Below, piece by piece: positions 1-64,000 of a stretch of DNA of 64,000 bases (its first letter is position 1; every line of letters starts with the position of its first letter). Origin of the DNA: Polynucleobacter sp. 71A-WALBACH (lineage in GTDB: Bacteria > Pseudomonadota > Gammaproteobacteria > Burkholderiales > Burkholderiaceae); NCBI RefSeq assembly GCF_018882365.1, contig NZ_JACVOP010000003.1:1-64000 (forward strand), written 5' to 3'. The position numbers and the translations under genes were made by a program. The notes under the pieces are model-generated. The model had not been told where the DNA came from and did no database searches. It saw only the letters and a list, made by a program, of their open reading frames with translations.

Positions 1-2
1 AC

Positions 3-116
3 TCTCAAGCCAAGCTCAATGCAGTGGCAAGACAACTCAATGAACGACCTAGAAAAACACTAAACTATCAAACACCGGCAGAACGTTTTGCCCAATCTGT
101 TGCATCGACGGGTTGA
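3..116 (+). pseudogene. IS30-family transposase, C-terminal end (cut by window edge)
   Basis: An open frame enters from the left edge and stops with TGA at 114-116. The 37 visible residues include LNERPRKTLNYQTPAERF, the well-known C-terminal signature of IS30-family DDE transposases. Only the tail is visible, so I cannot tell whether the element is intact to the left. It lies just outside the left boundary of the tRNA-Asn island and is probably a separate insertion. No clear terminal inverted repeat is recognised downstream. Confidence 0.7.
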
Positions 117-336
117 AATCAAGGTCGGTAGCTGTCACTCATTTTTAAAAGATCTTTTTTGTAAATACTGGCTGGTGCAGCTATATAAATGGAAGGGTTT
201 TAGCCCACCCCCCATGCCTTAATGCCAGAGAACTAAATCACAGGTATTTCTTGCATTTAATCTCAATGAGGTAACTTTTAGATGATTGCCGTCATGAGCT
301 TGATGTTGTCCATACGTTGTCTGTGGGCCAGAAAGT

Positions 337-373
337 AAAAAAGCCTTCGGAGCGATTAACTCTGAAGGCTTTT
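337..373. terminator. Strong hairpin terminator at the left island edge
   Basis: A run AAAAAGCCTTCGGAG pairs with CTCTGAAGGCTTTT across a 7-nt loop, giving a long GC-centred stem with A and T tracts on its two sides, so it could work in both directions. It ends a few bases before the 51-bp repeat at 377. No complete gene is visible on its left, apart from the IS30 tail. Confidence 0.6.
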
Positions 374-376
374 ACT

Positions 377-427
377 TATTTGGCTCCTCGACCTGGGCTC
401 GAACCAGGGACCTACGGATTAACAGTC
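377..427. repeat. Left attachment site: orphan 3' part of tRNA-Asn (51-bp direct repeat)
   Basis: These 51 bases are identical to 37558-37608, which cover the 3' part of the intact tRNA-Asn gene from CCA through the anticodon. After base 427 the sequence diverges, so this copy has no 5' half and cannot make a tRNA. A partial tRNA repeat at the far end of a region carrying a tRNA-adjacent tyrosine integrase is the standard footprint of site-specific integration. The next 208 bases (428-635) hold no gene that I can support. Confidence 0.92.
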
Positions 428-635
428 ACTTTCTTGACTCCTGAGCGCTCATTCTTACACGGATTTACGCAGATTGACAACGATTAATTTCTGAACTGGT
501 CAGAAGAATTTTTAAGGGGAAGGTGGCCCTGGCCAAATTAAATTTAGTTAACCAATATTTGACAGGGGCTTACATTCTTAGATCACGATTCATCTAGAGG
601 CATCAACATTGGTCAAGGACAGATAGTACTAAATA

Positions 636-2501
636 TCAATCCAAGGTGTAATGTTTGGATATATCGCGTACCGCCCCCTTGTCGGCTGAGGTAGCAAAGA
701 ATGCATAAGCCTTTAACGCTGATGAAATCTTGCGGGGGCGTTGATTTTTAGGTTTCCAACCCAATTTATCTTGCTCGCCCCGTCGTTTTTCTAATTCATC
801 ATCGTTTACCAATAGATTGATGGTGCGATTGGGTATGTCAATCCGAATGCGATCACCATTACGTACTAGACCAATGGCACCACCGGCAGCGGCTTCAGGG
901 GAGCAATGGCCAATAGATAGGCCCGATGTCCCTCCGGAGAAGCGGCCATCAGTTAGTAATGCACATGTCTTGCCTAGACCTTTCGATTTGATATAGCTTG
1001 TGGGATAGAGCATTTCTTGCATCCCGGGACCGCCCTTCGGTCCTTCATAGCGAACTACAACAACATCTCCGGCGATAACCTTGTCTTTTAAGATATTTTC
1101 TACTGCCTCTTCTTGGGATTCGACGACATGGGCCGAACCTTCAAAAACTAGCAAGCTGTCGTCGACCCCTGCCGTTTTAACAACGCAACCATCAAGCGCA
1201 ATATTGCCGCGAAGAACAGCTAAACCACCTTGCTTGCTGTATGCATTTTCGAGGGAGCGAATACAACCCTCGGTACGATCTAAATCTAGATTAGGCCAAC
1301 GAGTATGTTGGCTAAATGCCACCTGTGAAGGAACCCCTCCAGGACCCGCCATGTAAAAAGTTTTAACTTTATCACTTGGGTTGCGCGCAATATCCCATTG
1401 GTCTAAAGCATCTTTTAGGGTTCTGGTGTGCACGGTGGGGACATCGGCGTGAAGTTTTCCTGCACGATCAAGCTCACCCAAGATGGCCATGATGCCGCCA
1501 GCGCGATGCACATCTTCAATGTGATATTTATTGGTGTTTGGAGCAACTTTACATAGTTGCGGAATAGTTTTTGATATGCGATCAATATCAGCCAAGGTGA
1601 AATTAATTTCACCTTCTTGAGCTATTGCAAGTAAATGCAGAATCGTATTGGTCGAGCCTCCCATTGCAATATCTAAGGCGATCGCATTTTCAAAAGCCTT
1701 TACGCCCATTGAGCGCGGTAATATGGATGCATCATCCTGCTCGTAATATTGCTTGGCTAATGCAACAATACGATGACCTGCTTGTTTAAATAATTGCTCT
1801 CGATCAGCATGAGTAGCCACTACCGTTCCGTTTCCTGGCAATGAAAGCCCTAGTGCTTCAGTTAGGCAGTTCATCGAATTTGCGGTAAACATACCCGAGC
1901 AGGAACCACAAGTTGGACAAGCAGAGCGCTCTGCTTCGGCTAGATCTGCATCAGATACGTTGGAATCAGCAGCCATCACCATCGCGTCAATTAAGTCGAG
2001 CTTTACCATTTCAATGGTTTGGGTTTTGGGGTTGGTTAAGGTGGCTTTGCCAGCCTCCATTGGGCCGCCCGATACAAAAATTACGGGAATATTAAGGCGC
2101 ATTGCCGCCATTAACATTCCAGGCGTAATTTTGTCGCAATTAGAGATGCAGACAAGCGCATCTGCGCAATGAGCATTCACCATGTATTCAACGCTATCGG
2201 CAATTAAGTCACGGCTTGGCAGGCTATAGAGCATGCCATCATGCCCCATTGCTATGCCATCATCTACTGCGATGGTATTAAATTCTTTTGCAACCCCGCC
2301 AGCAGCTTCGATTTCACGAGCAACCAATTGACCTAGATCTTTCAAGTGCACGTGACCAGGGACGAACTGAGTAAATGAATTGGCTATGGCAATAATTGGC
2401 TTATCGAAATCGCCATCCTTCATTCCGGTAGCGCGCCAGAGTGAGCGGGCTCCAGCCATATTTCGGCCATGTGTAGTAGTGCGTGAGCGATATGCAGGCA
2501 T
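636..2501 (-). CDS. ilvD: Dihydroxy-acid dehydratase (long type)
   Basis: 621 residues, the size of the E. coli IlvD type. It dehydrates 2,3-dihydroxy-3-methylacids to 2-oxoacids in valine/isoleucine synthesis. The iron-sulfur and catalytic signatures are present: [10 protein letters not shown] with Cys122, and [19 protein letters not shown] with Cys195, Cys198 and Cys201. The start ATG at 2501 gives the usual [19 protein letters not shown] beginning. It is the first gene inside the left island edge, so it is likely an accessory copy beside a chromosomal one; I cannot verify that from this window. The downstream SDR gene is transcribed in the same direction, 86 bases upstream. In this context it might act on a 2,3-dihydroxy acid in a degradative route feeding the 2-oxoacid dehydrogenase at 4059-8035. 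That role is inference. Confidence 0.93.
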
Positions 2502-2587
2502 TTGATTTAATAAAAATTAAAGGTTTATAGGAAAATTCTAAGAGAGTGTGGAGGTTTTAAATTTTGGTGGCACGTCTAAAAAGCGCA

Positions 2588-3349
2588 TTAGCCCCTGCCG
2601 ACAAAGGGCATGTTCGTCGCCATGATGGTCATGGAGAGGATATTGCTCTCAAGCGGCAGTTGTGCCATGTGCAACACAGCTTCTCCTACATGATCTACAT
2701 CCATACGCGGTTCGACCTTGATAGATTGATCGGCTTGCAGGATTCCAGCGGCCATACGTTCTGTCATTTCTGTCGCGGCGTTGCCAATGTCAATTTGACC
2801 GCAAGCGATATTGAAAGGGCGCCCATCGAGTGCAATAGTTTTAGTTAGGCCGCTAATGGCGTGTTTAGTGGCTGTGTAGGGCGCAGACATTGGCCTGGGG
2901 GCATGAGCGGAGATAGAGCCATTGTTAATAATTCTGCCGCCTTGGGGGGATTGTGCTTTCATCATGCGGATCGCTTCTTGCGAACATAGAAAAGCGCCAC
3001 ATAAATTTGCATTCACTACATCCATCCATTGTTGATACGTCAAATCTTCCATGGGAATAGCTGGGGCGCCGATGCCGGCATTGTTAAAAAGAACATCAAT
3101 GCGACCAAATTTATCTTTGATGGTGGCAAACAGTTTTTTAACTTGGTCAGGGTTTCCGACATCGCAAGATAGAGCTAAGCAGTCTTCTGACGAACCGCCA
3201 ATATCGGTGATTGCCTTTTGTAGCTTTTCTAGATTACGTCCAGTCAGTACCACCTTGTAATCACCATGTAATAAGGCTTTGGCAGCTGCTCTGCCAATTC
3301 CTACGCCTGCTCCGGTAACTAGTGCGACTTTAGTATTTGCTTGATTCAT
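2588..3349 (-). CDS. Short-chain dehydrogenase/reductase
   Basis: 253 residues, the classical SDR length. It has the cofactor motif TGAGVGIG (residues 12-19), NNAG (89-92), a serine near 145-147 and the catalytic YTATK with Tyr158 and Lys162. It should interconvert an alcohol and a ketone with NAD(P) in the cytoplasm; the substrate cannot be read from sequence. It lies between ilvD and the Lrp-type regulator, all on the minus strand with gaps of about 86 and 108 bases, so co-transcription is plausible but not proven. The late part ([17 protein letters not shown]) carries the usual substrate-loop region. Confidence 0.88.
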
Positions 3350-3457
3350 GTTGGTCTTTCTAAATTTTGTCTCAAATAAATTTTATATTGTTAAAGCAAA
3401 AGCTATGACAAACCTAAGTTAATGAATACCTTATGTGTGATGTAAATTTACTCGGCT

Positions 3458-3922
3458 TCATTTTGGTAATGGTAAAGCAGTTTTGTAGCGAACTTGTTTT
3501 AGCGCAAAGCTTGAGCGAATCTTCTCAATGCCGGATATGGGTGTGAGTTGCTCTAGAATAAATTTTTCCAAGGTGCCCATGTCAGCAACCGCTACACGAA
3601 TGAGATAGTCACTATCTCCAGTCATGAGGTAGCACTCCATAACTTCATCATGCTCCGAGATGCGTTTCTCAAATTCTGCTAACGCTTCTTTGGATTGCTC
3701 TTTTAAGCTAATTGAAATAAAGACATTGAGACCAAGACCTAGAACCTTGGGGTCGGCTAGTGCAACATAGTTTCTGATAACCCCTTTGTCTTTCAGTGCT
3801 TTGACGCGCATAAGGCAGGGCGACGGGGATAAATGCACACGTTTTGCCAACTCTACATTGCTGTGGGAGCTGTCATTTTGTAGTTCATTTAATATTCTGA
3901 TATCTATGGTATCTAATTTCAT
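3458..3922 (-). CDS. Lrp/AsnC-family transcriptional regulator
   Basis: 154 residues with an N-terminal winged helix (DIRILNELQNDSSHSNVELA, then VHLSPSPCLMRVKALKDKGVI) and a C-terminal RAM/AsnC ligand-binding domain (ending in SGIEKIRSSFALKQVRY). Such proteins sense amino acids or 2-oxoacids as octamers. It is transcribed divergently from the E2-aceE pair, with 136 bases between. That gap holds a 17-bp palindrome at 3947-3963 very close to the E. coli Lrp consensus, so self-regulation and control of the dehydrogenase operon are likely. A similar promoter with the same palindrome occurs at 14349-14396. Confidence 0.93.
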   Translation of the reverse strand: MKLDTIDIRILNELQNDSSHSNVELAKRVHLSPSPCLMRVKALKDKGVIRNYVALADPKVLGLGLNVFISISLKEQSKEALAEFEKRISEHDEVMECYLMTGDSDYLIRVAVADMGTLEKFILEQLTPISGIEKIRSSFALKQVRYKTALPLPK

Positions 3923-3946
3923 ATAATTCCTTAAAAAGTTAATTTA

Positions 3947-3963
3947 TCAGCATTTTATGCTGA
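3947..3963. promoter_or_regulatory. Lrp-type operator palindrome in the regulator/E2 gap
   Basis: TCAGCATTTTATGCTGA is an inverted repeat lying 25 bases upstream of the Lrp-type start codon. The central 15 bases agree with the E. coli Lrp consensus YAGHAWATTWTDCTR at 14 of 15 positions by my count. Position between divergent genes fits control of both. Binding is not shown, only predicted. Confidence 0.65.
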
Positions 3964-4058
3964 AAATAAACAATTTGTACCAATAATTAGCATCCTATTT
4001 TGACTGGAATATTTCAAAATATCTCCCATATTCACTTTTGTTATTTGTTGGGGGGGCT

Positions 4059-5357
4059 TTGGCTATAGAAGTTGTTGTTCCCGATATTGGGGACTATCAA
4101 AACATTCCTGTGATTGAGGTCTTGGTGCAGATTGGTGACCAGATTGAAAAAGAGCAAGCCATTTTGACGTTAGAGTCGGACAAGGCAACAATGGATGTGC
4201 CTTCTTCTCATGCTGGTATTGTCAAAGAGATTAAGGTAAAGATTGGTGACCTGATTTCCCAAGGCGCCCCCGCTATCGTTCTTGAAGAATCTACTTCAAT
4301 AGCCGTTGAAAGCAATGAGTTGCTAAGAATTGAGCTAAGCGCTATAGAGGCAATCAATAAAGCCAAAGCAACTGAAGTGTTGAGTACTCCTCCCGAGTTA
4401 GCTCAGGAGGTAAAGTCAAATTCAAATGATGACGCTAAAAATAGAGGGTCTTGGGCCAGTCCTTCAGCTAGAAAATTTGCCCGTGAGTTTGGTGCTGATA
4501 TTAATAATATTTCAGGTAGCGGTCTCAATGGTCGAGTGACTAAAGAGGATATTCAGAAATTCATTAAAGACATTATGTCTTCTACTGGAAAAACTCCTGA
4601 AGCTCATAGGGCAGGGGTTTCAGGCCTAGACTTACTCCCTTGGCCTAAGGTAGATTTCACAAGGTTTGGAGAGGTTGAGTGTCAATCAAGAACTCGTATT
4701 CAGAAGGTTTCCGCCGCAAATCTGGCTCGCAATTGGGTCATGATTCCGGCGGTCACTTATCACGATGATGCAGATATTACTGATCTTGAGGCATTCCGAA
4801 TTCAGCTTAATCAAGAATCTAAAAAAGATGGCGTAAAACTTACGTTATTAGCCTTTTTAATTAAGTCCGTTGTTTCTGCATTAAAAAAATACCCCACATT
4901 CAATGCATCTCTTGATGGTGATGATCTCATTCTGAAGAAATATTTTCATATTGGATTTGCTGCGGATACAGAGAATGGCTTGGTCGTGCCGGTGGTTCGT
5001 GACGTGGATCAAAAAGGAGTTTTGGAAATTGCGCAGGAGACTGCTTCCCTAGCTAAGCTAGCTCGCGAAGGAAGGTTGAAGCCTGACCAAATGCAGGGGG
5101 CAAGCTTTACGATTTCTTCATTGGGCGGCATTGGTGGCACATACTGTGCGCCGATTATAAATGCCCCTGAGGTGGCTATTTTGGCCGTAAATAAGTCCGT
5201 TATAAAACCGGTCTGGGACGGGGCCCAGATTGTTCCTCGCCTCATTTGTCCGCTATCCATGACCGCGGATCATCGCGTGATTGATGGCGCCTTAGCAACT
5301 CACTTCACTACATACCTCACTCAGCTGTTGACTGATTTTCGCAAGGTAGTTTTATAA
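4059..5357 (+). CDS. aceF: Dihydrolipoamide acyltransferase (E2) of a 2-oxoacid dehydrogenase
   Basis: 432 residues from a TTG start at 4059, preceded by a G-run (4050-4056) as ribosome site; this gives MAIEVVVPDIGDYQ, the standard beginning of pyruvate dehydrogenase E2. A TTG at 4038 would add seven unconserved residues. There is one lipoyl domain (Lys42 in ESDKATMDV), a peripheral subunit-binding domain (WASPSARKFAREFG...GLNGRVTKEDIQKFI), and a catalytic domain ending in DHRVIDG with His405. It transfers the acyl group from lipoate to CoA. It precedes aceE, the reverse of the usual order, and no E3 gene is nearby, so it must borrow the cell's dihydrolipoamide dehydrogenase. It is probably a paralog of a housekeeping copy. 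Confidence 0.9.
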   Translation: MAIEVVVPDIGDYQNIPVIEVLVQIGDQIEKEQAILTLESDKATMDVPSSHAGIVKEIKVKIGDLISQGAPAIVLEESTSIAVESNELLRIELSAIEAINKAKATEVLSTPPELAQEVKSNSNDDAKNRGSWASPSARKFAREFGADINNISGSGLNGRVTKEDIQKFIKDIMSSTGKTPEAHRAGVSGLDLLPWPKVDFTRFGEVECQSRTRIQKVSAANLARNWVMIPAVTYHDDADITDLEAFRIQLNQESKKDGVKLTLLAFLIKSVVSALKKYPTFNASLDGDDLILKKYFHIGFAADTENGLVVPVVRDVDQKGVLEIAQETASLAKLAREGRLKPDQMQGASFTISSLGGIGGTYCAPIINAPEVAILAVNKSVIKPVWDGAQIVPRLICPLSMTADHRVIDGALATHFTTYLTQLLTDFRKVVL

Positions 5358-5389
5358 AACTAGAACAGAGATAGCTTTCCGGAATATTT

Positions 5390-8035
5390 ATGAATGCACC
5401 AAATATTAAAAAACATTTAAACCTTGAACACATTGATGCGGATCCCGCAGAAACAGCGGAGTGGAACGAGGCGTTTATGGATCTTCTCGCATCTGGTGAT
5501 AGCGAGCGAGCTAAATTTATTTTGGATAATTTGCTTAAGTTAGCGAATAAGAACCAGGTAAATTGGGTTCCAGATTTAGTAACGCCCTATATCAACACCA
5601 TTCCAGTTGACGAGCAACCTGAATTTCCTGGCGATTTGGCAACAGAAGAAAAGTTGGCCTCACTCATGCGTTGGAATGCCCTGGCGATGGTGGCTAAAGC
5701 TAATGAAGCATATGGTGAGTTGGGTGGTCATATTGCCAGCTACGCAAGTGCTGCTGATTTATTTGAAGTGGGTTTCAATCATTTTTTTCGCGCTAGAAGT
5801 GAGGGCGGGGATTCCAAGGATCGCGGTGATTTAGTGTTCTTCCAGCCCCATAGCGCCCCGGGAGTTTATGCCCGTGCGTATTTGGAAGGAAGGTTGACTG
5901 AGAATGATCTTGCCCACTATAGGCGAGAAATCACTGCGCCTGAATCTGGAGCAAAGGGCTTATCTAGTTATCCCCATCCTTGGTTGATGCCCGATTTTTG
6001 GCAATTCCCAACAGGCTCAATGGGGATCGGCCCGATTAGTTCGATTTATCACGCGCGCTTTATGCGCTACCTCACAGATCGCAAATTATTGGACTGTACC
6101 ATCAGAAAAGTATGGGGCGTGTTTGGTGATGGCGAGATGGATGAGCCAGAAAGCATGAGTGCATTGACTTTGGCATCACGTGAAAAGCTCGATAACTTGG
6201 TTTGGGTGGTTAATTGCAACTTGCAACGTTTGGATGGGCCTGTGCGTGGCAACGGAAGGATTATTGATGAGCTTGAAAAGCTCTTTCGGGGCTCAGGTTG
6301 GAATGTGATTAAGTTAGTTTGGGGTAGTGATTGGGATGGTTTGTTCGCAAGAGACACTACCGGGGCCTTGGTTAAAGCGTTTGCGCAAACTGTTGATGGA
6401 CAAATGCAAACCTTTGCCGCAAAGGATGGCAGTTTTAATCGTAAAAACTTCTTTGGCCAAAATGAAGGGCTCGCCCGTTTAGCGCAAGGTATGACGGACG
6501 AACAGATTGACCGACTCAAACGAGGCGGTCATGATCTCGTCAAAATTTATGCCGCCTATCATGCCGCCGCAAACCATGTGGGTCAGCCCACGGTAATCCT
6601 GGCGCATACCAAAAAAGGGTATGGCATGGGTAATGCTGGTCAGGGAAAGATGACCACTCATAGTCAGAAGAAGTTAGATGATGAAGCTTTAATAGAGTAT
6701 CGCAATCGTTTTAATTTACCGTTAACCGATGAGCAGGCAACTAACCTCACCTTCTTTAGACCCGAGGAGGATAGTCATGAGTTGCAATATCTCAAGGAGC
6801 GGCGTATCAAGTTGGGCGGTCAATTACCTAAACGGTATTCGACTTGCGACAAAGTCAGCGTTCCACACATCAGCTCATATGCAGCATTTGCCATTAAAGC
6901 TGAAGAAAAAGAGATGTCGACCACGATGGCTTTTGTACGCATGCTCGGTAATCTACTGAAAGATAAGGAGCTTGGCTCCAAAGTGGTTCCGATTGTTGCC
7001 GATGAAGCGCGCACCTTTGGTATGGCTAATTTATTTAAGCAGATTGGAATTTACTCGAGCGTTGGCCAGCACTATGAGCCTGAGGATATTGGCTCCGTCT
7101 TAAGCTATCGCGAAGCTTTGGACGGGCAAATATTAGAGGAGGGTATTAGTGAGGCCGGTGCCATTGCGAGTTGGACGGCGGCCGCTACGAGTTATAGCGT
7201 GCATGGTGTCGCAATGCTGCCTTTTTACATTTACTACTCAATGTTTGGTTTCCAGAGAATTGGTGATGCGATTTGGGCGGCGGCAGATCAGCGGGCCCGA
7301 GGATTTTTGCTGGGAGCAACCTCTGGAAGAACAACCTTAGGTGGCGAAGGTCTACAGCATCAGGATGGCAGTAGCCAGTTGGTTGCAGCAACAATTCCTA
7401 ACTGTAAGGCCTATGACCCAGCATTTGCGGGTGAGTTGGCGGTCATTGTGGATCAAGGCATGCGCGACATGTTGGTAGATCAAAAAGACTTGTTCTACTA
7501 CATCACACTCATGAATGAAAACTATGCGCAGCCTGATTTACCAGAAAATGCTGCGAAGGGGGTAATACGGGGATGCTACAAGCTAAAAACTATTAAGGCT
7601 AAAAATGGCGCCAGCAAGTCATGTGTGACCTTATTGGGCTCTGGAGCCATCATGACGGAAGTATTAAAGGCGGCTGATGAATTAGCTAACGCTGGTGTTA
7701 ATGTGGACATCTTTAGTGTGACCAGTTGGAGTGAGTTATCAAGGGATGGCAAAACTAAGGAGCAGGCAAGATTTGCTGGAAATAAGGGCATTGGGAAGCC
7801 ATTTATTACCCAAGTGCTTGAGCAAAGCAGGGGTCCGATTATTGCTGCGACCGATTATGTACATGCCCTGCCAGAAAGTATTCGTGCTTATATTCCGGGG
7901 GGTAGGGATTACGTTACTCTCGGTACTGATGGTTTTGGCAGGAGTGATACTCGCGCTGCGTTACGTGAGTATTTCGGAGTCAATGCAGATAGTATTAGCA
8001 AGGTAGCAAAGGGGTCTTTGAAAAAATACTCTTAA
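5390..8035 (+). CDS. aceE: Pyruvate dehydrogenase E1 component, homodimeric type
   Basis: 881 residues, close to E. coli AceE (887). It shows the thiamine-diphosphate motif GDGEMDEPES at residues 246-255, followed by REKLDNLVWVVNCNLQRLDG, and the middle-domain stretch YYSMFGFQRIGDAIWAAADQ. The enzyme decarboxylates pyruvate, or possibly a close 2-oxoacid, and loads the acetyl group onto the E2 lipoyl arm. It starts 32 bases after the E2 gene and is surely in the same operon. Its location in an island beside an Lrp-type regulator suggests a conditional second pyruvate/2-oxoacid dehydrogenase. Substrate difference from a housekeeping enzyme cannot be decided here. Confidence 0.95.
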   Translation: MNAPNIKKHLNLEHIDADPAETAEWNEAFMDLLASGDSERAKFILDNLLKLANKNQVNWVPDLVTPYINTIPVDEQPEFPGDLATEEKLASLMRWNALAMVAKANEAYGELGGHIASYASAADLFEVGFNHFFRARSEGGDSKDRGDLVFFQPHSAPGVYARAYLEGRLTENDLAHYRREITAPESGAKGLSSYPHPWLMPDFWQFPTGSMGIGPISSIYHARFMRYLTDRKLLDCTIRKVWGVFGDGEMDEPESMSALTLASREKLDNLVWVVNCNLQRLDGPVRGNGRIIDELEKLFRGSGWNVIKLVWGSDWDGLFARDTTGALVKAFAQTVDGQMQTFAAKDGSFNRKNFFGQNEGLARLAQGMTDEQIDRLKRGGHDLVKIYAAYHAAANHVGQPTVILAHTKKGYGMGNAGQGKMTTHSQKKLDDEALIEYRNRFNLPLTDEQATNLTFFRPEEDSHELQYLKERRIKLGGQLPKRYSTCDKVSVPHISSYAAFAIKAEEKEMSTTMAFVRMLGNLLKDKELGSKVVPIVADEARTFGMANLFKQIGIYSSVGQHYEPEDIGSVLSYREALDGQILEEGISEAGAIASWTAAATSYSVHGVAMLPFYIYYSMFGFQRIGDAIWAAADQRARGFLLGATSGRTTLGGEGLQHQDGSSQLVAATIPNCKAYDPAFAGELAVIVDQGMRDMLVDQKDLFYYITLMNENYAQPDLPENAAKGVIRGCYKLKTIKAKNGASKSCVTLLGSGAIMTEVLKAADELANAGVNVDIFSVTSWSELSRDGKTKEQARFAGNKGIGKPFITQVLEQSRGPIIAATDYVHALPESIRAYIPGGRDYVTLGTDGFGRSDTRAALREYFGVNADSISKVAKGSLKKYS

Positions 8036-8091
8036 AATAATTTTTTGAAGACTGCGAATTTATTACCATTAAAACAACTGGAGATTTTTAG

Positions 8092-9429
8092 ATGTCCCTT
8101 ATTCAGAAGCTTAAAGCGCGCGCGGTAAATAATAACCCTGTGCGTGTAGGCATTATTGGTGCCGGTAAATTTGGTTCAATGTATCTATCGCAAGCGCCAC
8201 GAACTGCGGGAATTCATTTGGTTGCAGTTGCGGATCTTTCTCCTGATCGTGCAAAAGAATCACTTGCTCGCGTTGGTTGGGATGCGCCTCGTTACAGTGC
8301 AACCTCATTTCAAGATGCCATTAAGTCAGGCGCTACTTTTGTAACGGACGATGCGGAGAAGATGATTTCCAGTGAGCACATTGATATCGTGATCGATGCG
8401 ACCGGTAGCCCAGCTGCTGGTATTCGCCATGCTTTACTCTGTTTTGATCACCATAAACACATCATTATGGTGAATGTTGAAGCTGATGTGTTGGCGGGGC
8501 CTCTGCTTGCGCGTAAGGCGGCAGAAGCTGGCGTGATTTATTCCATGGCTTCTGGTGATCAACCTGCTCTGATTGCAGAGTTGGTTGATTGGGCGCGAAC
8601 TATCGGGCTGGAAGTCGTTTGTGCGGGTAAAGGTACAAAGTATTTACCCATCTACCATCAATCCACCCCCGATACCGTATGGGGACACTATGGTTTTTCA
8701 AAAGGGCAGGTTGCTGGTGGTGATTTTAATGCACAAATGTTCAATTCATTTTTGGATGGTACTAAGTCTGCTCTCGAGATGGCTGCTGTATCCAATGCTT
8801 GTGATTTAACTCCGCCAAGCAAGGGCTTAGCGTTTCCTCCATGTGGAGTGGATGACTTGCCTCATATCTTTCGCCCGATTTCGGAAGGTGGGATTCTGAA
8901 TCAAAAAGGAACGGTTGAAGTGGTGTCTTCTGTAGAGAGAGATGGTCGTCCTGTATTTAGGGATTTGCGTTGGGGCGTATTCGCTGTTTTCGAGGCCCCC
9001 AGTCAATATGTAATTGATTGTTTTTCTCAGTACGGTTTAAAAACTGACAGCACCGGTAAATACGCAGCGATGTATAAGCCTTATCACTTAATTGGGTTGG
9101 AGCTTGGTATTTCCGTTGCAAGTATTGCGGTTCGCGGCGAAGCTACTGGGGCAACTGGCGAGTGGAGAGGTGATGTCGTTGCTACTGCTAAGCGGACGTT
9201 AAAGGCGGGAGAGAAATTAGATGGTGAGGGCGGCTTTACGGTTTACGGAAAGCTCATGACAGCTGTGGATTCATTAAAGCTGGGCGCCTTACCAATTGGC
9301 TTGGCTCACAATATGGTTCTGAAAAATGACATTCCTGTGGGTAGTCCAGTTTGCTGGACTGATGTGGATTACGATGCCACCAAGCAAGCTATCGCATTCC
9401 GTCGGGAAATGGAGAGGGCATTTAGTTAG
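8092..9429 (+). CDS. NAD(P)-binding oxidoreductase with C-terminal SAF domain
   Basis: 445 residues. The N-terminal half is a homoserine-dehydrogenase/Gfo-Idh-type Rossmann fold with VGIIGAGKFGSMYL (about residues 19-32) and IDIVIDATGSPAAG. The C-terminal part (ATAKRTLKAGEKLDGEGG onward) is a SAF/antifreeze-like domain. This family is usually labelled homoserine dehydrogenase-like or Gfo/Idh/MocA and is often found in sugar-acid or branched polyol catabolic clusters; the reaction is not established for most members. It follows aceE by 56 bases and probably shares its transcript. It has no signal peptide, so it acts in the cytoplasm. Confidence 0.8.
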   Translation: MSLIQKLKARAVNNNPVRVGIIGAGKFGSMYLSQAPRTAGIHLVAVADLSPDRAKESLARVGWDAPRYSATSFQDAIKSGATFVTDDAEKMISSEHIDIVIDATGSPAAGIRHALLCFDHHKHIIMVNVEADVLAGPLLARKAAEAGVIYSMASGDQPALIAELVDWARTIGLEVVCAGKGTKYLPIYHQSTPDTVWGHYGFSKGQVAGGDFNAQMFNSFLDGTKSALEMAAVSNACDLTPPSKGLAFPPCGVDDLPHIFRPISEGGILNQKGTVEVVSSVERDGRPVFRDLRWGVFAVFEAPSQYVIDCFSQYGLKTDSTGKYAAMYKPYHLIGLELGISVASIAVRGEATGATGEWRGDVVATAKRTLKAGEKLDGEGGFTVYGKLMTAVDSLKLGALPIGLAHNMVLKNDIPVGSPVCWTDVDYDATKQAIAFRREMERAFS

Positions 9430-9561
9430 TGAGGCTTTTCTCGTCATGGGGCTAGCGTTATCTCCAGGTTAAAAAAGATTTTTATTTTTTTGTTGGCTGC
9501 ACCATCTGTAAGAGTTGTTTTGATAAAAATGGTTTGTATTAAAAATTTATTAGGAGGCATT

Positions 9562-10749
9562 ATGAAAATTCGTCATCATATTTATGCGGCAGCAGTCGCG
9601 ACAATCTTAGCTTCGGGTGCTTATGCGGCTGATATTAAGGTTGGTGTCATTGGTCCCTTTACTGGCGGCTCATCACCTATGGGTGTTAGTAACCGCGGTG
9701 GCATACGCTTGGCAGTTAAAGAGATTAACGCCGCAGGCGGTATCAATGGCAATAAGATCGTGTTGGTTGAGCGTGATGATGAAGCTAAGAATGAGCGTGG
9801 TGTACAGATCTCGCAAGAATTTATTAATAATGAAAAGGTATCCGCTACCTTAGGATTTATTAATACTGGAGTAGTTTTAGCTTCTTCTCGCTTCTATCAG
9901 GATGCCAAAATTCCAGTTATTACTATGGCCTCTGGCTCTGTGATTACCAAGCAATTTCCCAATGCGCCTGAAAATTATATTTATCGAATCTCTGCCGCTG
10001 ATAGCATTCAAGCGCCATTAATTGCAAAAGAAGCAGTTGAAAAGCGTGGATTTAAGAAGGTTGCGATCTTGGCAGATTCTACAAACTATGGCCAGCTAGG
10101 TCGAGAAGATATGGAAAAGGCTCTCAAGAGCTATGGTGTTACTCCAGTTATTTCAGAGAAATTTAATATTGGCGATGTCGATATGACCTCTCAAATCTTG
10201 TCCGCCAAGAATGCTGGCGCTGAAGTGATTTTGACTTACGCAATTGGACCTGAGTTAGCGCAAATTGCTAACGGTATGGCGAAGCTGGGTTGGAAAAAGC
10301 CGATGATTGGTAGCTGGACACTTTCCCTATCTAACTTTATCGATACTGCCGGAAAAAACGGTAACGGTGCTATGATGCCTCAAACTTTTATTCAATTAGG
10401 CAATACGCCAAAGCGCAAAGCATTTATTGACTCCTATTTAGCTGAGTACAAGCCTAAGAATGGTTTGATTCCTTCGGCTGTTTCTGCTGCCCAAGGCTAT
10501 GACTCTGTTTACTTACTGGCTGCCGCAATCAAACAAGCAAACAGCACAGAGGGGCCGAAGATCTTAGCGGCATTGAACGGCTTGAATGCGCCAGTTGAGG
10601 GTGTAATTACAACTTACGTTAAACCATACACACCTACTGATCATGAAGCAATTAAGGCTAAAAATGTCGTAATGGGTGTTGTTGAAAATGGACGCGTTGA
10701 GTATCTGAATGCGGAGGATGCAAATCTAAGCACTTCTAAGAAGAAGTAA
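9562..10749 (+). CDS. ABC-type branched-chain amino acid/aromatic-type substrate-binding protein
   Basis: 395 residues from ATG 9562, set by a perfect AGGAGG at 9552-9557; an upstream in-frame start at 9490 lacks support. A signal peptide (MKIRHHIYAAAVATILASGAYA) precedes DIKVGVIGPFTGGSSPMG, typical of the Peripla_BP_6/LivK family, which binds amino acids, aromatic acids or amides in the periplasm. No permease or ATPase genes are in the window, so it either docks with a transporter encoded elsewhere or serves another role. It follows the SAF-domain gene and ends at a strong terminator, so it is probably the last gene of the E2-aceE operon or has its own promoter in the 132-base gap. Confidence 0.9.
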   Translation: MKIRHHIYAAAVATILASGAYAADIKVGVIGPFTGGSSPMGVSNRGGIRLAVKEINAAGGINGNKIVLVERDDEAKNERGVQISQEFINNEKVSATLGFINTGVVLASSRFYQDAKIPVITMASGSVITKQFPNAPENYIYRISAADSIQAPLIAKEAVEKRGFKKVAILADSTNYGQLGREDMEKALKSYGVTPVISEKFNIGDVDMTSQILSAKNAGAEVILTYAIGPELAQIANGMAKLGWKKPMIGSWTLSLSNFIDTAGKNGNGAMMPQTFIQLGNTPKRKAFIDSYLAEYKPKNGLIPSAVSAAQGYDSVYLLAAAIKQANSTEGPKILAALNGLNAPVEGVITTYVKPYTPTDHEAIKAKNVVMGVVENGRVEYLNAEDANLSTSKKK

Positions 10750-10780
10750 TTTTTAATCATCGATTAATGCTTTAACTTCA

Positions 10781-10808
10781 AGGACGCCGCTCTTAAAAGC
10801 GGCGTCCT
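10781..10808 (+). terminator. Rho-independent terminator after the binding-protein gene
   Basis: AGGACGCCGCT and AGCGGCGTCCT form a perfect 11-bp GC-rich stem with a short loop, starting 32 bases after the stop codon. The T-rich tail (CTTTGTGCTT) is weak but present. It would separate the upstream operon from the hydrolase gene at 10838. Confidence 0.75.
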
Positions 10809-10837
10809 GCTTTGTGCTTCACATTTATTAAAAGACT

Positions 10838-11701
10838 ATGTCCTTAAAATATATTAATGCGAATGGTATTCGGTTTGCGTACCATGAACAAGGCCAAGGG
10901 CCTTTAGTGGTAATGCTTCATGGCTTTCCTGATATTGCTAGCACCTGGAGTCACCAAGTTCCTGAGCTTGTTACACAAGGGTATCGTGTGGTAACGCCTT
11001 ATTTACGCGGTTACTCGCCTACTGAAATTCCAGTTGGCGGGTTTTATGATAAGGCTACTCTAGTAGAAGATATCAAAACTTTAATCAAGGAACTCTCTGG
11101 GGATGAGCCCGCTTATCTTGTTGGACAGGATTGGGGTGCAATTATTGCTTATGCCGTATTGGCCGCTTATCCTGAGTTGATTTCTCGCGCGATTGTTATG
11201 GCTGTGCCACACCCAGGTCAAGTGACTGAAAGCTTGGTAAATCCAAAACACATTCATCGCTCATTTCATTGGTGGTTTTTTCAATTACCGGACCTGCCAG
11301 AGAAGGCTATCTTGGCAAATAATCAGGCGTTCATTGATTATCTTTGGAATTATTGGACGGTTCCAAGCCATCAAGATAAAAAGCATATTGAAGCGGTTAA
11401 ACAGACCTTGGAAAAACCTGGGGTCCTATCGGCTACCCTGGCTTACTATCGCGCCATGTTTGATCCAAGCAAAGCCGATCCTGCGCTGACGTTGGTGAGA
11501 GAGAAGATGGCTCGCTCAATTGATGTGCCGACACTTGCGCTTTGTGGAAGGGAGGATTTGCGAGCCGAATTAATGTTGGAGCAGTCGCAATACTTCAATA
11601 ATGAGTACGAGTTTCAGTTAATCGATAACGCAGGGCACTTTTTGCATCGAGAGCAGGCTGAAGTAGTAACCAAGTTGATTATTGATTGGCTTAAAAAATA
11701 A
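10838..11701 (+). CDS. Alpha/beta hydrolase, epoxide hydrolase-like
   Basis: 287 residues. The oxyanion motif HGFPD lies at residues 28-32, the nucleophile elbow is GQDWG with Asp98, and the catalytic His is His267 in DNAGHFLHREQ. An Asp nucleophile is the mark of epoxide hydrolases and haloalkane/haloacid dehalogenases rather than esterases; the HGFP motif favours epoxide hydrolase. Substrate unknown. No signal peptide. It stands alone after a terminator and converges on the LysR gene downstream, with a 17-bp palindrome between them. Confidence 0.85.
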   Translation: MSLKYINANGIRFAYHEQGQGPLVVMLHGFPDIASTWSHQVPELVTQGYRVVTPYLRGYSPTEIPVGGFYDKATLVEDIKTLIKELSGDEPAYLVGQDWGAIIAYAVLAAYPELISRAIVMAVPHPGQVTESLVNPKHIHRSFHWWFFQLPDLPEKAILANNQAFIDYLWNYWTVPSHQDKKHIEAVKQTLEKPGVLSATLAYYRAMFDPSKADPALTLVREKMARSIDVPTLALCGREDLRAELMLEQSQYFNNEYEFQLIDNAGHFLHREQAEVVTKLIIDWLKK

Positions 11702-11728
11702 ATTTTCTAATATCAATGGGTTTGGTCG

Positions 11729-11745
11729 GATTTGGTAACCAAATC
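11729..11745. promoter_or_regulatory. Perfect palindrome between convergent genes
   Basis: GATTTGGTAACCAAATC has 8-base arms around a single A. It lies between the stop codons of the hydrolase and the LysR gene. It is too GC-poor and lacks a T-run on either side to be a convincing terminator; it could be an operator or a weak two-way terminator. Function not established. Confidence 0.3.
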
Positions 11746-11804
11746 AAGAGTAGAAATTGTGCAATTTAGATGAAAGGTGTTGGAGAAAGTTGAGATTGGA
11801 AAAT

Positions 11805-12701
11805 TTATTCAGCAGGAACTTCAGCTTTATGACATATCCATTCTTTAAACAATTTAATTTTTTGATTGTTTTTTGAATTCGATCGATAAGATAAAAAATG
11901 AGTCCTATCGATGGTTGGTTCGAAGATGCCTTGACCAAGCTCTACTAGCTCTCCGCGGGATAGCTCTCTTTCGGCGAAACGTACGCTTTCAAGTACCGCG
12001 CCAATACCATCTACTGCGGCTGATACTGAGAGGGCTGCACGATCAAATGCCATCTTGCGACTGGAAGGATTTTTTAATCCGTGAGTTTCAAACCACTTTT
12101 CCCAAGTATGGTTATTCAGAGAGGATTCAATAAGAGTTAATTTACTCATTAACTCTTGCACGGAAAGGTTGGGATCAATTAATTGAGGCGAGCATAAGGG
12201 AGCAATTTTTTCTTCACCCAGTGAGATTGAGTGAATTCCCGGGCCCTCATGTCGAGATTGATAAGAGATCGCCATATCAATTTCTTGATTGCGTAACAAA
12301 TCAATTGGCTCTGTACCGGAGGTAAGGCGAATAGCGATGTCCGAATTTTCTTTAATGAATTCCGGTAGTCTCGGGCTTAACCACTTGGCTGCAAAACTAG
12401 GGGAACAATGCAGAGCGAGTACTTGTGAGTTTGGTGCAAGCGCAACTTCATTGCAAGCTGCTTCAATTACGTCGAATACCCTTGAAAGTGAGTCGAGCAA
12501 GCGGCGCCCTACTGCTGTCGGCTCTACTTTGCGGTTCTTGCGAAAAAAAAGCGGTTTTCCAAAGTAGTCTTCCAACTCACGAATTTGATGACTAATCGCT
12601 GATTGAGTGAGGTGTAGTTCTTTCGCGGCCAAGGTAAAGCTTTCAAGGCGAGCGGCAACCTCGAAGGCGCGTAATAGGACAAAATTTGGAATTTTTCTCA
12701 T
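11805..12701 (-). CDS. LysR-family regulator (GcvA-like)
   Basis: About 298 residues from ATG 12701 (MRKIPNFVLLRAFEVAARLE), the start that aligns with GcvA-type proteins; an in-frame ATG at 12731 would add ten residues and has a GGGAAG directly against it. The N-terminal helix-turn-helix is clear (SFTLAAKELHLTQSAISHQIRELEDYFGKPLFFR), followed by a substrate-binding domain. It diverges from the class II aldolase gene and is the likely regulator of that gene. The effector is unknown. Confidence 0.88.
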   Translation of the reverse strand: MRKIPNFVLLRAFEVAARLESFTLAAKELHLTQSAISHQIRELEDYFGKPLFFRKNRKVEPTAVGRRLLDSLSRVFDVIEAACNEVALAPNSQVLALHCSPSFAAKWLSPRLPEFIKENSDIAIRLTSGTEPIDLLRNQEIDMAISYQSRHEGPGIHSISLGEEKIAPLCSPQLIDPNLSVQELMSKLTLIESSLNNHTWEKWFETHGLKNPSSRKMAFDRAALSVSAAVDGIGAVLESVRFAERELSRGELVELGQGIFEPTIDRTHFLSYRSNSKNNQKIKLFKEWICHKAEVPAE

Positions 12702-12719
12702 GTAAACATAATATACATG
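12699..12719. promoter_or_regulatory. Inverted repeat at the LysR start, possible LysR box
   Basis: CATGTA and TACATG are 9 bases apart and contain a T-N11-A arrangement, the loose mark of LysR-family operators. It overlaps the proposed LysR start codon and lies about 135 bases upstream of the aldolase start, a place that would allow self-repression. Weak evidence. Confidence 0.3.
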
Positions 12720-12853
12720 AATGTTGTTCATCTTCCCATGAATATTTATCGTTTGTCAAAGCCTGTCTAAAAGCTCATGATTACGGGGTTCTGGCCGTAT
12801 TTGAAGTATTCAAATCGCCAAAAAATAACTTAATACCGTATGAGGAGATAAAA

Positions 12854-13693
12854 ATGACGGAAGTGATGGATAGAGAGCGTAAATTGGATCTGGGGGGAAG
12901 GGAATCGATTTATCAGCCAGAAGACAAGAGTCTAGCTTTTCCTTATCTGCCTAAATTCAAAAGCTTTGCTGAAGAGCGTCAATATCGCAAAGAGCGATTG
13001 GTTGCGGCTTGCCGTGCATTTGCTTTGGAAAAGTTTGATTATGGTTTTGCGGGGCACTTAACCGTTCGTGATCCTGAGCATCCACATTTATATTGGACAA
13101 ATCCAATGGCAGTTCATTTTGATCAAGTTAAGGTATCAAACTTACTATTGGCTGATCATGAGGGGAATGTTTTGGAAGGTAAGCATGCATTAAATCGCGC
13201 TGGTTTTGTTTTACATGCTGCAGTTCACGAAAAGCACCCAGATATTGTTGCAATGTGCCATGCCCATACGGTTTATGGGACAGCATTTGCGGCACTTGGA
13301 AAACCATTGGATCCAATTTCTCAAGATGCGGCTGCATTTTACGAAGACCACATGGTCCTGGCAGAACAGGCGGGACAGGTAGCTGTAGAAGATAAAGCAG
13401 GTTATAACGTGGCTGGTTCCTTGAAAAAAGTGAAGGCGATTATTCATCGCAATCATGGTCTTTTAACGGTAAGTCGTCACAGTATTGAAGCGGCTGCGTT
13501 CTGGTTCATTGCTTTGGAGCGTTGCTGTAAGCAGCAAATGATGGTTGAGGCAACAGGAATTAAACCTAACCTACTCACCCCCGAGGTAGCGCGCTATAGC
13601 CGTGAACACGTGGGCAGTGAATATATTGGCTGGCTACATTTCCAGCCGATCTGGGGTTATCTTAAAGAAAATCAGCCAGATATGTTTGCTTAA
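12854..13693 (+). CDS. Class II aldolase/adducin family protein
   Basis: 279 residues from ATG 12854, chosen for the GAGGAG at 12842-12847; the longer frame from 12686 has no conserved residues. The zinc site of fuculose aldolase/adducin-type enzymes is visible: HAHTVYGTAFAA, and HRNHGLL later on, with a glutamate in between in the DAAAFYEDH segment. Members cleave or decarboxylate sugar-derived substrates, or are aldolases of unknown substrate. It stands alone, divergent from the LysR gene, and ends before a strong terminator. It lacks a signal peptide. Confidence 0.87.
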   Translation: MTEVMDRERKLDLGGRESIYQPEDKSLAFPYLPKFKSFAEERQYRKERLVAACRAFALEKFDYGFAGHLTVRDPEHPHLYWTNPMAVHFDQVKVSNLLLADHEGNVLEGKHALNRAGFVLHAAVHEKHPDIVAMCHAHTVYGTAFAALGKPLDPISQDAAAFYEDHMVLAEQAGQVAVEDKAGYNVAGSLKKVKAIIHRNHGLLTVSRHSIEAAAFWFIALERCCKQQMMVEATGIKPNLLTPEVARYSREHVGSEYIGWLHFQPIWGYLKENQPDMFA

Positions 13694-13708
13694 ATTCCTG
13701 TCTGTCAG

Positions 13709-13746
13709 TATGAAAAAATCCTAGAAAACACTAGGATTTTTTCATA
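13709..13746. terminator. Long bidirectional hairpin terminator
   Basis: TATGAAAAAATCCTAG and CTAGGATTTTTTCATA form a perfect 16-bp stem around a 6-base loop, with an A run on one arm and a T run on the other. It lies 16 bases after the aldolase stop codon. Confidence 0.85.
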
Positions 13747-13749
13747 TCA

Positions 13750-14079
13750 AGGCATAGTGCATGACAAAGTCAAATTTCTTCTAACAAGATAAATTTTTAT
13801 TGTTTAAATATCGAAAGATTTATGTATTTGGCGCAGGATTCGTAGGTGACTATCTGGTAGCATGTTGACGCGCGCTCAAAAAGTTGTAACTCTAATCGTA
13901 AGACCCGAACGGGCAAAAGCTATTAATGCATTTGACCTTGATATGCGCTGCAAGTTTCTTTGAGGGATGTTTCGGGATTTGTTCCAGTCATCTTCTTCAC
14001 CGTGATTTTTTGAAGATGACCTTGTTTCACCGCTAATTTTTTTAGTCACCATAACCTTTTCGATAAGTTGTAGATTCCA
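13750..14079. other. Non-coding stretch with repeats, probably decayed DNA
   Basis: No gene could be supported here. A 33-codon frame starts at 13862 but has no ribosome site or family resemblance. TCATCTTC and GAAGATGA (13988-14019) form an inverted repeat, and TTCACCGTGATTTTTTGA is echoed by TTCACCGCTAATTTTTTAG about 30 bases later. This looks like leftover sequence from an old rearrangement or insertion sequence; I do not recognise the element. Confidence 0.4.
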
Positions 14080-14312
14080 TTAAATCGTATTAAATTCCTC
14101 GCATTGCTCTTTAGTCAATTCGATGTCGATTAGACTTTCATTAAGAAACTCTGCTCTCTTGGCGACGGTGGAGGTATTGAGCTCTACCAATGCTTTAGAT
14201 TGCATGGCCTTAATCATTCTAGTTTGGTCTCTATGTTCAATGTCTAGTGCTTGTTGCTCCTTTTGCCAGTCGTCCTTGACAACAAAAACTCTTTAAGTTC
14301 GAAGATTGCCAT
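14080..14312 (-). pseudogene. Frameshifted remnant of a small protein gene
   Basis: From ATG 14312 the frame reads MAIFELKEFLL and then closes early, while a shift of one base opens a frame reading VKDDWQKEQQALDIEHRDQ, through MIKAMQSKALVELNTSTVAK, to a TAA at 14080. Together they would give a roughly 77-residue, charged, helical protein. The composition looks coding, so I call it a broken gene rather than chance. The family is not recognised. Confidence 0.4.
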
Positions 14313-14348
14313 CTTATGAATAGCAGATACGCGCTAAATCTCTACGGC

Positions 14349-14396
14349 TTCATATAATTCTGTAAAAACTCAATTAATCAGCATTTAATGCTGATT
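14349..14396. promoter_or_regulatory. Second copy of the Lrp-type promoter with operator palindrome
   Basis: TTCATATAATTC at 14349-14360 matches 3918-3929, the start-codon region of the Lrp-type gene. The similarity continues to a palindrome with arms AATCAGCATT and AATGCTGATT (14376-14396), matching the operator at 3947-3963 except for one central base. Reading the minus strand, an ATG at the same spot is followed by a stop after two codons, so the regulator that once stood here is gone. The surviving operator lies about 135 bases upstream of the sulfatase start, and could let the Lrp-type protein at 3458 control this operon. Confidence 0.6.
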
Positions 14397-14530
14397 TTTA
14401 AAGCCATAGCATCATTTTCAGATACATATTTTTCTTTGGATATCACACAATCTTATGTGTATTGTGTCCTCAAAACTCATTAATTCGATCTAAGCTTCCT
14501 TCGTGGCAACCTACAAAACTGGGAGAGTAA

Positions 14531-15985
14531 ATTATCAAACCGCAGAATTTATTGTTTATCTTTTCGGATGAACATGATCCACGTTATATGGGTTGCTCAG
14601 GACACCCCTTTGTTAAAACCCCAAATATCGATGGCCTAGCAGATCGCGGTGTTCGATTTAATAATGCTTGGACATCGTGCCCTGTTTGCGTGCCCACACG
14701 AGCTAGTTTAGCAACCGGTAGATATGTCCATGATATTGGTTACTGGGATAACGCCATTGCTTATGATGGGCGAATACCAAGTTGGGGTCATCGACTTCAA
14801 GAAAATGGCTGTAGGGTTGAGTCTATTGGGAAATTGCATTATCAAGACGCACAACTTTCTACAGGATTTGATAAGCAGCATGAGCCAATGCATATTTTGA
14901 ATGGAATTGGGCAACTTTGGGGTTCGGTTCGCGATCCAATGCCAGAAAAAGCGGGCTTATCTGAGCTTTACACCAAAGTTGGCCCAGGCCTTTCAAATTA
15001 CAACCGTTATGACCAGAGAATATGTCAATTAACAATAGATTGGCTTAAGGATCGCGCAAATAATCCAGACCCAAATCCTTGGACGTTATTTGTGGGATTT
15101 GTAGCTCCGCATATGCCGTTAGTAGTGCCTGAGGAGTTTGTAAATCCCTATCTAAGTATAGATTTTCCAATGCCTAAATTATTGCCAAGAAATGGATATA
15201 TTCGTCATCCATGGGTGCAAAGAATGGCAAGTTTTTGGGATCATGATGCCACTTTTGATTCTGATGATAAAAGGCGTTTGGCAATGGCCTGTTATTTTGG
15301 GTTGATAAGTTTCTTAGATTTCCAAATTGGAAGAATTATTGAAACGCTTGATTCGACTGGATTGTCGCAAACAACCCGAATAATTTACAGCAGTGATCAT
15401 GGCGATAATTTGGGAGCTCGCGGGTTATGGAATAAGGATGTCCTATATCGGGAGTCAACTGGCATCCCGATGATTCTTGCAGGGCCTGATGTTGAGTCAA
15501 AAGTTTGCAATACAAATGTTGGATTAGTGGATATATACCCCACAATATTGGATTGTATGGGTATAGAGCTCAGTGAAGATGAGGAAAGTCTTCCGGGCAA
15601 ATCTCTTTTTGAGGTTGCAGAACAGGCAGACGATACCAGTCGATTGGGCTTTAGTGAATATGAGGCTGTTGGAGCGGACACCGCCGCATTCATGCTAACT
15701 CGAGGCAATTTTAAATATCATTATTACGTAGGGTATCAACCTGAGTTATTTAATCTTGAGTCAGATCCCGAAGAGTTGAAAAATTTGGCAGGAGATCCTG
15801 CGTATAAAGATATTCTTTCCAGCTTTGAATTGGAGTTAAGAGAATTATTAGACCCCGAAAAAATTGATCGCCTTGCAAAAGATGATCAAAACGAGTTAAT
15901 CAAGAGATATGGTGGCGGGGACGCTGCCTTCGGGCTTGGTTATATGGGAGAAACACCGGCAGATAAAAAATTTAACCCTAATTAA
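14531..15985 (+). CDS. Sulfatase, alkaline phosphatase superfamily, cytoplasmic type
   Basis: 484 residues if it starts at ATT 14531, which is preceded by GGGAG at 14521-14525 at ideal spacing; the TTG at 14552 has no ribosome site and would cut into the first strand (NLLFIFSDEH). It is related to choline-sulfatase/phosphonate monoester hydrolase-type enzymes. Motifs: metal-binding SDEH at the N-terminus, the formylglycine site CVPTRASLATGR, and SSDHGDNLGARGLWNK. The cysteine must be converted to formylglycine by an enzyme not encoded in this window. No signal peptide, so it should cleave imported sulfate or phosphonate esters in the cytoplasm. It forms an operon with the Bug protein 36 bases downstream. 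Its closest relative here is the sulfatase at 29310. Confidence 0.88.
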   Translation: MIKPQNLLFIFSDEHDPRYMGCSGHPFVKTPNIDGLADRGVRFNNAWTSCPVCVPTRASLATGRYVHDIGYWDNAIAYDGRIPSWGHRLQENGCRVESIGKLHYQDAQLSTGFDKQHEPMHILNGIGQLWGSVRDPMPEKAGLSELYTKVGPGLSNYNRYDQRICQLTIDWLKDRANNPDPNPWTLFVGFVAPHMPLVVPEEFVNPYLSIDFPMPKLLPRNGYIRHPWVQRMASFWDHDATFDSDDKRRLAMACYFGLISFLDFQIGRIIETLDSTGLSQTTRIIYSSDHGDNLGARGLWNKDVLYRESTGIPMILAGPDVESKVCNTNVGLVDIYPTILDCMGIELSEDEESLPGKSLFEVAEQADDTSRLGFSEYEAVGADTAAFMLTRGNFKYHYYVGYQPELFNLESDPEELKNLAGDPAYKDILSSFELELRELLDPEKIDRLAKDDQNELIKRYGGGDAAFGLGYMGETPADKKFNPN

Positions 15986-16021
15986 TGACCTCTAAAAGCT
16001 TTTTAGCACTAGGAAATCAGT

Positions 16022-16987
16022 ATGAAAATTTTTATTCGAATTATTTTCAGTTTGGTAATTGTCTTTTATTCGCTAATCGTTTTGGCTCAAAGAGATTATC
16101 CAAGTAGACCCGTAACGATAGTTGTTCCATTTGCATCTGGGGGGGTGACGGATGTAGTTGCTAGGCTCTATGCGCAGCACCTTACAAAAAGAATGGACTC
16201 AACCTTTTATGTTGAAAATAAACCAGGGGCAGGGGGGACTGTTGGAACGGACTATGTAGCTCGCGCTACTCCAGATGGATATACGCTGGGGATATTTTTG
16301 GATTCAAACACGATTGCACCAGCGCTATATGCCAATCTTGGGTCGGACCCAATTAAGGATTTCACGCTGATCACAATGATAGCCGAGGGGCAACATATTA
16401 TTGTTGCCAATCCAAGCTTCCCCCCAAACACACTCAAGGAGCTAATTGATTACATCAAAAGTAAACCTGGAGAACCCTATGCTTCTACAGGGCAAGGCAC
16501 TGCTCAGCATTTGGGGATGGAATTGATTAAGTTGAAATCAGGCATTGATATAACGCACGTGCCTTACAAGGGGGGTGGACAAGCTATAACTGATTTAGTT
16601 GGCGGTCAGGTTAAGTTCGGCATGCTTGGTCTTGCGCCATCTTTACCCTATATTAAGTCTGGGAAACTTAAAGCAATCGCTGTAACTGGTCAAAAGCGAT
16701 CAAATCTTTTGCCAAATACACCAACCGTAAGTGAAACTCTCCCTGGTGTATATACGCTTCAGTGGTTTGGTGTGGTGGCACCCGCTGGTTTATCTATGCA
16801 AATCCAACAAAAATTGTTACAAGAAATTAATGCGATCTCAAAAGAGCCGGAGGTTAGGCAGAGATTAGCAAATATTGGTCTTGATGCTAGTCTTAATACC
16901 AGCTCGGCAGATTTCTATAGTTTTATGTTAAAGGATTTAGCAAAGTGGCCACCATTAGTTAAGGCTGCAGGGATTAAGCCCGAGTAA
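16022..16987 (+). CDS. Bug/TctC-family periplasmic binding protein
   Basis: 321 residues with a signal peptide (MKIFIRIIFSLVIVFYSLIV, cleaved near LAQ) and the family core YPSRPVTIVVPFASGGVTD, ENKPGAGGTVGTDYVARA and HVPYKGGGQAITDLVGGQV. Bug proteins bind carboxylates or related solutes and normally serve a TctAB tripartite transporter, which is absent here. It probably captures the substrate, or a product, of the neighbouring sulfatase. AGGAAATCAG just before the ATG is the ribosome site. Confidence 0.93.
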   Translation: MKIFIRIIFSLVIVFYSLIVLAQRDYPSRPVTIVVPFASGGVTDVVARLYAQHLTKRMDSTFYVENKPGAGGTVGTDYVARATPDGYTLGIFLDSNTIAPALYANLGSDPIKDFTLITMIAEGQHIIVANPSFPPNTLKELIDYIKSKPGEPYASTGQGTAQHLGMELIKLKSGIDITHVPYKGGGQAITDLVGGQVKFGMLGLAPSLPYIKSGKLKAIAVTGQKRSNLLPNTPTVSETLPGVYTLQWFGVVAPAGLSMQIQQKLLQEINAISKEPEVRQRLANIGLDASLNTSSADFYSFMLKDLAKWPPLVKAAGIKPE

Positions 16988-17061
16988 TGTGTGCAGTCCG
17001 GGCAAATAGCCAGGAAAGTAGACCATTCTCTTTGATGGGATTTGTATTCTTAGAAAACGAG

Positions 17062-17958
17062 CTAAATAGTTAAGTCGCTCGCATTTTTGACTAATTTTGA
17101 CCACATAGCTTGAGCTGCAGGAGATAAGCTGCGACCTTTTCTTTTTAACATATAAATAGGCCTTACGGCTTTTTGATCCTCAATAGGAATCGCCGCTAAG
17201 CCCGGTAACTTGCATAGCTGAATAGCAAACTGTGGCACCACACTAATCCCAAAATCATTAGCCACCAGGCCTGCCAAAGTGCCAAATTGGGATACCTCAA
17301 ATCCACTGTCTTTAATATCAATTGATTTGAGTAGCTCTTGCAATTGCTGCCAAACACTTCCGGATCTAACTGTATTCACCATCACGCAGCCGGATAGATC
17401 CTTAAGCTTTAGCGATTTGCGTTTAGCAAGGTAGTGATTGGCGCGACAAATTAAAAACATCCCTTCTTGCGCCAAGAGAACAGAATCAAATTCTTTTGCG
17501 TGGGATGATCGAGCATTTAAACCAAAGTCGACTTCACCATTGGCAACCATCTCGATGCATCGATCCGAAACGACATCATGCAATTGCAAGTTAATGCCTG
17601 GATGCTCTCGCTTAAATTCCGCCATCTGCTTAGGTAACCAGGAAGCAGATAAAGAAGGTGGGGCTGCGATAGACACTCTTCCAACGGCACAAGAGGCTCG
17701 ATCCCGTAACTCAGCAATTGAATTGGTAATTTCGTTAGCAATTCGATGGGCGCCTTTTGAGAAGATTTCTCCCTCGGCAGTCAAAGAGACGTTTCGAGTG
17801 TCTCGATCAAATAAACGGGCGCCAACCTTTTCTTCAAGCCGAGTGATCATCTGGCTGAATGCCGAGGGCGACACATGGCAACGCTCCGCGGCAATTGCAA
17901 AGCGCCTTGTTTCCTCTAAAGCCAAAAATGCATCGATTAAACGTCCGGATATATTCAT
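17062..17958 (-). CDS. LysR-family regulator
   Basis: 298 residues. N-terminal helix-turn-helix (DAFLALEETRRFAIAAERCH, then SPSAFSQMITRLEEKVGARLFDR) followed by a substrate-binding domain with the usual RASCAVGRVSIAAPPSL join. It diverges from the AtuA-like/BKACE operon with about 90 bases between start codons and is its most likely regulator. Effector unknown. It converges with the sulfatase-Bug pair on the other side. Confidence 0.9.
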   Translation of the reverse strand: MNISGRLIDAFLALEETRRFAIAAERCHVSPSAFSQMITRLEEKVGARLFDRDTRNVSLTAEGEIFSKGAHRIANEITNSIAELRDRASCAVGRVSIAAPPSLSASWLPKQMAEFKREHPGINLQLHDVVSDRCIEMVANGEVDFGLNARSSHAKEFDSVLLAQEGMFLICRANHYLAKRKSLKLKDLSGCVMVNTVRSGSVWQQLQELLKSIDIKDSGFEVSQFGTLAGLVANDFGISVVPQFAIQLCKLPGLAAIPIEDQKAVRPIYMLKRKGRSLSPAAQAMWSKLVKNASDLTI

Positions 17959-18047
17959 TAATAAATTGGAATAATTAGTTCAATAAATTAAGTTTACATG
18001 TATAACATATATGGCGCATAGTGGATGTTTTATCAAATAGATTGGTT

Positions 18048-19400
18048 ATGAAAACAATTTCGATTGGCTGCGGCGCTGGATTTTCCGGTGATAGGACGGA
18101 TGTAGCCCTACCCGTTGTAAAAACCTTAATTGAGCGAGGTGGGCCAAGCGCCATTATTTTTGAGAATTTAGCCGAGCGCACGCTAGCCACCCATCAACTT
18201 ACAAAGCAATTGAACCCTGATCTGGGATATGAACCGCTACTGGAGTTAGAAATTAAACCAATTCTGGCCGATTGTTTAAGGCACGGCATCACTATTGTGG
18301 GCAATTTTGGCGCGGCTAACCCAAGAGGCGCCGCTAAGTTGATTTTGAAAATTGCAAAAGAGTTAAATCTTCCTGAGCCCCGTATTGCAGTGGTTGAGGG
18401 CGATGATCTATCTGGTGAGCGTGGTCGCAAAATTATTGAAGAGCATTTGGGTGACGAGTTTGATAGTAAAAAATTTGTCTGCGCAAACGCCTATCAAGGT
18501 GCCTTAGAAATTGCTCGAGCTATCCAATCTGGCGCGCAAATTGTTGTAGCGGGAAGAGTGGCCGACCCATCCCTTACTGTTGGTCCTGCTATGGCTCACT
18601 ACCAGTGGCGTACAGATCAATGGGATGAAATTGCTGGAGCCACTATGGCTGGCCACCTCTTGGAATGTGGCGCACAGGTAAGTGGTGGGTATTTCGCAGA
18701 CCCCGGCAAAAAGGAGGTGCCGGATATGCACGATGTTGGATTTCCAATTGCGGAAGTATTTCCGGATGGCTCGTGCATTCTCACTAAAGCCAACAACACT
18801 GGCGGTCTTGTAAGCATGCAAACAGTTAAGGAGCAGTTACTTTATGAGCTTCACGATCCTGCAGCGTATATCACTCCAGATGTTGTGGCAGATATCACTG
18901 AGGCAGCGGTAGAGGAATTGGGGAGGAATCAAGTTCGCCTGAGCGGGGTTAAGGGCCGCCCTCAAACATCCACCCTTAAGGCGAATGTGTTCTTTGATGG
19001 CGGCTGGTTTGGTGAGGGAGAAATTTCTTATGCAGGCCAAAATGCAGAAGGTCGCGCACGTTTGGCTATGGATATTCTGCAAAAAAGAATGGGGGTGATC
19101 ATGCACCTCCGCTTCGACCTAATTGGGGTATCTAGCATTCTTGGCGACGATAAAAACCATATGCTTGCACGGACCCCTATGACGAATTCCCAAGATATTC
19201 GCCTCAGAGTGGCAGGGCAACATCAGGATCTTGATGAGATCGACCACTTATTAAGAGAATTAACTGCCTTATGGACTGGGGGCCCCGCTGGCGGCGGCGG
19301 CGTGCGAGTTGGTAAGCGTCGCCGCCTCTCCACCCGTTCGTGCTTAGTCAATCGTAGCCACGCACCAGCGAACTTTTACTTCTTTAACACTCAGAATTAG
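18048..19400 (+). CDS. Acyclic terpene utilisation AtuA-like protein (DUF1446)
   Basis: 450 residues from ATG 18048 (MKTISIGCGAGFSGDRTDVA), the start usual for this family; a start at 18021 would add nine residues. Motifs typical of the family: GAGFSGDR, NFGAANPRGAAKLI, VVEGDDL, VVAGRVADPSLTVGPA and GHLLECGAQVSGGYFADP. AtuA was named from the citronellol/geraniol pathway of Pseudomonas, but its reaction is not established. The separate gene directly downstream encodes the small C-terminal domain that many homologues carry fused. First gene of a five-gene operon with a binding protein, an SDR and BKACE. Confidence 0.85.
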   Translation: MKTISIGCGAGFSGDRTDVALPVVKTLIERGGPSAIIFENLAERTLATHQLTKQLNPDLGYEPLLELEIKPILADCLRHGITIVGNFGAANPRGAAKLILKIAKELNLPEPRIAVVEGDDLSGERGRKIIEEHLGDEFDSKKFVCANAYQGALEIARAIQSGAQIVVAGRVADPSLTVGPAMAHYQWRTDQWDEIAGATMAGHLLECGAQVSGGYFADPGKKEVPDMHDVGFPIAEVFPDGSCILTKANNTGGLVSMQTVKEQLLYELHDPAAYITPDVVADITEAAVEELGRNQVRLSGVKGRPQTSTLKANVFFDGGWFGEGEISYAGQNAEGRARLAMDILQKRMGVIMHLRFDLIGVSSILGDDKNHMLARTPMTNSQDIRLRVAGQHQDLDEIDHLLRELTALWTGGPAGGGGVRVGKRRRLSTRSCLVNRSHAPANFYFFNTQN

Positions 19401-19408
19401 AGAAAAAG

Positions 19409-19717
19409 ATGACAAGAACCCTATATGAAATTGCTCATGCCAGAACTGGTGACAAAGGTAATATCTCCAATATCAGCCTCATTGCTTATAAGTCTGAAGA
19501 CTATGAGATTTTGGTGCGAGAAGTAACGGAAGAACGTGTCATCAAGCAATTTTCTGATCGTGCCCCCAGTAAAGTCACTCGCTATCTACTTCCTAAATTA
19601 CATGCGATGAACTTTGTTCTTCATGATGTCCTAGATGGCGGCGTGAATGACTCTTTGAATCTAGATATGCATGGCAAGTCACTTTCATTTCACTTGTTAA
19701 GCATGGCAATCGAATAA
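19409..19717 (+). CDS. AtuA C-terminal ferredoxin-fold-like domain as a separate protein
   Basis: 102 residues (MTRTLYEIAHARTGDKGNIS...). The ARTGDKGN motif and overall pattern match the domain found at the C-terminus of longer AtuA-like proteins. It starts 8 bases after the AtuA-like gene, so the two are translated together and presumably form one complex. A split of a usually fused protein is a good example of domain separation. Confidence 0.8.
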   Translation: MTRTLYEIAHARTGDKGNISNISLIAYKSEDYEILVREVTEERVIKQFSDRAPSKVTRYLLPKLHAMNFVLHDVLDGGVNDSLNLDMHGKSLSFHLLSMAIE

Positions 19718-19742
19718 AAAATAAAAATCCCTAGGAGACATC

Positions 19743-20711
19743 ATGAGCTATAAAAAAATCCTTAATGTTTTACTTTTGGCAATATCTATCAATATATTTT
19801 CGATAGCCGCGCTTGCGCAAAGCTTTCCGCAAAAACAAATAAAAATGATCGTGCCATTTCCACCTGGGTCAGCAACCGATATGGCCGCCAGAATTATGGG
19901 GCAACAAATCTCCAGCGCACTCGGGCAGCCAGTGGTTATCGATAATAAGCCCGGCGCGTCAGGATCAATCGCTGCCATGGAGGTTATTCGCTCTAACCCA
20001 GATGGCTACACACTTCTTTTCTCCTCCAATTCTGCGATCTCTTCTAATGTCGCCTTGCTCAAGAAGATTCCCTACGATCCCACTAAAGATTTCACCCCAA
20101 TCGTAGGGGTAGGTGAAAACATGTTGGTGCTTATTACCAAAAGTAGCAACCCTGCGAAGAATCTTCAAGAGCTCATAGCAAATGCCAAGCAAAGCCCTGG
20201 AAAAATGAGCGCTGGTTACGGTTCTTCAAGCTCACAAGTTTGTATTGCCTTATTAAATAAACTGGGCGGCATTGATGTGCTTTCAGTTCCCTACAAAGGA
20301 ATTCCACTAGCGATTAACGATGTGATGGGTGGCGCGCTAGATTTTACATTTGCTGATATTGGCAATGCACTTGCACAGACTAAGGGTGGAACGATGAAGA
20401 GCCTTGGAGTTACCGCACCCAAAAGAACTCCACTCGCCCCAGAATGGCCAGCTATCGCTGAGACACTCCCAGGATTTGATATTACCGCTTGGTTTGCTAT
20501 TGTTGGGCCAGCAGGAATTCCCAAGGATGTTGTTAATAAACTAAGTGCTGCAACCATGAGCGCCCTTAAAAAGCCCGATATAAAAGAGAAGTTGGCTGTA
20601 ATCGGTTTATCTCCTATGCCTTTAGGGCCAGATCAGCTGCAGGCTTTTATCTCAACAGAAATCACAAAATGGACTCGCCTCGTTAAAGAGGCCAACATTC
20701 AACCAGAGTAA
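19743..20711 (+). CDS. Bug/TctC-family periplasmic binding protein
   Basis: 322 residues with a signal peptide (MSYKKILNVLLLAISINIFS, ending near ALAQ), then FPQKQIKMIVPFPPGSATDMAAR and VPYKGIPLAINDVMGG. An AGGAG lies just before the start. It is in the middle of the AtuA-like/BKACE operon, 25 bases after the small domain gene and 5 bases before the SDR, so it is the uptake component of the pathway encoded there. No TctAB membrane genes accompany it. Confidence 0.93.
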   Translation: MSYKKILNVLLLAISINIFSIAALAQSFPQKQIKMIVPFPPGSATDMAARIMGQQISSALGQPVVIDNKPGASGSIAAMEVIRSNPDGYTLLFSSNSAISSNVALLKKIPYDPTKDFTPIVGVGENMLVLITKSSNPAKNLQELIANAKQSPGKMSAGYGSSSSQVCIALLNKLGGIDVLSVPYKGIPLAINDVMGGALDFTFADIGNALAQTKGGTMKSLGVTAPKRTPLAPEWPAIAETLPGFDITAWFAIVGPAGIPKDVVNKLSAATMSALKKPDIKEKLAVIGLSPMPLGPDQLQAFISTEITKWTRLVKEANIQPE

Positions 20712-20716
20712 AAAAT

Positions 20717-21463
20717 ATGAAGAAAGTAATGTTAGTTACTGGCGCAAGTCGTGGAATTGGAGCAAGTGTTGCCCTCATGGCTGGACTGCGAGGTTATCGA
20801 GTCGCAATTAATTATGTGAAAGATCAAGTTTCTGCCAATAAAGTGGTTCAAGCGATTGAAGCTGCCGGTGGGGAAGCTATTGCTATTCAGGCAGATGTGG
20901 GCGATTTTAAGGCAGCAGAGGGAATGTTTAAGGCGGTTGATCGGAAATGGGGACGCCTAGACGTTTTGGTAAATAACGCAGGAATGTTGGCAAATTTTCG
21001 TGTAGAAGATGTAACGGATGAAAATGTTTCTCAGATTTTCAGAACTAATGTCTTTAGTACTTATTTCTGTTCTCGCGAAGCCGTCAGGAGGATGTCTACA
21101 AAACATGGGGGTGCTGGCGGAGTTATTGTAAATCTGAGTTCGGTAGCCGCTAGGCTCGGAGGGCTCGGTGGTGGATCGGGATATGCTGCAACTAAAGCAG
21201 CAATAAGCACTTTCACACTTGCATTAGCAAAAGAAGTTGGTCATGAAGGCATTAGGGTGAATGCAGTAAGTCCGGGTCTCATCGAAACTGAGATCCATAA
21301 CGTGCATGGCGGCATTGCGCATATGCAAGAGCTTGCAAAAACAGCGGTACCCATGGGTCGTCATGGAAGCGCCGATGAAGTAGCAGAAGCTATCCTATGG
21401 CTTGCTTCAGATGCATCATCTTATGTTGATGGTGTGGTGCTAGATGTATCGGGCGGGAGATAA
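20717..21463 (+). CDS. Short-chain dehydrogenase/reductase, FabG-like
   Basis: 248 residues with TGASRGIG near the N-terminus, NNAG, the catalytic serine in NLSSVAARLGG, YAATK and the end SSYVDGVVLDVSGGR, all characteristic of FabG-like SDRs. In this operon the likely job is oxidation of a beta-hydroxy acid or its CoA ester to the beta-keto acid that BKACE cleaves. That is inference from the neighbour, which starts 2 bases later. Confidence 0.88.
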   Translation: MKKVMLVTGASRGIGASVALMAGLRGYRVAINYVKDQVSANKVVQAIEAAGGEAIAIQADVGDFKAAEGMFKAVDRKWGRLDVLVNNAGMLANFRVEDVTDENVSQIFRTNVFSTYFCSREAVRRMSTKHGGAGGVIVNLSSVAARLGGLGGGSGYAATKAAISTFTLALAKEVGHEGIRVNAVSPGLIETEIHNVHGGIAHMQELAKTAVPMGRHGSADEVAEAILWLASDASSYVDGVVLDVSGGR

Positions 21464-21465
21464 CT

Positions 21466-22398
21466 ATGTCAAATAAACGAAAAGTAATTATTACCTGCGC
21501 GGTCACGGGGTCTATTCACACGCCATCGATGTCACCCTATCTACCTATCACCCCGAAACAAATTTCTGACGCAGCGGTTGAGGCACATAATGCTGGCGCC
21601 GCCATTGTTCATCTGCATGCCAGGAATCCTCAGGATGGCAGGCCAATTCAAACACCTCAAGCATTCCGGGAGTTTGTATCCGATATTAAAGCGCGAAGTA
21701 ATGCGATTATTAATATCACCACTGGCGGTGCGCCTTCAATGACGGTGGAAGAGAGATTTCAGCCTGCCTTGGAGCTCAAACCGGAGCTTGCTTCATTGAA
21801 TATGGGCTCGATGAATTTTGGATTATTTCCTATGTTGAAGCGTTATACAGAATTTAAGTACCCCTGGGAAAGACCTTTTCTTGACGGTACTAAGGATCTG
21901 GTTTTTAAAAATACCTTTGCTGATATTGAGCATGTATTAAGGTGCGGCAGAGAAAATGGAACCCGTTTTGAGTTTGAATGCTATGACACCGCGCATTTGT
22001 ATAATCTCGCGCACTTTCTCGATCGTAAACTTGCTACGCCACCGCTGTTTGTGCAAACCGTCTTCGGTATTTTGGGTGGTATTGGTGGACACCCAGATGA
22101 TGTCGCCCACTTAAAGCGAACAGCTGATCGTTTGTTTGGTGATGATTTTATTTGGTCGGTACTAGGGGCTGGAAAATCTCAAATGGGGATTGCCAGTATT
22201 TCCGCAACCCAGGGTGGACATGTTCGTGTCGGCTTAGAGGATTCTTTGTGGATGGGTCCTGGAAGTTTGGCTCAAAGTAATGCCGATCAAGTGCATCTCA
22301 TTCGCAATATTCTTGAGTCTCTTGGATTGGATATTGCAACTCCTGATGAAGCTCGATTATTACTTCAGCTAAAGGGAGCAAGCCAGGTGAATTTTTAA
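21466..22398 (+). CDS. BKACE family beta-keto acid cleavage enzyme (DUF849)
   Basis: 310 residues. The zinc-binding VHLHAR (His49 and His51) follows KVIITCAVTGSIHTPSMSPY, and GAGKSQMGIASIS appears late, as in 3-keto-5-aminohexanoate cleavage enzyme. The family condenses a beta-keto acid with acetyl-CoA, giving acetoacetate and a shortened CoA ester. The natural substrate varies widely between members. As last gene of the operon, after an SDR, it suggests a route of beta-hydroxy acid oxidation followed by carbon-carbon cleavage. Confidence 0.9.
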   Translation: MSNKRKVIITCAVTGSIHTPSMSPYLPITPKQISDAAVEAHNAGAAIVHLHARNPQDGRPIQTPQAFREFVSDIKARSNAIINITTGGAPSMTVEERFQPALELKPELASLNMGSMNFGLFPMLKRYTEFKYPWERPFLDGTKDLVFKNTFADIEHVLRCGRENGTRFEFECYDTAHLYNLAHFLDRKLATPPLFVQTVFGILGGIGGHPDDVAHLKRTADRLFGDDFIWSVLGAGKSQMGIASISATQGGHVRVGLEDSLWMGPGSLAQSNADQVHLIRNILESLGLDIATPDEARLLLQLKGASQVNF

Positions 22399-22463
22399 TT
22401 CATTGTTGCTGAGGCGGCTATAAAAAATAGAAATCACTGCACACCTTGGGGTAATACATATTA

Positions 22464-22520
22464 ATGCTGGCGGATCAAATGAGATCTTAGATTGAGACCG
22501 ATGGATTAAAAATTCGCCAG
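22464..22520. repeat. Inverted repeat in the gap after the BKACE operon
   Basis: GCTGGCG and CGCCAGC are separated by about 43 bases, in the 173-base gap between BKACE and the convergent IclR gene. No T-run follows, so it is a weak terminator candidate; it may be insertion-sequence debris. Nothing else is seen in the gap. Confidence 0.3.
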
Positions 22521-22571
22521 CAAAGTGGCATACGTCAATATCGGCTGTGGGTCGGATTCTGTCCTTAGGGT

Positions 22572-23342
22572 TTAGCTGGTGTGAAGGGCGGCTAAGGTCT
22601 TATTTTTCACCTCAATTAACTGCTTTGCATATTTTTCTAGGTTCGGATGTCTGCCAGATTGAACTCTTAAACTGAGATTTAGTGCTATTGGATCAGGGTG
22701 ATTTGGCGGGGTTAGGGGTACTCCGACCGCATGAAGTTCCTTTCGATATGTTCCTCTTATGATGCAATAGCCACATTCGTTAATTTGTGAAAATGAAGCC
22801 TTAATATCCGAAATTATTTTATTAGCAGACCCTTTATATTTCGATTGAAAAATATTCATGAGGTAATTAAATTTTTGTTTATCAAGGCTATAAAGTAGCG
22901 CATGACCGATGGCAGTATATAAAACTGGTCTGGTGGTCCCAATTTCAGGTATGCTCAGCCACTGCTCTTCTGGCCTAAAGCTTTCTACATAAACTGCGTC
23001 AAAATTATCTAGGACGGCCATAGAGGTTTGACCGAGAGACTTGTCTGTGAGTTCTTTCATCCAATTTCTTGCAATGTGCCTCTCTGGCATATTTGCAATT
23101 ACTGGGTAGCCCAGCTTTAGCACTCCATAACCAAGTTGATACTTTCTTTCATGAGGTGCTTTATTAAGCAATCCTAAATCGCAAAGGGTATTGGTTATGC
23201 GGGCTACTGTTGATGGTGGAAGATCAAGTAATTCACTCAGCCTTTTATTTCCTATCACAGGCTCTGAATGGCTAAAACATCTAAGCAAATCTATACCGCT
23301 TTTAATTGTTGAGCTGTAATTTTTTACATTTTTGACAGTCAT
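22572..23342 (-). CDS. IclR-family transcriptional regulator
   Basis: 256 residues from ATG 23342, preceded by AAAGGTGG at good spacing; a GTG nine bases further up is possible. The winged helix is visible (IKSGIDLLRCFSHSEPVIGN, then KRLSELLDLPPSTVARITNTL) and the C-terminal IclR effector domain follows (GQTSMAVLDNFDAVYVESFR). It diverges from the Bug/ThDP-enzyme operon, with a perfect 19-bp palindrome between them. Likely control of that operon in response to its substrate. Confidence 0.9.
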   Translation of the reverse strand: MTVKNVKNYSSTIKSGIDLLRCFSHSEPVIGNKRLSELLDLPPSTVARITNTLCDLGLLNKAPHERKYQLGYGVLKLGYPVIANMPERHIARNWMKELTDKSLGQTSMAVLDNFDAVYVESFRPEEQWLSIPEIGTTRPVLYTAIGHALLYSLDKQKFNYLMNIFQSKYKGSANKIISDIKASFSQINECGYCIIRGTYRKELHAVGVPLTPPNHPDPIALNLSLRVQSGRHPNLEKYAKQLIEVKNKTLAALHTS

Positions 23343-23355
23343 GCTTGCCACCTTT

Positions 23356-23374
23356 AATTCCGATAATCGGAATT
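23356..23374. promoter_or_regulatory. Perfect 19-bp palindrome, probable IclR operator
   Basis: AATTCCGATAATCGGAATT has 9-base arms around one base. It lies 13 bases upstream of the IclR start and 50 bases upstream of the Bug start. IclR-family operators are commonly short palindromes of the TTCCG...CGGAA kind. Prediction only. Confidence 0.6.
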
Positions 23375-23424
23375 ATATTTTAACTATTACAGATAATCTT
23401 TGATCATCAATTTTGGGGAAAACG

Positions 23425-24396
23425 ATGAGAAAAACTATTGCTATGATTGGGTTGTTGTTTTCCTTTCTGTGTTTATCTGCTTCGGCCGTAGCGCAGGAAT
23501 CTTGGCCGTCAAAGCCAATTAAGATTTTGATCCCATTTAGCCCGGGTGCATTAACTGATGTAATTGCTCGAATGTATGGTGTGGAGTTGAGTAAAAAGTT
23601 TGGTGTTTCGGTGATTATCGAAAATATTTCGGGGGCGGGGGGTGTAACAGCGGGAAAAATACTGAAATCATTGCCTGCAGATGGCTATACGCTTATGTTT
23701 GTTTCGTCTGGACATGCTGTTAACCCAAGCTTAAAGAAAGAGCTTCCATTTAATACGTTAAAGGATTTTTCCGGGGTTGCTCTTGTAGCAAGTTCGCCCG
23801 CATTAATAATAGTTAACGCCAATTCGCAATTTAAGACCTTAGGTGAGTTAATTGAGTACTCGAAAAAAAATCCAGATAAATTAAATTACGGATCCGCAGG
23901 AATTGGCTCTGCTACCCATCTGGCAGGTGAGTACTTTTTAATGGAAACAAACATTAAATTAACTCATATTCCATATAAAGGTGTTCAAGAAGCAGTTAGC
24001 GAGGTTTTTGCACAGCGAATCGATACTGCTTTCCCTCCGATTGCATTGGCATTGCCATTTATTAATGACGGACGTATAAGGGCGCTGGCAAATACTGGGG
24101 CTAGACGCTCTAGTTTATTACCTAATGTGCCCACAGTAGCTGAGAGTGGGTACAAAGATTTTGACTATCGCATTTGGTATGGGTTTGTTATGAGATCAAA
24201 TGCTCCAAAAAATATCATGGATAAATTCGCAAATGAAATTAAGTTAATTTCAATGAATCCAGAAATTATTGCTAAATTTGAATCGCAAGGATTAGAGCCA
24301 TCCGATATATATATGGATGCGTTTGATAAGTACATCGGATCTGAAATTAATAAATTTGGAAAAATTATTAAAGCAGCAGGCATTCAACCAGACTAA
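23425..24396 (+). CDS. Bug/TctC-family periplasmic binding protein
   Basis: 323 residues from ATG 23425, behind GGGGAA; the in-frame TTG at 23413 is ignored. Signal peptide (MRKTIAMIGLLFSFLCLSAS, ending near AVAQ), then WPSKPIKILIPFSPGALTDVIAR and HIPYKGVQEAVSEVF. First gene of the operon that continues with a ThDP enzyme, a GMC oxidoreductase and a CMD-like protein; it presumably collects their substrate. No membrane subunits nearby. Confidence 0.93.
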   Translation: MRKTIAMIGLLFSFLCLSASAVAQESWPSKPIKILIPFSPGALTDVIARMYGVELSKKFGVSVIIENISGAGGVTAGKILKSLPADGYTLMFVSSGHAVNPSLKKELPFNTLKDFSGVALVASSPALIIVNANSQFKTLGELIEYSKKNPDKLNYGSAGIGSATHLAGEYFLMETNIKLTHIPYKGVQEAVSEVFAQRIDTAFPPIALALPFINDGRIRALANTGARRSSLLPNVPTVAESGYKDFDYRIWYGFVMRSNAPKNIMDKFANEIKLISMNPEIIAKFESQGLEPSDIYMDAFDKYIGSEINKFGKIIKAAGIQPD

Positions 24397-24405
24397 AAGG
24401 CGGGT

Positions 24406-26091
24406 ATGAAAGAAATTATTGGTGGAAAAATTGTAGTCAACTCTTTAATAGAGGAAGGTGTAAATACCGCTTTTGGTTTAATTGGCTCTGCAGGTATGGA
24501 AATTTTCGATGGGTTGTATGATGCAAAATCTATCAAGTTTATTGGGGTTCGGGATGAGCGAACGGGTACCCATATGGCTGATGGTTATGCAAGGGCATCG
24601 GGGAAGCCTGGCGTATTTATTGCAGGTCAAAATGGTCCCGGAGTTACAAATTTAGTTACGGGATTGGCTCAAGCCAAAGCTGCGCTTTCGCCAGTTGTTG
24701 CTATTGCAGGTTCGCTATCTTCAGCCCATCAATATCGAGATGCATTTCAAGAGGTTGATCAGACTTCATTATTATCAACAGTAACGAAGCGATCGGTTTT
24801 GATCCCAAGTACAGATAGGATTGCCGAGTTAATGAGGGATGGCTTTCGGACCGCAACAACCCCAAAACAAGGACCTGTCGCACTAAATATACCTCGAGAT
24901 GTTTTATCTAAGAGTATTACTCAGACCGAAGACTATATCCCAAAGGGTAGGCAATTCGACTTTATTTGTGGGGCTTCTGCAACCTCTATTGAGAACGCTG
25001 TAAAAATTGTTTCAAAAGCAAAGTCGCCATTAATTTTAGTTGGCGGTGGAGTTAAAAATGGTCGTCAATCCAAATTAGTTGAAAAATTAGCTACTTTATT
25101 GTATGCGCCAGTGGCAATGTCGCCTGGTCATGGGGATGCCGTATCTTGTGATTTTGATTTGTATGCTGGACAAGTGGGTCCTCGGGGCAATGTTGTTGCT
25201 TCGAATTTAATGAAGAAAGCAGATGTCATTTTGGCGATTGGAACCCGAATTGGGTTCAATACAACTTTTTATAGTTACGAAAACATCAATTCAAATGCAA
25301 AGATTATTCAGGTTGAATTAGACCCTTTGGCAATTGGTAGATTTTTTCCAGTAGAGATTGGGATTTATGCAGATTCTGGCGAATTTATATCTTCCTTAAT
25401 TCATGCGTTAGCCGGGCATCACCGATCAGCAGAAGTTTTTTCCTGGACTAGTGACTTCTTAGAAAAAAGAAAACATTTTTTAGCGGAGCGTGAGAGTTTT
25501 TCTTCTACAAGTGCCCTAATTCAACCTGCCCAGTTGTATCGTTCAATTAGGCACTTAGCTCCAAAAGACTCTGCATATACTATGGATGCAGGCACCTTAT
25601 GTTTGCAGGCTACCGATAACCTCAATTATGCTCAGCCACCAAGCCTATTCACACCTTTAGATTTTGGTCTGGTTGGTTTTTCATATGCCTGTGGGTTGGG
25701 TGTGAAATTAGCATGTCCAGATAGAACTGTCATCAGTCTTATGGGTGATGGCGGTTTTGGAATGACTTCCAGTGAACTTGGAACTGCCGCACAATACCAA
25801 ATTAATTCAATTTGTATTGTCATGAATAATGGGTGTTGGGGAGCTGAAAAAGCCTACCAGAAAGATTTTTTTGGTAAACGCTATATGGGTGCGGATGTGC
25901 CAAACCCACCATACGATAAATTAGCCGAGCTATGGGGCGCAAAGGGCTATAGAGCATCAAGCATCAAAGAATTTGAAAGAGTATTTGTTGATGCCCTATC
26001 GGCTAATGCCCCGGCAGTAATAGATGTCTCAGTTGACCCTAATGCATTGTTTAGCTTCAGAAGGGATTCATTTGCGCACCGGGCAAAATAA
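24406..26091 (+). CDS. Thiamine-diphosphate enzyme, acetolactate synthase/Xsc-like
   Basis: 561 residues with the three domains of the acetohydroxyacid synthase superfamily. The catalytic glutamate is Glu51 in RDERTGTHMADGYARASG. The ThDP-binding motif is GDGGFGMTSSELGTAAQYQ from Gly447 to NNG at 474-476. WGAEK at 478-482 and the GQNGPGVTN and LNIPRD stretches are also found in sulfoacetaldehyde acetyltransferase (Xsc), which makes a C2-transferring or desulfonating role imaginable. It could equally be a 2-oxoacid decarboxylase or ligase. No phosphotransacetylase is nearby to support a true Xsc. The stop codon overlaps the next start (TAATG). Confidence 0.82.
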   Translation: MKEIIGGKIVVNSLIEEGVNTAFGLIGSAGMEIFDGLYDAKSIKFIGVRDERTGTHMADGYARASGKPGVFIAGQNGPGVTNLVTGLAQAKAALSPVVAIAGSLSSAHQYRDAFQEVDQTSLLSTVTKRSVLIPSTDRIAELMRDGFRTATTPKQGPVALNIPRDVLSKSITQTEDYIPKGRQFDFICGASATSIENAVKIVSKAKSPLILVGGGVKNGRQSKLVEKLATLLYAPVAMSPGHGDAVSCDFDLYAGQVGPRGNVVASNLMKKADVILAIGTRIGFNTTFYSYENINSNAKIIQVELDPLAIGRFFPVEIGIYADSGEFISSLIHALAGHHRSAEVFSWTSDFLEKRKHFLAERESFSSTSALIQPAQLYRSIRHLAPKDSAYTMDAGTLCLQATDNLNYAQPPSLFTPLDFGLVGFSYACGLGVKLACPDRTVISLMGDGGFGMTSSELGTAAQYQINSICIVMNNGCWGAEKAYQKDFFGKRYMGADVPNPPYDKLAELWGAKGYRASSIKEFERVFVDALSANAPAVIDVSVDPNALFSFRRDSFAHRAK

Positions 26092-27719
26092 TGCTTGATC
26101 AAGAATTTGATTTCATTGTTATTGGTGCTGGGTCAGCAGGGTCGGTATTAGCTTCGCGTCTCAGTGAGGATGATCGCTTTAATGTCCTATTGATTGAGGG
26201 AGGCGGTTCAGACAGTAATATATGGATTCATGTCCCTTTGGGTGTGGGCAAGCTGCTTACAAATAAAAAATACGCTTGGCCATTTCAAACTCAACCTCAA
26301 GAATTTATGAAAGGCCAAAGTATTTATTGGCCAAGGGGAAAAACCTTAGGGGGATCAAGCTCATTAAATGGTATGGCGTATGTATGGGGGGATCCTAAGG
26401 AATACGATAGCTGGCAGGGCTTGGGGGTTTCTGGGTGGAGTTTTGAAAAGCTCCTACCATTTTTCAAGAAAATTGAATCAAATCCCTACAGCACAAACCC
26501 GCTAAGAGGAAAGGATGGGCCAATCAAAGTTACTGACCGGGCTATTAGGGAGCGGGATGCTATATCTGATGCGTTTATCAATGGGTGTCTTGCGACGGGA
26601 ATAAAACCGACCGCAGACTATAACGTTATTAATTATGAGGGTGTGAGGTATTTAGAGCAGAGTGCTCATAATGGGATTCGGTGGAGTGCAGCAAAAGGCT
26701 ATCTCTCTAAAGTAAAAGGTAGGCGAAATTTAACAATACTTACCAATACATTTGTTACTAAGTTAATTATTAATGGTGATGAATGCATGGGTGTCGAATG
26801 CATTAAAGATGGGAAAGAGCTACGTTTTAATGCGAAGCGGGAAACTATTTTATCTGCAGGCGCCATCCAATCTCCGCAAATATTAGAGTTGTCGGGAATT
26901 GGCGATCAAAATATTCTTAAAACTTATGGAATAGAGGTAAAAAAGCATTTGCCATCGGTTGGTGAAAACATGATTGATCACTTGCAAGTGAGGTGTACCT
27001 ATAGATCAAAACTTTCTGAGACTATTAATGATTTGATGAATAGCGTAGCAGTAAAGATGAAGGTCGGGTTGCAGTATATCTTTACAAGAAAAGGGCTTTT
27101 GGCAAACACTTCTTCTACGGCACATGCTATTACAAAGACAAACCATGGGCTTAGTCATCCTAATGTAATGATTCGTATTTATCACATAAGTGGGGCTGAT
27201 AGATACTCTAGAAGTCCAGGTGCTGGGATCGATCAATTTTCAGGGTTTTCTATAGGCGGATTTTTGCTGTATCCGAAGTCCAGAGGTTCCACACACATCA
27301 AGTCAGCCAACCCATATCATCCGCCAAAAATCCAGCCAAATTATTTGAAAGATCCAGAAGACCAAAAGTTAACAATTGAGCTCATTAGATTAATACGAAG
27401 AATTGCCAAAACCAAGGAAATGCAATTAGTAATAGATGATGAAACTCGACCTGGAAATGAAATTGTTGAAGATGTTGAAATCCTTGATTACATCAAGACC
27501 ATTGGTCAAACTGCGTGGCACACTGTAGGCACATGTCGCATGGGGGATGAATCTAATTCAGTAGTAGATAGCAATCTCAGGGTGCACGGTATAAAACGCC
27601 TTCGTATTGCTGATATATCGGTCATGCCTACTGTGGCCTCGTCAAATACCAATGCACCCGCAATGATGATTGGCGAGAGGGCTGCTCATCTGATACTTTC
27701 TTCACAGGAATTAATATGA
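26091..27719 (+). CDS. GMC-family FAD-dependent alcohol oxidoreductase
   Basis: 542 residues, choline-dehydrogenase-like. FAD-binding GAGSAGS at residues 12-18, PRGKTLGGSSSLNGMAYVWG, and the C-terminal catalytic pair: His477 in TAWHTVGTCRMG and an asparagine in SNTNAPAMMIGERAA. It should oxidise a primary alcohol to an aldehyde, passing electrons to oxygen or the respiratory chain. No signal peptide. Its ATG overlaps the stop of the ThDP enzyme by one base, and its own stop overlaps the CMD start, so the three proteins are translationally coupled and act in one pathway. Confidence 0.92.
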   Translation: MLDQEFDFIVIGAGSAGSVLASRLSEDDRFNVLLIEGGGSDSNIWIHVPLGVGKLLTNKKYAWPFQTQPQEFMKGQSIYWPRGKTLGGSSSLNGMAYVWGDPKEYDSWQGLGVSGWSFEKLLPFFKKIESNPYSTNPLRGKDGPIKVTDRAIRERDAISDAFINGCLATGIKPTADYNVINYEGVRYLEQSAHNGIRWSAAKGYLSKVKGRRNLTILTNTFVTKLIINGDECMGVECIKDGKELRFNAKRETILSAGAIQSPQILELSGIGDQNILKTYGIEVKKHLPSVGENMIDHLQVRCTYRSKLSETINDLMNSVAVKMKVGLQYIFTRKGLLANTSSTAHAITKTNHGLSHPNVMIRIYHISGADRYSRSPGAGIDQFSGFSIGGFLLYPKSRGSTHIKSANPYHPPKIQPNYLKDPEDQKLTIELIRLIRRIAKTKEMQLVIDDETRPGNEIVEDVEILDYIKTIGQTAWHTVGTCRMGDESNSVVDSNLRVHGIKRLRIADISVMPTVASSNTNAPAMMIGERAAHLILSSQELI

Positions 27720-28102
27720 AACATAAAGATAAGGCTTCCTATCCAACGCCTTTAATAGAGGAGCACATAGCCAGCGGTGATTGGAATCCATTATGGGACC
27801 AGCTGCGAATCCTAGACCCTGAATTTATGGAGTCTTATTTAAAGTTTCGTAGCGTCCCTCATAAGAATGGTCCTCTTCCAAAGAAGTTTAAGGAATTGAT
27901 TTTGGTGGCTATTAATGCGGCAACTACACATATGTACGGACCTGGAGTAAGGCGACATATGCAGAATGCATTAAAAGCTGGAGCAACCCCAGAGGAGATA
28001 CTGGAGGTTATTCAGTTAACCACTGTGATGGGTATTCATTCATGCAATTTAGCTGTACCCATTTTGTGTGAAGAGCTTAAAAATGCCAAGAAAAATTCCT
28101 GA
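27716..28102 (+). CDS. Carboxymuconolactone decarboxylase/AhpD-like protein without redox cysteines
   Basis: 128 residues. The pattern FKELILVAINAATTH...RRHMQNALKAGATPEEILEV is the CMD fold core. The usual Cys-x-x-Cys before the histidine is replaced by Tyr74 and Gly77, while Glu60 and His81 remain, so it is unlikely to be a peroxidase and more likely a lyase, decarboxylase or isomerase-like helper. It overlaps the GMC gene by 4 bases (ATGA). Confidence 0.8.
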   Translation: MKHKDKASYPTPLIEEHIASGDWNPLWDQLRILDPEFMESYLKFRSVPHKNGPLPKKFKELILVAINAATTHMYGPGVRRHMQNALKAGATPEEILEVIQLTTVMGIHSCNLAVPILCEELKNAKKNS

Positions 28103-28181
28103 GCATTGGTGATACTGCTAGCGCTGAATAGACCTGCCTTATAGTCTTTGTCGGTTTACGCTCGTCTCATATGGGAGGTAA

Positions 28182-28199
28182 TCAAGGTTGGCATCTTGG
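28182..28199. repeat. Left copy of 18-bp repeat flanking the sulfatase-Bug-GntR cassette
   Basis: TCAAGGTTGGCATCTTGG recurs at 31701-31718 with one mismatch. In the right copy it continues into a tRNA-Met-like 3' half. The two copies enclose 28303-31654, so they may be old attachment sites of a smaller element inside the island. The gap 28103-28302 holds no gene; ACTCAGC and GCTGAGT near 28229-28300 form a loose inverted repeat. Confidence 0.4.
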
Positions 28200-28302
28200 G
28201 AGCGTTTGTTCATTTTTTTAAGTTCTGCATACACTCAGCCGTTAATTCATAGCGACATTAGCCGATGCTTTGGGTAGGATAGCTTTTGAGTGCGCTGAGT
28301 AA

Positions 28303-29286
28303 TTAATCATTCATTTTTATATTACGCTCAACGGCAATTTTTGAGTAGGTCGAATATTCACTTTTCAAAAATTCGGCGAATTCTTTTGGCGAACTACCGA
28401 TGGGTTCAACCCCCTGCGATAATAATTTATCATGCGTGGCTGGCTCCTTTACTAGCTTGTTCGTTGCAATTGCCAACTTAGAGACGATTTCATTAGAAGT
28501 TTTGGCGGGAACAAAAAGCCCCATCCAGTTAGTAAATCTATATCCCTTCATATTAGGTAATTCTGCCACGGCCATCACATCTGGCATGGCTGAAGACCTT
28601 TTTTCACTGGTTACTGCGAGGATGGTGATTTTTCCATTTTTTGCATGAGCAATGGTTGGTGGCATGCCGATTATTGCAATTGGAATTTGTCCGCCCAAAG
28701 CATCGGCTAATGCGGGTGCGGCTCCTTTATAAGGAACATGCAAAACATCAATGCCTGCAATAGCATTTAAGGACTCTCCAGCAAATTGCATCGAACTTCC
28801 ATTGCCGGGAGTTCCATATGAATACTTGCCAGGGTTGGTTTTTGCTAACACAATAAACTCGGAGAGGTTTTTTGCTGGAACATTTGGGTGGGCCGCTATT
28901 ACTAAAGGAGTTTCTCCAATGAGTGAGATTGGCGTCAGATCCGTTTTTGGATCGTATGGAACCTTTTGTCCAGCGCTAGGGCCAACTACAATTTCTGCAG
29001 GCGATGCAATTAAAAGGGTATACCCATCGGGAGCGCTTTTAGCAACTAGGTCAGCGCCAATTGCCCCTGATGCGCCAGCTTTGTTTTCTACAATAACATT
29101 TGTATTAAGTATGTCACCCAGTCTTTGGGCATAAGTTCTTGCTACTGCATCTACCCCACCACCTGGGGGGTAAGGAACAATAATTCTAATCGGCCTATCA
29201 GGCCAAACTGCAGAAAATACATTACTGCTTAGTAAGAGACTGGTGACAAAAGTGATAATCAATTTTGATGCCGAAGTTGCATTCAT
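28303..29286 (-). CDS. Bug/TctC-family periplasmic binding protein
   Basis: 327 residues, with a signal peptide (MNATSASKLIITFVTSLLLS, ending near FSA), then WPDRPIRIIVPYPPGGGVDAVAR, ENKAGASGAIGADLVAKSA and HVPYKGAAPALADALGGQI. It follows the second sulfatase on the minus strand by 23 bases, the same pairing as at 14531-16987 and so likely the same kind of substrate. No TctAB genes nearby. Confidence 0.93.
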   Translation of the reverse strand: MNATSASKLIITFVTSLLLSSNVFSAVWPDRPIRIIVPYPPGGGVDAVARTYAQRLGDILNTNVIVENKAGASGAIGADLVAKSAPDGYTLLIASPAEIVVGPSAGQKVPYDPKTDLTPISLIGETPLVIAAHPNVPAKNLSEFIVLAKTNPGKYSYGTPGNGSSMQFAGESLNAIAGIDVLHVPYKGAAPALADALGGQIPIAIIGMPPTIAHAKNGKITILAVTSEKRSSAMPDVMAVAELPNMKGYRFTNWMGLFVPAKTSNEIVSKLAIATNKLVKEPATHDKLLSQGVEPIGSSPKEFAEFLKSEYSTYSKIAVERNIKMND

Positions 29287-29309
29287 AATTTATCCAATCA
29301 GTCTTAGTG

Positions 29310-30779
29310 TTAGAGGAAGTCAGCAGCAGCGCCAGGGGCAGGGGTGAACCCAATATCTCCTCGAGCAATTACAGCTTCGCGCCCACCGTTAGCGGCTAAA
29401 TTTTCAGCCTGTCTTGCTTTGGCTCTTCTGTCAGTTTCATCTGGATCACATACGCTAAGAAGCTTCAGATGGCATTCCGCAAGAATATTTTTGTAATCAG
29501 GATCTTGACCAAGATCATTTATTTCATTCGGATCGTTTTCAAGATCAAATAATTGTGCGGGGTATTTTGCGTAATAAACGTATTTCCATTTCCCGTTACG
29601 AATCGCATACGCTCCAGTGGTTGAACCCATTCCATGGTATTCAGAGAGAACCGTTCTGTCGGGTTGATAGCCTTTGGCTAGATCAAACAAGGAGACTCCA
29701 GGGTGTCCATCTTTGACCGATTCAAAATTAATACCGATTCCTTCTAGAATTGTCGGGAAGCAATCAACATGACTAACGGGGGTTTCTATTCGAACCCCTT
29801 TTGGAACGTCTGGTCCAGCCATGATTAATGGCACCCCTGCAATTTCTTCAAACATCGTTGATTTGCCCCAAAGACCTCTTGCACCTAAATTATCTCCATG
29901 ATCACTTGTGTAAATGACATTGGTAGTTTCGGCAAATCCAAGATCTTGCAAAGTGGTCAGGATCTTTCCTATGTTTTCGTCTAAATACGAGACTAAGCCA
30001 AAATATCCGCATAACGCACGTTTAACTTGATCTTCGTTTTCAAAGTAATCGTCATAGCAAAATGAATTTCGATAGTCTTCTAAATAAGGATGATTGGGTC
30101 GTTCCTCACGCGCATACATTAAGGGCATTGGTAACTTTTTACCCCAATATTTGTAATAGTGTTCTGGTGGGGCTGTGAGGGGGAAGTGCGGGGCAACAAA
30201 AGAAACGAACAGAACCCAAGGTTTATCAACAGCCTCCTCTTTTGCGGCTTTTTCATGAAGCCAAATTTGAGCTTTTGAGCAAATCTCTTTGTCATAAAAA
30301 GTGTATTGAGATTCTCCTGGTCCAGCTAATGCAGCCATTTTTTTTGATCCGCCACGCTTTGGTAAATCATCGCGAACCAATCCAAGTAAATCACCTTTAC
30401 CTTTGAGAATGTGCATAGGAATTTGTTCCTCTGTAAATCCATGGTCTTCTTCGTATTCTCTAAAATGCAACTTTCCTATGGAAGTTACGTTAAATCCCTG
30501 ATTCCGAATAATGTGATGCCATGAGGGTATGGAGCCATCATAGGCATCGGCGTTATCCCAAAACCCAATTTGATTTATATATTTTCCAGTTGCAAAGCCT
30601 GCCCTGGCGGGTATGCAAACGGGGCTGGTTGTATAAGTGTGTTCGAAAACCGTTCCTCTTTTAGCTAACGCATCAAGGTTTGGAGTTTGAATAATGGGGT
30701 GACCAGAGTGTCCAAGCACCTTGGGATTGTGTTCGTCGGACATGATGACTAGAAAATTATTTGCCATGTTTTTGCTCAT
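29310..30779 (-). CDS. Sulfatase, second copy, cytoplasmic type
   Basis: 489 residues. It shares long stretches with the sulfatase at 14531: SDEH near the N-terminus, SGHP...TPNLDALAKRG, PSWHH...SIGKLHF and SDHGDNLGARGLW. The formylglycine site is CIPARAGFATGK (Cys55, Arg59), with alanine where serine or threonine is usual; the CxPxR core is kept, so modification is still expected if a converting enzyme exists elsewhere. No signal peptide. The C-terminus differs and is longer than that of the other copy. It diverges from the GntR/UTRA regulator. Confidence 0.9.
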   Translation of the reverse strand: MSKNMANNFLVIMSDEHNPKVLGHSGHPIIQTPNLDALAKRGTVFEHTYTTSPVCIPARAGFATGKYINQIGFWDNADAYDGSIPSWHHIIRNQGFNVTSIGKLHFREYEEDHGFTEEQIPMHILKGKGDLLGLVRDDLPKRGGSKKMAALAGPGESQYTFYDKEICSKAQIWLHEKAAKEEAVDKPWVLFVSFVAPHFPLTAPPEHYYKYWGKKLPMPLMYAREERPNHPYLEDYRNSFCYDDYFENEDQVKRALCGYFGLVSYLDENIGKILTTLQDLGFAETTNVIYTSDHGDNLGARGLWGKSTMFEEIAGVPLIMAGPDVPKGVRIETPVSHVDCFPTILEGIGINFESVKDGHPGVSLFDLAKGYQPDRTVLSEYHGMGSTTGAYAIRNGKWKYVYYAKYPAQLFDLENDPNEINDLGQDPDYKNILAECHLKLLSVCDPDETDRRAKARQAENLAANGGREAVIARGDIGFTPAPGAAADFL

Positions 30780-30804
30780 TTAGTAAGAGGTGGTTTTTGT
30801 AAAT

Positions 30805-30822
30805 ACTATATTACTATATAGT
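30805..30822. promoter_or_regulatory. Candidate GntR-type operator in the sulfatase/GntR gap
   Basis: ACTATAT and ATATAGT are separated by TACT, giving an 18-bp palindrome in the 80-base gap between the divergent sulfatase and GntR/UTRA genes. AT-rich palindromes of this size are typical for the HutC subfamily. Prediction only. Confidence 0.45.
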
Positions 30823-30859
30823 TTTTGGCTATCAATTGAATTACAGATAAAATGACTTG

Positions 30860-31654
30860 ATGAATAAAAACCCCGCTTTGAAGGACTTTTTGCCGGTTTT
30901 AAGTGCGCACTTACGCTCAGGATTGCCGAAATATATTGCGTTGCGGGATGCAATTATTGAAATGGCATCAACTGGTACATGGCCTTCTGGAATGCGGTTA
31001 ATGACCGAAGTGGAGTGGGCAAAAGAACTTCCCATTTCACTTGGAACGATACAGCGAGCATTTAGGATGTTGGTTGATGAAGGTGTTGTTATTCGTCGTC
31101 AGGGGCAAGGCTCCTTTTTAGCTAGCGCTGATAGTGGAAGGATGCATGCCCCATTACATTGCAGGTTTATAGATGACTCTGGACAAGCATATTTGCCCGT
31201 TTATTCAACTGTTCTTTCAAAAGGCGCCGCCAATCAAGTGGGCCCATGGAGTGAGCATCTCGGCAAAAGGGATCTTTATAAGATAGATCGAATACTTGAT
31301 ATAGGCAATGAATTTCAAGTACACAGCTCATTTTGGATAGATGCTCAGAAATTTCCGGGTTTTAAAAAGTTACCACTTAAAAAGTTATCTGGTGAAAACT
31401 TTAAGGAAATTATCTGGAATAGCACTCACCAGCCAGTCGGTAGGCTAGTTCAGTACCTCGTAATGAAGCTGCCGCCAAAAGATATTCAGCAAAAACTGAA
31501 TATCAAGGTTGGAGTTATTTGCCAATTTTTGCAGGTATTTGCTTATATTGGCCAAAATCAACCTTTGTATTACCAAGAAATATGGATCCCATTTAATTCT
31601 AGAAAATTGGACTTGGCTTCACATGGTCGAGATAAAGGGCTGGAAGGATATTGA
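30860..31654 (+). CDS. GntR-family regulator, HutC/UTRA type
   Basis: 264 residues from ATG 30860 (a TTG three bases earlier is in frame). Winged helix (LPKYIALRDAIIEMASTGTW, MTEVEWAKELPISLGTIQR, VIRRQGQGSFLA) followed by a UTRA ligand-binding domain (LYKIDRILDIGNEFQVHSSF, then LYYQEIWIPFN). It diverges from the sulfatase-Bug pair and probably represses it until the substrate or a product binds the UTRA domain. Confidence 0.88.
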   Translation: MNKNPALKDFLPVLSAHLRSGLPKYIALRDAIIEMASTGTWPSGMRLMTEVEWAKELPISLGTIQRAFRMLVDEGVVIRRQGQGSFLASADSGRMHAPLHCRFIDDSGQAYLPVYSTVLSKGAANQVGPWSEHLGKRDLYKIDRILDIGNEFQVHSSFWIDAQKFPGFKKLPLKKLSGENFKEIIWNSTHQPVGRLVQYLVMKLPPKDIQQKLNIKVGVICQFLQVFAYIGQNQPLYYQEIWIPFNSRKLDLASHGRDKGLEGY

Positions 31655-31700
31655 TTGTCCGTTTCTGGGCTGAGTATTGACTGCCAAAAGATGGTGGATT

Positions 31701-31756
31701 TCAAGGTTGGTATCTTGGATGGGATTTGAACCTACGACCGTCGTGTTATGAGCTCC
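31701..31756. repeat. tRNA-Met-like 3' half with right copy of the 18-bp repeat
   Basis: On the minus strand the sequence reads CTCATAA (anticodon loop with CAT), then GGTCGTAGGTTCAAATCC and CCAAGATACCA, the pattern of a tRNA 3' half. There is no 5' half, and the T-stem has a mismatch, so it is not a functional tRNA. Its last 18 bases match 28182-28199 with one change. It may be an attachment-site relic. Nothing else is seen in 31655-31816. Confidence 0.45.
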
Positions 31757-31816
31757 AAATATTTTTTAATTTCATTACCAACGGATGTACTGTCATAAGG
31801 TTCAAAGTGCGGCCAC

Positions 31817-32008
31817 TCAAATTTCTAGTGCCGGCATCAAGGGTAACATCACATGCTGTTTTTCTAAAAAGTCAGTAAACGACTTCTTAGTGGTCTTTGA
31901 GGCTAATGTTACATAGTTTCGGGTTGCTGGAATGACGGTTGTTTTGTGTCGTGAGTAATCGTAGAGGGCAGCCTTGAGAATACGGTCGCCCTCTGCCCAA
32001 ACTGCCAT
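31817..32008 (-). CDS. Small hypothetical protein or gene fragment
   Basis: 63 residues from ATG 32008; a GTG at 32020 is in frame. The sequence (MAVWAEGDRILKAALYDYS...) is basic and soluble and I do not recognise it. It lies at the end of the phage-like block, same strand. It could be the remnant of a larger gene. The next 143 bases hold nothing I can support. Confidence 0.3.
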   Translation of the reverse strand: MAVWAEGDRILKAALYDYSRHKTTVIPATRNYVTLASKTTKKSFTDFLEKQHVMLPLMPALEI

Positions 32009-32151
32009 CGTCGAATGCACGTTCTCTATTCTCTATTCTGATGCCGATAAAAACTTAATATTCACCAAAATAGCATTACATCAATAGTTGCTTTAAATCT
32101 TTCTAGTGACCAACGGATCGTTGGTCCGTTGGTTAATGAAGATGGCTAGGG

Positions 32152-32640
32152 CTATTTCTTGGCAAGCACACTATCTAGGTCAAATGGCTCTTTAGGTTCA
32201 TTGCTGTATCCATAGGGTCCTCGCATAAATCTCTCAAATTCAGGGTTTGGTTTTGGTTTTAGAGGAAATCGACTCTTCGGCGTCAGTCCCAGCTCATTCA
32301 TCAATAAAACAGCTTTTGTAATAGCCTTATCCCGAATGTCGACATGATGATTCTTACCGGTTACACCATTGTGGTGAGTCACTACAAGCCCGTTGGTGGA
32401 GATTTCTTTGCAACAGGTAACAAAGGTCTCTAGAACCTCTGCGAGCATGGCTAGCGCGTGTTTATCCTGCTCTGTGCTGCTCCCGTATGCATCCCATAGA
32501 TACTGAGAAGCTTCGTTGATAAAAGTATATTTATTCCAGGTTTGTGGGTCCTTAATCCAGCGCGCCAATGGAATTCTTTGTAATACATCCTCGTTATCTG
32601 GCTCTTGGTTAACTGAAGTTAAATGTTGTTTGTTTTTCAT
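32152..32640 (-). CDS. Phage terminase small subunit, P27-like
   Basis: 162 residues from ATG 32640; a TTG at 32664 is possible. The C-terminal half, with ITKAVLLMNELGLTPKSRF, resembles the P27 family of small terminase subunits, in which GLTPxSR is conserved. These proteins recognise phage DNA for packaging. No large terminase, portal or capsid gene follows, so if functional it would redirect a helper phage's packaging, as satellites do. Its start lies inside the preceding gene (32-base overlap). Confidence 0.6.
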   Translation of the reverse strand: MKNKQHLTSVNQEPDNEDVLQRIPLARWIKDPQTWNKYTFINEASQYLWDAYGSSTEQDKHALAMLAEVLETFVTCCKEISTNGLVVTHHNGVTGKNHHVDIRDKAITKAVLLMNELGLTPKSRFPLKPKPNPEFERFMRGPYGYSNEPKEPFDLDSVLAKK

Positions 32641-33055
32641 GATGGGAATACCCCTGTTTTTCAAAGTTGGTCTTGCGAAAATTTGCCCCTGTACCTGCTA
32701 TGGTGCTTTTGGGCTGCGTTTTAGTTTCTAAAGTTGTGGAGGTTGGTGTTTGGCTGCGTCTACCCGCCTGACCAACATCAAGAAGGGTAACGATGGGATA
32801 GGCACCCCTTAGTAGAGATAGTTCAATTAGTCCTGCGTCATGCAATCGCTTTAAGCATCGCTGCCTTGATTGCCTAGTGATTCCTGAAAGTAGGTCAATG
32901 TTGCGATCCAACTTAACGGTATACGAACCATTAATTCCGACATAAAACCAAAGCGATTGGGCAATGACCCCCGTTGCAGTGCCAAGTTGATTTGCCCTAT
33001 AACTCCACCAATAAGGTATTGGACCTTTTGTGAATAAGTGTAATTTTGTATGCAT
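32609..33055 (-). CDS. Small winged-helix DNA-binding protein
   Basis: 148 residues. After an N-terminal strand-rich stretch comes a helix-turn-helix-like region (LDRNIDLLSGITRQSRQRCLKRLHDAGLIELSLLRG), resembling replication-initiator or phage regulatory winged helices. The C-terminus is low in structure (TPTSTTLETKTQPKS). It lies between the polymerase and the small terminase. Likely a regulator or replication factor of the element; family not pinned down. Confidence 0.5.
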   Translation of the reverse strand: MHTKLHLFTKGPIPYWWSYRANQLGTATGVIAQSLWFYVGINGSYTVKLDRNIDLLSGITRQSRQRCLKRLHDAGLIELSLLRGAYPIVTLLDVGQAGRRSQTPTSTTLETKTQPKSTIAGTGANFRKTNFEKQGYSHHEKQTTFNFS

Positions 33056-33117
33056 AAATATTATTAAATAAAAGATAAATAGATTGGACAGGTGTTAAGT
33101 TAGTTAACAGGATGGTG

Positions 33118-34869
33118 TTAACTTGCTAACTCCTCGTGCTGGACGATTTGAAGAATTTCCATTACCTTCTCCCAAAACTCTGCTGCGCCATCTTCCAGAA
33201 ATCGTTGTGGATAACGCAGAATTGCCGCATCACTGGATAGCGCAAATCCTGAAAGCATTTTTTGACTGGCTAAACTCATGCAGGTTTGTGCAATGGATAC
33301 ATGCTCTTCAATCAGGTCATCTGGGGCTTGAATGAGAACTGCATCATGCACGGGCGCACACAAAGTAATATCGTTTTCCACCATCAAAATGCAAGCAATA
33401 CGCAATAACTCAGAAGCATTAGCCTGCATAGGGAAGTTGCGTAGACTGCGTGGATTGAGATCTGATTGAACATTCAAATTCCATCCATAGAGCGTGGTAA
33501 CCCTGTTTGCACTGACAGTATGGTTATAAAAGTTATCTGACCAATCCCAAAACTTGCAATAAACACGACGATGAATATCAAGGAGTTGCTTGGCACGAAT
33601 CTTAGGTTGCTTAATGCGTAGCGCTAAGGCGTCTGCACCCATGCCATACTGGGTTGCTAAGACACATTGCTTATATTGCTCGCGCTCAGCAGCATGGGAT
33701 TTCTTGGTTGCATCCTGTGGAACCGCTCCTGCTTGCTTTGCAAAGGCGAGATAGGGATCGCCACTCATATAGGCGGCTTTCATATTCTCATCATTTGACA
33801 GTGCCGCCGCTATCCCAAACTCTTGCTGACTCCAATCTATATACGCGATTGGTAGCCCTGGCTTTGGCTGGATTAATCCACGCGCCCATTTGCTTAATCC
33901 AAATATAAATTTTGTTGTCGAGGGTTGGTTGCGACCAGTAATAGAGCTAAAGGGCGATAGCAGGCAGCGATTACGACCATCGAGTCCAACTTGTAAGGCA
34001 TTAAGTCGCATCTTCCCAAGGCTGTCGCGCAGGTTACGAAGCGGTGCCAAGATAGGGAAGGTCTTAGCCATGGTTTTGAATGTTTCATCATCCAAGGCCA
34101 GTCTGCCACTTGCTAATCTAGGCCAGCGTATGTTCTGCACCTTTAAATATTCTTCAAATAATGATTCTTTGAAGCTGCCATTTACGTAAACGCCGTAATT
34201 TTGGTCAATATCTTCAATTAACTTGGCTTTAATTGCATCCCAATGTACGCAAAGGTCTTGATAAAGCTCAAAATCAATCGGCACACCAGTTGATTCCATG
34301 ATCGCTAATGCAATGTTGTATCGTCCGCGTAATAGTGCCCTTGGTAAATCTAATAGCGGCGCCATGGCATCTAAAAGATGTTTTAAAGAATCTACGTCGC
34401 TTTGGCAGTATTCAATAAGTTGTTGCTTTTCAAGCTCTGTAAATGGGCTGCCTCGTAGCGCAAGATCGCGCATTTCTGTTTTATGAGTGCCCTCAATTGA
34501 GGGGAGCCCAAAGAACTGTAGTGCGCCCAATAATGAGCGGCCAAATGGAAGGGTGGTGCCATTGGTGAGGTTTCTAAACTCGGTATACAGATCAAGAACG
34601 TAGTCTGGCCATGACCAACCTAGCGCGTCGTAACAACCCATTTCTGCGCTTGCATAAAAAGCCACCAAAATTGCTTTTGGATTTTCCCTGAAAGGGTGGT
34701 CATCCATTGCGTAGAGTTCGTCAGCCCAGATACGCTTATATTCACCTGTACTAGTGTTGTAGGAAACCATACAAATCACTTGAATGGGATTGCCTTCAAT
34801 TCCTCCTATTTGCCTGAATTCAAAATCGATGAGGATGAATTCATAGTCTGATAGATTATTGAGGCCCAT
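33118..34869 (-). CDS. Family A DNA polymerase, phage type
   Basis: 583 residues, much shorter than bacterial DNA polymerase I. The N-terminal 3'-5' exonuclease fold starts with IDFEF (Asp15 and Glu17). The polymerase domain has motif A (YIDWSQQEFGIAAAL, Asp345), a motif-B-like region (REQYKQCVLATQYGMGADAL), and motif C VHDAVL with Asp509. No 5' nuclease domain. Such polymerases replicate phage and satellite genomes. The start codon lies one base after the stop of the upstream unknown gene, so the two are coupled. Confidence 0.9.
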   Translation of the reverse strand: MGLNNLSDYEFILIDFEFRQIGGIEGNPIQVICMVSYNTSTGEYKRIWADELYAMDDHPFRENPKAILVAFYASAEMGCYDALGWSWPDYVLDLYTEFRNLTNGTTLPFGRSLLGALQFFGLPSIEGTHKTEMRDLALRGSPFTELEKQQLIEYCQSDVDSLKHLLDAMAPLLDLPRALLRGRYNIALAIMESTGVPIDFELYQDLCVHWDAIKAKLIEDIDQNYGVYVNGSFKESLFEEYLKVQNIRWPRLASGRLALDDETFKTMAKTFPILAPLRNLRDSLGKMRLNALQVGLDGRNRCLLSPFSSITGRNQPSTTKFIFGLSKWARGLIQPKPGLPIAYIDWSQQEFGIAAALSNDENMKAAYMSGDPYLAFAKQAGAVPQDATKKSHAAEREQYKQCVLATQYGMGADALALRIKQPKIRAKQLLDIHRRVYCKFWDWSDNFYNHTVSANRVTTLYGWNLNVQSDLNPRSLRNFPMQANASELLRIACILMVENDITLCAPVHDAVLIQAPDDLIEEHVSIAQTCMSLASQKMLSGFALSSDAAILRYPQRFLEDGAAEFWEKVMEILQIVQHEELAS

Positions 34870-34870
34870 A

Positions 34871-35437
34871 TCAAACCCTACCTTCTAATTGCTTGATGTA
34901 AGGATGATCTGGGCTGGAGATGACATTATTTAAAAAAACTGCTTGAATAAGCTCAGGCATTGTCTGGTCAGGCCAATGGGGGTCTCCGAGATTATTTGCC
35001 GCCTTAATGATTGTGTATTGCTGGGCATTCATATCGGACTCGATACGAACCCACTCATTCTCGGCAATTTGTATTGCTTGAATACAAGTCACATTCCATA
35101 GATTCGGCCGCCCACTAAGTTCCGGAATTGGCTGGGCAATGATTTTTGGGACTCCAGCGTTATCCACTGCCAATCGAAGCAACTTTGGGGTGGCAGCTTT
35201 GCCTAAATAACCTGCCACAGCATGCGTTGCAATATAGGTCTCGCCACTATCCTTATCCTCCACAATCAAAACAGGCACTTGATAGCTTGGATCCGGGTGC
35301 ACCCTGGAGAATCGGTGCTTATTTAATTTGCCAAATGATGGCTTGGTTGGTAGCTTTACACCCCCTATGGTATTGGAGTATCCATCGGGAAGACGGAGAT
35401 TGTCGAGCCAAGAAGGTTCATTAACTTTCTGTGTCAT
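34871..35437 (-). CDS. Hypothetical protein upstream of the polymerase
   Basis: 188 residues, not recognised. It starts with MTQKVNEPSWLDNLRLPDG behind a perfect GGAGG. Its end, YIKQLEGRV, is one base from the polymerase ATG, and its start overlaps the previous gene by 4 bases. No membrane segment. Tight coupling on both sides suggests it works with the polymerase, perhaps in replication of the element. That is inference. Confidence 0.7.
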   Translation of the reverse strand: MTQKVNEPSWLDNLRLPDGYSNTIGGVKLPTKPSFGKLNKHRFSRVHPDPSYQVPVLIVEDKDSGETYIATHAVAGYLGKAATPKLLRLAVDNAGVPKIIAQPIPELSGRPNLWNVTCIQAIQIAENEWVRIESDMNAQQYTIIKAANNLGDPHWPDQTMPELIQAVFLNNVISSPDHPYIKQLEGRV

Positions 35438-35715
35438 GCGACCTCCTTAGATGAAAGAAGTGCCCCAACTTGTTTAATGCTTGACTCTTGTTTTAATGCA
35501 TTAGTTCCAACTGCGTAAACCACCTCATCAAAATGATTTGCATCAATTAATGTGCGGCCGGTTGGGCATAAGAGGGCTGAAGCTTGAATAAGAAGATTCT
35601 TATTTTTCCTGATAAACCATTGAAGGCTCGCTTCGCTAGGGAAAATATGTGTGCGACCATCGGATATGTAATCCTTCGGTGTCTGTAATAGACTTAAATC
35701 ATTTGTATGTAACAT
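35434..35715 (-). CDS. Small hypothetical protein of the integrative element
   Basis: 93 residues from ATG 35715, behind AGAGG with 6-base spacing; the open frame up to 35775 is not needed. The central part, IFPSEASLQWFIRKNKNLLI, resembles a small helical DNA-binding or recognition domain but no family is certain. Overlaps the next gene by 4 bases. Possibly an accessory replication or excision factor. Confidence 0.6.
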   Translation of the reverse strand: MLHTNDLSLLQTPKDYISDGRTHIFPSEASLQWFIRKNKNLLIQASALLCPTGRTLIDANHFDEVVYAVGTNALKQESSIKQVGALLSSKEVA

Positions 35716-35867
35716 TAAATGCCTCTTAGTGTAAAAAGAAATACCTTGTAGTAACGAGGTTTCCGACCCCGGCACCTAGTTAATTAGCTTGGTGCATCGT
35801 GATCCTAAGAGTTTTATGCTGTTTTAAATATCATCAAAATGCAGCATTTCGGAGGTATCTTTTTCTA

Positions 35868-36473
35868 CTAAACCCTATTTTTGGTAGGTCTAGTTTTTCT
35901 TTTGGGGAATGGATCAAATCCTTTAAGCTTAATTATTTCAGCGGTTATTTCATTCCAAATTTCAGAAATTTCTGATGAGTTAATTTTGTATCGGTTTTGA
36001 ATATTTTCAAATGCTCGAGCGTGAGTAAGTTTGCCTTTTCCTTTTATTAATTCCCGCGTAACTAGGGTATAAATCATTCTCTTCTGGGAAAGAATAAATT
36101 GCTGGTGCAGTCCTTTCTTTTGCTTCAGTGAGGATTTGAAATTTTCTAGAATGTAGGCAAGAATTGGCATGTATGAGGGATGCATCTCAACTTGGCTATT
36201 GAGAAGTTCGCACAATTCCTTTGTTGAATTCTTGATGAAGGCAAACTGGAATGCGATGTAGTATGGTTCCGGATCTATAAATTTACTAACCTGCTGTATT
36301 CCATTTGGTTCTGCGGTGCCCCAGCTTACTTCTGCAGAGCTGGGAAGCACACGTGGCTTAATAATCTGCCTCTTGCTTGATTCCGTGCTACCTCTAAAAA
36401 AGTGGGTTGAAATAATCGGTTCAGATGCGGCTTTATAGGCCTGTTCAAGTTTTTCGTAAATCTCAGGAATCAT
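35868..36473 (-). CDS. Hypothetical protein overlapping the integrase gene
   Basis: 201 residues, not recognised. Charged and mostly helical, with a lysine/arginine-rich end (PFPKRKTRPTKNRV) that could contact DNA. It overlaps the end of the integrase gene by 11 bases, so the two are co-transcribed. Could be an excision or replication partner. The 152 bases after it hold a partial hairpin (GCACCTAG...GGTGC) but no gene. Confidence 0.6.
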   Translation of the reverse strand: MIPEIYEKLEQAYKAASEPIISTHFFRGSTESSKRQIIKPRVLPSSAEVSWGTAEPNGIQQVSKFIDPEPYYIAFQFAFIKNSTKELCELLNSQVEMHPSYMPILAYILENFKSSLKQKKGLHQQFILSQKRMIYTLVTRELIKGKGKLTHARAFENIQNRYKINSSEISEIWNEITAEIIKLKGFDPFPKRKTRPTKNRV

Positions 36474-37479
36474 TGCCTATATCTCCTAATACTCGATTAA
36501 CTAGCGCGCTTTTGTGTTCGGTTGCTAGATGGCTATACCTTTTGGTGACACTTAGATTACGATGCCCAAGTACATCACCTATTTCGAGAAGCGTAGCACC
36601 GTTTTGAGCAAGATATGAAGCGCAGGTATGTCTGAGGTCGTGGAAGCGAAAATTTTTGATCCTTGCTTGTTTTAAAGCTTCTCTCCACACCCAATCAAAG
36701 TGGTATGCAGCATCCGGCCTTAAAGTTGAAGCAAATACAAGTTTGGATTCTGTAGTTTTAAATTTCTCAAGCTCTTGTAATACTGCTGGAACTAATGGGA
36801 GGGTCTTTCTATCGCCATTTTTAGTTCTGTGAATGGCGGCTTCAGCTCTTTCGCAATCAATATCGCCCCATTTGAGGCGCTTTAATTCTCCGCTACGAGC
36901 CCCAGTGGTTAGGGCTAAGAGGGTTAGAAGGTATAGTTTTGGCCACTTAGATTGTTTGCATGCATTGAGTAACGTAATACGTTCATCTTTATCCAAAAAA
37001 CGAACAACTTCGTTGTGTTCGGGTGATTTTTCAATTCCCTTGCATGGGTTGGACCAGCCTTTTGGGGCTATACGTTTTTTAATGCACCAAGTAAATAGAG
37101 CTGCCATGGTAGCCACATATCTATTAAGTGTGGCGGCGGTATAAGGTTTATTCTTGGCTTTATAGATGGAATTTCCATCGGCGTCTTTGCCTGCGTAGTA
37201 ACGAGGTTTTTTGCTCGAGAGCTCCTCAATTGCGTAAAAAATATGGTCTTCATCAACCTCTATAAGGGTGAGATGGCCAATTTTGGCTTGCCACCATGCC
37301 ATGCGCTGGGCGCGACTCTCGTCACGGCCCTCATAGGCAGCCATATATGCATCAATTGCTTGGAAGATAGTTATGAGGCCTGAGCGCTCATAAAGAGCGG
37401 GGCGACTGCTTGTGCCAGTTTGCAACGTGCCGGAAATCACTGTTGCAGGCCCACTGGCGGGCGTTGTAGAACGATTCAT
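36463..37479 (-). CDS. Tyrosine recombinase/integrase of the island
   Basis: 338 residues with all catalytic residues: Arg195 in TTGARSGELKRLKW, Lys220 region RTKNGDRKT, HDLRH (His280, Arg283), His306 in LGHRNLS and the nucleophile Tyr315 in TKRYSHL. An N-terminal SAM-like DNA-binding domain precedes it. It should insert and excise the island at the 3' part of tRNA-Asn, whose gene starts 83 bases upstream on the same strand; readthrough from the tRNA promoter could therefore express the integrase while the element is integrated. AAGGG lies 6 bases before the start. Confidence 0.95.
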   Translation of the reverse strand: MNRSTTPASGPATVISGTLQTGTSSRPALYERSGLITIFQAIDAYMAAYEGRDESRAQRMAWWQAKIGHLTLIEVDEDHIFYAIEELSSKKPRYYAGKDADGNSIYKAKNKPYTAATLNRYVATMAALFTWCIKKRIAPKGWSNPCKGIEKSPEHNEVVRFLDKDERITLLNACKQSKWPKLYLLTLLALTTGARSGELKRLKWGDIDCERAEAAIHRTKNGDRKTLPLVPAVLQELEKFKTTESKLVFASTLRPDAAYHFDWVWREALKQARIKNFRFHDLRHTCASYLAQNGATLLEIGDVLGHRNLSVTKRYSHLATEHKSALVNRVLGDIGNDS

Positions 37480-37499
37480 TTTAGACCCTTACTTATGTC

Positions 37500-37521
37500 G
37501 TCCGCCTTTTCACCGGCGGAC
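37500..37521. repeat. Hairpin between tRNA-Asn and integrase
   Basis: GTCCGCC and GGCGGAC pair across an 8-base loop. It lies 20 bases upstream of the integrase start and about 40 bases after the tRNA end. It could be a tRNA transcription terminator, an integrase operator, or part of the arm-type sites; there is no T-run. Confidence 0.35.
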
Positions 37522-37557
37522 TGAAGTGGGAGTCTAGAAAGTCCCGTTACTACTAGG

Positions 37558-37608
37558 TATTTGGCTCCTCGACCTGGGCTCGAACCAGGGACCTACGGAT
37601 TAACAGTC
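37558..37608. repeat. Right attachment site within tRNA-Asn (51-bp direct repeat)
   Basis: Identical over 51 bases to 377-427. It covers the tRNA from CCA to just past the anticodon loop, plus a few bases outside. Integration here keeps the tRNA whole because the island brings an identical 3' part. Confidence 0.92.
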
Positions 37609-37637
37609 CGGCGCTCTACCAACTGAGCTATCGAGGA
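37562..37637 (-). tRNA. tRNA-Asn (GTT)
   Basis: The minus strand folds as a full cloverleaf: acceptor TCCTCGA paired with TCGAGGA, D-arm, anticodon loop CTGTTAA with GTT, T-arm GGTTCGAACCC-like, encoded CCA. 76 nucleotides. It is the integration site of the island to its left. Confidence 0.96.
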
Positions 37638-37658
37638 ATAAGCCGATATTATAGCAAG

Positions 37659-38543
37659 ATGAAATCATCTACTCCAAGTTCTGTGCAGATCCCTAAAGTA
37701 TTGACCATCGCCGGGTCTGATAGTGGCGGTGGCGCAGGCATCCAGGCTGACCTCAAGGTCATTACAGCCTTGGGCGGATACGGGATGACAGTCATCACAG
37801 CTATAACCGCCCAGAACACTTTAGGGGTGAGCCGCATTCAGGATATCGACCTTGATGTGGTTGAGGCTCAGATCGATGCGGTATTGATGGATATTGGGGT
37901 CGACATCGTCAAAATTGGCATGTTGGCCAGCCCAGAAATCGTTCGAACTGTGGCTTTGGCTCTGAAGCGCCATGGGGTCAAAAGAATCGTTTTAGACCCT
38001 GTATTAAGAGCCACTTCCGGTGCCAGTCTTGGTGGTGACGATACCGCCCAAGCCATGATCGCCGATCTATTTCCGATGGCAACGTTGATCACCCCTAACT
38101 TAGAGGAGGCGTCCTTGCTTTTGGGTAGGGAGCTTAAAGGGCCGCAAGACTTTAAGTTGGCTGCGGAAGAGTTGCTCGATATGGGCCCTCAGGCTGTGTT
38201 GATCAAGGGTGGCCATCTGGATGCTACCCACACTCAGCTGACTGATTTTCTGATGTGGCGAACTATGGAAGATGGTCTTGAAGTAGTTCAGTCAAAAGAA
38301 TTTAAGCACTACCGCGTGAATACCGCCAATACCCATGGCACTGGTTGCTCTTTAGCATCTGCTATCGCGACCTATTTAGCGGATGGGCATGATCTTACTC
38401 ATGCGGTTGCCAAGGCAATCTCTTACGTTGAAGCTGGACTAGAGGCTGGACGTTTCTTAAGTATTGGCGAAGGTCCTGGACCCTTGTGGCATATGCATGA
38501 TTTTTATCCAACGGCGTTGCCAGAGGAAGAGGGCAAATACTAA
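37659..38543 (+). CDS. thiD: Hydroxymethylpyrimidine/phosphomethylpyrimidine kinase
   Basis: 294 residues. [20 protein letters not shown] at the N-terminus and [14 protein letters not shown] near the C-terminus are the ATP and phosphate-binding signatures of ThiD. It phosphorylates the pyrimidine moiety of thiamine twice in the cytoplasm. It diverges from the tRNA and converges on thiE; a 9-bp inverted repeat (AAAACTTAA, TTAAGTTTT) joins the two ends at 38542-38584. Confidence 0.95.
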
Positions 38544-38575
38544 AACTTAAAGCAGGACGCTATGCATCTCTGGAC

Positions 38576-39502
38576 TTAAGTTTTCATCAGCTCTTGTAGC
38601 CGCTTGACGGCTTCTTTAGGGTCACTTGCCCCATTAATAGCCCTCACTACGGCAACAGAGCCAACACCACTTTGAGCTACCGCATGGATACTGGTCTCAT
38701 CGATACCGCCAATAGCTACTAAAGGGTAGTGATTCATCAGCTTAGCGTATTTATAGAGACGACCCAAACCTTGGGGGGCTGTAGTCATCTTTTTGAGATT
38801 GGTAGGAAACACAGCACCCATGGCGATATAACTTGGGCAAAAGCGATCTGCACACACCATCTCAGCATAACCGTGTGTACTCAAGCCTAAGCGTATACCT
38901 TCTGATCGAATGGCATCCAAATCTGCAGTCTCTAAATCTTCTTGCCCTAAGTGAATGCCATATGCGCCAGCTTCAATCGCCTCTTGCCAATAATCATTAA
39001 TAAAGAGTAGAGTTTTGCTGCCTTTAACGGCATGAACAGATTGCGCTATCTGCTTGCGAATGAGTTTTTGATCATTCGATTTCAGGCGCAGTTGCACAGT
39101 TGGCACTTCAGCCTCGACCATGCGCTCAACCCAATCCGCATCGGGCATCACAGCATATAGACCTAAACGCTTAGGACACTCCGCAAAGGCATTGGGATTC
39201 ATATTGCGAGTCCAGGGAAGCAAATCAAAATGCTCAGGTCTGGAGGGCCATTTAAATGGATTAAATCCACCATCTTGGTGAACCATGCGAGACCATGCCT
39301 TACCTAAGACTTTGGCATCACATTCTATAAAGCCCATTTCAATTGCAGCAACTGTGCCCGCTAACTCGTAGTGATCAGCGGCATGCTCGTTATCAATTTT
39401 TGGGGGTGGAGATGCGAAGCTATATGCTGGAATCGGAATGCATAAATCTTCCTTGCTATGCGCAGCAATAATTTGGTCAGCAAGATCGCGAACTAAGCTC
39501 AT
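38576..39502 (-). CDS. thiE: Thiamine phosphate synthase with N-terminal extension
   Basis: 308 residues. The ThiE barrel occupies about residues 110-308: VPTVQLRLKSND, FINDYWQEAIEAGAYGIHLGQEDL, GLSTHGYAE, MGAVFPT and VAIGGI. It joins the pyrimidine and thiazole phosphates. The first 105 residues are an extension that ordinary ThiE lacks; similar extensions occur in Burkholderiales. It is the last gene of the minus-strand thiamine operon, 12 bases after thiG. Confidence 0.93.
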   Translation of the reverse strand: MSLVRDLADQIIAAHSKEDLCIPIPAYSFASPPPKIDNEHAADHYELAGTVAAIEMGFIECDAKVLGKAWSRMVHQDGGFNPFKWPSRPEHFDLLPWTRNMNPNAFAECPKRLGLYAVMPDADWVERMVEAEVPTVQLRLKSNDQKLIRKQIAQSVHAVKGSKTLLFINDYWQEAIEAGAYGIHLGQEDLETADLDAIRSEGIRLGLSTHGYAEMVCADRFCPSYIAMGAVFPTNLKKMTTAPQGLGRLYKYAKLMNHYPLVAIGGIDETSIHAVAQSGVGSVAVVRAINGASDPKEAVKRLQELMKT

Positions 39503-39514
39503 CAGTTTCGCTCG

Positions 39515-40333
39515 TTAACTTTGATGCCAGAAAGGTGTGCCAACTAATGGTGTGCTGGCTTGAGCCGACTGCTGGGCTTTCATGGCACCAGAAAGATAAG
39601 CGCTACGGCCAGCATCTACTGCCATCGCAAATGCTTTAGCCATCGCTACGGGATCATCGGCCAATGCTACTGCGGTGTTCAATAACACGCCATCAAAACC
39701 CCATTCCATGACAGCGCATGCATGCGAGGGAAGGCCTAGGCCTGCATCAACCAAGAGAGGCACATTTAAGCGATCTCGTAGGAGTTTTAATGCATAAGGA
39801 TTTAAAGGGCCTTGACCTGTTCCGATGGGTGCGGCCCAAGGCATCACGGCCTGGCAGCCTACATCAACTAAGCGCTGACACAAAATCAGATCCTCAGTGC
39901 AATAAGGCAATACTTTGAAACCATCTTTAATTAAAGTTTCAGCTGTAGAGACTAAGCGCAAGGTATCGGGTTGTAAGGTGTAGTCATCACCAATGAGTTC
40001 AAGCTTAATCCAGTGGGTTTCAAAAACCTCACGTGCCATCTGCGCAGTAGCGATCACTTCTTTTGGGCTGTGACATCCTGCGGTATTGGGTAGGACCGGT
40101 ACAGCCATTTTTTTGAGCAAGTCCCAAAAGCCTGAATGCGCTTCTGCAGTAGACGTGCCTTGCCTACGAAGGCTCACTGTAATCATGCCGGGGTTGGATT
40201 GCTTTACAGCATTCTCCAAAACTTGTGGAGATGGATAACGGGATGTCCCAAGCAATAAACGGCTAGCAAAGGTCTCGCCATACAGTACCAATGGATCTGC
40301 TGTATGGGAGGGGTTTAATAAGCGGGCGGTCAT
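39515..40333 (-). CDS. thiG: Thiazole synthase
   Basis: 272 residues from ATG 40333; a TTG at 40342 is in frame. [11 protein letters not shown] and [11 protein letters not shown] with the Schiff-base lysine, [20 protein letters not shown], and the phosphate site [11 protein letters not shown] identify ThiG. It forms the thiazole ring with ThiS thiocarboxylate and glycine imine from ThiO. Between thiS and thiE in the operon. Confidence 0.95.
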
Positions 40334-40377
40334 GTGGATCAATTACTGGTGTATTTATTTCTTCATTTTTGTCTGAG

Positions 40378-40575
40378 TTAGCCGCCAGTTACTGGCGCGA
40401 TGACTTCCAGCTCATCGCCTTCATGCAACACTTCTTCAGCATGCCTAGTCTTGGGAACGAATTCATAATTAATGGCAACCGCAAATGGTGGACGAGCATC
40501 GATGAGTGATAAAACATCATCAATCGTGCTGTTATCTGGCACCTCTGTTGCAACTTGATTTACCATTATGCGCAT
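40378..40575 (-). CDS. thiS: Sulfur carrier protein ThiS
   Basis: 65 residues ending in the obligatory Gly-Gly (VIAPVTGG). ATG 40575 is preferred over the ATG at 40566 because it keeps the whole first beta strand (MRIMVNQVATEVPD), though the second would give a neat TAATG overlap with thiO. It carries sulfur as a thiocarboxylate for ThiG. No thiF is nearby. Confidence 0.93.
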   Translation of the reverse strand: MRIMVNQVATEVPDNSTIDDVLSLIDARPPFAVAINYEFVPKTRHAEEVLHEGDELEVIAPVTGG

Positions 40576-41726
40576 GCACTTAACTCCTTATGGGCAGTCG
40601 CAGTTGTTACCTGTAAACCCAAGTTCATGGCGGTAGGGCTAGTACCAGAGCTCAATAGCTCAAGGGCACAATCAAGAACAGCTGGCGAGATCATGAAGCC
40701 ATGACGATACAGTCCATTGATCATCATCAAACTCGCAGTGTTGGACTTTTGCTCTACACAAATTTCAGGAAGATTATCTTTGAGTGTGGGGCGACATTGT
40801 GTTGCCATCTCCAAAATACGCGCTTCGGCAAAGCCGCTATGCACCGTATAAACCGCACTGAGTAATTCCATGGCTGAGCGTACGCTCATTGGCGATAGGT
40901 CTTCTGACTCAATCTCAGTTGCACCAACCACATAGACATCATCTTCTTTTGGGGCAATATAGATTGGGTAGCGCGGATGAATTAGGCGGGTAGGGCGTCG
41001 CAACTTAACTTCTGGTGCATAAAGACGAATGACTTCGCCACGCACGCCGCGTAAATTTTTGGATGCGTCACCATCACCAAGGTGCCCCCAAGAATTTTTG
41101 GCCCCAAGGCCACGACAGTCGATGACCCAATCAAAACCATTGTCTTTGTAGCGAAGTTGCTCTGGATCAACGGATTGATGCCAATGGCAGGGCACCTTCA
41201 TCAAGGTGAGCTCTACTAATAGGGCCTCCAACAGCTGGCGATTATCTAATTGACCCTCATTCGGCAGATACAGGCCTTGAGTAAAACGATCAGCAACGCC
41301 GGGTTCGATTTCTGCAAGCGATTGGCCATCGAGATGGACGGGTTTAGAAAGTGAATTATTGCGATCGCAATTTCTTTCTAGGTGAGAAGCAAAACGTTCT
41401 GCATCACTGGCATCTTGACGGTGCCACAAGATCAAAGTGCCATCTTGCTGAAAATAGACTGGCTTGGCTAATTCATTGATGATTTGTTTCCAGCGTGGCA
41501 GGCTATGAACACCCATACGAACCACGTTATTTTCAGTAATAGCGGATTCTGCTAGTGGCGCCAACATAGCAGCAGCGATTCGGGCAGCTGAATCGGTGGC
41601 ATCTGAAGCGCCTTTCTCAAACAGCTCAACTTGAGCTCCTCGCTTAGCAAGTGCGACCGCTAGCAACCGGCCCATCAGGCCGGCGCCAACGATGGCATAT
41701 TTGCCGTTTGAGAATGCGTTTTTCAC
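40566..41726 (-). CDS. thiO: Glycine oxidase ThiO
   Basis: 386 residues beginning with a GTG immediately after the thiC stop codon. FAD-binding GAGLMGRLLAVALAKRG at the N-terminus, and FAD-oxidoreductase end MINGLYRHGFMISPAV. ThiO oxidises glycine to the imine used for the thiazole, the oxygen-dependent alternative to ThiH, as expected for an aerobe. Confidence 0.93.
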   Translation of the reverse strand: MKNAFSNGKYAIVGAGLMGRLLAVALAKRGAQVELFEKGASDATDSAARIAAAMLAPLAESAITENNVVRMGVHSLPRWKQIINELAKPVYFQQDGTLILWHRQDASDAERFASHLERNCDRNNSLSKPVHLDGQSLAEIEPGVADRFTQGLYLPNEGQLDNRQLLEALLVELTLMKVPCHWHQSVDPEQLRYKDNGFDWVIDCRGLGAKNSWGHLGDGDASKNLRGVRGEVIRLYAPEVKLRRPTRLIHPRYPIYIAPKEDDVYVVGATEIESEDLSPMSVRSAMELLSAVYTVHSGFAEARILEMATQCRPTLKDNLPEICVEQKSNTASLMMINGLYRHGFMISPAVLDCALELLSSGTSPTAMNLGLQVTTATAHKELSACA

Positions 41727-43804
<2,078 letters not shown>

Positions 43805-43885
43805 TCATCCTTAGAGCTAATTTAACCACGAAATGACTTTCAGTTGGATGATCAAAATCAAGTCGTCAATTCGATTCAGGATGAT

Positions 43886-44725
43886 TTAGTTAGCTTTTGT
43901 ATTGCGCAGGATGAAATCCGCTGTCACAAAGGCCGCATCGCTGGTAAATTCATCGGCCAAAATGCGGGCAGCAGCCTCTGAAAGAGAGATTTCGATAAAA
44001 CCACTGACTTCACCATCATGATTGGTGGGAACAAAGTTATCCGCCAGCTCTAGGTCATAGATAAAGAGCTGTTCATCATGAAAACCCCGGCCTGGAATGG
44101 GGCGGCGCATATGTATGCGGCCAACCGGCTCAATTTGGTCTGAAATTTGGGGGGGAACACCAGCCTCTTCCCATAACTCCCTGCGAGCGTTAACCCATGG
44201 GGTCTCATCAGCCCCAATACCGCCTGCTGCTAGGTTATCTAGGCGACCTGGGTCAGTAGACTTGGTTTCACTCCGACGTCCCAGCCAGAGATTGCCAGCT
44301 TTGGTATAGCCATTAATGTGGGTTGCCATGCTACGAAAGCCAAAAGTACGGAAAGCAGAGCGTTCTAAGCGGAAGTATTCATGGCCATTTTGGTCAATCC
44401 AGGCGAAGTCCTCGTGCCGCCAACCAGGAATAAAGCCACCTTGGTGCATTCGGTCGGCTAATTTAGCCAGGCTTTCTGACAATATTAAAGGTCGCGCATG
44501 CGCAATAGTCAGGTGAGCATGATCCATTTCCACGTGAGAAATGGGATTTTTTGCCAAGGATTCTTGCAAATAGGGAATAAATTCGGGGTTTAAGTGCCCA
44601 ATCACTTGGCCAGATGAGGCGCCACCCAAAAATTGGATGGGTAAAAAATCTTGTGGAGCGGATCTCGCGGTGTTTTGGAGCATCTCCTCTAAAGCGGCGA
44701 TCGTGCTGGTGGTGAGCTTATGCAT
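43886..44725 (-). CDS. Nudix hydrolase with DUF4743 domain
   Basis: 279 residues. An N-terminal DUF4743-type domain (about 1-120) is followed by a Nudix fold with the box GGIGADETPWVNARRELWEEAG. The same architecture occurs in the yeast Tnr3/YJR142W group, which removes oxidised thiamine diphosphate; the position just upstream of the thiamine operon supports such a role. Substrate not proven. Confidence 0.85.
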   Translation of the reverse strand: MHKLTTSTIAALEEMLQNTARSAPQDFLPIQFLGGASSGQVIGHLNPEFIPYLQESLAKNPISHVEMDHAHLTIAHARPLILSESLAKLADRMHQGGFIPGWRHEDFAWIDQNGHEYFRLERSAFRTFGFRSMATHINGYTKAGNLWLGRRSETKSTDPGRLDNLAAGGIGADETPWVNARRELWEEAGVPPQISDQIEPVGRIHMRRPIPGRGFHDEQLFIYDLELADNFVPTNHDGEVSGFIEISLSEAAARILADEFTSDAAFVTADFILRNTKAN

Positions 44726-44936
44726 GCCCTAAGTGTAAGAGAAATTAAAAATACTGAAAAACTAGTCTAAAAATCTATAAATGAAGTTGAATTGTCAACA
44801 GATCTTTACTTATATTTTTGTCAGAGATGGATGCTCATAATTTAAGCAAGCTAGGTCACTCTATACAAATCTGTGACTTACGAAAACTTTTGGGTATTTA
44901 TCCACACAAGCTGTGGATAAGTTTTGAATTGAGGGG

Positions 44937-45011
44937 TGGTCCCGCCGACAGGAATCGAACCTGTATCCCACGCTTAGGAGGCATGTGCACTATCCATTGT
45001 GCTACGGCGAG
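44937..45011 (-). tRNA. tRNA-Arg (CCT)
   Basis: The minus strand gives a 75-nucleotide cloverleaf: acceptor CTCGCCG with CGGCGGG (one G-T pair), anticodon loop CTCCTAA with CCT, T-arm ACAGGTTCGATTCCTGT, encoded CCA. The 211 bases between it and the Nudix gene hold no supportable gene. Confidence 0.93.
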
Positions 45012-45107
45012 AAAAAAGTAACTACTCAAAATCAAATCAATACCAAACAAGCTCTAGAAATGGTATTTGGCGAAATCATTATCCACGCATCCCAATGCAA
45101 CTACCAC

Positions 45108-45242
45108 TTACCAGCCGCAGAGCGCCCAAACTTGATTGGTAATTGCTACGGTTAAGTCTGGCGCAAAGTATGCGGTGAAAATAACTCCTAAGATTAATAG
45201 CGATAGGACGTATAAAAACAAACGCGTAATAGAAATTTTCAT
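45108..45242 (-). CDS. Tiny membrane protein, 44 residues
   Basis: The frame reads MKISITRLFLYVLSLLILGV, one hydrophobic helix, then FTAYFAPDLTVAITNQVWALCGW and a stop. It begins 9 bases after the stop of the MFS gene, so it is likely translated from the same message. It is shorter than most gene finders report. Function unknown; a small partner of the transporter is possible. Confidence 0.6.
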   Translation of the reverse strand: MKISITRLFLYVLSLLILGVIFTAYFAPDLTVAITNQVWALCGW

Positions 45243-45251
45243 CAGAAAAAT

Positions 45252-46484
45252 TTAGGCAGTTGCAACACGATGTATTGCTCGCTCTTTTACTGGCAAATTT
45301 ACCAAGAACGCAAACACACCCAAGGCAATCGCAATATTCCAAACAATCAGATAGGACCCAGTTCGGTCAAATAAATAGCCGCCGAAATAAGCTCCGCAGA
45401 AGCTACCCAATTGATGTGAGAAGAACACCAAGCCAGATAGCATCGTGAGGTATTTGACGCCAAAGATCTGGGCCACGATTGCATTTGTGAGGGGGATAGT
45501 AGATAGCCACAGAAAGCCCATGATTGCTGCAAAGATATAAGTGGACGTTGGGCTCAGGGGTAGCCAAACAAAAGCCATGATGGCAACAGACCTGCTGATA
45601 TAGATGCCCGATAGAAGGTAGCGCTTTGGAAAGCGTTGTCCCAGTATTCCAGCGCTATAGGTACCGAAGACATTAAAAAGCCCAATCAAGGCAAGTGCAG
45701 TCGTTGCTACGGCAGGAGCACCCACATCTGGATAAATTTTAGATAAATCTTTAAGGTAGGGCGCTAAATGAACAGCAATAAACACCACTTGAAATCCGCA
45801 CACAAAATAACCTAAAGTAAGCAATCTAAAGCTGGGATTTCCGATTGCCTCTTTTAGAGCTTGTTTAATAGTTTGATCGCTTCCTTGGTGGGAATTAATG
45901 ACACCCGGTTCGCGCAACATAAACGCAATCGGAATCATCAGGCTAGCCATGAGCGCTAACATGAGTAACGCATCATTGGCACCAAATCCTGTGAGTAAAC
46001 CCTGTTCAACCGGAATCATGAGGAACTGCCCAAATGATCCAGCTGCTGCTGCAATACCCATTGCCCACACTCGTTTTTCCGCAGCAACGTTACGACCTAA
46101 TATTCCATAGACCACGCTGTAGGTAGTTGCAGTTTGTGCAAGGCCAATCAGTAATCCACCGGCTAAAGAAAAATTCAGCGCATCCGTCGAGACTGCCATA
46201 CCAGCTAAGCCGAGTGCATAAAGTGCGCCACCAGCGACCATGATTTTGAATGCGCCGTAACGATCGGCTAATGCTCCAGTAATGGGTTGAACGGCTCCCC
46301 AAATCAGATTCTGTAATGCGATAGTGAGAGCAAAGGTTTCACGCCCCCAACCATTCGCCATCGTAATTGGAAGATTGAATAGACCGAAACCATGGCGGAT
46401 ACCCATGGAGAAGGTCACCATCAGCCCCCCAAAAATGAGCACTTGTTTGAGTGATAGTTTTTGACTTTGATTGGTGGAAGACAT
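45252..46484 (-). CDS. MFS transporter, OxlT-like
   Basis: 410 residues, about 12 membrane helices. GRETFALTIALQNLIWGAVQP followed by ADRYGAFKIMVAGG gives the DRYG loop of the major facilitator family; overall it resembles oxalate/formate and monocarboxylate-type carriers. It is 5 bases from the CoA-transferase gene, so it probably carries the acid that the transferase activates. Substrate not decided. Confidence 0.87.
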   Translation of the reverse strand: MSSTNQSQKLSLKQVLIFGGLMVTFSMGIRHGFGLFNLPITMANGWGRETFALTIALQNLIWGAVQPITGALADRYGAFKIMVAGGALYALGLAGMAVSTDALNFSLAGGLLIGLAQTATTYSVVYGILGRNVAAEKRVWAMGIAAAAGSFGQFLMIPVEQGLLTGFGANDALLMLALMASLMIPIAFMLREPGVINSHQGSDQTIKQALKEAIGNPSFRLLTLGYFVCGFQVVFIAVHLAPYLKDLSKIYPDVGAPAVATTALALIGLFNVFGTYSAGILGQRFPKRYLLSGIYISRSVAIMAFVWLPLSPTSTYIFAAIMGFLWLSTIPLTNAIVAQIFGVKYLTMLSGLVFFSHQLGSFCGAYFGGYLFDRTGSYLIVWNIAIALGVFAFLVNLPVKERAIHRVATA

Positions 46485-46489
46485 GTGAT

Positions 46490-47710
46490 TTAAACGACGC
46501 CCTTTTCTTGCAAGGCAGCAATAGCCTGAGAATCCAGATTCAAGCGCTCCCGAAGAATCTCATCAGTATGTTGACCTAGGGTAGGTGGCGCCATACGGAC
46601 TTCAACAGGGGTTTCTGAAAGTCGCATTGGGCTGGCAACGAGCTTCATATTGCCTGCCGTTGGGTGTGGAACGTTAATTTGGACGCCTCGAGCCTTGACT
46701 TGCTCATTATCAAAGACCTCTTCAAAGTTGTTAATGGGGCCGCAGGGCACGTTATCAGCCTCTAAAAGCTCGATCCACTCAGCCTTTGTTTTGCGCCGAG
46801 TCATTACTTCTAGCAACGGTATCAAGGACTTGCGGTTCTCAACTCGAAGGGGATTATTAATGTAATGGGGATTTTCAGCCAAATGGGCTTCTCCGCCAGC
46901 TGTAACAAAGTGCTTGAATTGACCATCATTGCCAACGGCGACAATCATCCAGCCGTCTGAAGTGGGGAAGGTTTGGTAAGGAACGATAACGGGGGAAGCG
47001 TTGCCCCAGCGACGAGGGACGTGATTTGAGCATAAATAGGCGCTAGACACATTCGCCATGACGGCGATTTGAGTATCTAAGAGGGCCATATCAATGTACT
47101 GGCCTTGACCAGTCTGATCCCGGTGGACAACGGCAGCCAAGATAGCCGTTGTGGCGTACATGCCAGTAAAGATATCAGCTATGGCCACCCCAGCCTTTTG
47201 TGGGCTGGCTCCTGGAACATCATCTGCTTCTCCGGTCACGCTCATAAATCCACCCATGCCTTGAATAATGAAGTCATATCCAGGGCGGTGGGCGTAGGGG
47301 CCGTTTTGACCAAATCCAGTAATAGAGCAATAAATCAGGTCAGATTTGACCTTTTTGAGGCTTTCATAATCAAGTCCGTACTTAGCCAGATCCCCAACCT
47401 TGTAGTTTTCGAGCACTACATCCGACTCTTTGGCGAGCTGCCGAATGATTTCTTGGCCTTCTGGTTTGCTGATATCGACCGTAATTGAGCGTTTATTTCG
47501 ATTAATACAAATGAAATAGGCTGTTTCAACTGTGTCATTACCCTTGGCATCCTTCACAAAAGGAGGGCCCCAGTGACGGGTATCGTCCCCAACGCCTGGG
47601 CGCTCCACTTTAATGACGTCTGCACCGAGATCGGCGAGGTTTTGTGCGCACCACGGGCCGGCAAGAACACGGCTGAGGTCTAAAACGCGAATATGACTTA
47701 AGGCTCCCAT
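46490..47710 (-). CDS. CaiB/BaiF family CoA-transferase
   Basis: 406 residues, class III CoA-transferase. LDLSRVLAGPWCAQNLADLGADVIKVE at the N-terminus and the catalytic aspartate in IDMALLDTQIAVMANV. It moves CoA between acyl donors and a dicarboxylic or hydroxy acid. With the MFS carrier it forms a two-gene uptake-and-activation unit. An assignment as formyl-CoA:oxalate transferase is not supported because no oxalyl-CoA decarboxylase lies beside it. Confidence 0.9.
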   Translation of the reverse strand: MGALSHIRVLDLSRVLAGPWCAQNLADLGADVIKVERPGVGDDTRHWGPPFVKDAKGNDTVETAYFICINRNKRSITVDISKPEGQEIIRQLAKESDVVLENYKVGDLAKYGLDYESLKKVKSDLIYCSITGFGQNGPYAHRPGYDFIIQGMGGFMSVTGEADDVPGASPQKAGVAIADIFTGMYATTAILAAVVHRDQTGQGQYIDMALLDTQIAVMANVSSAYLCSNHVPRRWGNASPVIVPYQTFPTSDGWMIVAVGNDGQFKHFVTAGGEAHLAENPHYINNPLRVENRKSLIPLLEVMTRRKTKAEWIELLEADNVPCGPINNFEEVFDNEQVKARGVQINVPHPTAGNMKLVASPMRLSETPVEVRMAPPTLGQHTDEILRERLNLDSQAIAALQEKGVV

Positions 47711-47788
47711 AGGGCAATTTTGGCATGAATATAGGGGTAATTCAGGAAAATTCGGGTTTTAGTTTAGACATGACTACAATTTGCGCGC

Positions 47789-49777
47789 ATGGCTACCCGT
47801 AAAACATCCGAATATAGCGAATCATCTATTCAGGTCCTAAAAGGACTTGAACCCGTGCGTCAGCGCCCGGGAATGTACACCCGCACTGACAATCCCCTTC
47901 ATATTATTCAGGAGGTGTTGGATAACGCTTCTGACGAGGCTTTAGGCGGGTTTGGCAAACAAATCATTGTGACTTTGCATGCCGACAGTAGCGTGAGCAT
48001 TGAAGACGATGGGCGCGGAATTCCGGTTGGAATGCATCCTACCGAGAAATTACCGGTTGTAGAAATCGTTTTTACCCAGTTGCATGCTGGGGGCAAGTTC
48101 GAAAAAGGCACTGGCGGAGCTTATGCCTTCTCCGGCGGCTTGCATGGTGTTGGTGTTTCGGTAACGAATGCGTTATCTAAGCGGCTAGAAGTCACTGTAT
48201 GGCGTGAAGGCCAAGTGTCTACTTTGACCTTTGCTGATGGCAGAGTTATTGAAAAGCTCAAAACTAGCGCTGCTGGTAAAGAAGATAAATCACACGGAAC
48301 ACGCGTTCGTGCATGGCCTGATGGAAAGTACTTTGATAGCGCTGCTATCCCTATGCCAGAGCTTATTCGTTTATTACGCTCTAAGGCAGTGCTGTTGCCG
48401 GGCGTAAAAGTTACCCTGATTCAAGAAAAATCTGGTGAGAGTCAAACTTGGCAATATGCCCAAGGTTTGCGTGGTTACTTAAATGAAGCGATGGCTCAAG
48501 CCGGTCATGGCGCAGAAGTGATTCCACCATTTGAGGGTGAGCAATACGCTACTGGCAATGGTGATGATGATTCCTTTGCTGAAGGCGAGGGGGCGGCATG
48601 GGTTGTTGCTTGGACTGAAGATGGTGCACCAGTGCGCGAGAGTTATGTGAACTTGATTCCAACTCCAGCGGGTGGAACCCATGAGAGCGGTTTACGCGAA
48701 GGCCTCTTTAATGCTGTCAAAGGTTTTATTGAAATGCATGCCTTACAACCGAAGGGTGTGAAGTTAATGCCCGAGGATGTCTTTGCGCGCGCCTCATTCA
48801 TTTTGTCTGCCAAGGTCTTGGATCCACAGTTCCAAGGGCAAATTAAAGAGCGCTTGAACTCCAGAGATGCGGTGCGTTTGGTTTCTGGTTACGCAAAATC
48901 TGCACTAGAGCTTTGGCTCAATGAGCATGTGGATTACGGTCGCAAATTAGCGGACTTAGTTATTAAGCAGGCTCAAGCAAGAACCCGTGCTGGTCAAAAA
49001 GTAGAAAAGAAAAAGTCTTCCGGCGTAGCGGTTCTGCCTGGCAAGTTGACTGACTGTGAGAGTCAAGACATCACACTGAATGAAATTTTCCTCGTAGAGG
49101 GTGATTCAGCGGGTGGCTCTGCCAAGATGGGCCGTAATAAAGAATACCAAGCTATTTTGCCTTTACGCGGTAAGGTTCTTAATACCTGGGAGGCAGAGCG
49201 TGATCGCTTGTTCGCCAACAATGAAGTGCATGATATCGCCGTTGCTATTGGTGTGGATCCCCATGGCGCCAATGACACGCCTGATTTATCAAATCTACGT
49301 TACGGCAAAGTCTGCATCTTATCGGACGCGGACGTGGATGGTGCGCATATTCAGGTCTTACTGCTCACATTGTTCTACAAGCATTTCCCTAAGTTAATTG
49401 AGTTGGGTCATATTCATATTTCCAGACCGCCATTGTTCAGGGTTGATGCTCCCGCGCGCGGTAAAAAACCAGCGCAAAAGATTTACGCTCTAGATGCAAA
49501 TGAGCTGCAAGCAATCGAAGATAAATTACGCAAAGATGGCGTGAAGGAATCTGCATGGCAAATTTCCCGCTTTAAGGGCTTGGGAGAAATGAGTGCTGAG
49601 CAATTGTGGGATACCACTTTGAATCCAGATACCCGTCGCCTATTGCCGGTGACATTGGGCACTTGGACGGAAGATGAAACAATTAAAACGATGGATATGT
49701 TGATGGGTAAATCCGAATCTGGGGCGCGTCGTGATTGGCTTGAAGAGCGCGGTAATGAAGTCGAGGCGGATATCTAA
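47789..49777 (+). CDS. parE: DNA topoisomerase IV subunit B
   Basis: 662 residues. GHKL ATPase ([38 protein letters not shown]) and TOPRIM domain ([27 protein letters not shown]). Too short for GyrB, and paired with ParC. It overlaps parC by one base (TAATG). It decatenates daughter chromosomes. Confidence 0.97.
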
Positions 49778-52224
49778 TGGCAACTAAAAAAACTCCCGGG
49801 GATTCAAGCTCAATTGAGCAAGCTGATTTATTTTCTGCTGAGCCAATTGAAATGAATATTGTTGAGATTGAGCAGACTGTTGCTCCAGAAGCTGGTGGCC
49901 CCAAAGATCCTCATGACCCTAAAATTGTAGAGCTCAATGAGGATGACAAAGACAGCCTAACGCTGGCTGTCTACGCTGAGCGCGCTTACTTGGATTACGC
50001 AATTAGCGTGGTTAAAGGCCGCGCTTTGCCAGATGTATCGGATGGTCAGAAGCCGGTTCAGCGCCGTATTCTGTTCTCGATGAGTGAGATGGGTTTGCGT
50101 GCTGATGCTAAGCCAGTAAAGAGCGCACGTGTTGTAGGTGATGTGTTGGGTAAATTTCATCCTCATGGTGACCAATCTGCTTATGACGCATTGGTGCGTC
50201 TTGCCCAGAGCTTCTCCTTGCGATACCCGTTGATTGATGGTCAAGGTAACTTTGGTTCGCGTGATGGCGATGGCGCTGCAGCGATGCGATATACCGAAGC
50301 GCGTTTAACCAAAATTGCTGGTTTACTGCTTAGCGAAATTGATGAAGGTACGGTAGATTTTGCGCCGAACTATGATGGATCATTCCAGGAGCCTAAGTTA
50401 TTACCAGCGCGCCTACCTTTTGTCCTATTGAATGGCGCATCTGGTATTGCTGTAGGTATGGCAACTGAGATTCCTTCGCATAATTTGCGTGAAGTCGCTA
50501 GTGCTGCTATTGCTTTAATGAAGTCTCCCAAAATGAGTACTTCAGAACTCCTCGAAATCATGCCTGGCCCTGACTACCCAGGCGGTGGTCAAATTATTTC
50601 TTCTCCAGCGGAGATCGCGCAGATCTACGAAGCTGGTCGTGGCAGTTTAAAAGTTCGTGCCCGCTGGTCTATCGAAGAGTTGGCTCGTGGTCAGTGGCAA
50701 ATCGTAGTTAACGAATTGCCACCATCCACTTCATCCCAGCGCGTACTACAAGAAATTGAAGAGATTACCAATCCCAAGGTTAAGGTCGGCAAAAAGACTT
50801 TGACTCCTGAGCAGAGCAATCTTAAGTCCACGATCTTGAATGTGCTGGACGGTGTGCGTGATGAATCTAGTAAGGATGCGGCTGTACGCCTGGTATTTGA
50901 GCCGAAGAGTAAAAATATCGATGTCAACGAGTTTGCAAACTTATTGCTAGCCCATACTTCGCTAGAGTCCAATGCGCCAATGAACTTAGTGATGATTGGT
51001 ACTGATGGTCGTCCGCGTCAAAAAGGCTTAAAAGAGATCATCTCTGAATGGATTTCTTTCCGAGTAGGTACTGTTACACGACGTACTCAGTATCGCTTAG
51101 GAAAAGTGAATGACCGAATGCATATTCTGGAAGGGCGCCTGATCGTTCTTCTGAATATTGATAAAGTGATTAAGATCATTCGCAATAGCGACGAGCCAAA
51201 AGCGGACCTTATTAAAGAGTTCAAGCTGAGTGATCGACAGGCAGAAGATATTTTAGATATCCGCTTGCGCCAGTTGGCTCGACTTGAAGGCATCAAGATT
51301 GAGCAAGAGTTAAAGCAGCTGAAGTCTGAACGCGAAGATCTAGAGGGCTTATTACAAAGCGATACCATTTTGCGTAAACGCATCATCAAAGAAATCGAAT
51401 CCGATATGAAGGATTTTGGTGATGATCGCCGTACTTTGATTCAGGAAGATAAGCGCGCTGTTGCGGAAACTAAGGTGTTGGATGAACCGGTGACTGTAAT
51501 CGTGTCCCAAAAAGGCTGGGTGCGGGTTCGCCAAGGCCATGAGCATGATGCTACCCAGTTTGGCTTTAAGGCTGGAGATGCGCTCTACGGAACATTTGAA
51601 TGCCGCACGGTAGATGTCATACAGGGCTTCGGTAGTGATGGTCGGGTCTATACCGTGCCTGTTAGTGATTTACCTGGCGCTCGTGGTGATGGTTCACCAT
51701 TGACTAGTTTTGTAAACCTAGCAGCTGGTTCACAAATGGTTGCTTATTACGCTGGTCAGCCCGATGATCTCGTATTGATTTCAACCAGGTCTGGTAATGG
51801 TTTCTTGGCAAATGTCGCGGATATGACGACTCGTAACAAGGCTGGTAAATCTTTTGTTGGTATCGATAGCAAATTCCCTGGTGGTGATGCTCCTCTTGGT
51901 GCAGCTAAAGTCACAGCTGGAATGAAGCAGGTAGCTTGCCTATCCGAAGGCTCTAAGTTATTGGTATTCCCATTAGATGAGCTTAAGCGTTTACCTACGG
52001 GTGGTAAGGGTGTGATCTTGATGGGTCTAGACGATAAAGAAAAGCTTGCCTCAGCGATTGCTGTGGGTCCTGATGGCGCTACGTATTCTGGTGCTGGACG
52101 TGCTGGCAAGCCAACTGAGTTAAGTCTCGATGCAAAAACCTTGAAGTCGTTTGCAGGCAATCGTGCTCGTAAGGGCCACTTTGTAGAGCCAAGACTGAAA
52201 GACGGAAAACTGAAGGCGAACTAA
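49777..52224 (+). CDS. parC: DNA topoisomerase IV subunit A
   Basis: 815 residues. DNA-cleavage domain with [27 protein letters not shown], and catalytic Tyr172 in [11 protein letters not shown]. Beta-pinwheel C-terminal domain after about residue 540. An acidic N-terminal extension of about 50 residues precedes the conserved domain, more than in E. coli ParC. Ends at a clear terminator. Confidence 0.97.
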
Positions 52225-52252
52225 GAGGCTTTACCTGTTAGCGCATAAAAAG

Positions 52253-52283
52253 AAACCCGGTCAGTAGCTGATCGGGTTTTTTA
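52253..52283 (+). terminator. Terminator after parC
   Basis: AAACCCGGTCAG and CTGATCGGGTTT pair with one G-T step across TAG, followed by TTTTAT. It sits 29 bases after the parC stop and also lies between convergent genes, so it may serve xdhC too. Confidence 0.88.
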
Positions 52284-52291
52284 TTTCCGTA

Positions 52292-53251
52292 TTAAGGTTT
52301 CTTAGGGATCGGTGCGCCGTACTTCACCGCAATCACTTCAGCCAGAATCGATACGGCAATTTCTGGTGGAGTTAAAGCGCCGATAAATAAGCCGACGGGC
52401 CCGTGAAGTCGTTCTACTTCCTCTTGCGTCACATCAAATTCCAGCAGACGGGCTTTACGTTTCTGGGTATTCACTCTGCTGCCCAGCGCGCCGACATAAA
52501 AAGCGGGTGACTTTAATGCTTCCATTAAGGCCATGTCATCTAGCTTGGGATCGTGCGTTAAGGCAACAACAGCGGTATGTGAGTCGACACCAATTTCCAA
52601 TAGCACATCGTCCGGCATGCCCTTAATGAACTGGATATGCTCGCGATTAATGCCTTCGGCATACTCTTCACGTGGATCGATCACGATGACTTCAAAATCG
52701 GATGCCAGCGCAAAGTCAGCTGTGTAAAGAGATAGCTGGCCCGCGCCAATAATGACCATGCGCCAGCGCGGACCATAGGTGGTTTTCATGATCTGATCAT
52801 CACAGACAAAAGCCTCATTACGATTACCAGCTTCCAGCTTGGATTTGCCGGTAGTGAGATTGACTGTGCGCGAGGTAATTTGGTGATTGGAAATGGAGCT
52901 CAGAATGCTTTCTAGGATTGCCAATTCAGGTTTTGGCTCAACAAGCAAGCGTAGTGTTCCACCACAAGGCAAACCAAAGCGAGCCGCTTCTTGTTGACTA
53001 ACGCCATAGACCACCATCTCCGGCAATTCTTTAGTGAGAATTTCGGTTTGAACACGACGTATTAAGTCATCCTCAACGCATCCACCAGAAACTGATCCCG
53101 TTACTTGACCATCACCTCTGATGGCTAACCAAGATCCGATCGGTCTTGGGGCTGAACCCCATGTTTGCACTACAGTAGCGATTGCCACTGGATGACCAGA
53201 TTTGAGCCAATCAACGGCAGCTTTTAAAACGCTTAAGTCGGTACTGTTCAT
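52292..53251 (-). CDS. XdhC family molybdenum-hydroxylase maturation protein
   Basis: 319 residues. GSAPRPIGSWLAI, SGGCVEDDLIRRV and the C-terminal Rossmann part (MVIIGAGQLSLYTADFA, ALGSRVN) are the two XdhC/CoxI halves. These proteins insert sulfurated molybdenum cofactor into xanthine-dehydrogenase-type enzymes. Divergent from the MocA-like gene with 65 bases between. Confidence 0.88.
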   Translation of the reverse strand: MNSTDLSVLKAAVDWLKSGHPVAIATVVQTWGSAPRPIGSWLAIRGDGQVTGSVSGGCVEDDLIRRVQTEILTKELPEMVVYGVSQQEAARFGLPCGGTLRLLVEPKPELAILESILSSISNHQITSRTVNLTTGKSKLEAGNRNEAFVCDDQIMKTTYGPRWRMVIIGAGQLSLYTADFALASDFEVIVIDPREEYAEGINREHIQFIKGMPDDVLLEIGVDSHTAVVALTHDPKLDDMALMEALKSPAFYVGALGSRVNTQKRKARLLEFDVTQEEVERLHGPVGLFIGALTPPEIAVSILAEVIAVKYGAPIPKKP

Positions 53252-53316
53252 TTCTGATCTCTAATATTTTTTGTATTTATTATTTTTATACTGCCAATTT
53301 AACTATTATCTCTCTA

Positions 53317-53967
53317 ATGACAAGTTCAAGCTCATCTACTCAAAACCCAAAGTTCCGCCTAGCTGTTCTGTTGCTTGCTGCGGGCGAGGGTAGTCGTCTG
53401 GGGGTGCATCCCAAAGCTTTGTTACGTAAGGAGGGTATTACGCTCCTACAAGCTTTGTGTAATGCCATCCAGCAATTTGAACCAGTTCAATGTGTCTCAG
53501 TGACGGGCTTTCATGCTGAGGAGATTGAGTCTGAAGTGATAAAGATAAATCCGTCCTTGGACTACCCAATGCGGCCGGTTCGAAACCATGCTCCAGAGAG
53601 GGGGCAGGCTTCATCTGTTCGCTTGGGGCTTGAGTCAATCCAAGAAGAATTTGATGTTTTGCTAGTCGCGCTATCAGACCAGCCCGAAGTGGGTGCAAAG
53701 GAAATTCAAGAATTGCTTGATGAGTACTCTAAGCGAGAGGGCTCAGAGGAAATCATTCTGCCAGTAGTGAATGGGAAGCGTGGCAATCCTGTGTTGTTTT
53801 CGCATAAAGCGGTGTTCAATATTCTGGCAACCCCAGGTATGGTTTGCCGAGAATTCATGGATGTTAATCCTGGCAAAGTTAGGACTATGCATACTAGCAA
53901 TCAGGCATTTGTATTGGATGTCGACACATCGGAAGACATCCAAAAGCACAAATTAAGTCTGACGTAG
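53317..53967 (+). CDS. MobA/MocA-like nucleotidyltransferase
   Basis: 216 residues. LLLAAGEGSRLGVHPKALLR, then ALSDQPEV and GNPVLFSHKA, as in molybdenum cofactor cytidylyltransferase MocA. It should make MCD cofactor for xanthine-oxidase-type enzymes, consistent with the XdhC neighbour. Confidence 0.87.
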   Translation: MTSSSSSTQNPKFRLAVLLLAAGEGSRLGVHPKALLRKEGITLLQALCNAIQQFEPVQCVSVTGFHAEEIESEVIKINPSLDYPMRPVRNHAPERGQASSVRLGLESIQEEFDVLLVALSDQPEVGAKEIQELLDEYSKREGSEEIILPVVNGKRGNPVLFSHKAVFNILATPGMVCREFMDVNPGKVRTMHTSNQAFVLDVDTSEDIQKHKLSLT

Positions 53968-53969
53968 TT

Positions 53970-54428
53970 TTAAATCTCTGCAATCAATTCGATTTCGACA
54001 CAAGCACCCAAGGGTATTTGAGCCACACCGAATGCGCTGCGAGCATGCTTGCCGGCATCACCAAACACCTCAAAAAGCAACTCAGAGCATCCGTTAATCA
54101 CTAAGTGCTGCTCAGTAAATTCAGAACTTGAGTTCACTAAACCCATGACTTTCACAATACGCTTTACTTTGTCTAACGAGCCAAGATGATTTTGCAAAGT
54201 AGAAATCAAATCAATCGCGATCGATTTAGCGGCGGCTTTACCAGTTTCTGTATCCATGTCTAAACCCAGCTTACCAACCCAAGGTTTGCCATCTTTTTTG
54301 GCAATGTGCCCAGATAGAAAAACAGTGTTGCTAGTGCTAGCTGCCATGACGTAGGCTGCAGCGGGTGGTCCAGGTGGTGGTAAATCAATTCCGAGGGCTT
54401 TAAGGCGATCACTAATGTGGTTTGTCAT
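53970..54428 (-). CDS. RidA/YjgF-family protein
   Basis: 152 residues. SGHIAKKDGKPWVGKLG and ARSAFGVAQIPLGACVEIELIAEI with the conserved arginine that binds 2-aminoacrylate-type imines. It hydrolyses reactive enamines to 2-oxoacids or has a related role. It is 49 bases before the VWA-domain gene on the same strand but is probably not part of the molybdenum set. Confidence 0.87.
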   Translation of the reverse strand: MTNHISDRLKALGIDLPPPGPPAAAYVMAASTSNTVFLSGHIAKKDGKPWVGKLGLDMDTETGKAAAKSIAIDLISTLQNHLGSLDKVKRIVKVMGLVNSSSEFTEQHLVINGCSELLFEVFGDAGKHARSAFGVAQIPLGACVEIELIAEI

Positions 54429-54477
54429 AGGGGCATCAATCAGATTAAAAAATAGTTACAAGGGTGTTCAATAAATC

Positions 54478-55653
54478 TTACTTGGAAAGCTGACGCATAG
54501 CGCTTTCTAGTCCATTGAGTGTTACTGGGTACATTCTATCTTTCATGAGACCCTGCATGATGTCGATCGACTGTCGATATTGCCAAACTGATTCAGGCTC
54601 CGGATTGAGCCAAGCAAAGTGAGGAAAGTGATCGATGAGTCGATTAATCCAGGTGGCGCCAGCCTCTTGGTTGTTGTATTCAACGGACCCATTCGGACTC
54701 AGTATTTCATACGGAGACATAGTGGCATCTCCGATAAAAATAAGCTTATAGTCGGGACCATACTTATTGATGACATCTTGAGTCGCGGTCACTTGATCTC
54801 GTCTGCGGCGATTACTTTGCCAGAGGTGCTCATAAATGCAGTTATGAAAATAGTAATACTCCAGATGCTTAAATTCAGTTTTGACCGCGGTAAATAATTC
54901 AGAAATTCGTTGGATATGATCATCCATGGATCCGCCGACATCCATCAATAGCAAGACCTTAACTTGATTGTGGCGCTCAGGGCGCATTTGGATATCTAGC
55001 ATCCCTGCATTTGCAGCGGTGGAGTGAATGGTCTTGTCGAGATCTAACTCTAGGCTGGAACCCTCTCTAGCAAAACGACGTAAGCGGCGTAACGCCATTT
55101 TGATATTACGAGTCCCTAAGCTGAGGTCACTGTCGTAATCTTTAAATTCTCGCGCTTCCCAGACTTTGATAGCCGTTCGATTGCCAGCACTCTCCCCGCC
55201 AATGCGAATGCCTTCTGGGTGATAACCGCTATGGCCAAAGGGTGATGAGCCGCCTGCACCAATCCATTTATTGCCGCCACCATGCCATTCTTTTTGCTCT
55301 TTCATGAGCTCTTGAAGTCGCTTTTGCAATGCCTCAGGCCCGCCCAACTTTTTGAGAGCAGCCTTTTCCTCATCGCTTAATACGCGTTGTAATTTTTTCT
55401 CAAGCCAGTCTAGAGGGATGTCTGGAGCCAGCGCGATGATTTGCTCTACACCGTTGAAGTATGACCCAAACACTTGATCAAAGCGATCAAAGTGCCGCTC
55501 ATCTTTCACTAAGGTCATACGCGCTAGTTGATAAAACTCATCAATCGAGGGCTCAATGACACCTGCCTTCAAAGCTTCAAGTAAGGTCAAGAATTCCCGA
55601 ACAGAAACAGGCACCTTGGCCTCTTTTAACTTTAGGAAAAATTGAATCAACAT
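54478..55653 (-). CDS. CoxE-like VWA-domain protein
   Basis: 391 residues. A von Willebrand A domain with LLMDVGGSMDDHI and IFIGDATMSP; CoxE-like proteins usually work with a MoxR ATPase. The pair helps to finish the CO-dehydrogenase/xanthine-oxidase type of molybdoenzyme. It follows the MoxR gene by 33 bases. Confidence 0.88.
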   Translation of the reverse strand: MLIQFFLKLKEAKVPVSVREFLTLLEALKAGVIEPSIDEFYQLARMTLVKDERHFDRFDQVFGSYFNGVEQIIALAPDIPLDWLEKKLQRVLSDEEKAALKKLGGPEALQKRLQELMKEQKEWHGGGNKWIGAGGSSPFGHSGYHPEGIRIGGESAGNRTAIKVWEAREFKDYDSDLSLGTRNIKMALRRLRRFAREGSSLELDLDKTIHSTAANAGMLDIQMRPERHNQVKVLLLMDVGGSMDDHIQRISELFTAVKTEFKHLEYYYFHNCIYEHLWQSNRRRRDQVTATQDVINKYGPDYKLIFIGDATMSPYEILSPNGSVEYNNQEAGATWINRLIDHFPHFAWLNPEPESVWQYRQSIDIMQGLMKDRMYPVTLNGLESAMRQLSK

Positions 55654-55686
55654 GACTCAGCTATAGCGGTATGGAAGTGTGTGAGA

Positions 55687-56556
55687 TCAGCGATGATTGC
55701 GATTCATCATCACTAGGCGCTCGAACAAGTGAATATCCTGCTCATTTTTGAGGAGCGCTCCGTGAAGTGGTAGAATCGCGATTTTTTGCTCATCGCTATA
55801 AAGTGCCTCCGCTGGAATATCTTCCGCTAGCAAGAGCTTTAACCAGTCAATTAATTCAGAAGTGGAGGGCTTCTTTTTTAGGCCGGGTAAAGATCGTATT
55901 TGGTAAAAAGATTTCAGGGCGGCATCCAGCAACTCTTGTTTGATGTTCGGGTGATGGACATCAACAATACTTTGCATCGTTCCCGCATTTGGAAAGGAAA
56001 TGTAATGAAAAAAGCAGCGGCGCAAAAATGCATCTGGCAATTCTTTTTCATTATTCGAAGTAATGATGACGAGAGGGCGGTGCTTTGCCTTAATCAGTTC
56101 GCGTGTTTCATAAACATAAAATTCCATCCGATCTATTTCGCGCAGTAGATCATTTGGGAACTCGATATCCGCCTTATCAATTTCATCAATTAGCAGAACA
56201 ACCGGCTCATCCGCTTGAAATGCTTGCCAAAGCACACCTTTAACAATGTAGTTGCGAATGTCATTCACTTTCGCATCACCAAGCTGAGAGTCTCTTAATC
56301 TGCTAACCGCATCGTATTCATATAGACCTTGCTGTGCCTTGGTGGTCGACTTAATGTGCCACTGCATCAAAGGCATATTCAGTGCTGCGGCAACTTCCTC
56401 AGCCAACATAGTTTTGCCGGTACCTGGCTCGCCCTTAATCAAAAGGGGGCGTTGCAACTGTATTGCGGCATTTACCGCTAATTTCAAGTCATCAGTAGCT
56501 ACATAGCTTTGTGAGCCATCAAAGCGGGAATTAGTCTTAGTCATCGTCAGGGGCAA
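55687..56556 (-). CDS. MoxR/CoxD-like AAA+ ATPase
   Basis: 289 residues. Walker A GEPGTGKTMLAEEVA, Walker B VLLIDEIDKAD and sensor ITSNNEKELPDAFLRRC are present. With the CoxE-like VWA protein it forms a chaperone unit for the insertion of the metal cluster or cofactor. First gene of the minus-strand pair. Confidence 0.93.
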   Translation of the reverse strand: MPLTMTKTNSRFDGSQSYVATDDLKLAVNAAIQLQRPLLIKGEPGTGKTMLAEEVAAALNMPLMQWHIKSTTKAQQGLYEYDAVSRLRDSQLGDAKVNDIRNYIVKGVLWQAFQADEPVVLLIDEIDKADIEFPNDLLREIDRMEFYVYETRELIKAKHRPLVIITSNNEKELPDAFLRRCFFHYISFPNAGTMQSIVDVHHPNIKQELLDAALKSFYQIRSLPGLKKKPSTSELIDWLKLLLAEDIPAEALYSDEQKIAILPLHGALLKNEQDIHLFERLVMMNRNHR

Positions 56557-56710
56557 TCAATTTGTCTGTAAATAGCATTCAAGTATAGGTAAAAGGGCTC
56601 TTATTTTCAGTGTTTTCACTAATTTGAGGGGCTTAAACGGGGCATAGTGGTCTGTCTCCGCTATACTCTCTCCAAATTGATCTGAATCAAACTCGTTAAT
56701 GATGATTTCT

Positions 56711-57076
56711 ATGAAAAAACACCTCATTCTTTCCCAATTGACCCTCTGCGCAGGCCTAGCTTTTGCTGGATTTGCTGCTCAAGCTCAAGATGTCAAAGGC
56801 TCCGCTCAAGCTGGACAAGGCAAGGTTTGGCTTTGTATTGGTTGCCATTCCATTCCTGACTACCGCGCTGACTATCCTTTGGTCTATAAAGTTCCGATGT
56901 TGGGTGGTCAAAATGCCGCTTACATCGCTAGCGCTTTATCTGCCTATAAGAAAGGTGAAAGAAAGCATCCAACGATGCGTTCTATCGCCGCCAGCTTGTC
57001 TGATCAAGACATGGCTGACCTTGGCGAATACTATGCTGCGCAAACTGCCAGCTCACCAAATAACCCATTGAAGTGA
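56711..57076 (+). CDS. Small class I cytochrome c
   Basis: 121 residues from ATG 56711 (the frame opens at 56699). Signal peptide MKKHLILSQLTLCAGLAFAG, then one haem site CIGCH and a distal Met in MRSIAASL-like context. Periplasmic electron carrier. With the next gene it may take electrons from a molybdo-hydroxylase. Confidence 0.88.
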   Translation: MKKHLILSQLTLCAGLAFAGFAAQAQDVKGSAQAGQGKVWLCIGCHSIPDYRADYPLVYKVPMLGGQNAAYIASALSAYKKGERKHPTMRSIAASLSDQDMADLGEYYAAQTASSPNNPLK

Positions 57077-57093
57077 TATTTAGAGGCACGTTT

Positions 57094-57438
57094 ATGAAAT
57101 TCGCACTAATTACCGCCATTTTGTTATCCAGCATTGGCATGGCTCAAGCCGCTAGCGCTGAAAAAGGTCAAGCACTCGTAGAGAAGGCGAACTGTGCCTC
57201 TTGCCACGGCGCTGGACTGAATGCACCAATCCTGCCAGCTTATCCAAAGTTAGCCGGTCAATATTCTGACTACCTCTATTACGCTTTAAAAGCTTACAAG
57301 GTAGGCAATGGAAATGCTCAGTACGGACGCAATAATGCCGTGATGGGCTCCCAAGTTCAATCATTCTCTGATGCGGATATGCACGATATTGCTGCTTATA
57401 TCGCCACATTGCCAGGAAATTTCGTTATTAAGAAATAG
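57094..57438 (+). CDS. Small class I cytochrome c
   Basis: 114 residues from ATG 57094, behind AGAGG; the frame opens earlier and overlaps the previous stop. Signal peptide MKFALITAILLSSIGMAQAA, haem site CASCH, and NAVMGSQVQSFSD as the axial Met region. Tandem with the first cytochrome, 17 bases after its stop. Confidence 0.9.
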   Translation: MKFALITAILLSSIGMAQAASAEKGQALVEKANCASCHGAGLNAPILPAYPKLAGQYSDYLYYALKAYKVGNGNAQYGRNNAVMGSQVQSFSDADMHDIAAYIATLPGNFVIKK

Positions 57439-57463
57439 CCCAGGTAATTCGTAGCAGTCAAAA

Positions 57464-57492
57464 AAAGGCCTAGATTAATCTCCTAGGCCTTT
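57464..57492. terminator. Bidirectional terminator between cytochrome and GntR genes
   Basis: AAAGGCCTAG and CTAGGCCTTT form a perfect 10-bp stem over a 9-base loop, with As before and Ts after. It serves the cytochrome pair on one side and the convergent GntR gene on the other. Confidence 0.88.
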
Positions 57493-57524
57493 GTTCTTTA
57501 TAGAATCTACTATCTATCATTCTC

Positions 57525-58163
57525 TTATTTGGTTGCCTCAAGCCCTCTGGTGAGGTGTTTGCGCATGGCCAGCTCAGCAGCCAGTGGATCTCTTTTGAGG
57601 ATGGATTGGAGAATTTCTCGATGCTCAACTAGGGAGCTTAATAAACGCCCAGTTCTGCTCAATGAATCGCGCCTTTGAAGCTTAAGAACCTTACGCAAGT
57701 CCTCGATAACCCCATTCATCCATTTATTTCCTGCAATTTCCTGTATCAGCTCATGAAATTTGACGTTAATTTCAAAGAATTGCTCGATATCACGATCAGC
57801 GGCAGCCTTTTCTAGACGATGATGCAGGTTATCCAGCTGCGTTAGCTGTGCTTCGGATGCCTTAATAGCCGTTTCTTTAGCCGCTTGCCCCTCTAGAAGG
57901 GAGAGTACGGTAAAAATTTGCTCTAGATCGCGCCTATCAACTTCGGTGACATAGGCGCCTTTGTTCATTTTGGTTGTAACTAGACCTTCAGATGCGAGAA
58001 CTTTGATAGCTTCTCGCATGGGGGTGCGGCTTATTCCAAAGGCGATTGCTAGACTTTGCTCGTCTAGCCAGCTTCCAGGAGCTAATTCATGCGAAAAGAT
58101 TTGCTCGCGTAATCGCTCAGCAACATCTTCATATAAGGGTCTATTAATCAGTTTTGTATTCAT
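57525..58163 (-). CDS. GntR-family regulator, FCD type
   Basis: 212 residues. Winged helix (DVAERLREQIFSHELAPGSW, SLAIAFGISRTPMREAIKVL) and an all-helical FCD ligand domain that usually binds metal-chelated acids. It diverges from the methylmalonyl-CoA mutase operon and is the likely repressor of it. Confidence 0.92.
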   Translation of the reverse strand: MNTKLINRPLYEDVAERLREQIFSHELAPGSWLDEQSLAIAFGISRTPMREAIKVLASEGLVTTKMNKGAYVTEVDRRDLEQIFTVLSLLEGQAAKETAIKASEAQLTQLDNLHHRLEKAAADRDIEQFFEINVKFHELIQEIAGNKWMNGVIEDLRKVLKLQRRDSLSRTGRLLSSLVEHREILQSILKRDPLAAELAMRKHLTRGLEATK

Positions 58164-58168
58164 AATTA

Positions 58169-58176
58169 TGTATACA
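58169..58176. promoter_or_regulatory. TGTATACA palindrome, probable FCD-GntR operator
   Basis: TGTATACA lies 6 bases upstream of the GntR start and about 84 bases before the mutase start. The wider ATGTATACAGTAT fits the short TNGTNNNACNA-type sites bound by FCD regulators. Prediction only. Confidence 0.45.
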
Positions 58177-58259
58177 GTATCTAGACAAATTAAAAAAAGT
58201 CAAGCAAAATAGCCCTACAAATTTAGCAACAATGTAATAAAGCCAACCAGGAGTGCTTT

Positions 58260-60455
58260 ATGAGTACAAGTGAAAAAAAGTCTGCAACAAATTCATCTAA
58301 TACTTGGCCAAATGTGCCTGATAGCAATTTGGATGCTTGGAAAAAATCTGCTCAAAAATCAGCGCCCAATGGTGATGTTGATAAATTAGGCTGGAAAACA
58401 CCAGATGGTATTCATCTCAAAGCTCTATACACAGCAGAAGATATTGAAGGCCTTCAGTACACACATTCCTTGCCAGGCTTTGAGCCATTTGTACGTGGAC
58501 CTCAGGCAACGATGTACTCAGTCCGCCCTTGGACTATTCGCCAGTATGCGGGCTTTTCAACTGCCGAAGAATCCAATGCGTTTTATCGCAAGGCTCTGGA
58601 TGCAGGCGGTCAGGGTGTTTCGGTTGCATTTGACTTAGCAACGCATCGTGGCTATGACTCTGATCATCCGCGCGTTACTGGTGACGTTGGTAAGGCTGGT
58701 GTAGCAATAGATTCCGTAGAAGATATGAAAATTTTGTTCGATGGCATTCCATTGGACAAGGTATCAGTGTCCATGACCATGAATGGCGCCGTATTACCAG
58801 TTTTGGCTGGTTATATTGTTGCTGGTGAAGAGCAGGGCGTGAAACAAGAATTGTTATCAGGCACCATTCAGAATGACATTCTGAAAGAGTTCATGGTTCG
58901 CAATACTTATATTTATCCGCCAGAGCCTTCCATGCGCATCATTGGTGACATTATTGAGTACACCGCTAAACACATGCCGAAATTTAACTCGATTTCTATT
59001 TCGGGTTATCACATGCAAGAAGCAGGTGCAAATCAAGTTCTCGAATTAGCATTCACATTGGCTGATGGTAAAGAGTATGTGAAAACAGCATTAGCTAAGG
59101 GCTTGGACGTCGACGGCTTTGCTGGACGCCTTTCATTCTTCTTTGCAATTGGCATGAACTTTTATCTAGAAGTTGCCAAGCTACGCGCCGCACGCCTCTT
59201 GTGGTGGCGCATTATGAAGTCTTTCGAGCCAAAGAATCCAAAGTCCTTGATGTTGCGTACTCACTGCCAAACATCGGGTTGGTCTTTGACAGAACAAGAT
59301 CCTTACAACAACGTTGTTCGCACCACTGTTGAGGCAATGGCAGCGGTATTTGGTGGTACGCAGTCCTTGCATACGAACTCATTTGATGAAGCCATTGCTT
59401 TGCCATCTGAGTTCTCTAGCCGTATTGCTCGTAACACTCAGTTAATCTTGCAAGAAGAAACGCATATCACCAGCGTGATTGATCCATGGGCTGGTTCTTA
59501 CATGATGGAAAACCTCACACAGGAGATGGCGGATAAAGCCTGGGAAATTATTCAAGAAGTAGATGCCCTGGGCGGCATGACTAAGGCGGTTGAAAGTGGT
59601 TGGGCTAAGCTCAAGATTGAAGCTGCGGCTGCTGAGAAGCAAGCCAAGATTGATTCCGGTTCCGATGTCATCGTGGGCGTTAATAAATACAAGCTTGGAA
59701 AAGAAGATTTGGTCGATGTCTTGATGATTGACAATGACAAGGTTCGCGAAAGCCAAGTTGCTCGATTAAAAGACATTAAGACGAAGCGTGATTCTAAAAA
59801 AGTTGAAGCTGCATTAGAGGCATTAACTAAAGCCGCAGAAGAGAATACTGGCAACCTATTGGAGTTGGCTGTGCAGGCGATGCGTTTGCGTGCTACGGTT
59901 GGCGAAGTATCTGATGCGTTGGAAAAAGTTTACGGGCGCCACCGCGCCGATACTCAAAAGGTGACTGGTGTGTATGCAGCTGCTTACGACTCAGCAGAAG
60001 GCTGGGAAAAATTGAAGGTTGAAATTGCTGATTTTGCAAAAGACTTTGGTCGTCGCCCACGCGTGATGATTGCCAAGCTTGGTCAAGATGGACATGACCG
60101 TGGCGCTAAAGTTGTTGCAACGGCTTTCGCTGATTTAGGCTTTGACGTGGATATTGGACCTTTGTTCCAAACACCAGAAGAGTGTGCTCGTCAAGCGATT
60201 GAAAATGACGTTCACGCCCTAGGGGTTTCAACTTTAGCTGCAGGGCATAAGACTTTAGTTCCAGCCATCATCGCCGAGCTAAAGAAGCAGGGCTCTGATG
60301 ACATCATTGTCTTTGTGGGTGGAGTGATTCCGAGGCAAGATTATGACTTCTTGTATGAAGCTGGCGTGAAAGGCATTTATGGCCCAGGTACTCCAATTCC
60401 AGCATCTGCAAAGGATGTACTCGAGCAGATTCGTAAATCTGCAAAGCCAGAGTAA
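58260..60455 (+). CDS. Methylmalonyl-CoA mutase
   Basis: 731 residues. The TIM-barrel half has [20 protein letters not shown] and [15 protein letters not shown]; the C-terminal B12 domain has the DxHxxG motif DGHDRGA with the cobalt-binding histidine. It converts methylmalonyl-CoA to succinyl-CoA as a single-chain enzyme. AGGAG lies just before the ATG. First gene of the mutase-meaB-pccB-pccA operon. Confidence 0.97.
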
Positions 60456-60477
60456 TTTTTAGATCAAAGACATCAGC

Positions 60478-61503
60478 ATGCTAAATGCAGTTGACCAGGC
60501 TTTGGTGAATGATCTCACCGCTGCTCCCTCATCGGCGCAGCGAAGAGCTTTAGCTAAGATCATCACTTTGCTTGAATCCACTCGCATGGATCATCGAAAG
60601 CGTGCCGATGAAGTACTCAATACTTTATTGCCCAAGACAGGCAAGTCATTTCGTCTTGGCATCTCTGGTGTTCCTGGGGTTGGCAAGTCCACCCTCATTG
60701 AATCTCTAGGCTTATACCTCATCGAAAAAGGTCATCGCGTTGCTGTTCTAGCAATTGATCCATCCTCAAGCTTATCTGGTGGATCCATTTTGGGTGATAA
60801 GACTCGGATGGAGAAATTGTCCGTACTGGACAACGCATTTATTCGTCCTAGCCCTTCATCCTGCACTTTAGGTGGTGTAGCCGAGAAAACTAGAGAAGCT
60901 ATGCTGGTTGCTGAGGCGGCAGGATTTGACATTGTGATTGTCGAAACCGTAGGCGTCGGCCAAAGTGAAATTGCTGTTGCTGGTATGACCGATATGTTCG
61001 TCCTAATGCAGTTGCCCAACGCTGGCGATGATCTGCAGGCAATTAAAAAAGGTGTCATGGAGATCGCGGATCTGATTGTGATCAATAAGGTTGATATCGA
61101 TCCGGATGCTGCAATGCGCGCACAATTATTTATTACGAGTTCTTTGCGTCTTTTAGGTTTCCAGGGTAATCCAGATCATGCCTCTCACAATCAAGAGTAT
61201 TGGCACCCCATGGTGATGACCTTAAGCGCTTTAGAGGGTAATGGTGTGCCTGAATTATGGGAAAAAATTCTCCATTTTCAGAAGCTACAAAATGCAAACG
61301 GCAAATTGCAATCCCGCCGTAAGCAACAGTCAGGAGCCTGGATGTGGGATCGAATTGATGCGGGCCTGAAGAACGCTTTCCAGAATCACCCAGCAGTACA
61401 AAAACTGTTACCTAGCCTGAGTGCTGAGGTAAATCAAGGAACCATGGCAGCTTCTGTTGCTGCGAGACGTTTGCTCGAAGCAATGGGACACGAATTTTTC
61501 TAA
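60478..61503 (+). CDS. meaB: Methylmalonyl-CoA mutase-associated GTPase MeaB
   Basis: 341 residues. P-loop GVPGVGKSTLIESLG, DPSSSLSGGSILGDKTRM, ETVGVGQSE and NKVD. It gates the loading of adenosylcobalamin into the mutase and protects it. Between the mutase and pccB with gaps of 22 and 9 bases. Confidence 0.96.
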   Translation: MLNAVDQALVNDLTAAPSSAQRRALAKIITLLESTRMDHRKRADEVLNTLLPKTGKSFRLGISGVPGVGKSTLIESLGLYLIEKGHRVAVLAIDPSSSLSGGSILGDKTRMEKLSVLDNAFIRPSPSSCTLGGVAEKTREAMLVAEAAGFDIVIVETVGVGQSEIAVAGMTDMFVLMQLPNAGDDLQAIKKGVMEIADLIVINKVDIDPDAAMRAQLFITSSLRLLGFQGNPDHASHNQEYWHPMVMTLSALEGNGVPELWEKILHFQKLQNANGKLQSRRKQQSGAWMWDRIDAGLKNAFQNHPAVQKLLPSLSAEVNQGTMAASVAARRLLEAMGHEFF

Positions 61504-61512
61504 GGAGTAGTT

Positions 61513-63045
61513 ATGAAGGAAATCATTCAACAGCTTGAAGCAAAGCGCGAACTTGCTAGATTAGGTGGCGGGCAAAAGCGTATTGCCGCTCAACATTCCA
61601 AGGGTAAGCTAACTGCACGTGAGCGTATCGAGCTTTTGCTGGATGCTGGTACCTTTGAAGAGTGGGATATGTTCGTTGAACATCGTTGCCACGATTTTGG
61701 TATGGCAGATCAAACTGTTCCGGGTGACGGCGTTGTTACTGGCTATGGAATGATTAATGGCCGCTTGGTTTTTGTATTCTCCCAAGACTTTACAGTATTG
61801 GGCGGCTCTCTATCAGAGGCTCATGCTGAAAAGATTTGCAAGATTATGGACCAGGCACTCAAAGTAGGGGCTCCTGTAATTGGTTTAAATGACTCTGGTG
61901 GTGCCCGCATTCAAGAGGGCGTTGCTTCCTTGGGCGGCTATGCTGAAATTTTCCAGCGCAATGTCACTGCCTCTGGAGTTATCCCACAGATCTCTTTAAT
62001 CATGGGTCCGTCAGCTGGTGGTGCCGTTTACTCCCCAGCATTAACTGACTTCATCTTCATGGTGAAAGACAGTTCTTATATGTTTGTTACCGGACCAGAA
62101 GTGGTGAAGACTGTGACTCATGAAGATGTCACTGCTGAAGAGTTGGGCGGTGCCGTAACGCATTCCACTATTTCAGGTGTTTGTGATTTAGCTTTTGATA
62201 ATGACGTTGATGCGATCATGATGCTCCGTCGCTTCTTCAACTATCTCCCTTTATCGAATCGTGAAAAGCCACCCATGATCAATGGGGCTATGCGCACTGA
62301 AGAACCTGATTTCTCTCTTGATACATTGGTTCCAAGCAACCCAAATCAACCTTACGATATGAAAGAGTTGATTGCGAAGATTGTGGATGATGGCGAGTTT
62401 TTTGAACTTCAGCCAGATTACGCAAAAAATATCTTGATCGGCTTTGCGCGTATGGAAGGCCGCTCGATTGGTATTGTCGCTAACCAGCCCTTAGTATTGG
62501 CAGGCTGCTTAGACATTAAGGCATCTATCAAAGCTGCGCGTTTTGTGCGCTTCTGTGATGCCTTCAACATTCCCGTGGTTACATTGGTTGACGTACCTGG
62601 ATTTATGCCTGGTACATCGCAAGAATACGGCGGGATTATTAAGCATGGCGCTAAGTTACTCTATGCATATGCAGATTGCACCGTGCCAAAGGTAACTCTG
62701 ATTACACGTAAAGCCTATGGTGGCGCTTATGACGTGATGGCTTCTAAGCATTTACGCGGCGACGTCAACTTCGCATGGCCTTCCGCTGAAATCGCTGTGA
62801 TGGGCCCCAAAGGAGCTGTTGAAATTATTTTCCGCGAAGAAAAGTCTGATCCAGAAAAAATTACTGCACGTGAAGCTGAGTACAAAGCCAAGTTTGCGAA
62901 TCCATTCGTAGCAGGTCGTCGTGGCTACATTGATGATGTGATCTTGCCTCATGAAACCCGCAAACGTATCTCACGTTCTTTGGCAATGCTGAAAGACAAA
63001 GAGCTCACAAACCCACCGCGTAAACACGGCAATATTCCTCTTTAA
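61513..63045 (+). CDS. pccB: Propionyl-CoA carboxylase beta subunit
   Basis: 510 residues. Carboxyltransferase with [32 protein letters not shown] and [17 protein letters not shown]. It transfers carboxyl from biotin to propionyl-CoA. The last codon is 14 bases from the start of the biotin carboxylase subunit. Confidence 0.95.
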
Positions 63046-63059
63046 GGCGCCGAAAAATC

Positions 63060-64000
63060 ATGACTACGAAAATGTTTAAGAAAATTTTGATTGCTAACCG
63101 CGGTGAGATTGCTTGCCGTGTGATGAAAACTGCCAAGAAAATGGGCATTAAGACGGTTGCTGTCTATTCTGAAGCGGATAAAGAGGCGCGTCACGTGCAA
63201 ATGGCTGATGAAGCTGTTTGCATTGGGCCAGCTCCTTCGCGCGAATCCTATTTGGTGATGGATCGCATTATTCAAGCCTGTAAAGATACTGGTGCTGAAG
63301 CGGTTCATCCAGGCTATGGGTTCTTGTCTGAGAACGAGCAATTTGCACGTCGCTGCGAAGAAGAGGGCATAGTTTTTATTGGCCCTAAGCACCAATCTAT
63401 CGCAGCAATGGGCGACAAGATTGCATCCAAGAAACTCGCTTTAGAAGCTAAGGTCAATACAATTCCCGGATTTAACGAGGCTATCGAAAAAGCGGAAGAT
63501 GCCGTCAAGATCGCACAGGATATTGGTTACCCAGTAATGATTAAAGCTTCCGCAGGCGGTGGCGGCAAAGGCTTGCGTGTAGCGTTTAACGATAAAGAGG
63601 CGTTTGAAGGATTTACAGCATGCCGCACTGAAGCACTCAATAGCTTTGGTGATGACCGCGTCTTCATTGAGAAGTTTGTTGAAGGCCCGCGTCATATTGA
63701 GATTCAGGTACTGGGTGATTCTCAAGGCAATGTTGTGTATCTGGGTGAGCGCGATTGCTCTATTCAGCGACGCCATCAGAAGGTAATTGAAGAGGCGCCA
63801 TCGCCATTTATTGATCCTGCAACGCGAAAAGCGATGGGTGAGCAAGCTGTTGCATTGGCAAAAGCGGTTAACTATCAATCTGCAGGTACCGTGGAATTTG
63901 TTGTCGGCAAAGACAAGTCCTTTTACTTCCTCGAGATGAATACCCGCTTGCAAGTTGAGCATCCAGTTACAGAAGGTATTACTGGTTTGGATTTGGTTGA
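63060..64000 (+). CDS. pccA: Propionyl-CoA carboxylase alpha subunit, 5' part
   Basis: 313 codons from ATG 63060 to the window end, all open. [40 protein letters not shown], the ATP loop [13 protein letters not shown] and [16 protein letters not shown] are biotin carboxylase signatures. The biotinyl domain is beyond the window. Together with pccB it makes methylmalonyl-CoA for the mutase. Confidence 0.94.

Follow-up and report, generated by a model that had tools for sequence, protein, structure and literature searches.

Does an island of metabolic genes in a lake bacterium, carrying an integrase, a DNA polymerase and a small terminase (TerS), travel between cells in the particles of a phage? 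We analysed a 64,000-nt stretch of Polynucleobacter sp. 71A-WALBACH (RefSeq assembly GCF_018882365.1, contig NZ_JACVOP010000003.1, positions 1 to 64,000; hereafter, the window), in which an initial annotation had proposed a phage satellite. Feature coordinates are given in Table 1.

The island lay between two perfect 51-bp copies, in direct orientation, of the tRNA-Asn 3' end, with a spacing of 37,181 bp that matched exactly the 37 kb first estimated. Chance expectation for a 25-nt piece of the repeat was 0 occurrences, the distal copy was the only partner found in the window for the copy within the tRNA, and, with the island removed in silico, the joined flanks were contiguous in congeners (best match, G433; 478 bp at 89%). 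An integrase and flanking att sites, as required of a satellite, were both present. The satellite could be smaller, comprising only the ~5.8 kb from tRNA-Asn to a probable tRNA-Met relic, with the 31-kb metabolic part being separate, older and immobile. The relic sits directly beyond terS, and by eye an IS30-like gene lies close behind terS in a related element (L003), and one gene separates TerS from apparently chromosomal genes in a viral-contig match (L007, which also includes a tRNA); however, the distal copy is the only att partner found in the window, and G410, G458 and G538 have their matching att at a distance of 17.5 to 19.7 kb, with cargo enclosed. We consider this smaller unit rather improbable. 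The suggestion that cargo was added later is possible, with the tRNA-Met relic beside terS in its favor and the position of cargo inside the att sites of the other two-ended elements against it. A satellite spanning the full 37.2 kb is the preferred reading.

The gene order first described (integrase, three small genes, family-A polymerase, winged-helix [wHTH] protein and P27 TerS on one strand) was real, all genes lying on the minus strand. They had been called mostly overlapping, which held for int/orf2, orf3/orf4 and wHTH/terS but not for orf2/orf3 and pol/wHTH, which are separated; orf4 and pol are 1 nt apart. The block edge placed at 31817 was abandoned, since it depends on a 67-amino-acid GTG open reading frame (ORF) that was not counted as a gene because it lacked family support. 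No match to orf2 was found with PADLOC, and among elements L003 to L006, only L003 had a match to orf3.

Table 1 Features of the island and its integration site in the window
Feature	Position	Strand	Evidence or remarks
Distal att copy, 3' 51 bp of tRNA-Asn region	377..427	-	Perfect repeat of 37558-37608
Cargo region	636..31654	.	Pfam on 10 proteins; remainder by ORF reading
Diverged tRNA-Met 3' end, probably relic att site	31722..31753	-	94% over 32 nt to same-genome tRNA-Met copies
P27-family TerS	32152..32640 (or 32664)	-	PF05119 E 7.7e-13; PHROG 83 E 3.9e-14
wHTH, winged-helix protein	32609..33055	-	Weak HTH matches only
cos-like packaging block, inside wHTH gene end	32641..32742	-	Conservation across 6 satellites; match to terS-adjacent phage DNA
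pol, family-A DNA polymerase, 3'-5' exonuclease-like N-terminus	33118..34869	-	PF00476 E 1.5e-20; PHROG 17 E 4.8e-41
orf4, core protein	34871..35437	-	53-97% identity in L003-L007, 29% in viral L009
orf3, small protein	35434..35775	-	GTG start, first ATG 35715; no family match
orf2, variable between elements	35868..36473	-	Family matches at chance level only
int, tyrosine integrase	36463..37479	-	PF00589 E 1.8e-30; PHROG 1 E 4.2e-54
Proximal att copy, within intact tRNA-Asn	37558..37608	-	Perfect repeat of 377-427
tRNA-Asn(gtt), integration target	37562..37637	-	ARAGORN

The orf4-pol-wHTH core was found in 14 other elements, with 33 to 97% (orf4) and 42 to 95% (pol) identity to the window's proteins. 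The 14 came from Polynucleobacter, other families and a viral contig, and overall the core was seen in viral contigs and in further families of both the order and the class, in line with the earlier idea of a separate lineage with a family-A polymerase; the elements occupied tRNA-Asn, tRNA-Lys and tRNA-Ser sites and differed in integrases and cargo. Polymerase residues D15, E17, D158, D345, E350, H508 and D509, which we take to be catalytic, were invariant (5 sequences), and the pol genes of G432 and G434 were broken. Viral contig L009 carried the series orf4-like gene, pol, wHTH gene, TerS, TerL, interrupted by other genes. Viral relatives were found with a pol alignment and a wider TerS alignment; scans of viral contigs with unaligned pol, an orf4 alignment and a first TerS alignment returned no relative. 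Plasmids yielded a single 27.6% match only, and the phage in CP017838 was set aside (polymerase match, 28%; no terminase seen by eye in two stretches). The predicted fold of orf4 (pLDDT, 72.9) had no confident match in fold searches (best PDB E, 0.33); the best viral-model matches (E, 1.4e-3) were to unnamed or Rho-N proteins and a phage SSB scored E 0.036, weakly suggesting that orf4 is possibly an OB-fold/SSB-like partner of the polymerase. The C-terminal tail of the wHTH protein, modeled with low confidence (pLDDT below 50 at residues 101 to 132 and 134 to 147), is probably disordered.

TerS scored 33.8 bits, below the NCBIfam P27 cut-off of 45.6 bits, and its closest phage counterpart was that of Methylophilaceae phage P19250A (42.6%). 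A P19250A-like TerL lay 0 to 197 nt from TerS in all 68 related viral loci with touching genes counted (42/68 when restricted to gaps of >0 nt), accompanied by a portal match in 63 and a capsid match in 55 of the 68. The six satellite TerS formed one clade (support, 1.0) in a tree of 76 sequences.

A new observation was a block of ~100 nt upstream of terS that is conserved among satellites and matches phage DNA. Scanning 663,347 bp of phage DNA with a profile of six satellites gave 15 best matches (E, 7.6e-4 to 0.33), mutually related rather than independent, of which all 15 ended 8 to 20 nt before TerS. The count was 0/15 for the reversed profile and for every one of 20 column-shuffled profiles; with one sequence left out at a time, 13 to 15 of the 15 were kept. 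The L007 block lies outside the listed ORFs, beside a second P27 TerS, and the G410 block lies mostly outside wHTH, so it is DNA, not a peptide, that is conserved. The motif CCCAAT starts 22 of 68 phage loci, and TerS begins at base 44 in 13, a pattern that a fixed genome end would produce. When the direction was turned round and a phage profile was run on 13 satellite sequences, G410, L004 and L003 ranked top at E 0.11 to 0.39 only, L005/G538 took ranks 8 and 9 (E, 3.2), the block of the window came 23rd (E, 17), and the L007 block was not found. P19250A itself was unmatched: where the block's upstream half would be expected, its record ends in unrelated sequence, and among its first six matches listed, none falls at the record junction. 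The center of the block, where a cut would fall, is poorly conserved. TerS and the cos-like block are candidates for the gene and site with which a satellite diverts helper packaging.

TerS and its upstream site might instead serve regulation or plasmid-like copy control in a self-replicating integrative island, transferred by conjugation, vesicles or transformation. Such an island would suit the finding that, in other elements, the terS position holds an HGAH-motif protein, a DUF5681 protein or a 110-amino-acid protein, none of them recognised as a terminase, but autoregulation alone would not predict a block matching phage DNA beside terS at similar spacing, and the second TerS of L007 also speaks against it; we regard this explanation as unlikely.

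A phage satellite has no head or tail genes of its own, and none of the P19250A type were found here. Twelve P19250A proteins (TerL, portal, capsid and tail included; 10 besides TerS and TerL), representing one phage type, were compared with the window and 10 other sequences and matched TerS only. Structural genes in close relatives, by which the initial annotation would have recognised a degraded prophage, were thus not found for this phage type in the 11 sequences, and G458, at the same tRNA-Asn site, had no P19250A-type structural genes. One of 8 G538 cargo proteins matched two tail PHROGs (E, 1.6e-6 and 1e-4); by PADLOC, the same protein matched MotA/ExbB/TolQ-like ZorA (E, 4.7e-6). No P19250A-like TerL was found in the island's own genome, and 186 congeners had only three, all distant (28 to 35%), which means that the helper has to be an external one; P19250A, the one relative in culture, has Methylophilaceae as hosts. 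A decayed prophage, with int, replication genes and terS retained and its structural genes lost, is decidedly unlikely: the gene order of L009 suggests a possible phage ancestry for the cassette, and the broken pol genes of G432 and G434 show that decay occurs but is not the rule, yet the core is present in 14 other elements, the reduced set recurs with different integrases and att sites, P19250A-type matches are limited to TerS in the 11 sequences, and decay would not preserve the DNA sequence of the block beside terS in those elements in which it does not code.

Judged from its sequence, the 37.2-kb island is probably a cargo-bearing phage satellite that is cos packaged and redirects packaging with its TerS; the integrase, att repeats, intact pol, TerS, phage-like block and lack of P19250A-type structural genes all agree with the first proposal. 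Upon infection by a cos phage related to P19250A, the island would be excised and copied by its own polymerase into end-joined copies, with orf4 perhaps acting as an SSB-like partner and wHTH as an initiator or regulator. The island TerS would bind its own cos-like block and recruit the phage's TerL, and ordinary phage heads would be filled with one 37-kb copy, or with two copies of the smaller relatives. Injected from these particles, the island would enter a new cell, integrate at tRNA-Asn and deliver its catabolic cargo.

The island had been thought large for one phage head, which did not hold, as the largest phage contigs with related TerS are 34.4 to 38.9 kb long and P19250A is 38.7 kb. 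Its 37,181 bp are 0.96 of P19250A, and six relatives of 16 to 20 kb, when doubled, reach 0.83 to 1.02, which fits one island, or two of the relatives, per related-phage head, in a post hoc argument (n = 7). Sizes of G501 (16-bp repeat and no intact tRNA in the stretch), G461 and G432 (13 to 14 matching bases) are weaker than the other four because of the short matches that set their boundaries, and G434, for which the search gave no second att copy, is not on the list. A log-uniform chance estimate for the sizes was set aside, its size windows having been picked with the data in view. A separate defence island (C5) at tRNA-Met in the same genome measures 36.8 kb yet has neither pol nor TerS, so a length of 37 kb is no proof by itself; lacking both genes, C5 was rejected as a second satellite.

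Some tycheposons have been described as satellites, and a deep-branching recombinase is their hallmark. In the parts of PMC10872708 on Methylophilaceae, tycheposons (Prochlorococcus; also Methylophilaceae) share with the island a tyrosine recombinase, a tRNA target and ecological cargo, but the paper's main text contains neither "terminase" nor "DNA polymerase," whereas the island has both. VEIMEs, marine virion-encapsidated elements described as phage satellites (in parts of PMC10803314 and PMC10690885), are known from virion DNA, and the island is known here from genome sequence alone. SaPIs/PICIs and P4 likewise redirect packaging, pac SaPIs with their own TerS and pac sites and P4 and cos SaPIs with cos sites and the helper's terminase (in part of PMC10690885); the island differs in pairing its own TerS with a cos-like block and in having a family-A polymerase and a cargo of up to 31 kb. 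PICMIs are similar in having few core genes, no capsid remodelling and concatemer packaging, but carry the primase-type replication gene Prim and lie next to fis (in part of PMC10803314), where the island has a family-A polymerase and tRNA-Asn. The capsid, portal and TerL of capsid-forming PICIs were not found (P19250A-type test; ORFs by eye). P19250A resembles the island in TerS, and related viral contigs share the DNA beside terS, but these are phages, which carry genes for TerL, portal, capsid and tail.

More speculatively, and with considerable doubt, the island may belong to a freshwater satellite family that replicates with a family-A polymerase, swaps the gene after wHTH (P27 TerS, HGAH, DUF5681 or others) together with its upstream DNA site to change helper, and has its length adjusted through cos packaging so that a whole number of copies makes up a helper genome (a single 37-kb copy per head, or two of 16 to 20 kb), spreading metal-resistance, restriction and catabolic genes in fixed-size parcels. 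Its satellite core would have a DNA polymerase in place of a primase, a packaging gene that seems exchangeable and a checkable length rule. A protein and a DNA site tie this island to a specific phage class, and the question of its mobility becomes directly testable; if the reading is true, phages move tens of kilobases of such genes among freshwater bacteria in ordinary particles. The HGAH protein had no phage match, and the DUF5681 protein matched one unannotated 8.7-kb record. For the HGAH subtype, a pattern built from the conserved DNA upstream of the gene gave four viral matches, which were rejected as chance judging from their context. The 10 window cargo proteins scanned were metabolic; cargo included a dehydratase, pyruvate dehydrogenase E1, a class II aldolase, two sulfatases and a TctC receptor, as well as AtuA, BKACE, a TPP enzyme, a GMC oxidoreductase and others.

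The genes proposed in the initial annotation and their order (integrase, orf2, orf3, orf4, family-A DNA polymerase [pol], winged-helix gene [wHTH], and P27 small terminase gene [terS]) were borne out by gene calls and family searches. They sit at the end of the island nearest the tRNA; the island measures 37,181 bp and is bounded by two perfect 51-bp direct copies of the tRNA-Asn 3′ region. The joined outer flanks aligned contiguously in congeners (best in genome G433, 478 bp, 89%), which shows the empty site; in G458, they lie ~17.4 kb apart, with that genome's own family member in between. Other islands occupy this tRNA-Asn in G439 (C3) and G492 (C30), neither of which had an orf4 match; there the flanks are ~7.8 kb and ~43 kb apart, respectively. 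Cargo makes up the other 31 kb of the window's island, and the 10 proteins scanned in it were a dehydratase, pyruvate dehydrogenase E1, class II aldolase, two sulfatases, a TctC receptor, AtuA, BKACE, a TPP enzyme, and a GMC oxidoreductase.

Fourteen further elements, from genomes (G handles) and loci (L handles), share the orf4-pol-wHTH core; judging by positions and identities, L003, L004, and L005 seem to be the same elements as G551, G450, and G538. Orf4 was matched in 11 of 186 genus genomes and 4 of 399 order genomes, both counts including the genome of the window and the second including one hit of borderline significance; the polymerase (E ≤ 1e-40) was matched in 2 of 369 class genomes, one of them again the genome of the window. 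G260 had orf4 and pol detected and nothing else of the core; pol is broken in G432 and G434. Cargo, by eye, included efflux of copper and heavy metals (G410, G432, and the examined part of G461), cytochromes and a P-type ATPase (G458), and TctC and CoA-type metabolism (G501); in G538, PADLOC matched type IV restriction models and gave a ZorA-like hit.

Elements carrying the orf4-pol-wHTH core
Element	Source	Behind wHTH	Site	Length between att copies (bp)
Window	Polynucleobacter sp. 71A-WALBACH	P27 TerS	tRNA-Asn	37,181
L003	Polynucleobacter, or labelled Betaproteobacteria	P27 TerS	tRNA-Asn	
L004	Polynucleobacter, or labelled Betaproteobacteria	P27 TerS		
L005/G538	Polynucleobacter, or labelled Betaproteobacteria	P27 TerS	tRNA-Lys	19,662
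L006	Methylophilaceae	HGAH-motif protein		
L007	Viral contig (L008, near copy in part)	P27 TerS	tRNA-Lys	
G410		P27 TerS	tRNA-Lys	18,586
G501		HGAH-motif protein		16,632
G458		DUF5681 protein (PF18932, E 1.1e-11)	tRNA-Asn	17,483
G434		HGAH-motif protein		
G461		HGAH-motif protein	tRNA-Ser	15,975
G432		Piece related to DUF5681 protein	tRNA-Ser	18,272
G423		HGAH-motif protein		
G358				
G594	Another family	Uncharacterised 110-aa protein		

Among 50,697 records, the best phage match of the island TerS was the first gene of Methylophilaceae phage P19250A (42.6%, 126 aa, E 6e-28), which directly precedes its TerL gene. A TerS profile search returned 70 viral loci. Two of these were satellites already found (L008 and the L007 contig, L052); each of the remaining 68 had a P19250A-like TerL at 0 to 197 nt from TerS, with portal matches in 63 and capsid matches in 55. 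Nothing except TerS was matched when twelve P19250A proteins were searched against a set of 11 satellites (window, L003, L004, L007, G410, G458, G538, G461, G501, G432, and G434, leaving out L006, G423, G358, and G594). The six satellite TerS proteins formed one clade in a tree of 76 sequences (support, 1.0).

A stretch of ~100 nt upstream of terS is common to the six P27-type satellites and aligns with the DNA that precedes terS in viral contigs. Many of these contigs start at one point (CCCAAT in 22 of 68 loci; TerS start at base 44 in 13), which we take as a fixed genome end, meaning a cos site, the alternative being an assembly break. When phage DNA totalling 663,347 bp (the 68 loci plus P19250A) was searched with the block profile, the 15 best matches (E, 7.6e-4 to 0.33), not independent because the phages are related, all lay directly upstream of TerS, ending 8 to 20 nt before its start. 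With the reversed profile, and with each of 20 column-shuffled profiles, none of the 15 best matches lay beside TerS (in one shuffle, a match elsewhere reached E 0.0067); with any one satellite dropped, 13 to 15 of 15 still did. The reverse search was weak, being led by G410, L004, and L003 (E, 0.11 to 0.39), with L005/G538 eighth and ninth and the window's block 23rd (E, 17); the L007 block was not found. At its junction, the P19250A record runs out into unrelated sequence and for this reason does not match the block. In the window, L003, L004, and L005, the block falls within wHTH or at its end, and the wHTH tail is low-confidence in the structure model. Since it is mostly outside listed genes in G410 and wholly outside in L007, yet stays with TerS in both (with the second TerS in L007), the DNA rather than the encoded peptide would seem to be conserved.

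Features located by coordinates
Feature	Sequence	Coordinates
cos-like block	Window	32641..32742 (-)
Diverged tRNA-Met 3′ end adjoining terS	Window	31722-31753
Contig start, by eye inside end of IS30-family transposase gene	Window	1-120
First P27 TerS gene (~31% match to TerS of Salmonella and Moraxella phages)	L007	5184-5597
Second P27 TerS gene (P19250A-related type)	L007	5735-6136
tRNA-Ser 3′-end-like sequence just inside far att of tRNA-Lys element	G410 (L044)	near C1:780202
Second island at tRNA-Met, 36,773 bp between 49-bp repeats	Own genome, G000 (L042, L043)	C5:15601-52422

The position behind wHTH seems exchangeable, and we would guess that the HGAH, DUF5681, and 110-aa proteins also serve packaging. 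HGAH-type elements have their own conserved DNA block upstream of the HGAH gene (TTTGCATRGGT, 27-29 nt, AAAGACCCC), perhaps a candidate packaging site for a different helper.

As cos packaging requires a roughly full head in lambda and P4, whole fractions of the helper length are expected. Relative to P19250A, the window's island is 0.96 as one copy and the other six sized elements 0.83 to 1.02 as two copies, a pattern noticed post hoc in seven elements, three of which are delimited by short att matches. The helper link was tested for the P27 subtype, to which, of the seven, only the window, G410, and G538 belong. The C5 island, unrelated to the satellite (an integrase and, by eye, defence-like genes; neither the polymerase nor the TerS of the satellite was matched in it), is nonetheless ~36.8 kb, so a length of ~37 kb is by itself no proof. 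Viral contigs of at least 30 kb (n = 11) were 34,396 to 38,895 bp long, and the P19250A record is 38,749 bp; in excerpts of PMC8163748, P19250A is given as 38,562 bp and Venkman, its relative from the sea, as 38,624 bp.

The integration site, intact genes, TerS relation, shared DNA block, and lack of structural genes of the tested type can be read from the DNA itself. In the cycle that we propose, the integrase would excise the island, the polymerase would replicate it with SSB-like orf4 as partner and wHTH as initiator or regulator, and TerS with phage TerL would package it at the block, for transfer and re-integration. No helicase or primase gene was seen in the cassette; both would be supplied by host or phage.

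Comparison literature comprised excerpts of PMC10803314, PMC10872708, PMC10187409, PMC8494744, PMC12324425, PMC11389934, PMC10690885, and PMC8163748; by title or abstract start, none of the open-access matches listed, a set mostly not covering subscription journals, described such an element in Polynucleobacter. P4 and cos SaPIs have a cos site and take terminase from the helper, pac SaPIs have their own TerS, proteobacterial PICIs have Rpp plus cos, and capsid-forming PICIs are a further listed class (PMC10690885, in excerpt). The island combines its own TerS beside a cos-like site, a family-A polymerase, large cargo, and no capsid genes, and is none of these classes as far as the PMC10690885 excerpt describes them. 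L009, a 10-kb viral contig, carries in order an orf4-like gene (27%), pol (36%), a wHTH gene, TerS (PHROG 57), and a gpA-type TerL, with other genes interspersed. From this gene order, the satellite cassette resembles a phage segment cut before TerL, and the L009 arrangement is possibly its ancestor type; after such descent, the satellite would have switched TerS type. Tycheposons and VEIMEs are presumably nearest in life style and could already include this core.

The tRNA-Met 3′ end beside terS is likely the trace of a former island end within the present island, and the tRNA-Ser-like end in G410 hints at composite elements. L003 also has an IS30-like gene after terS.
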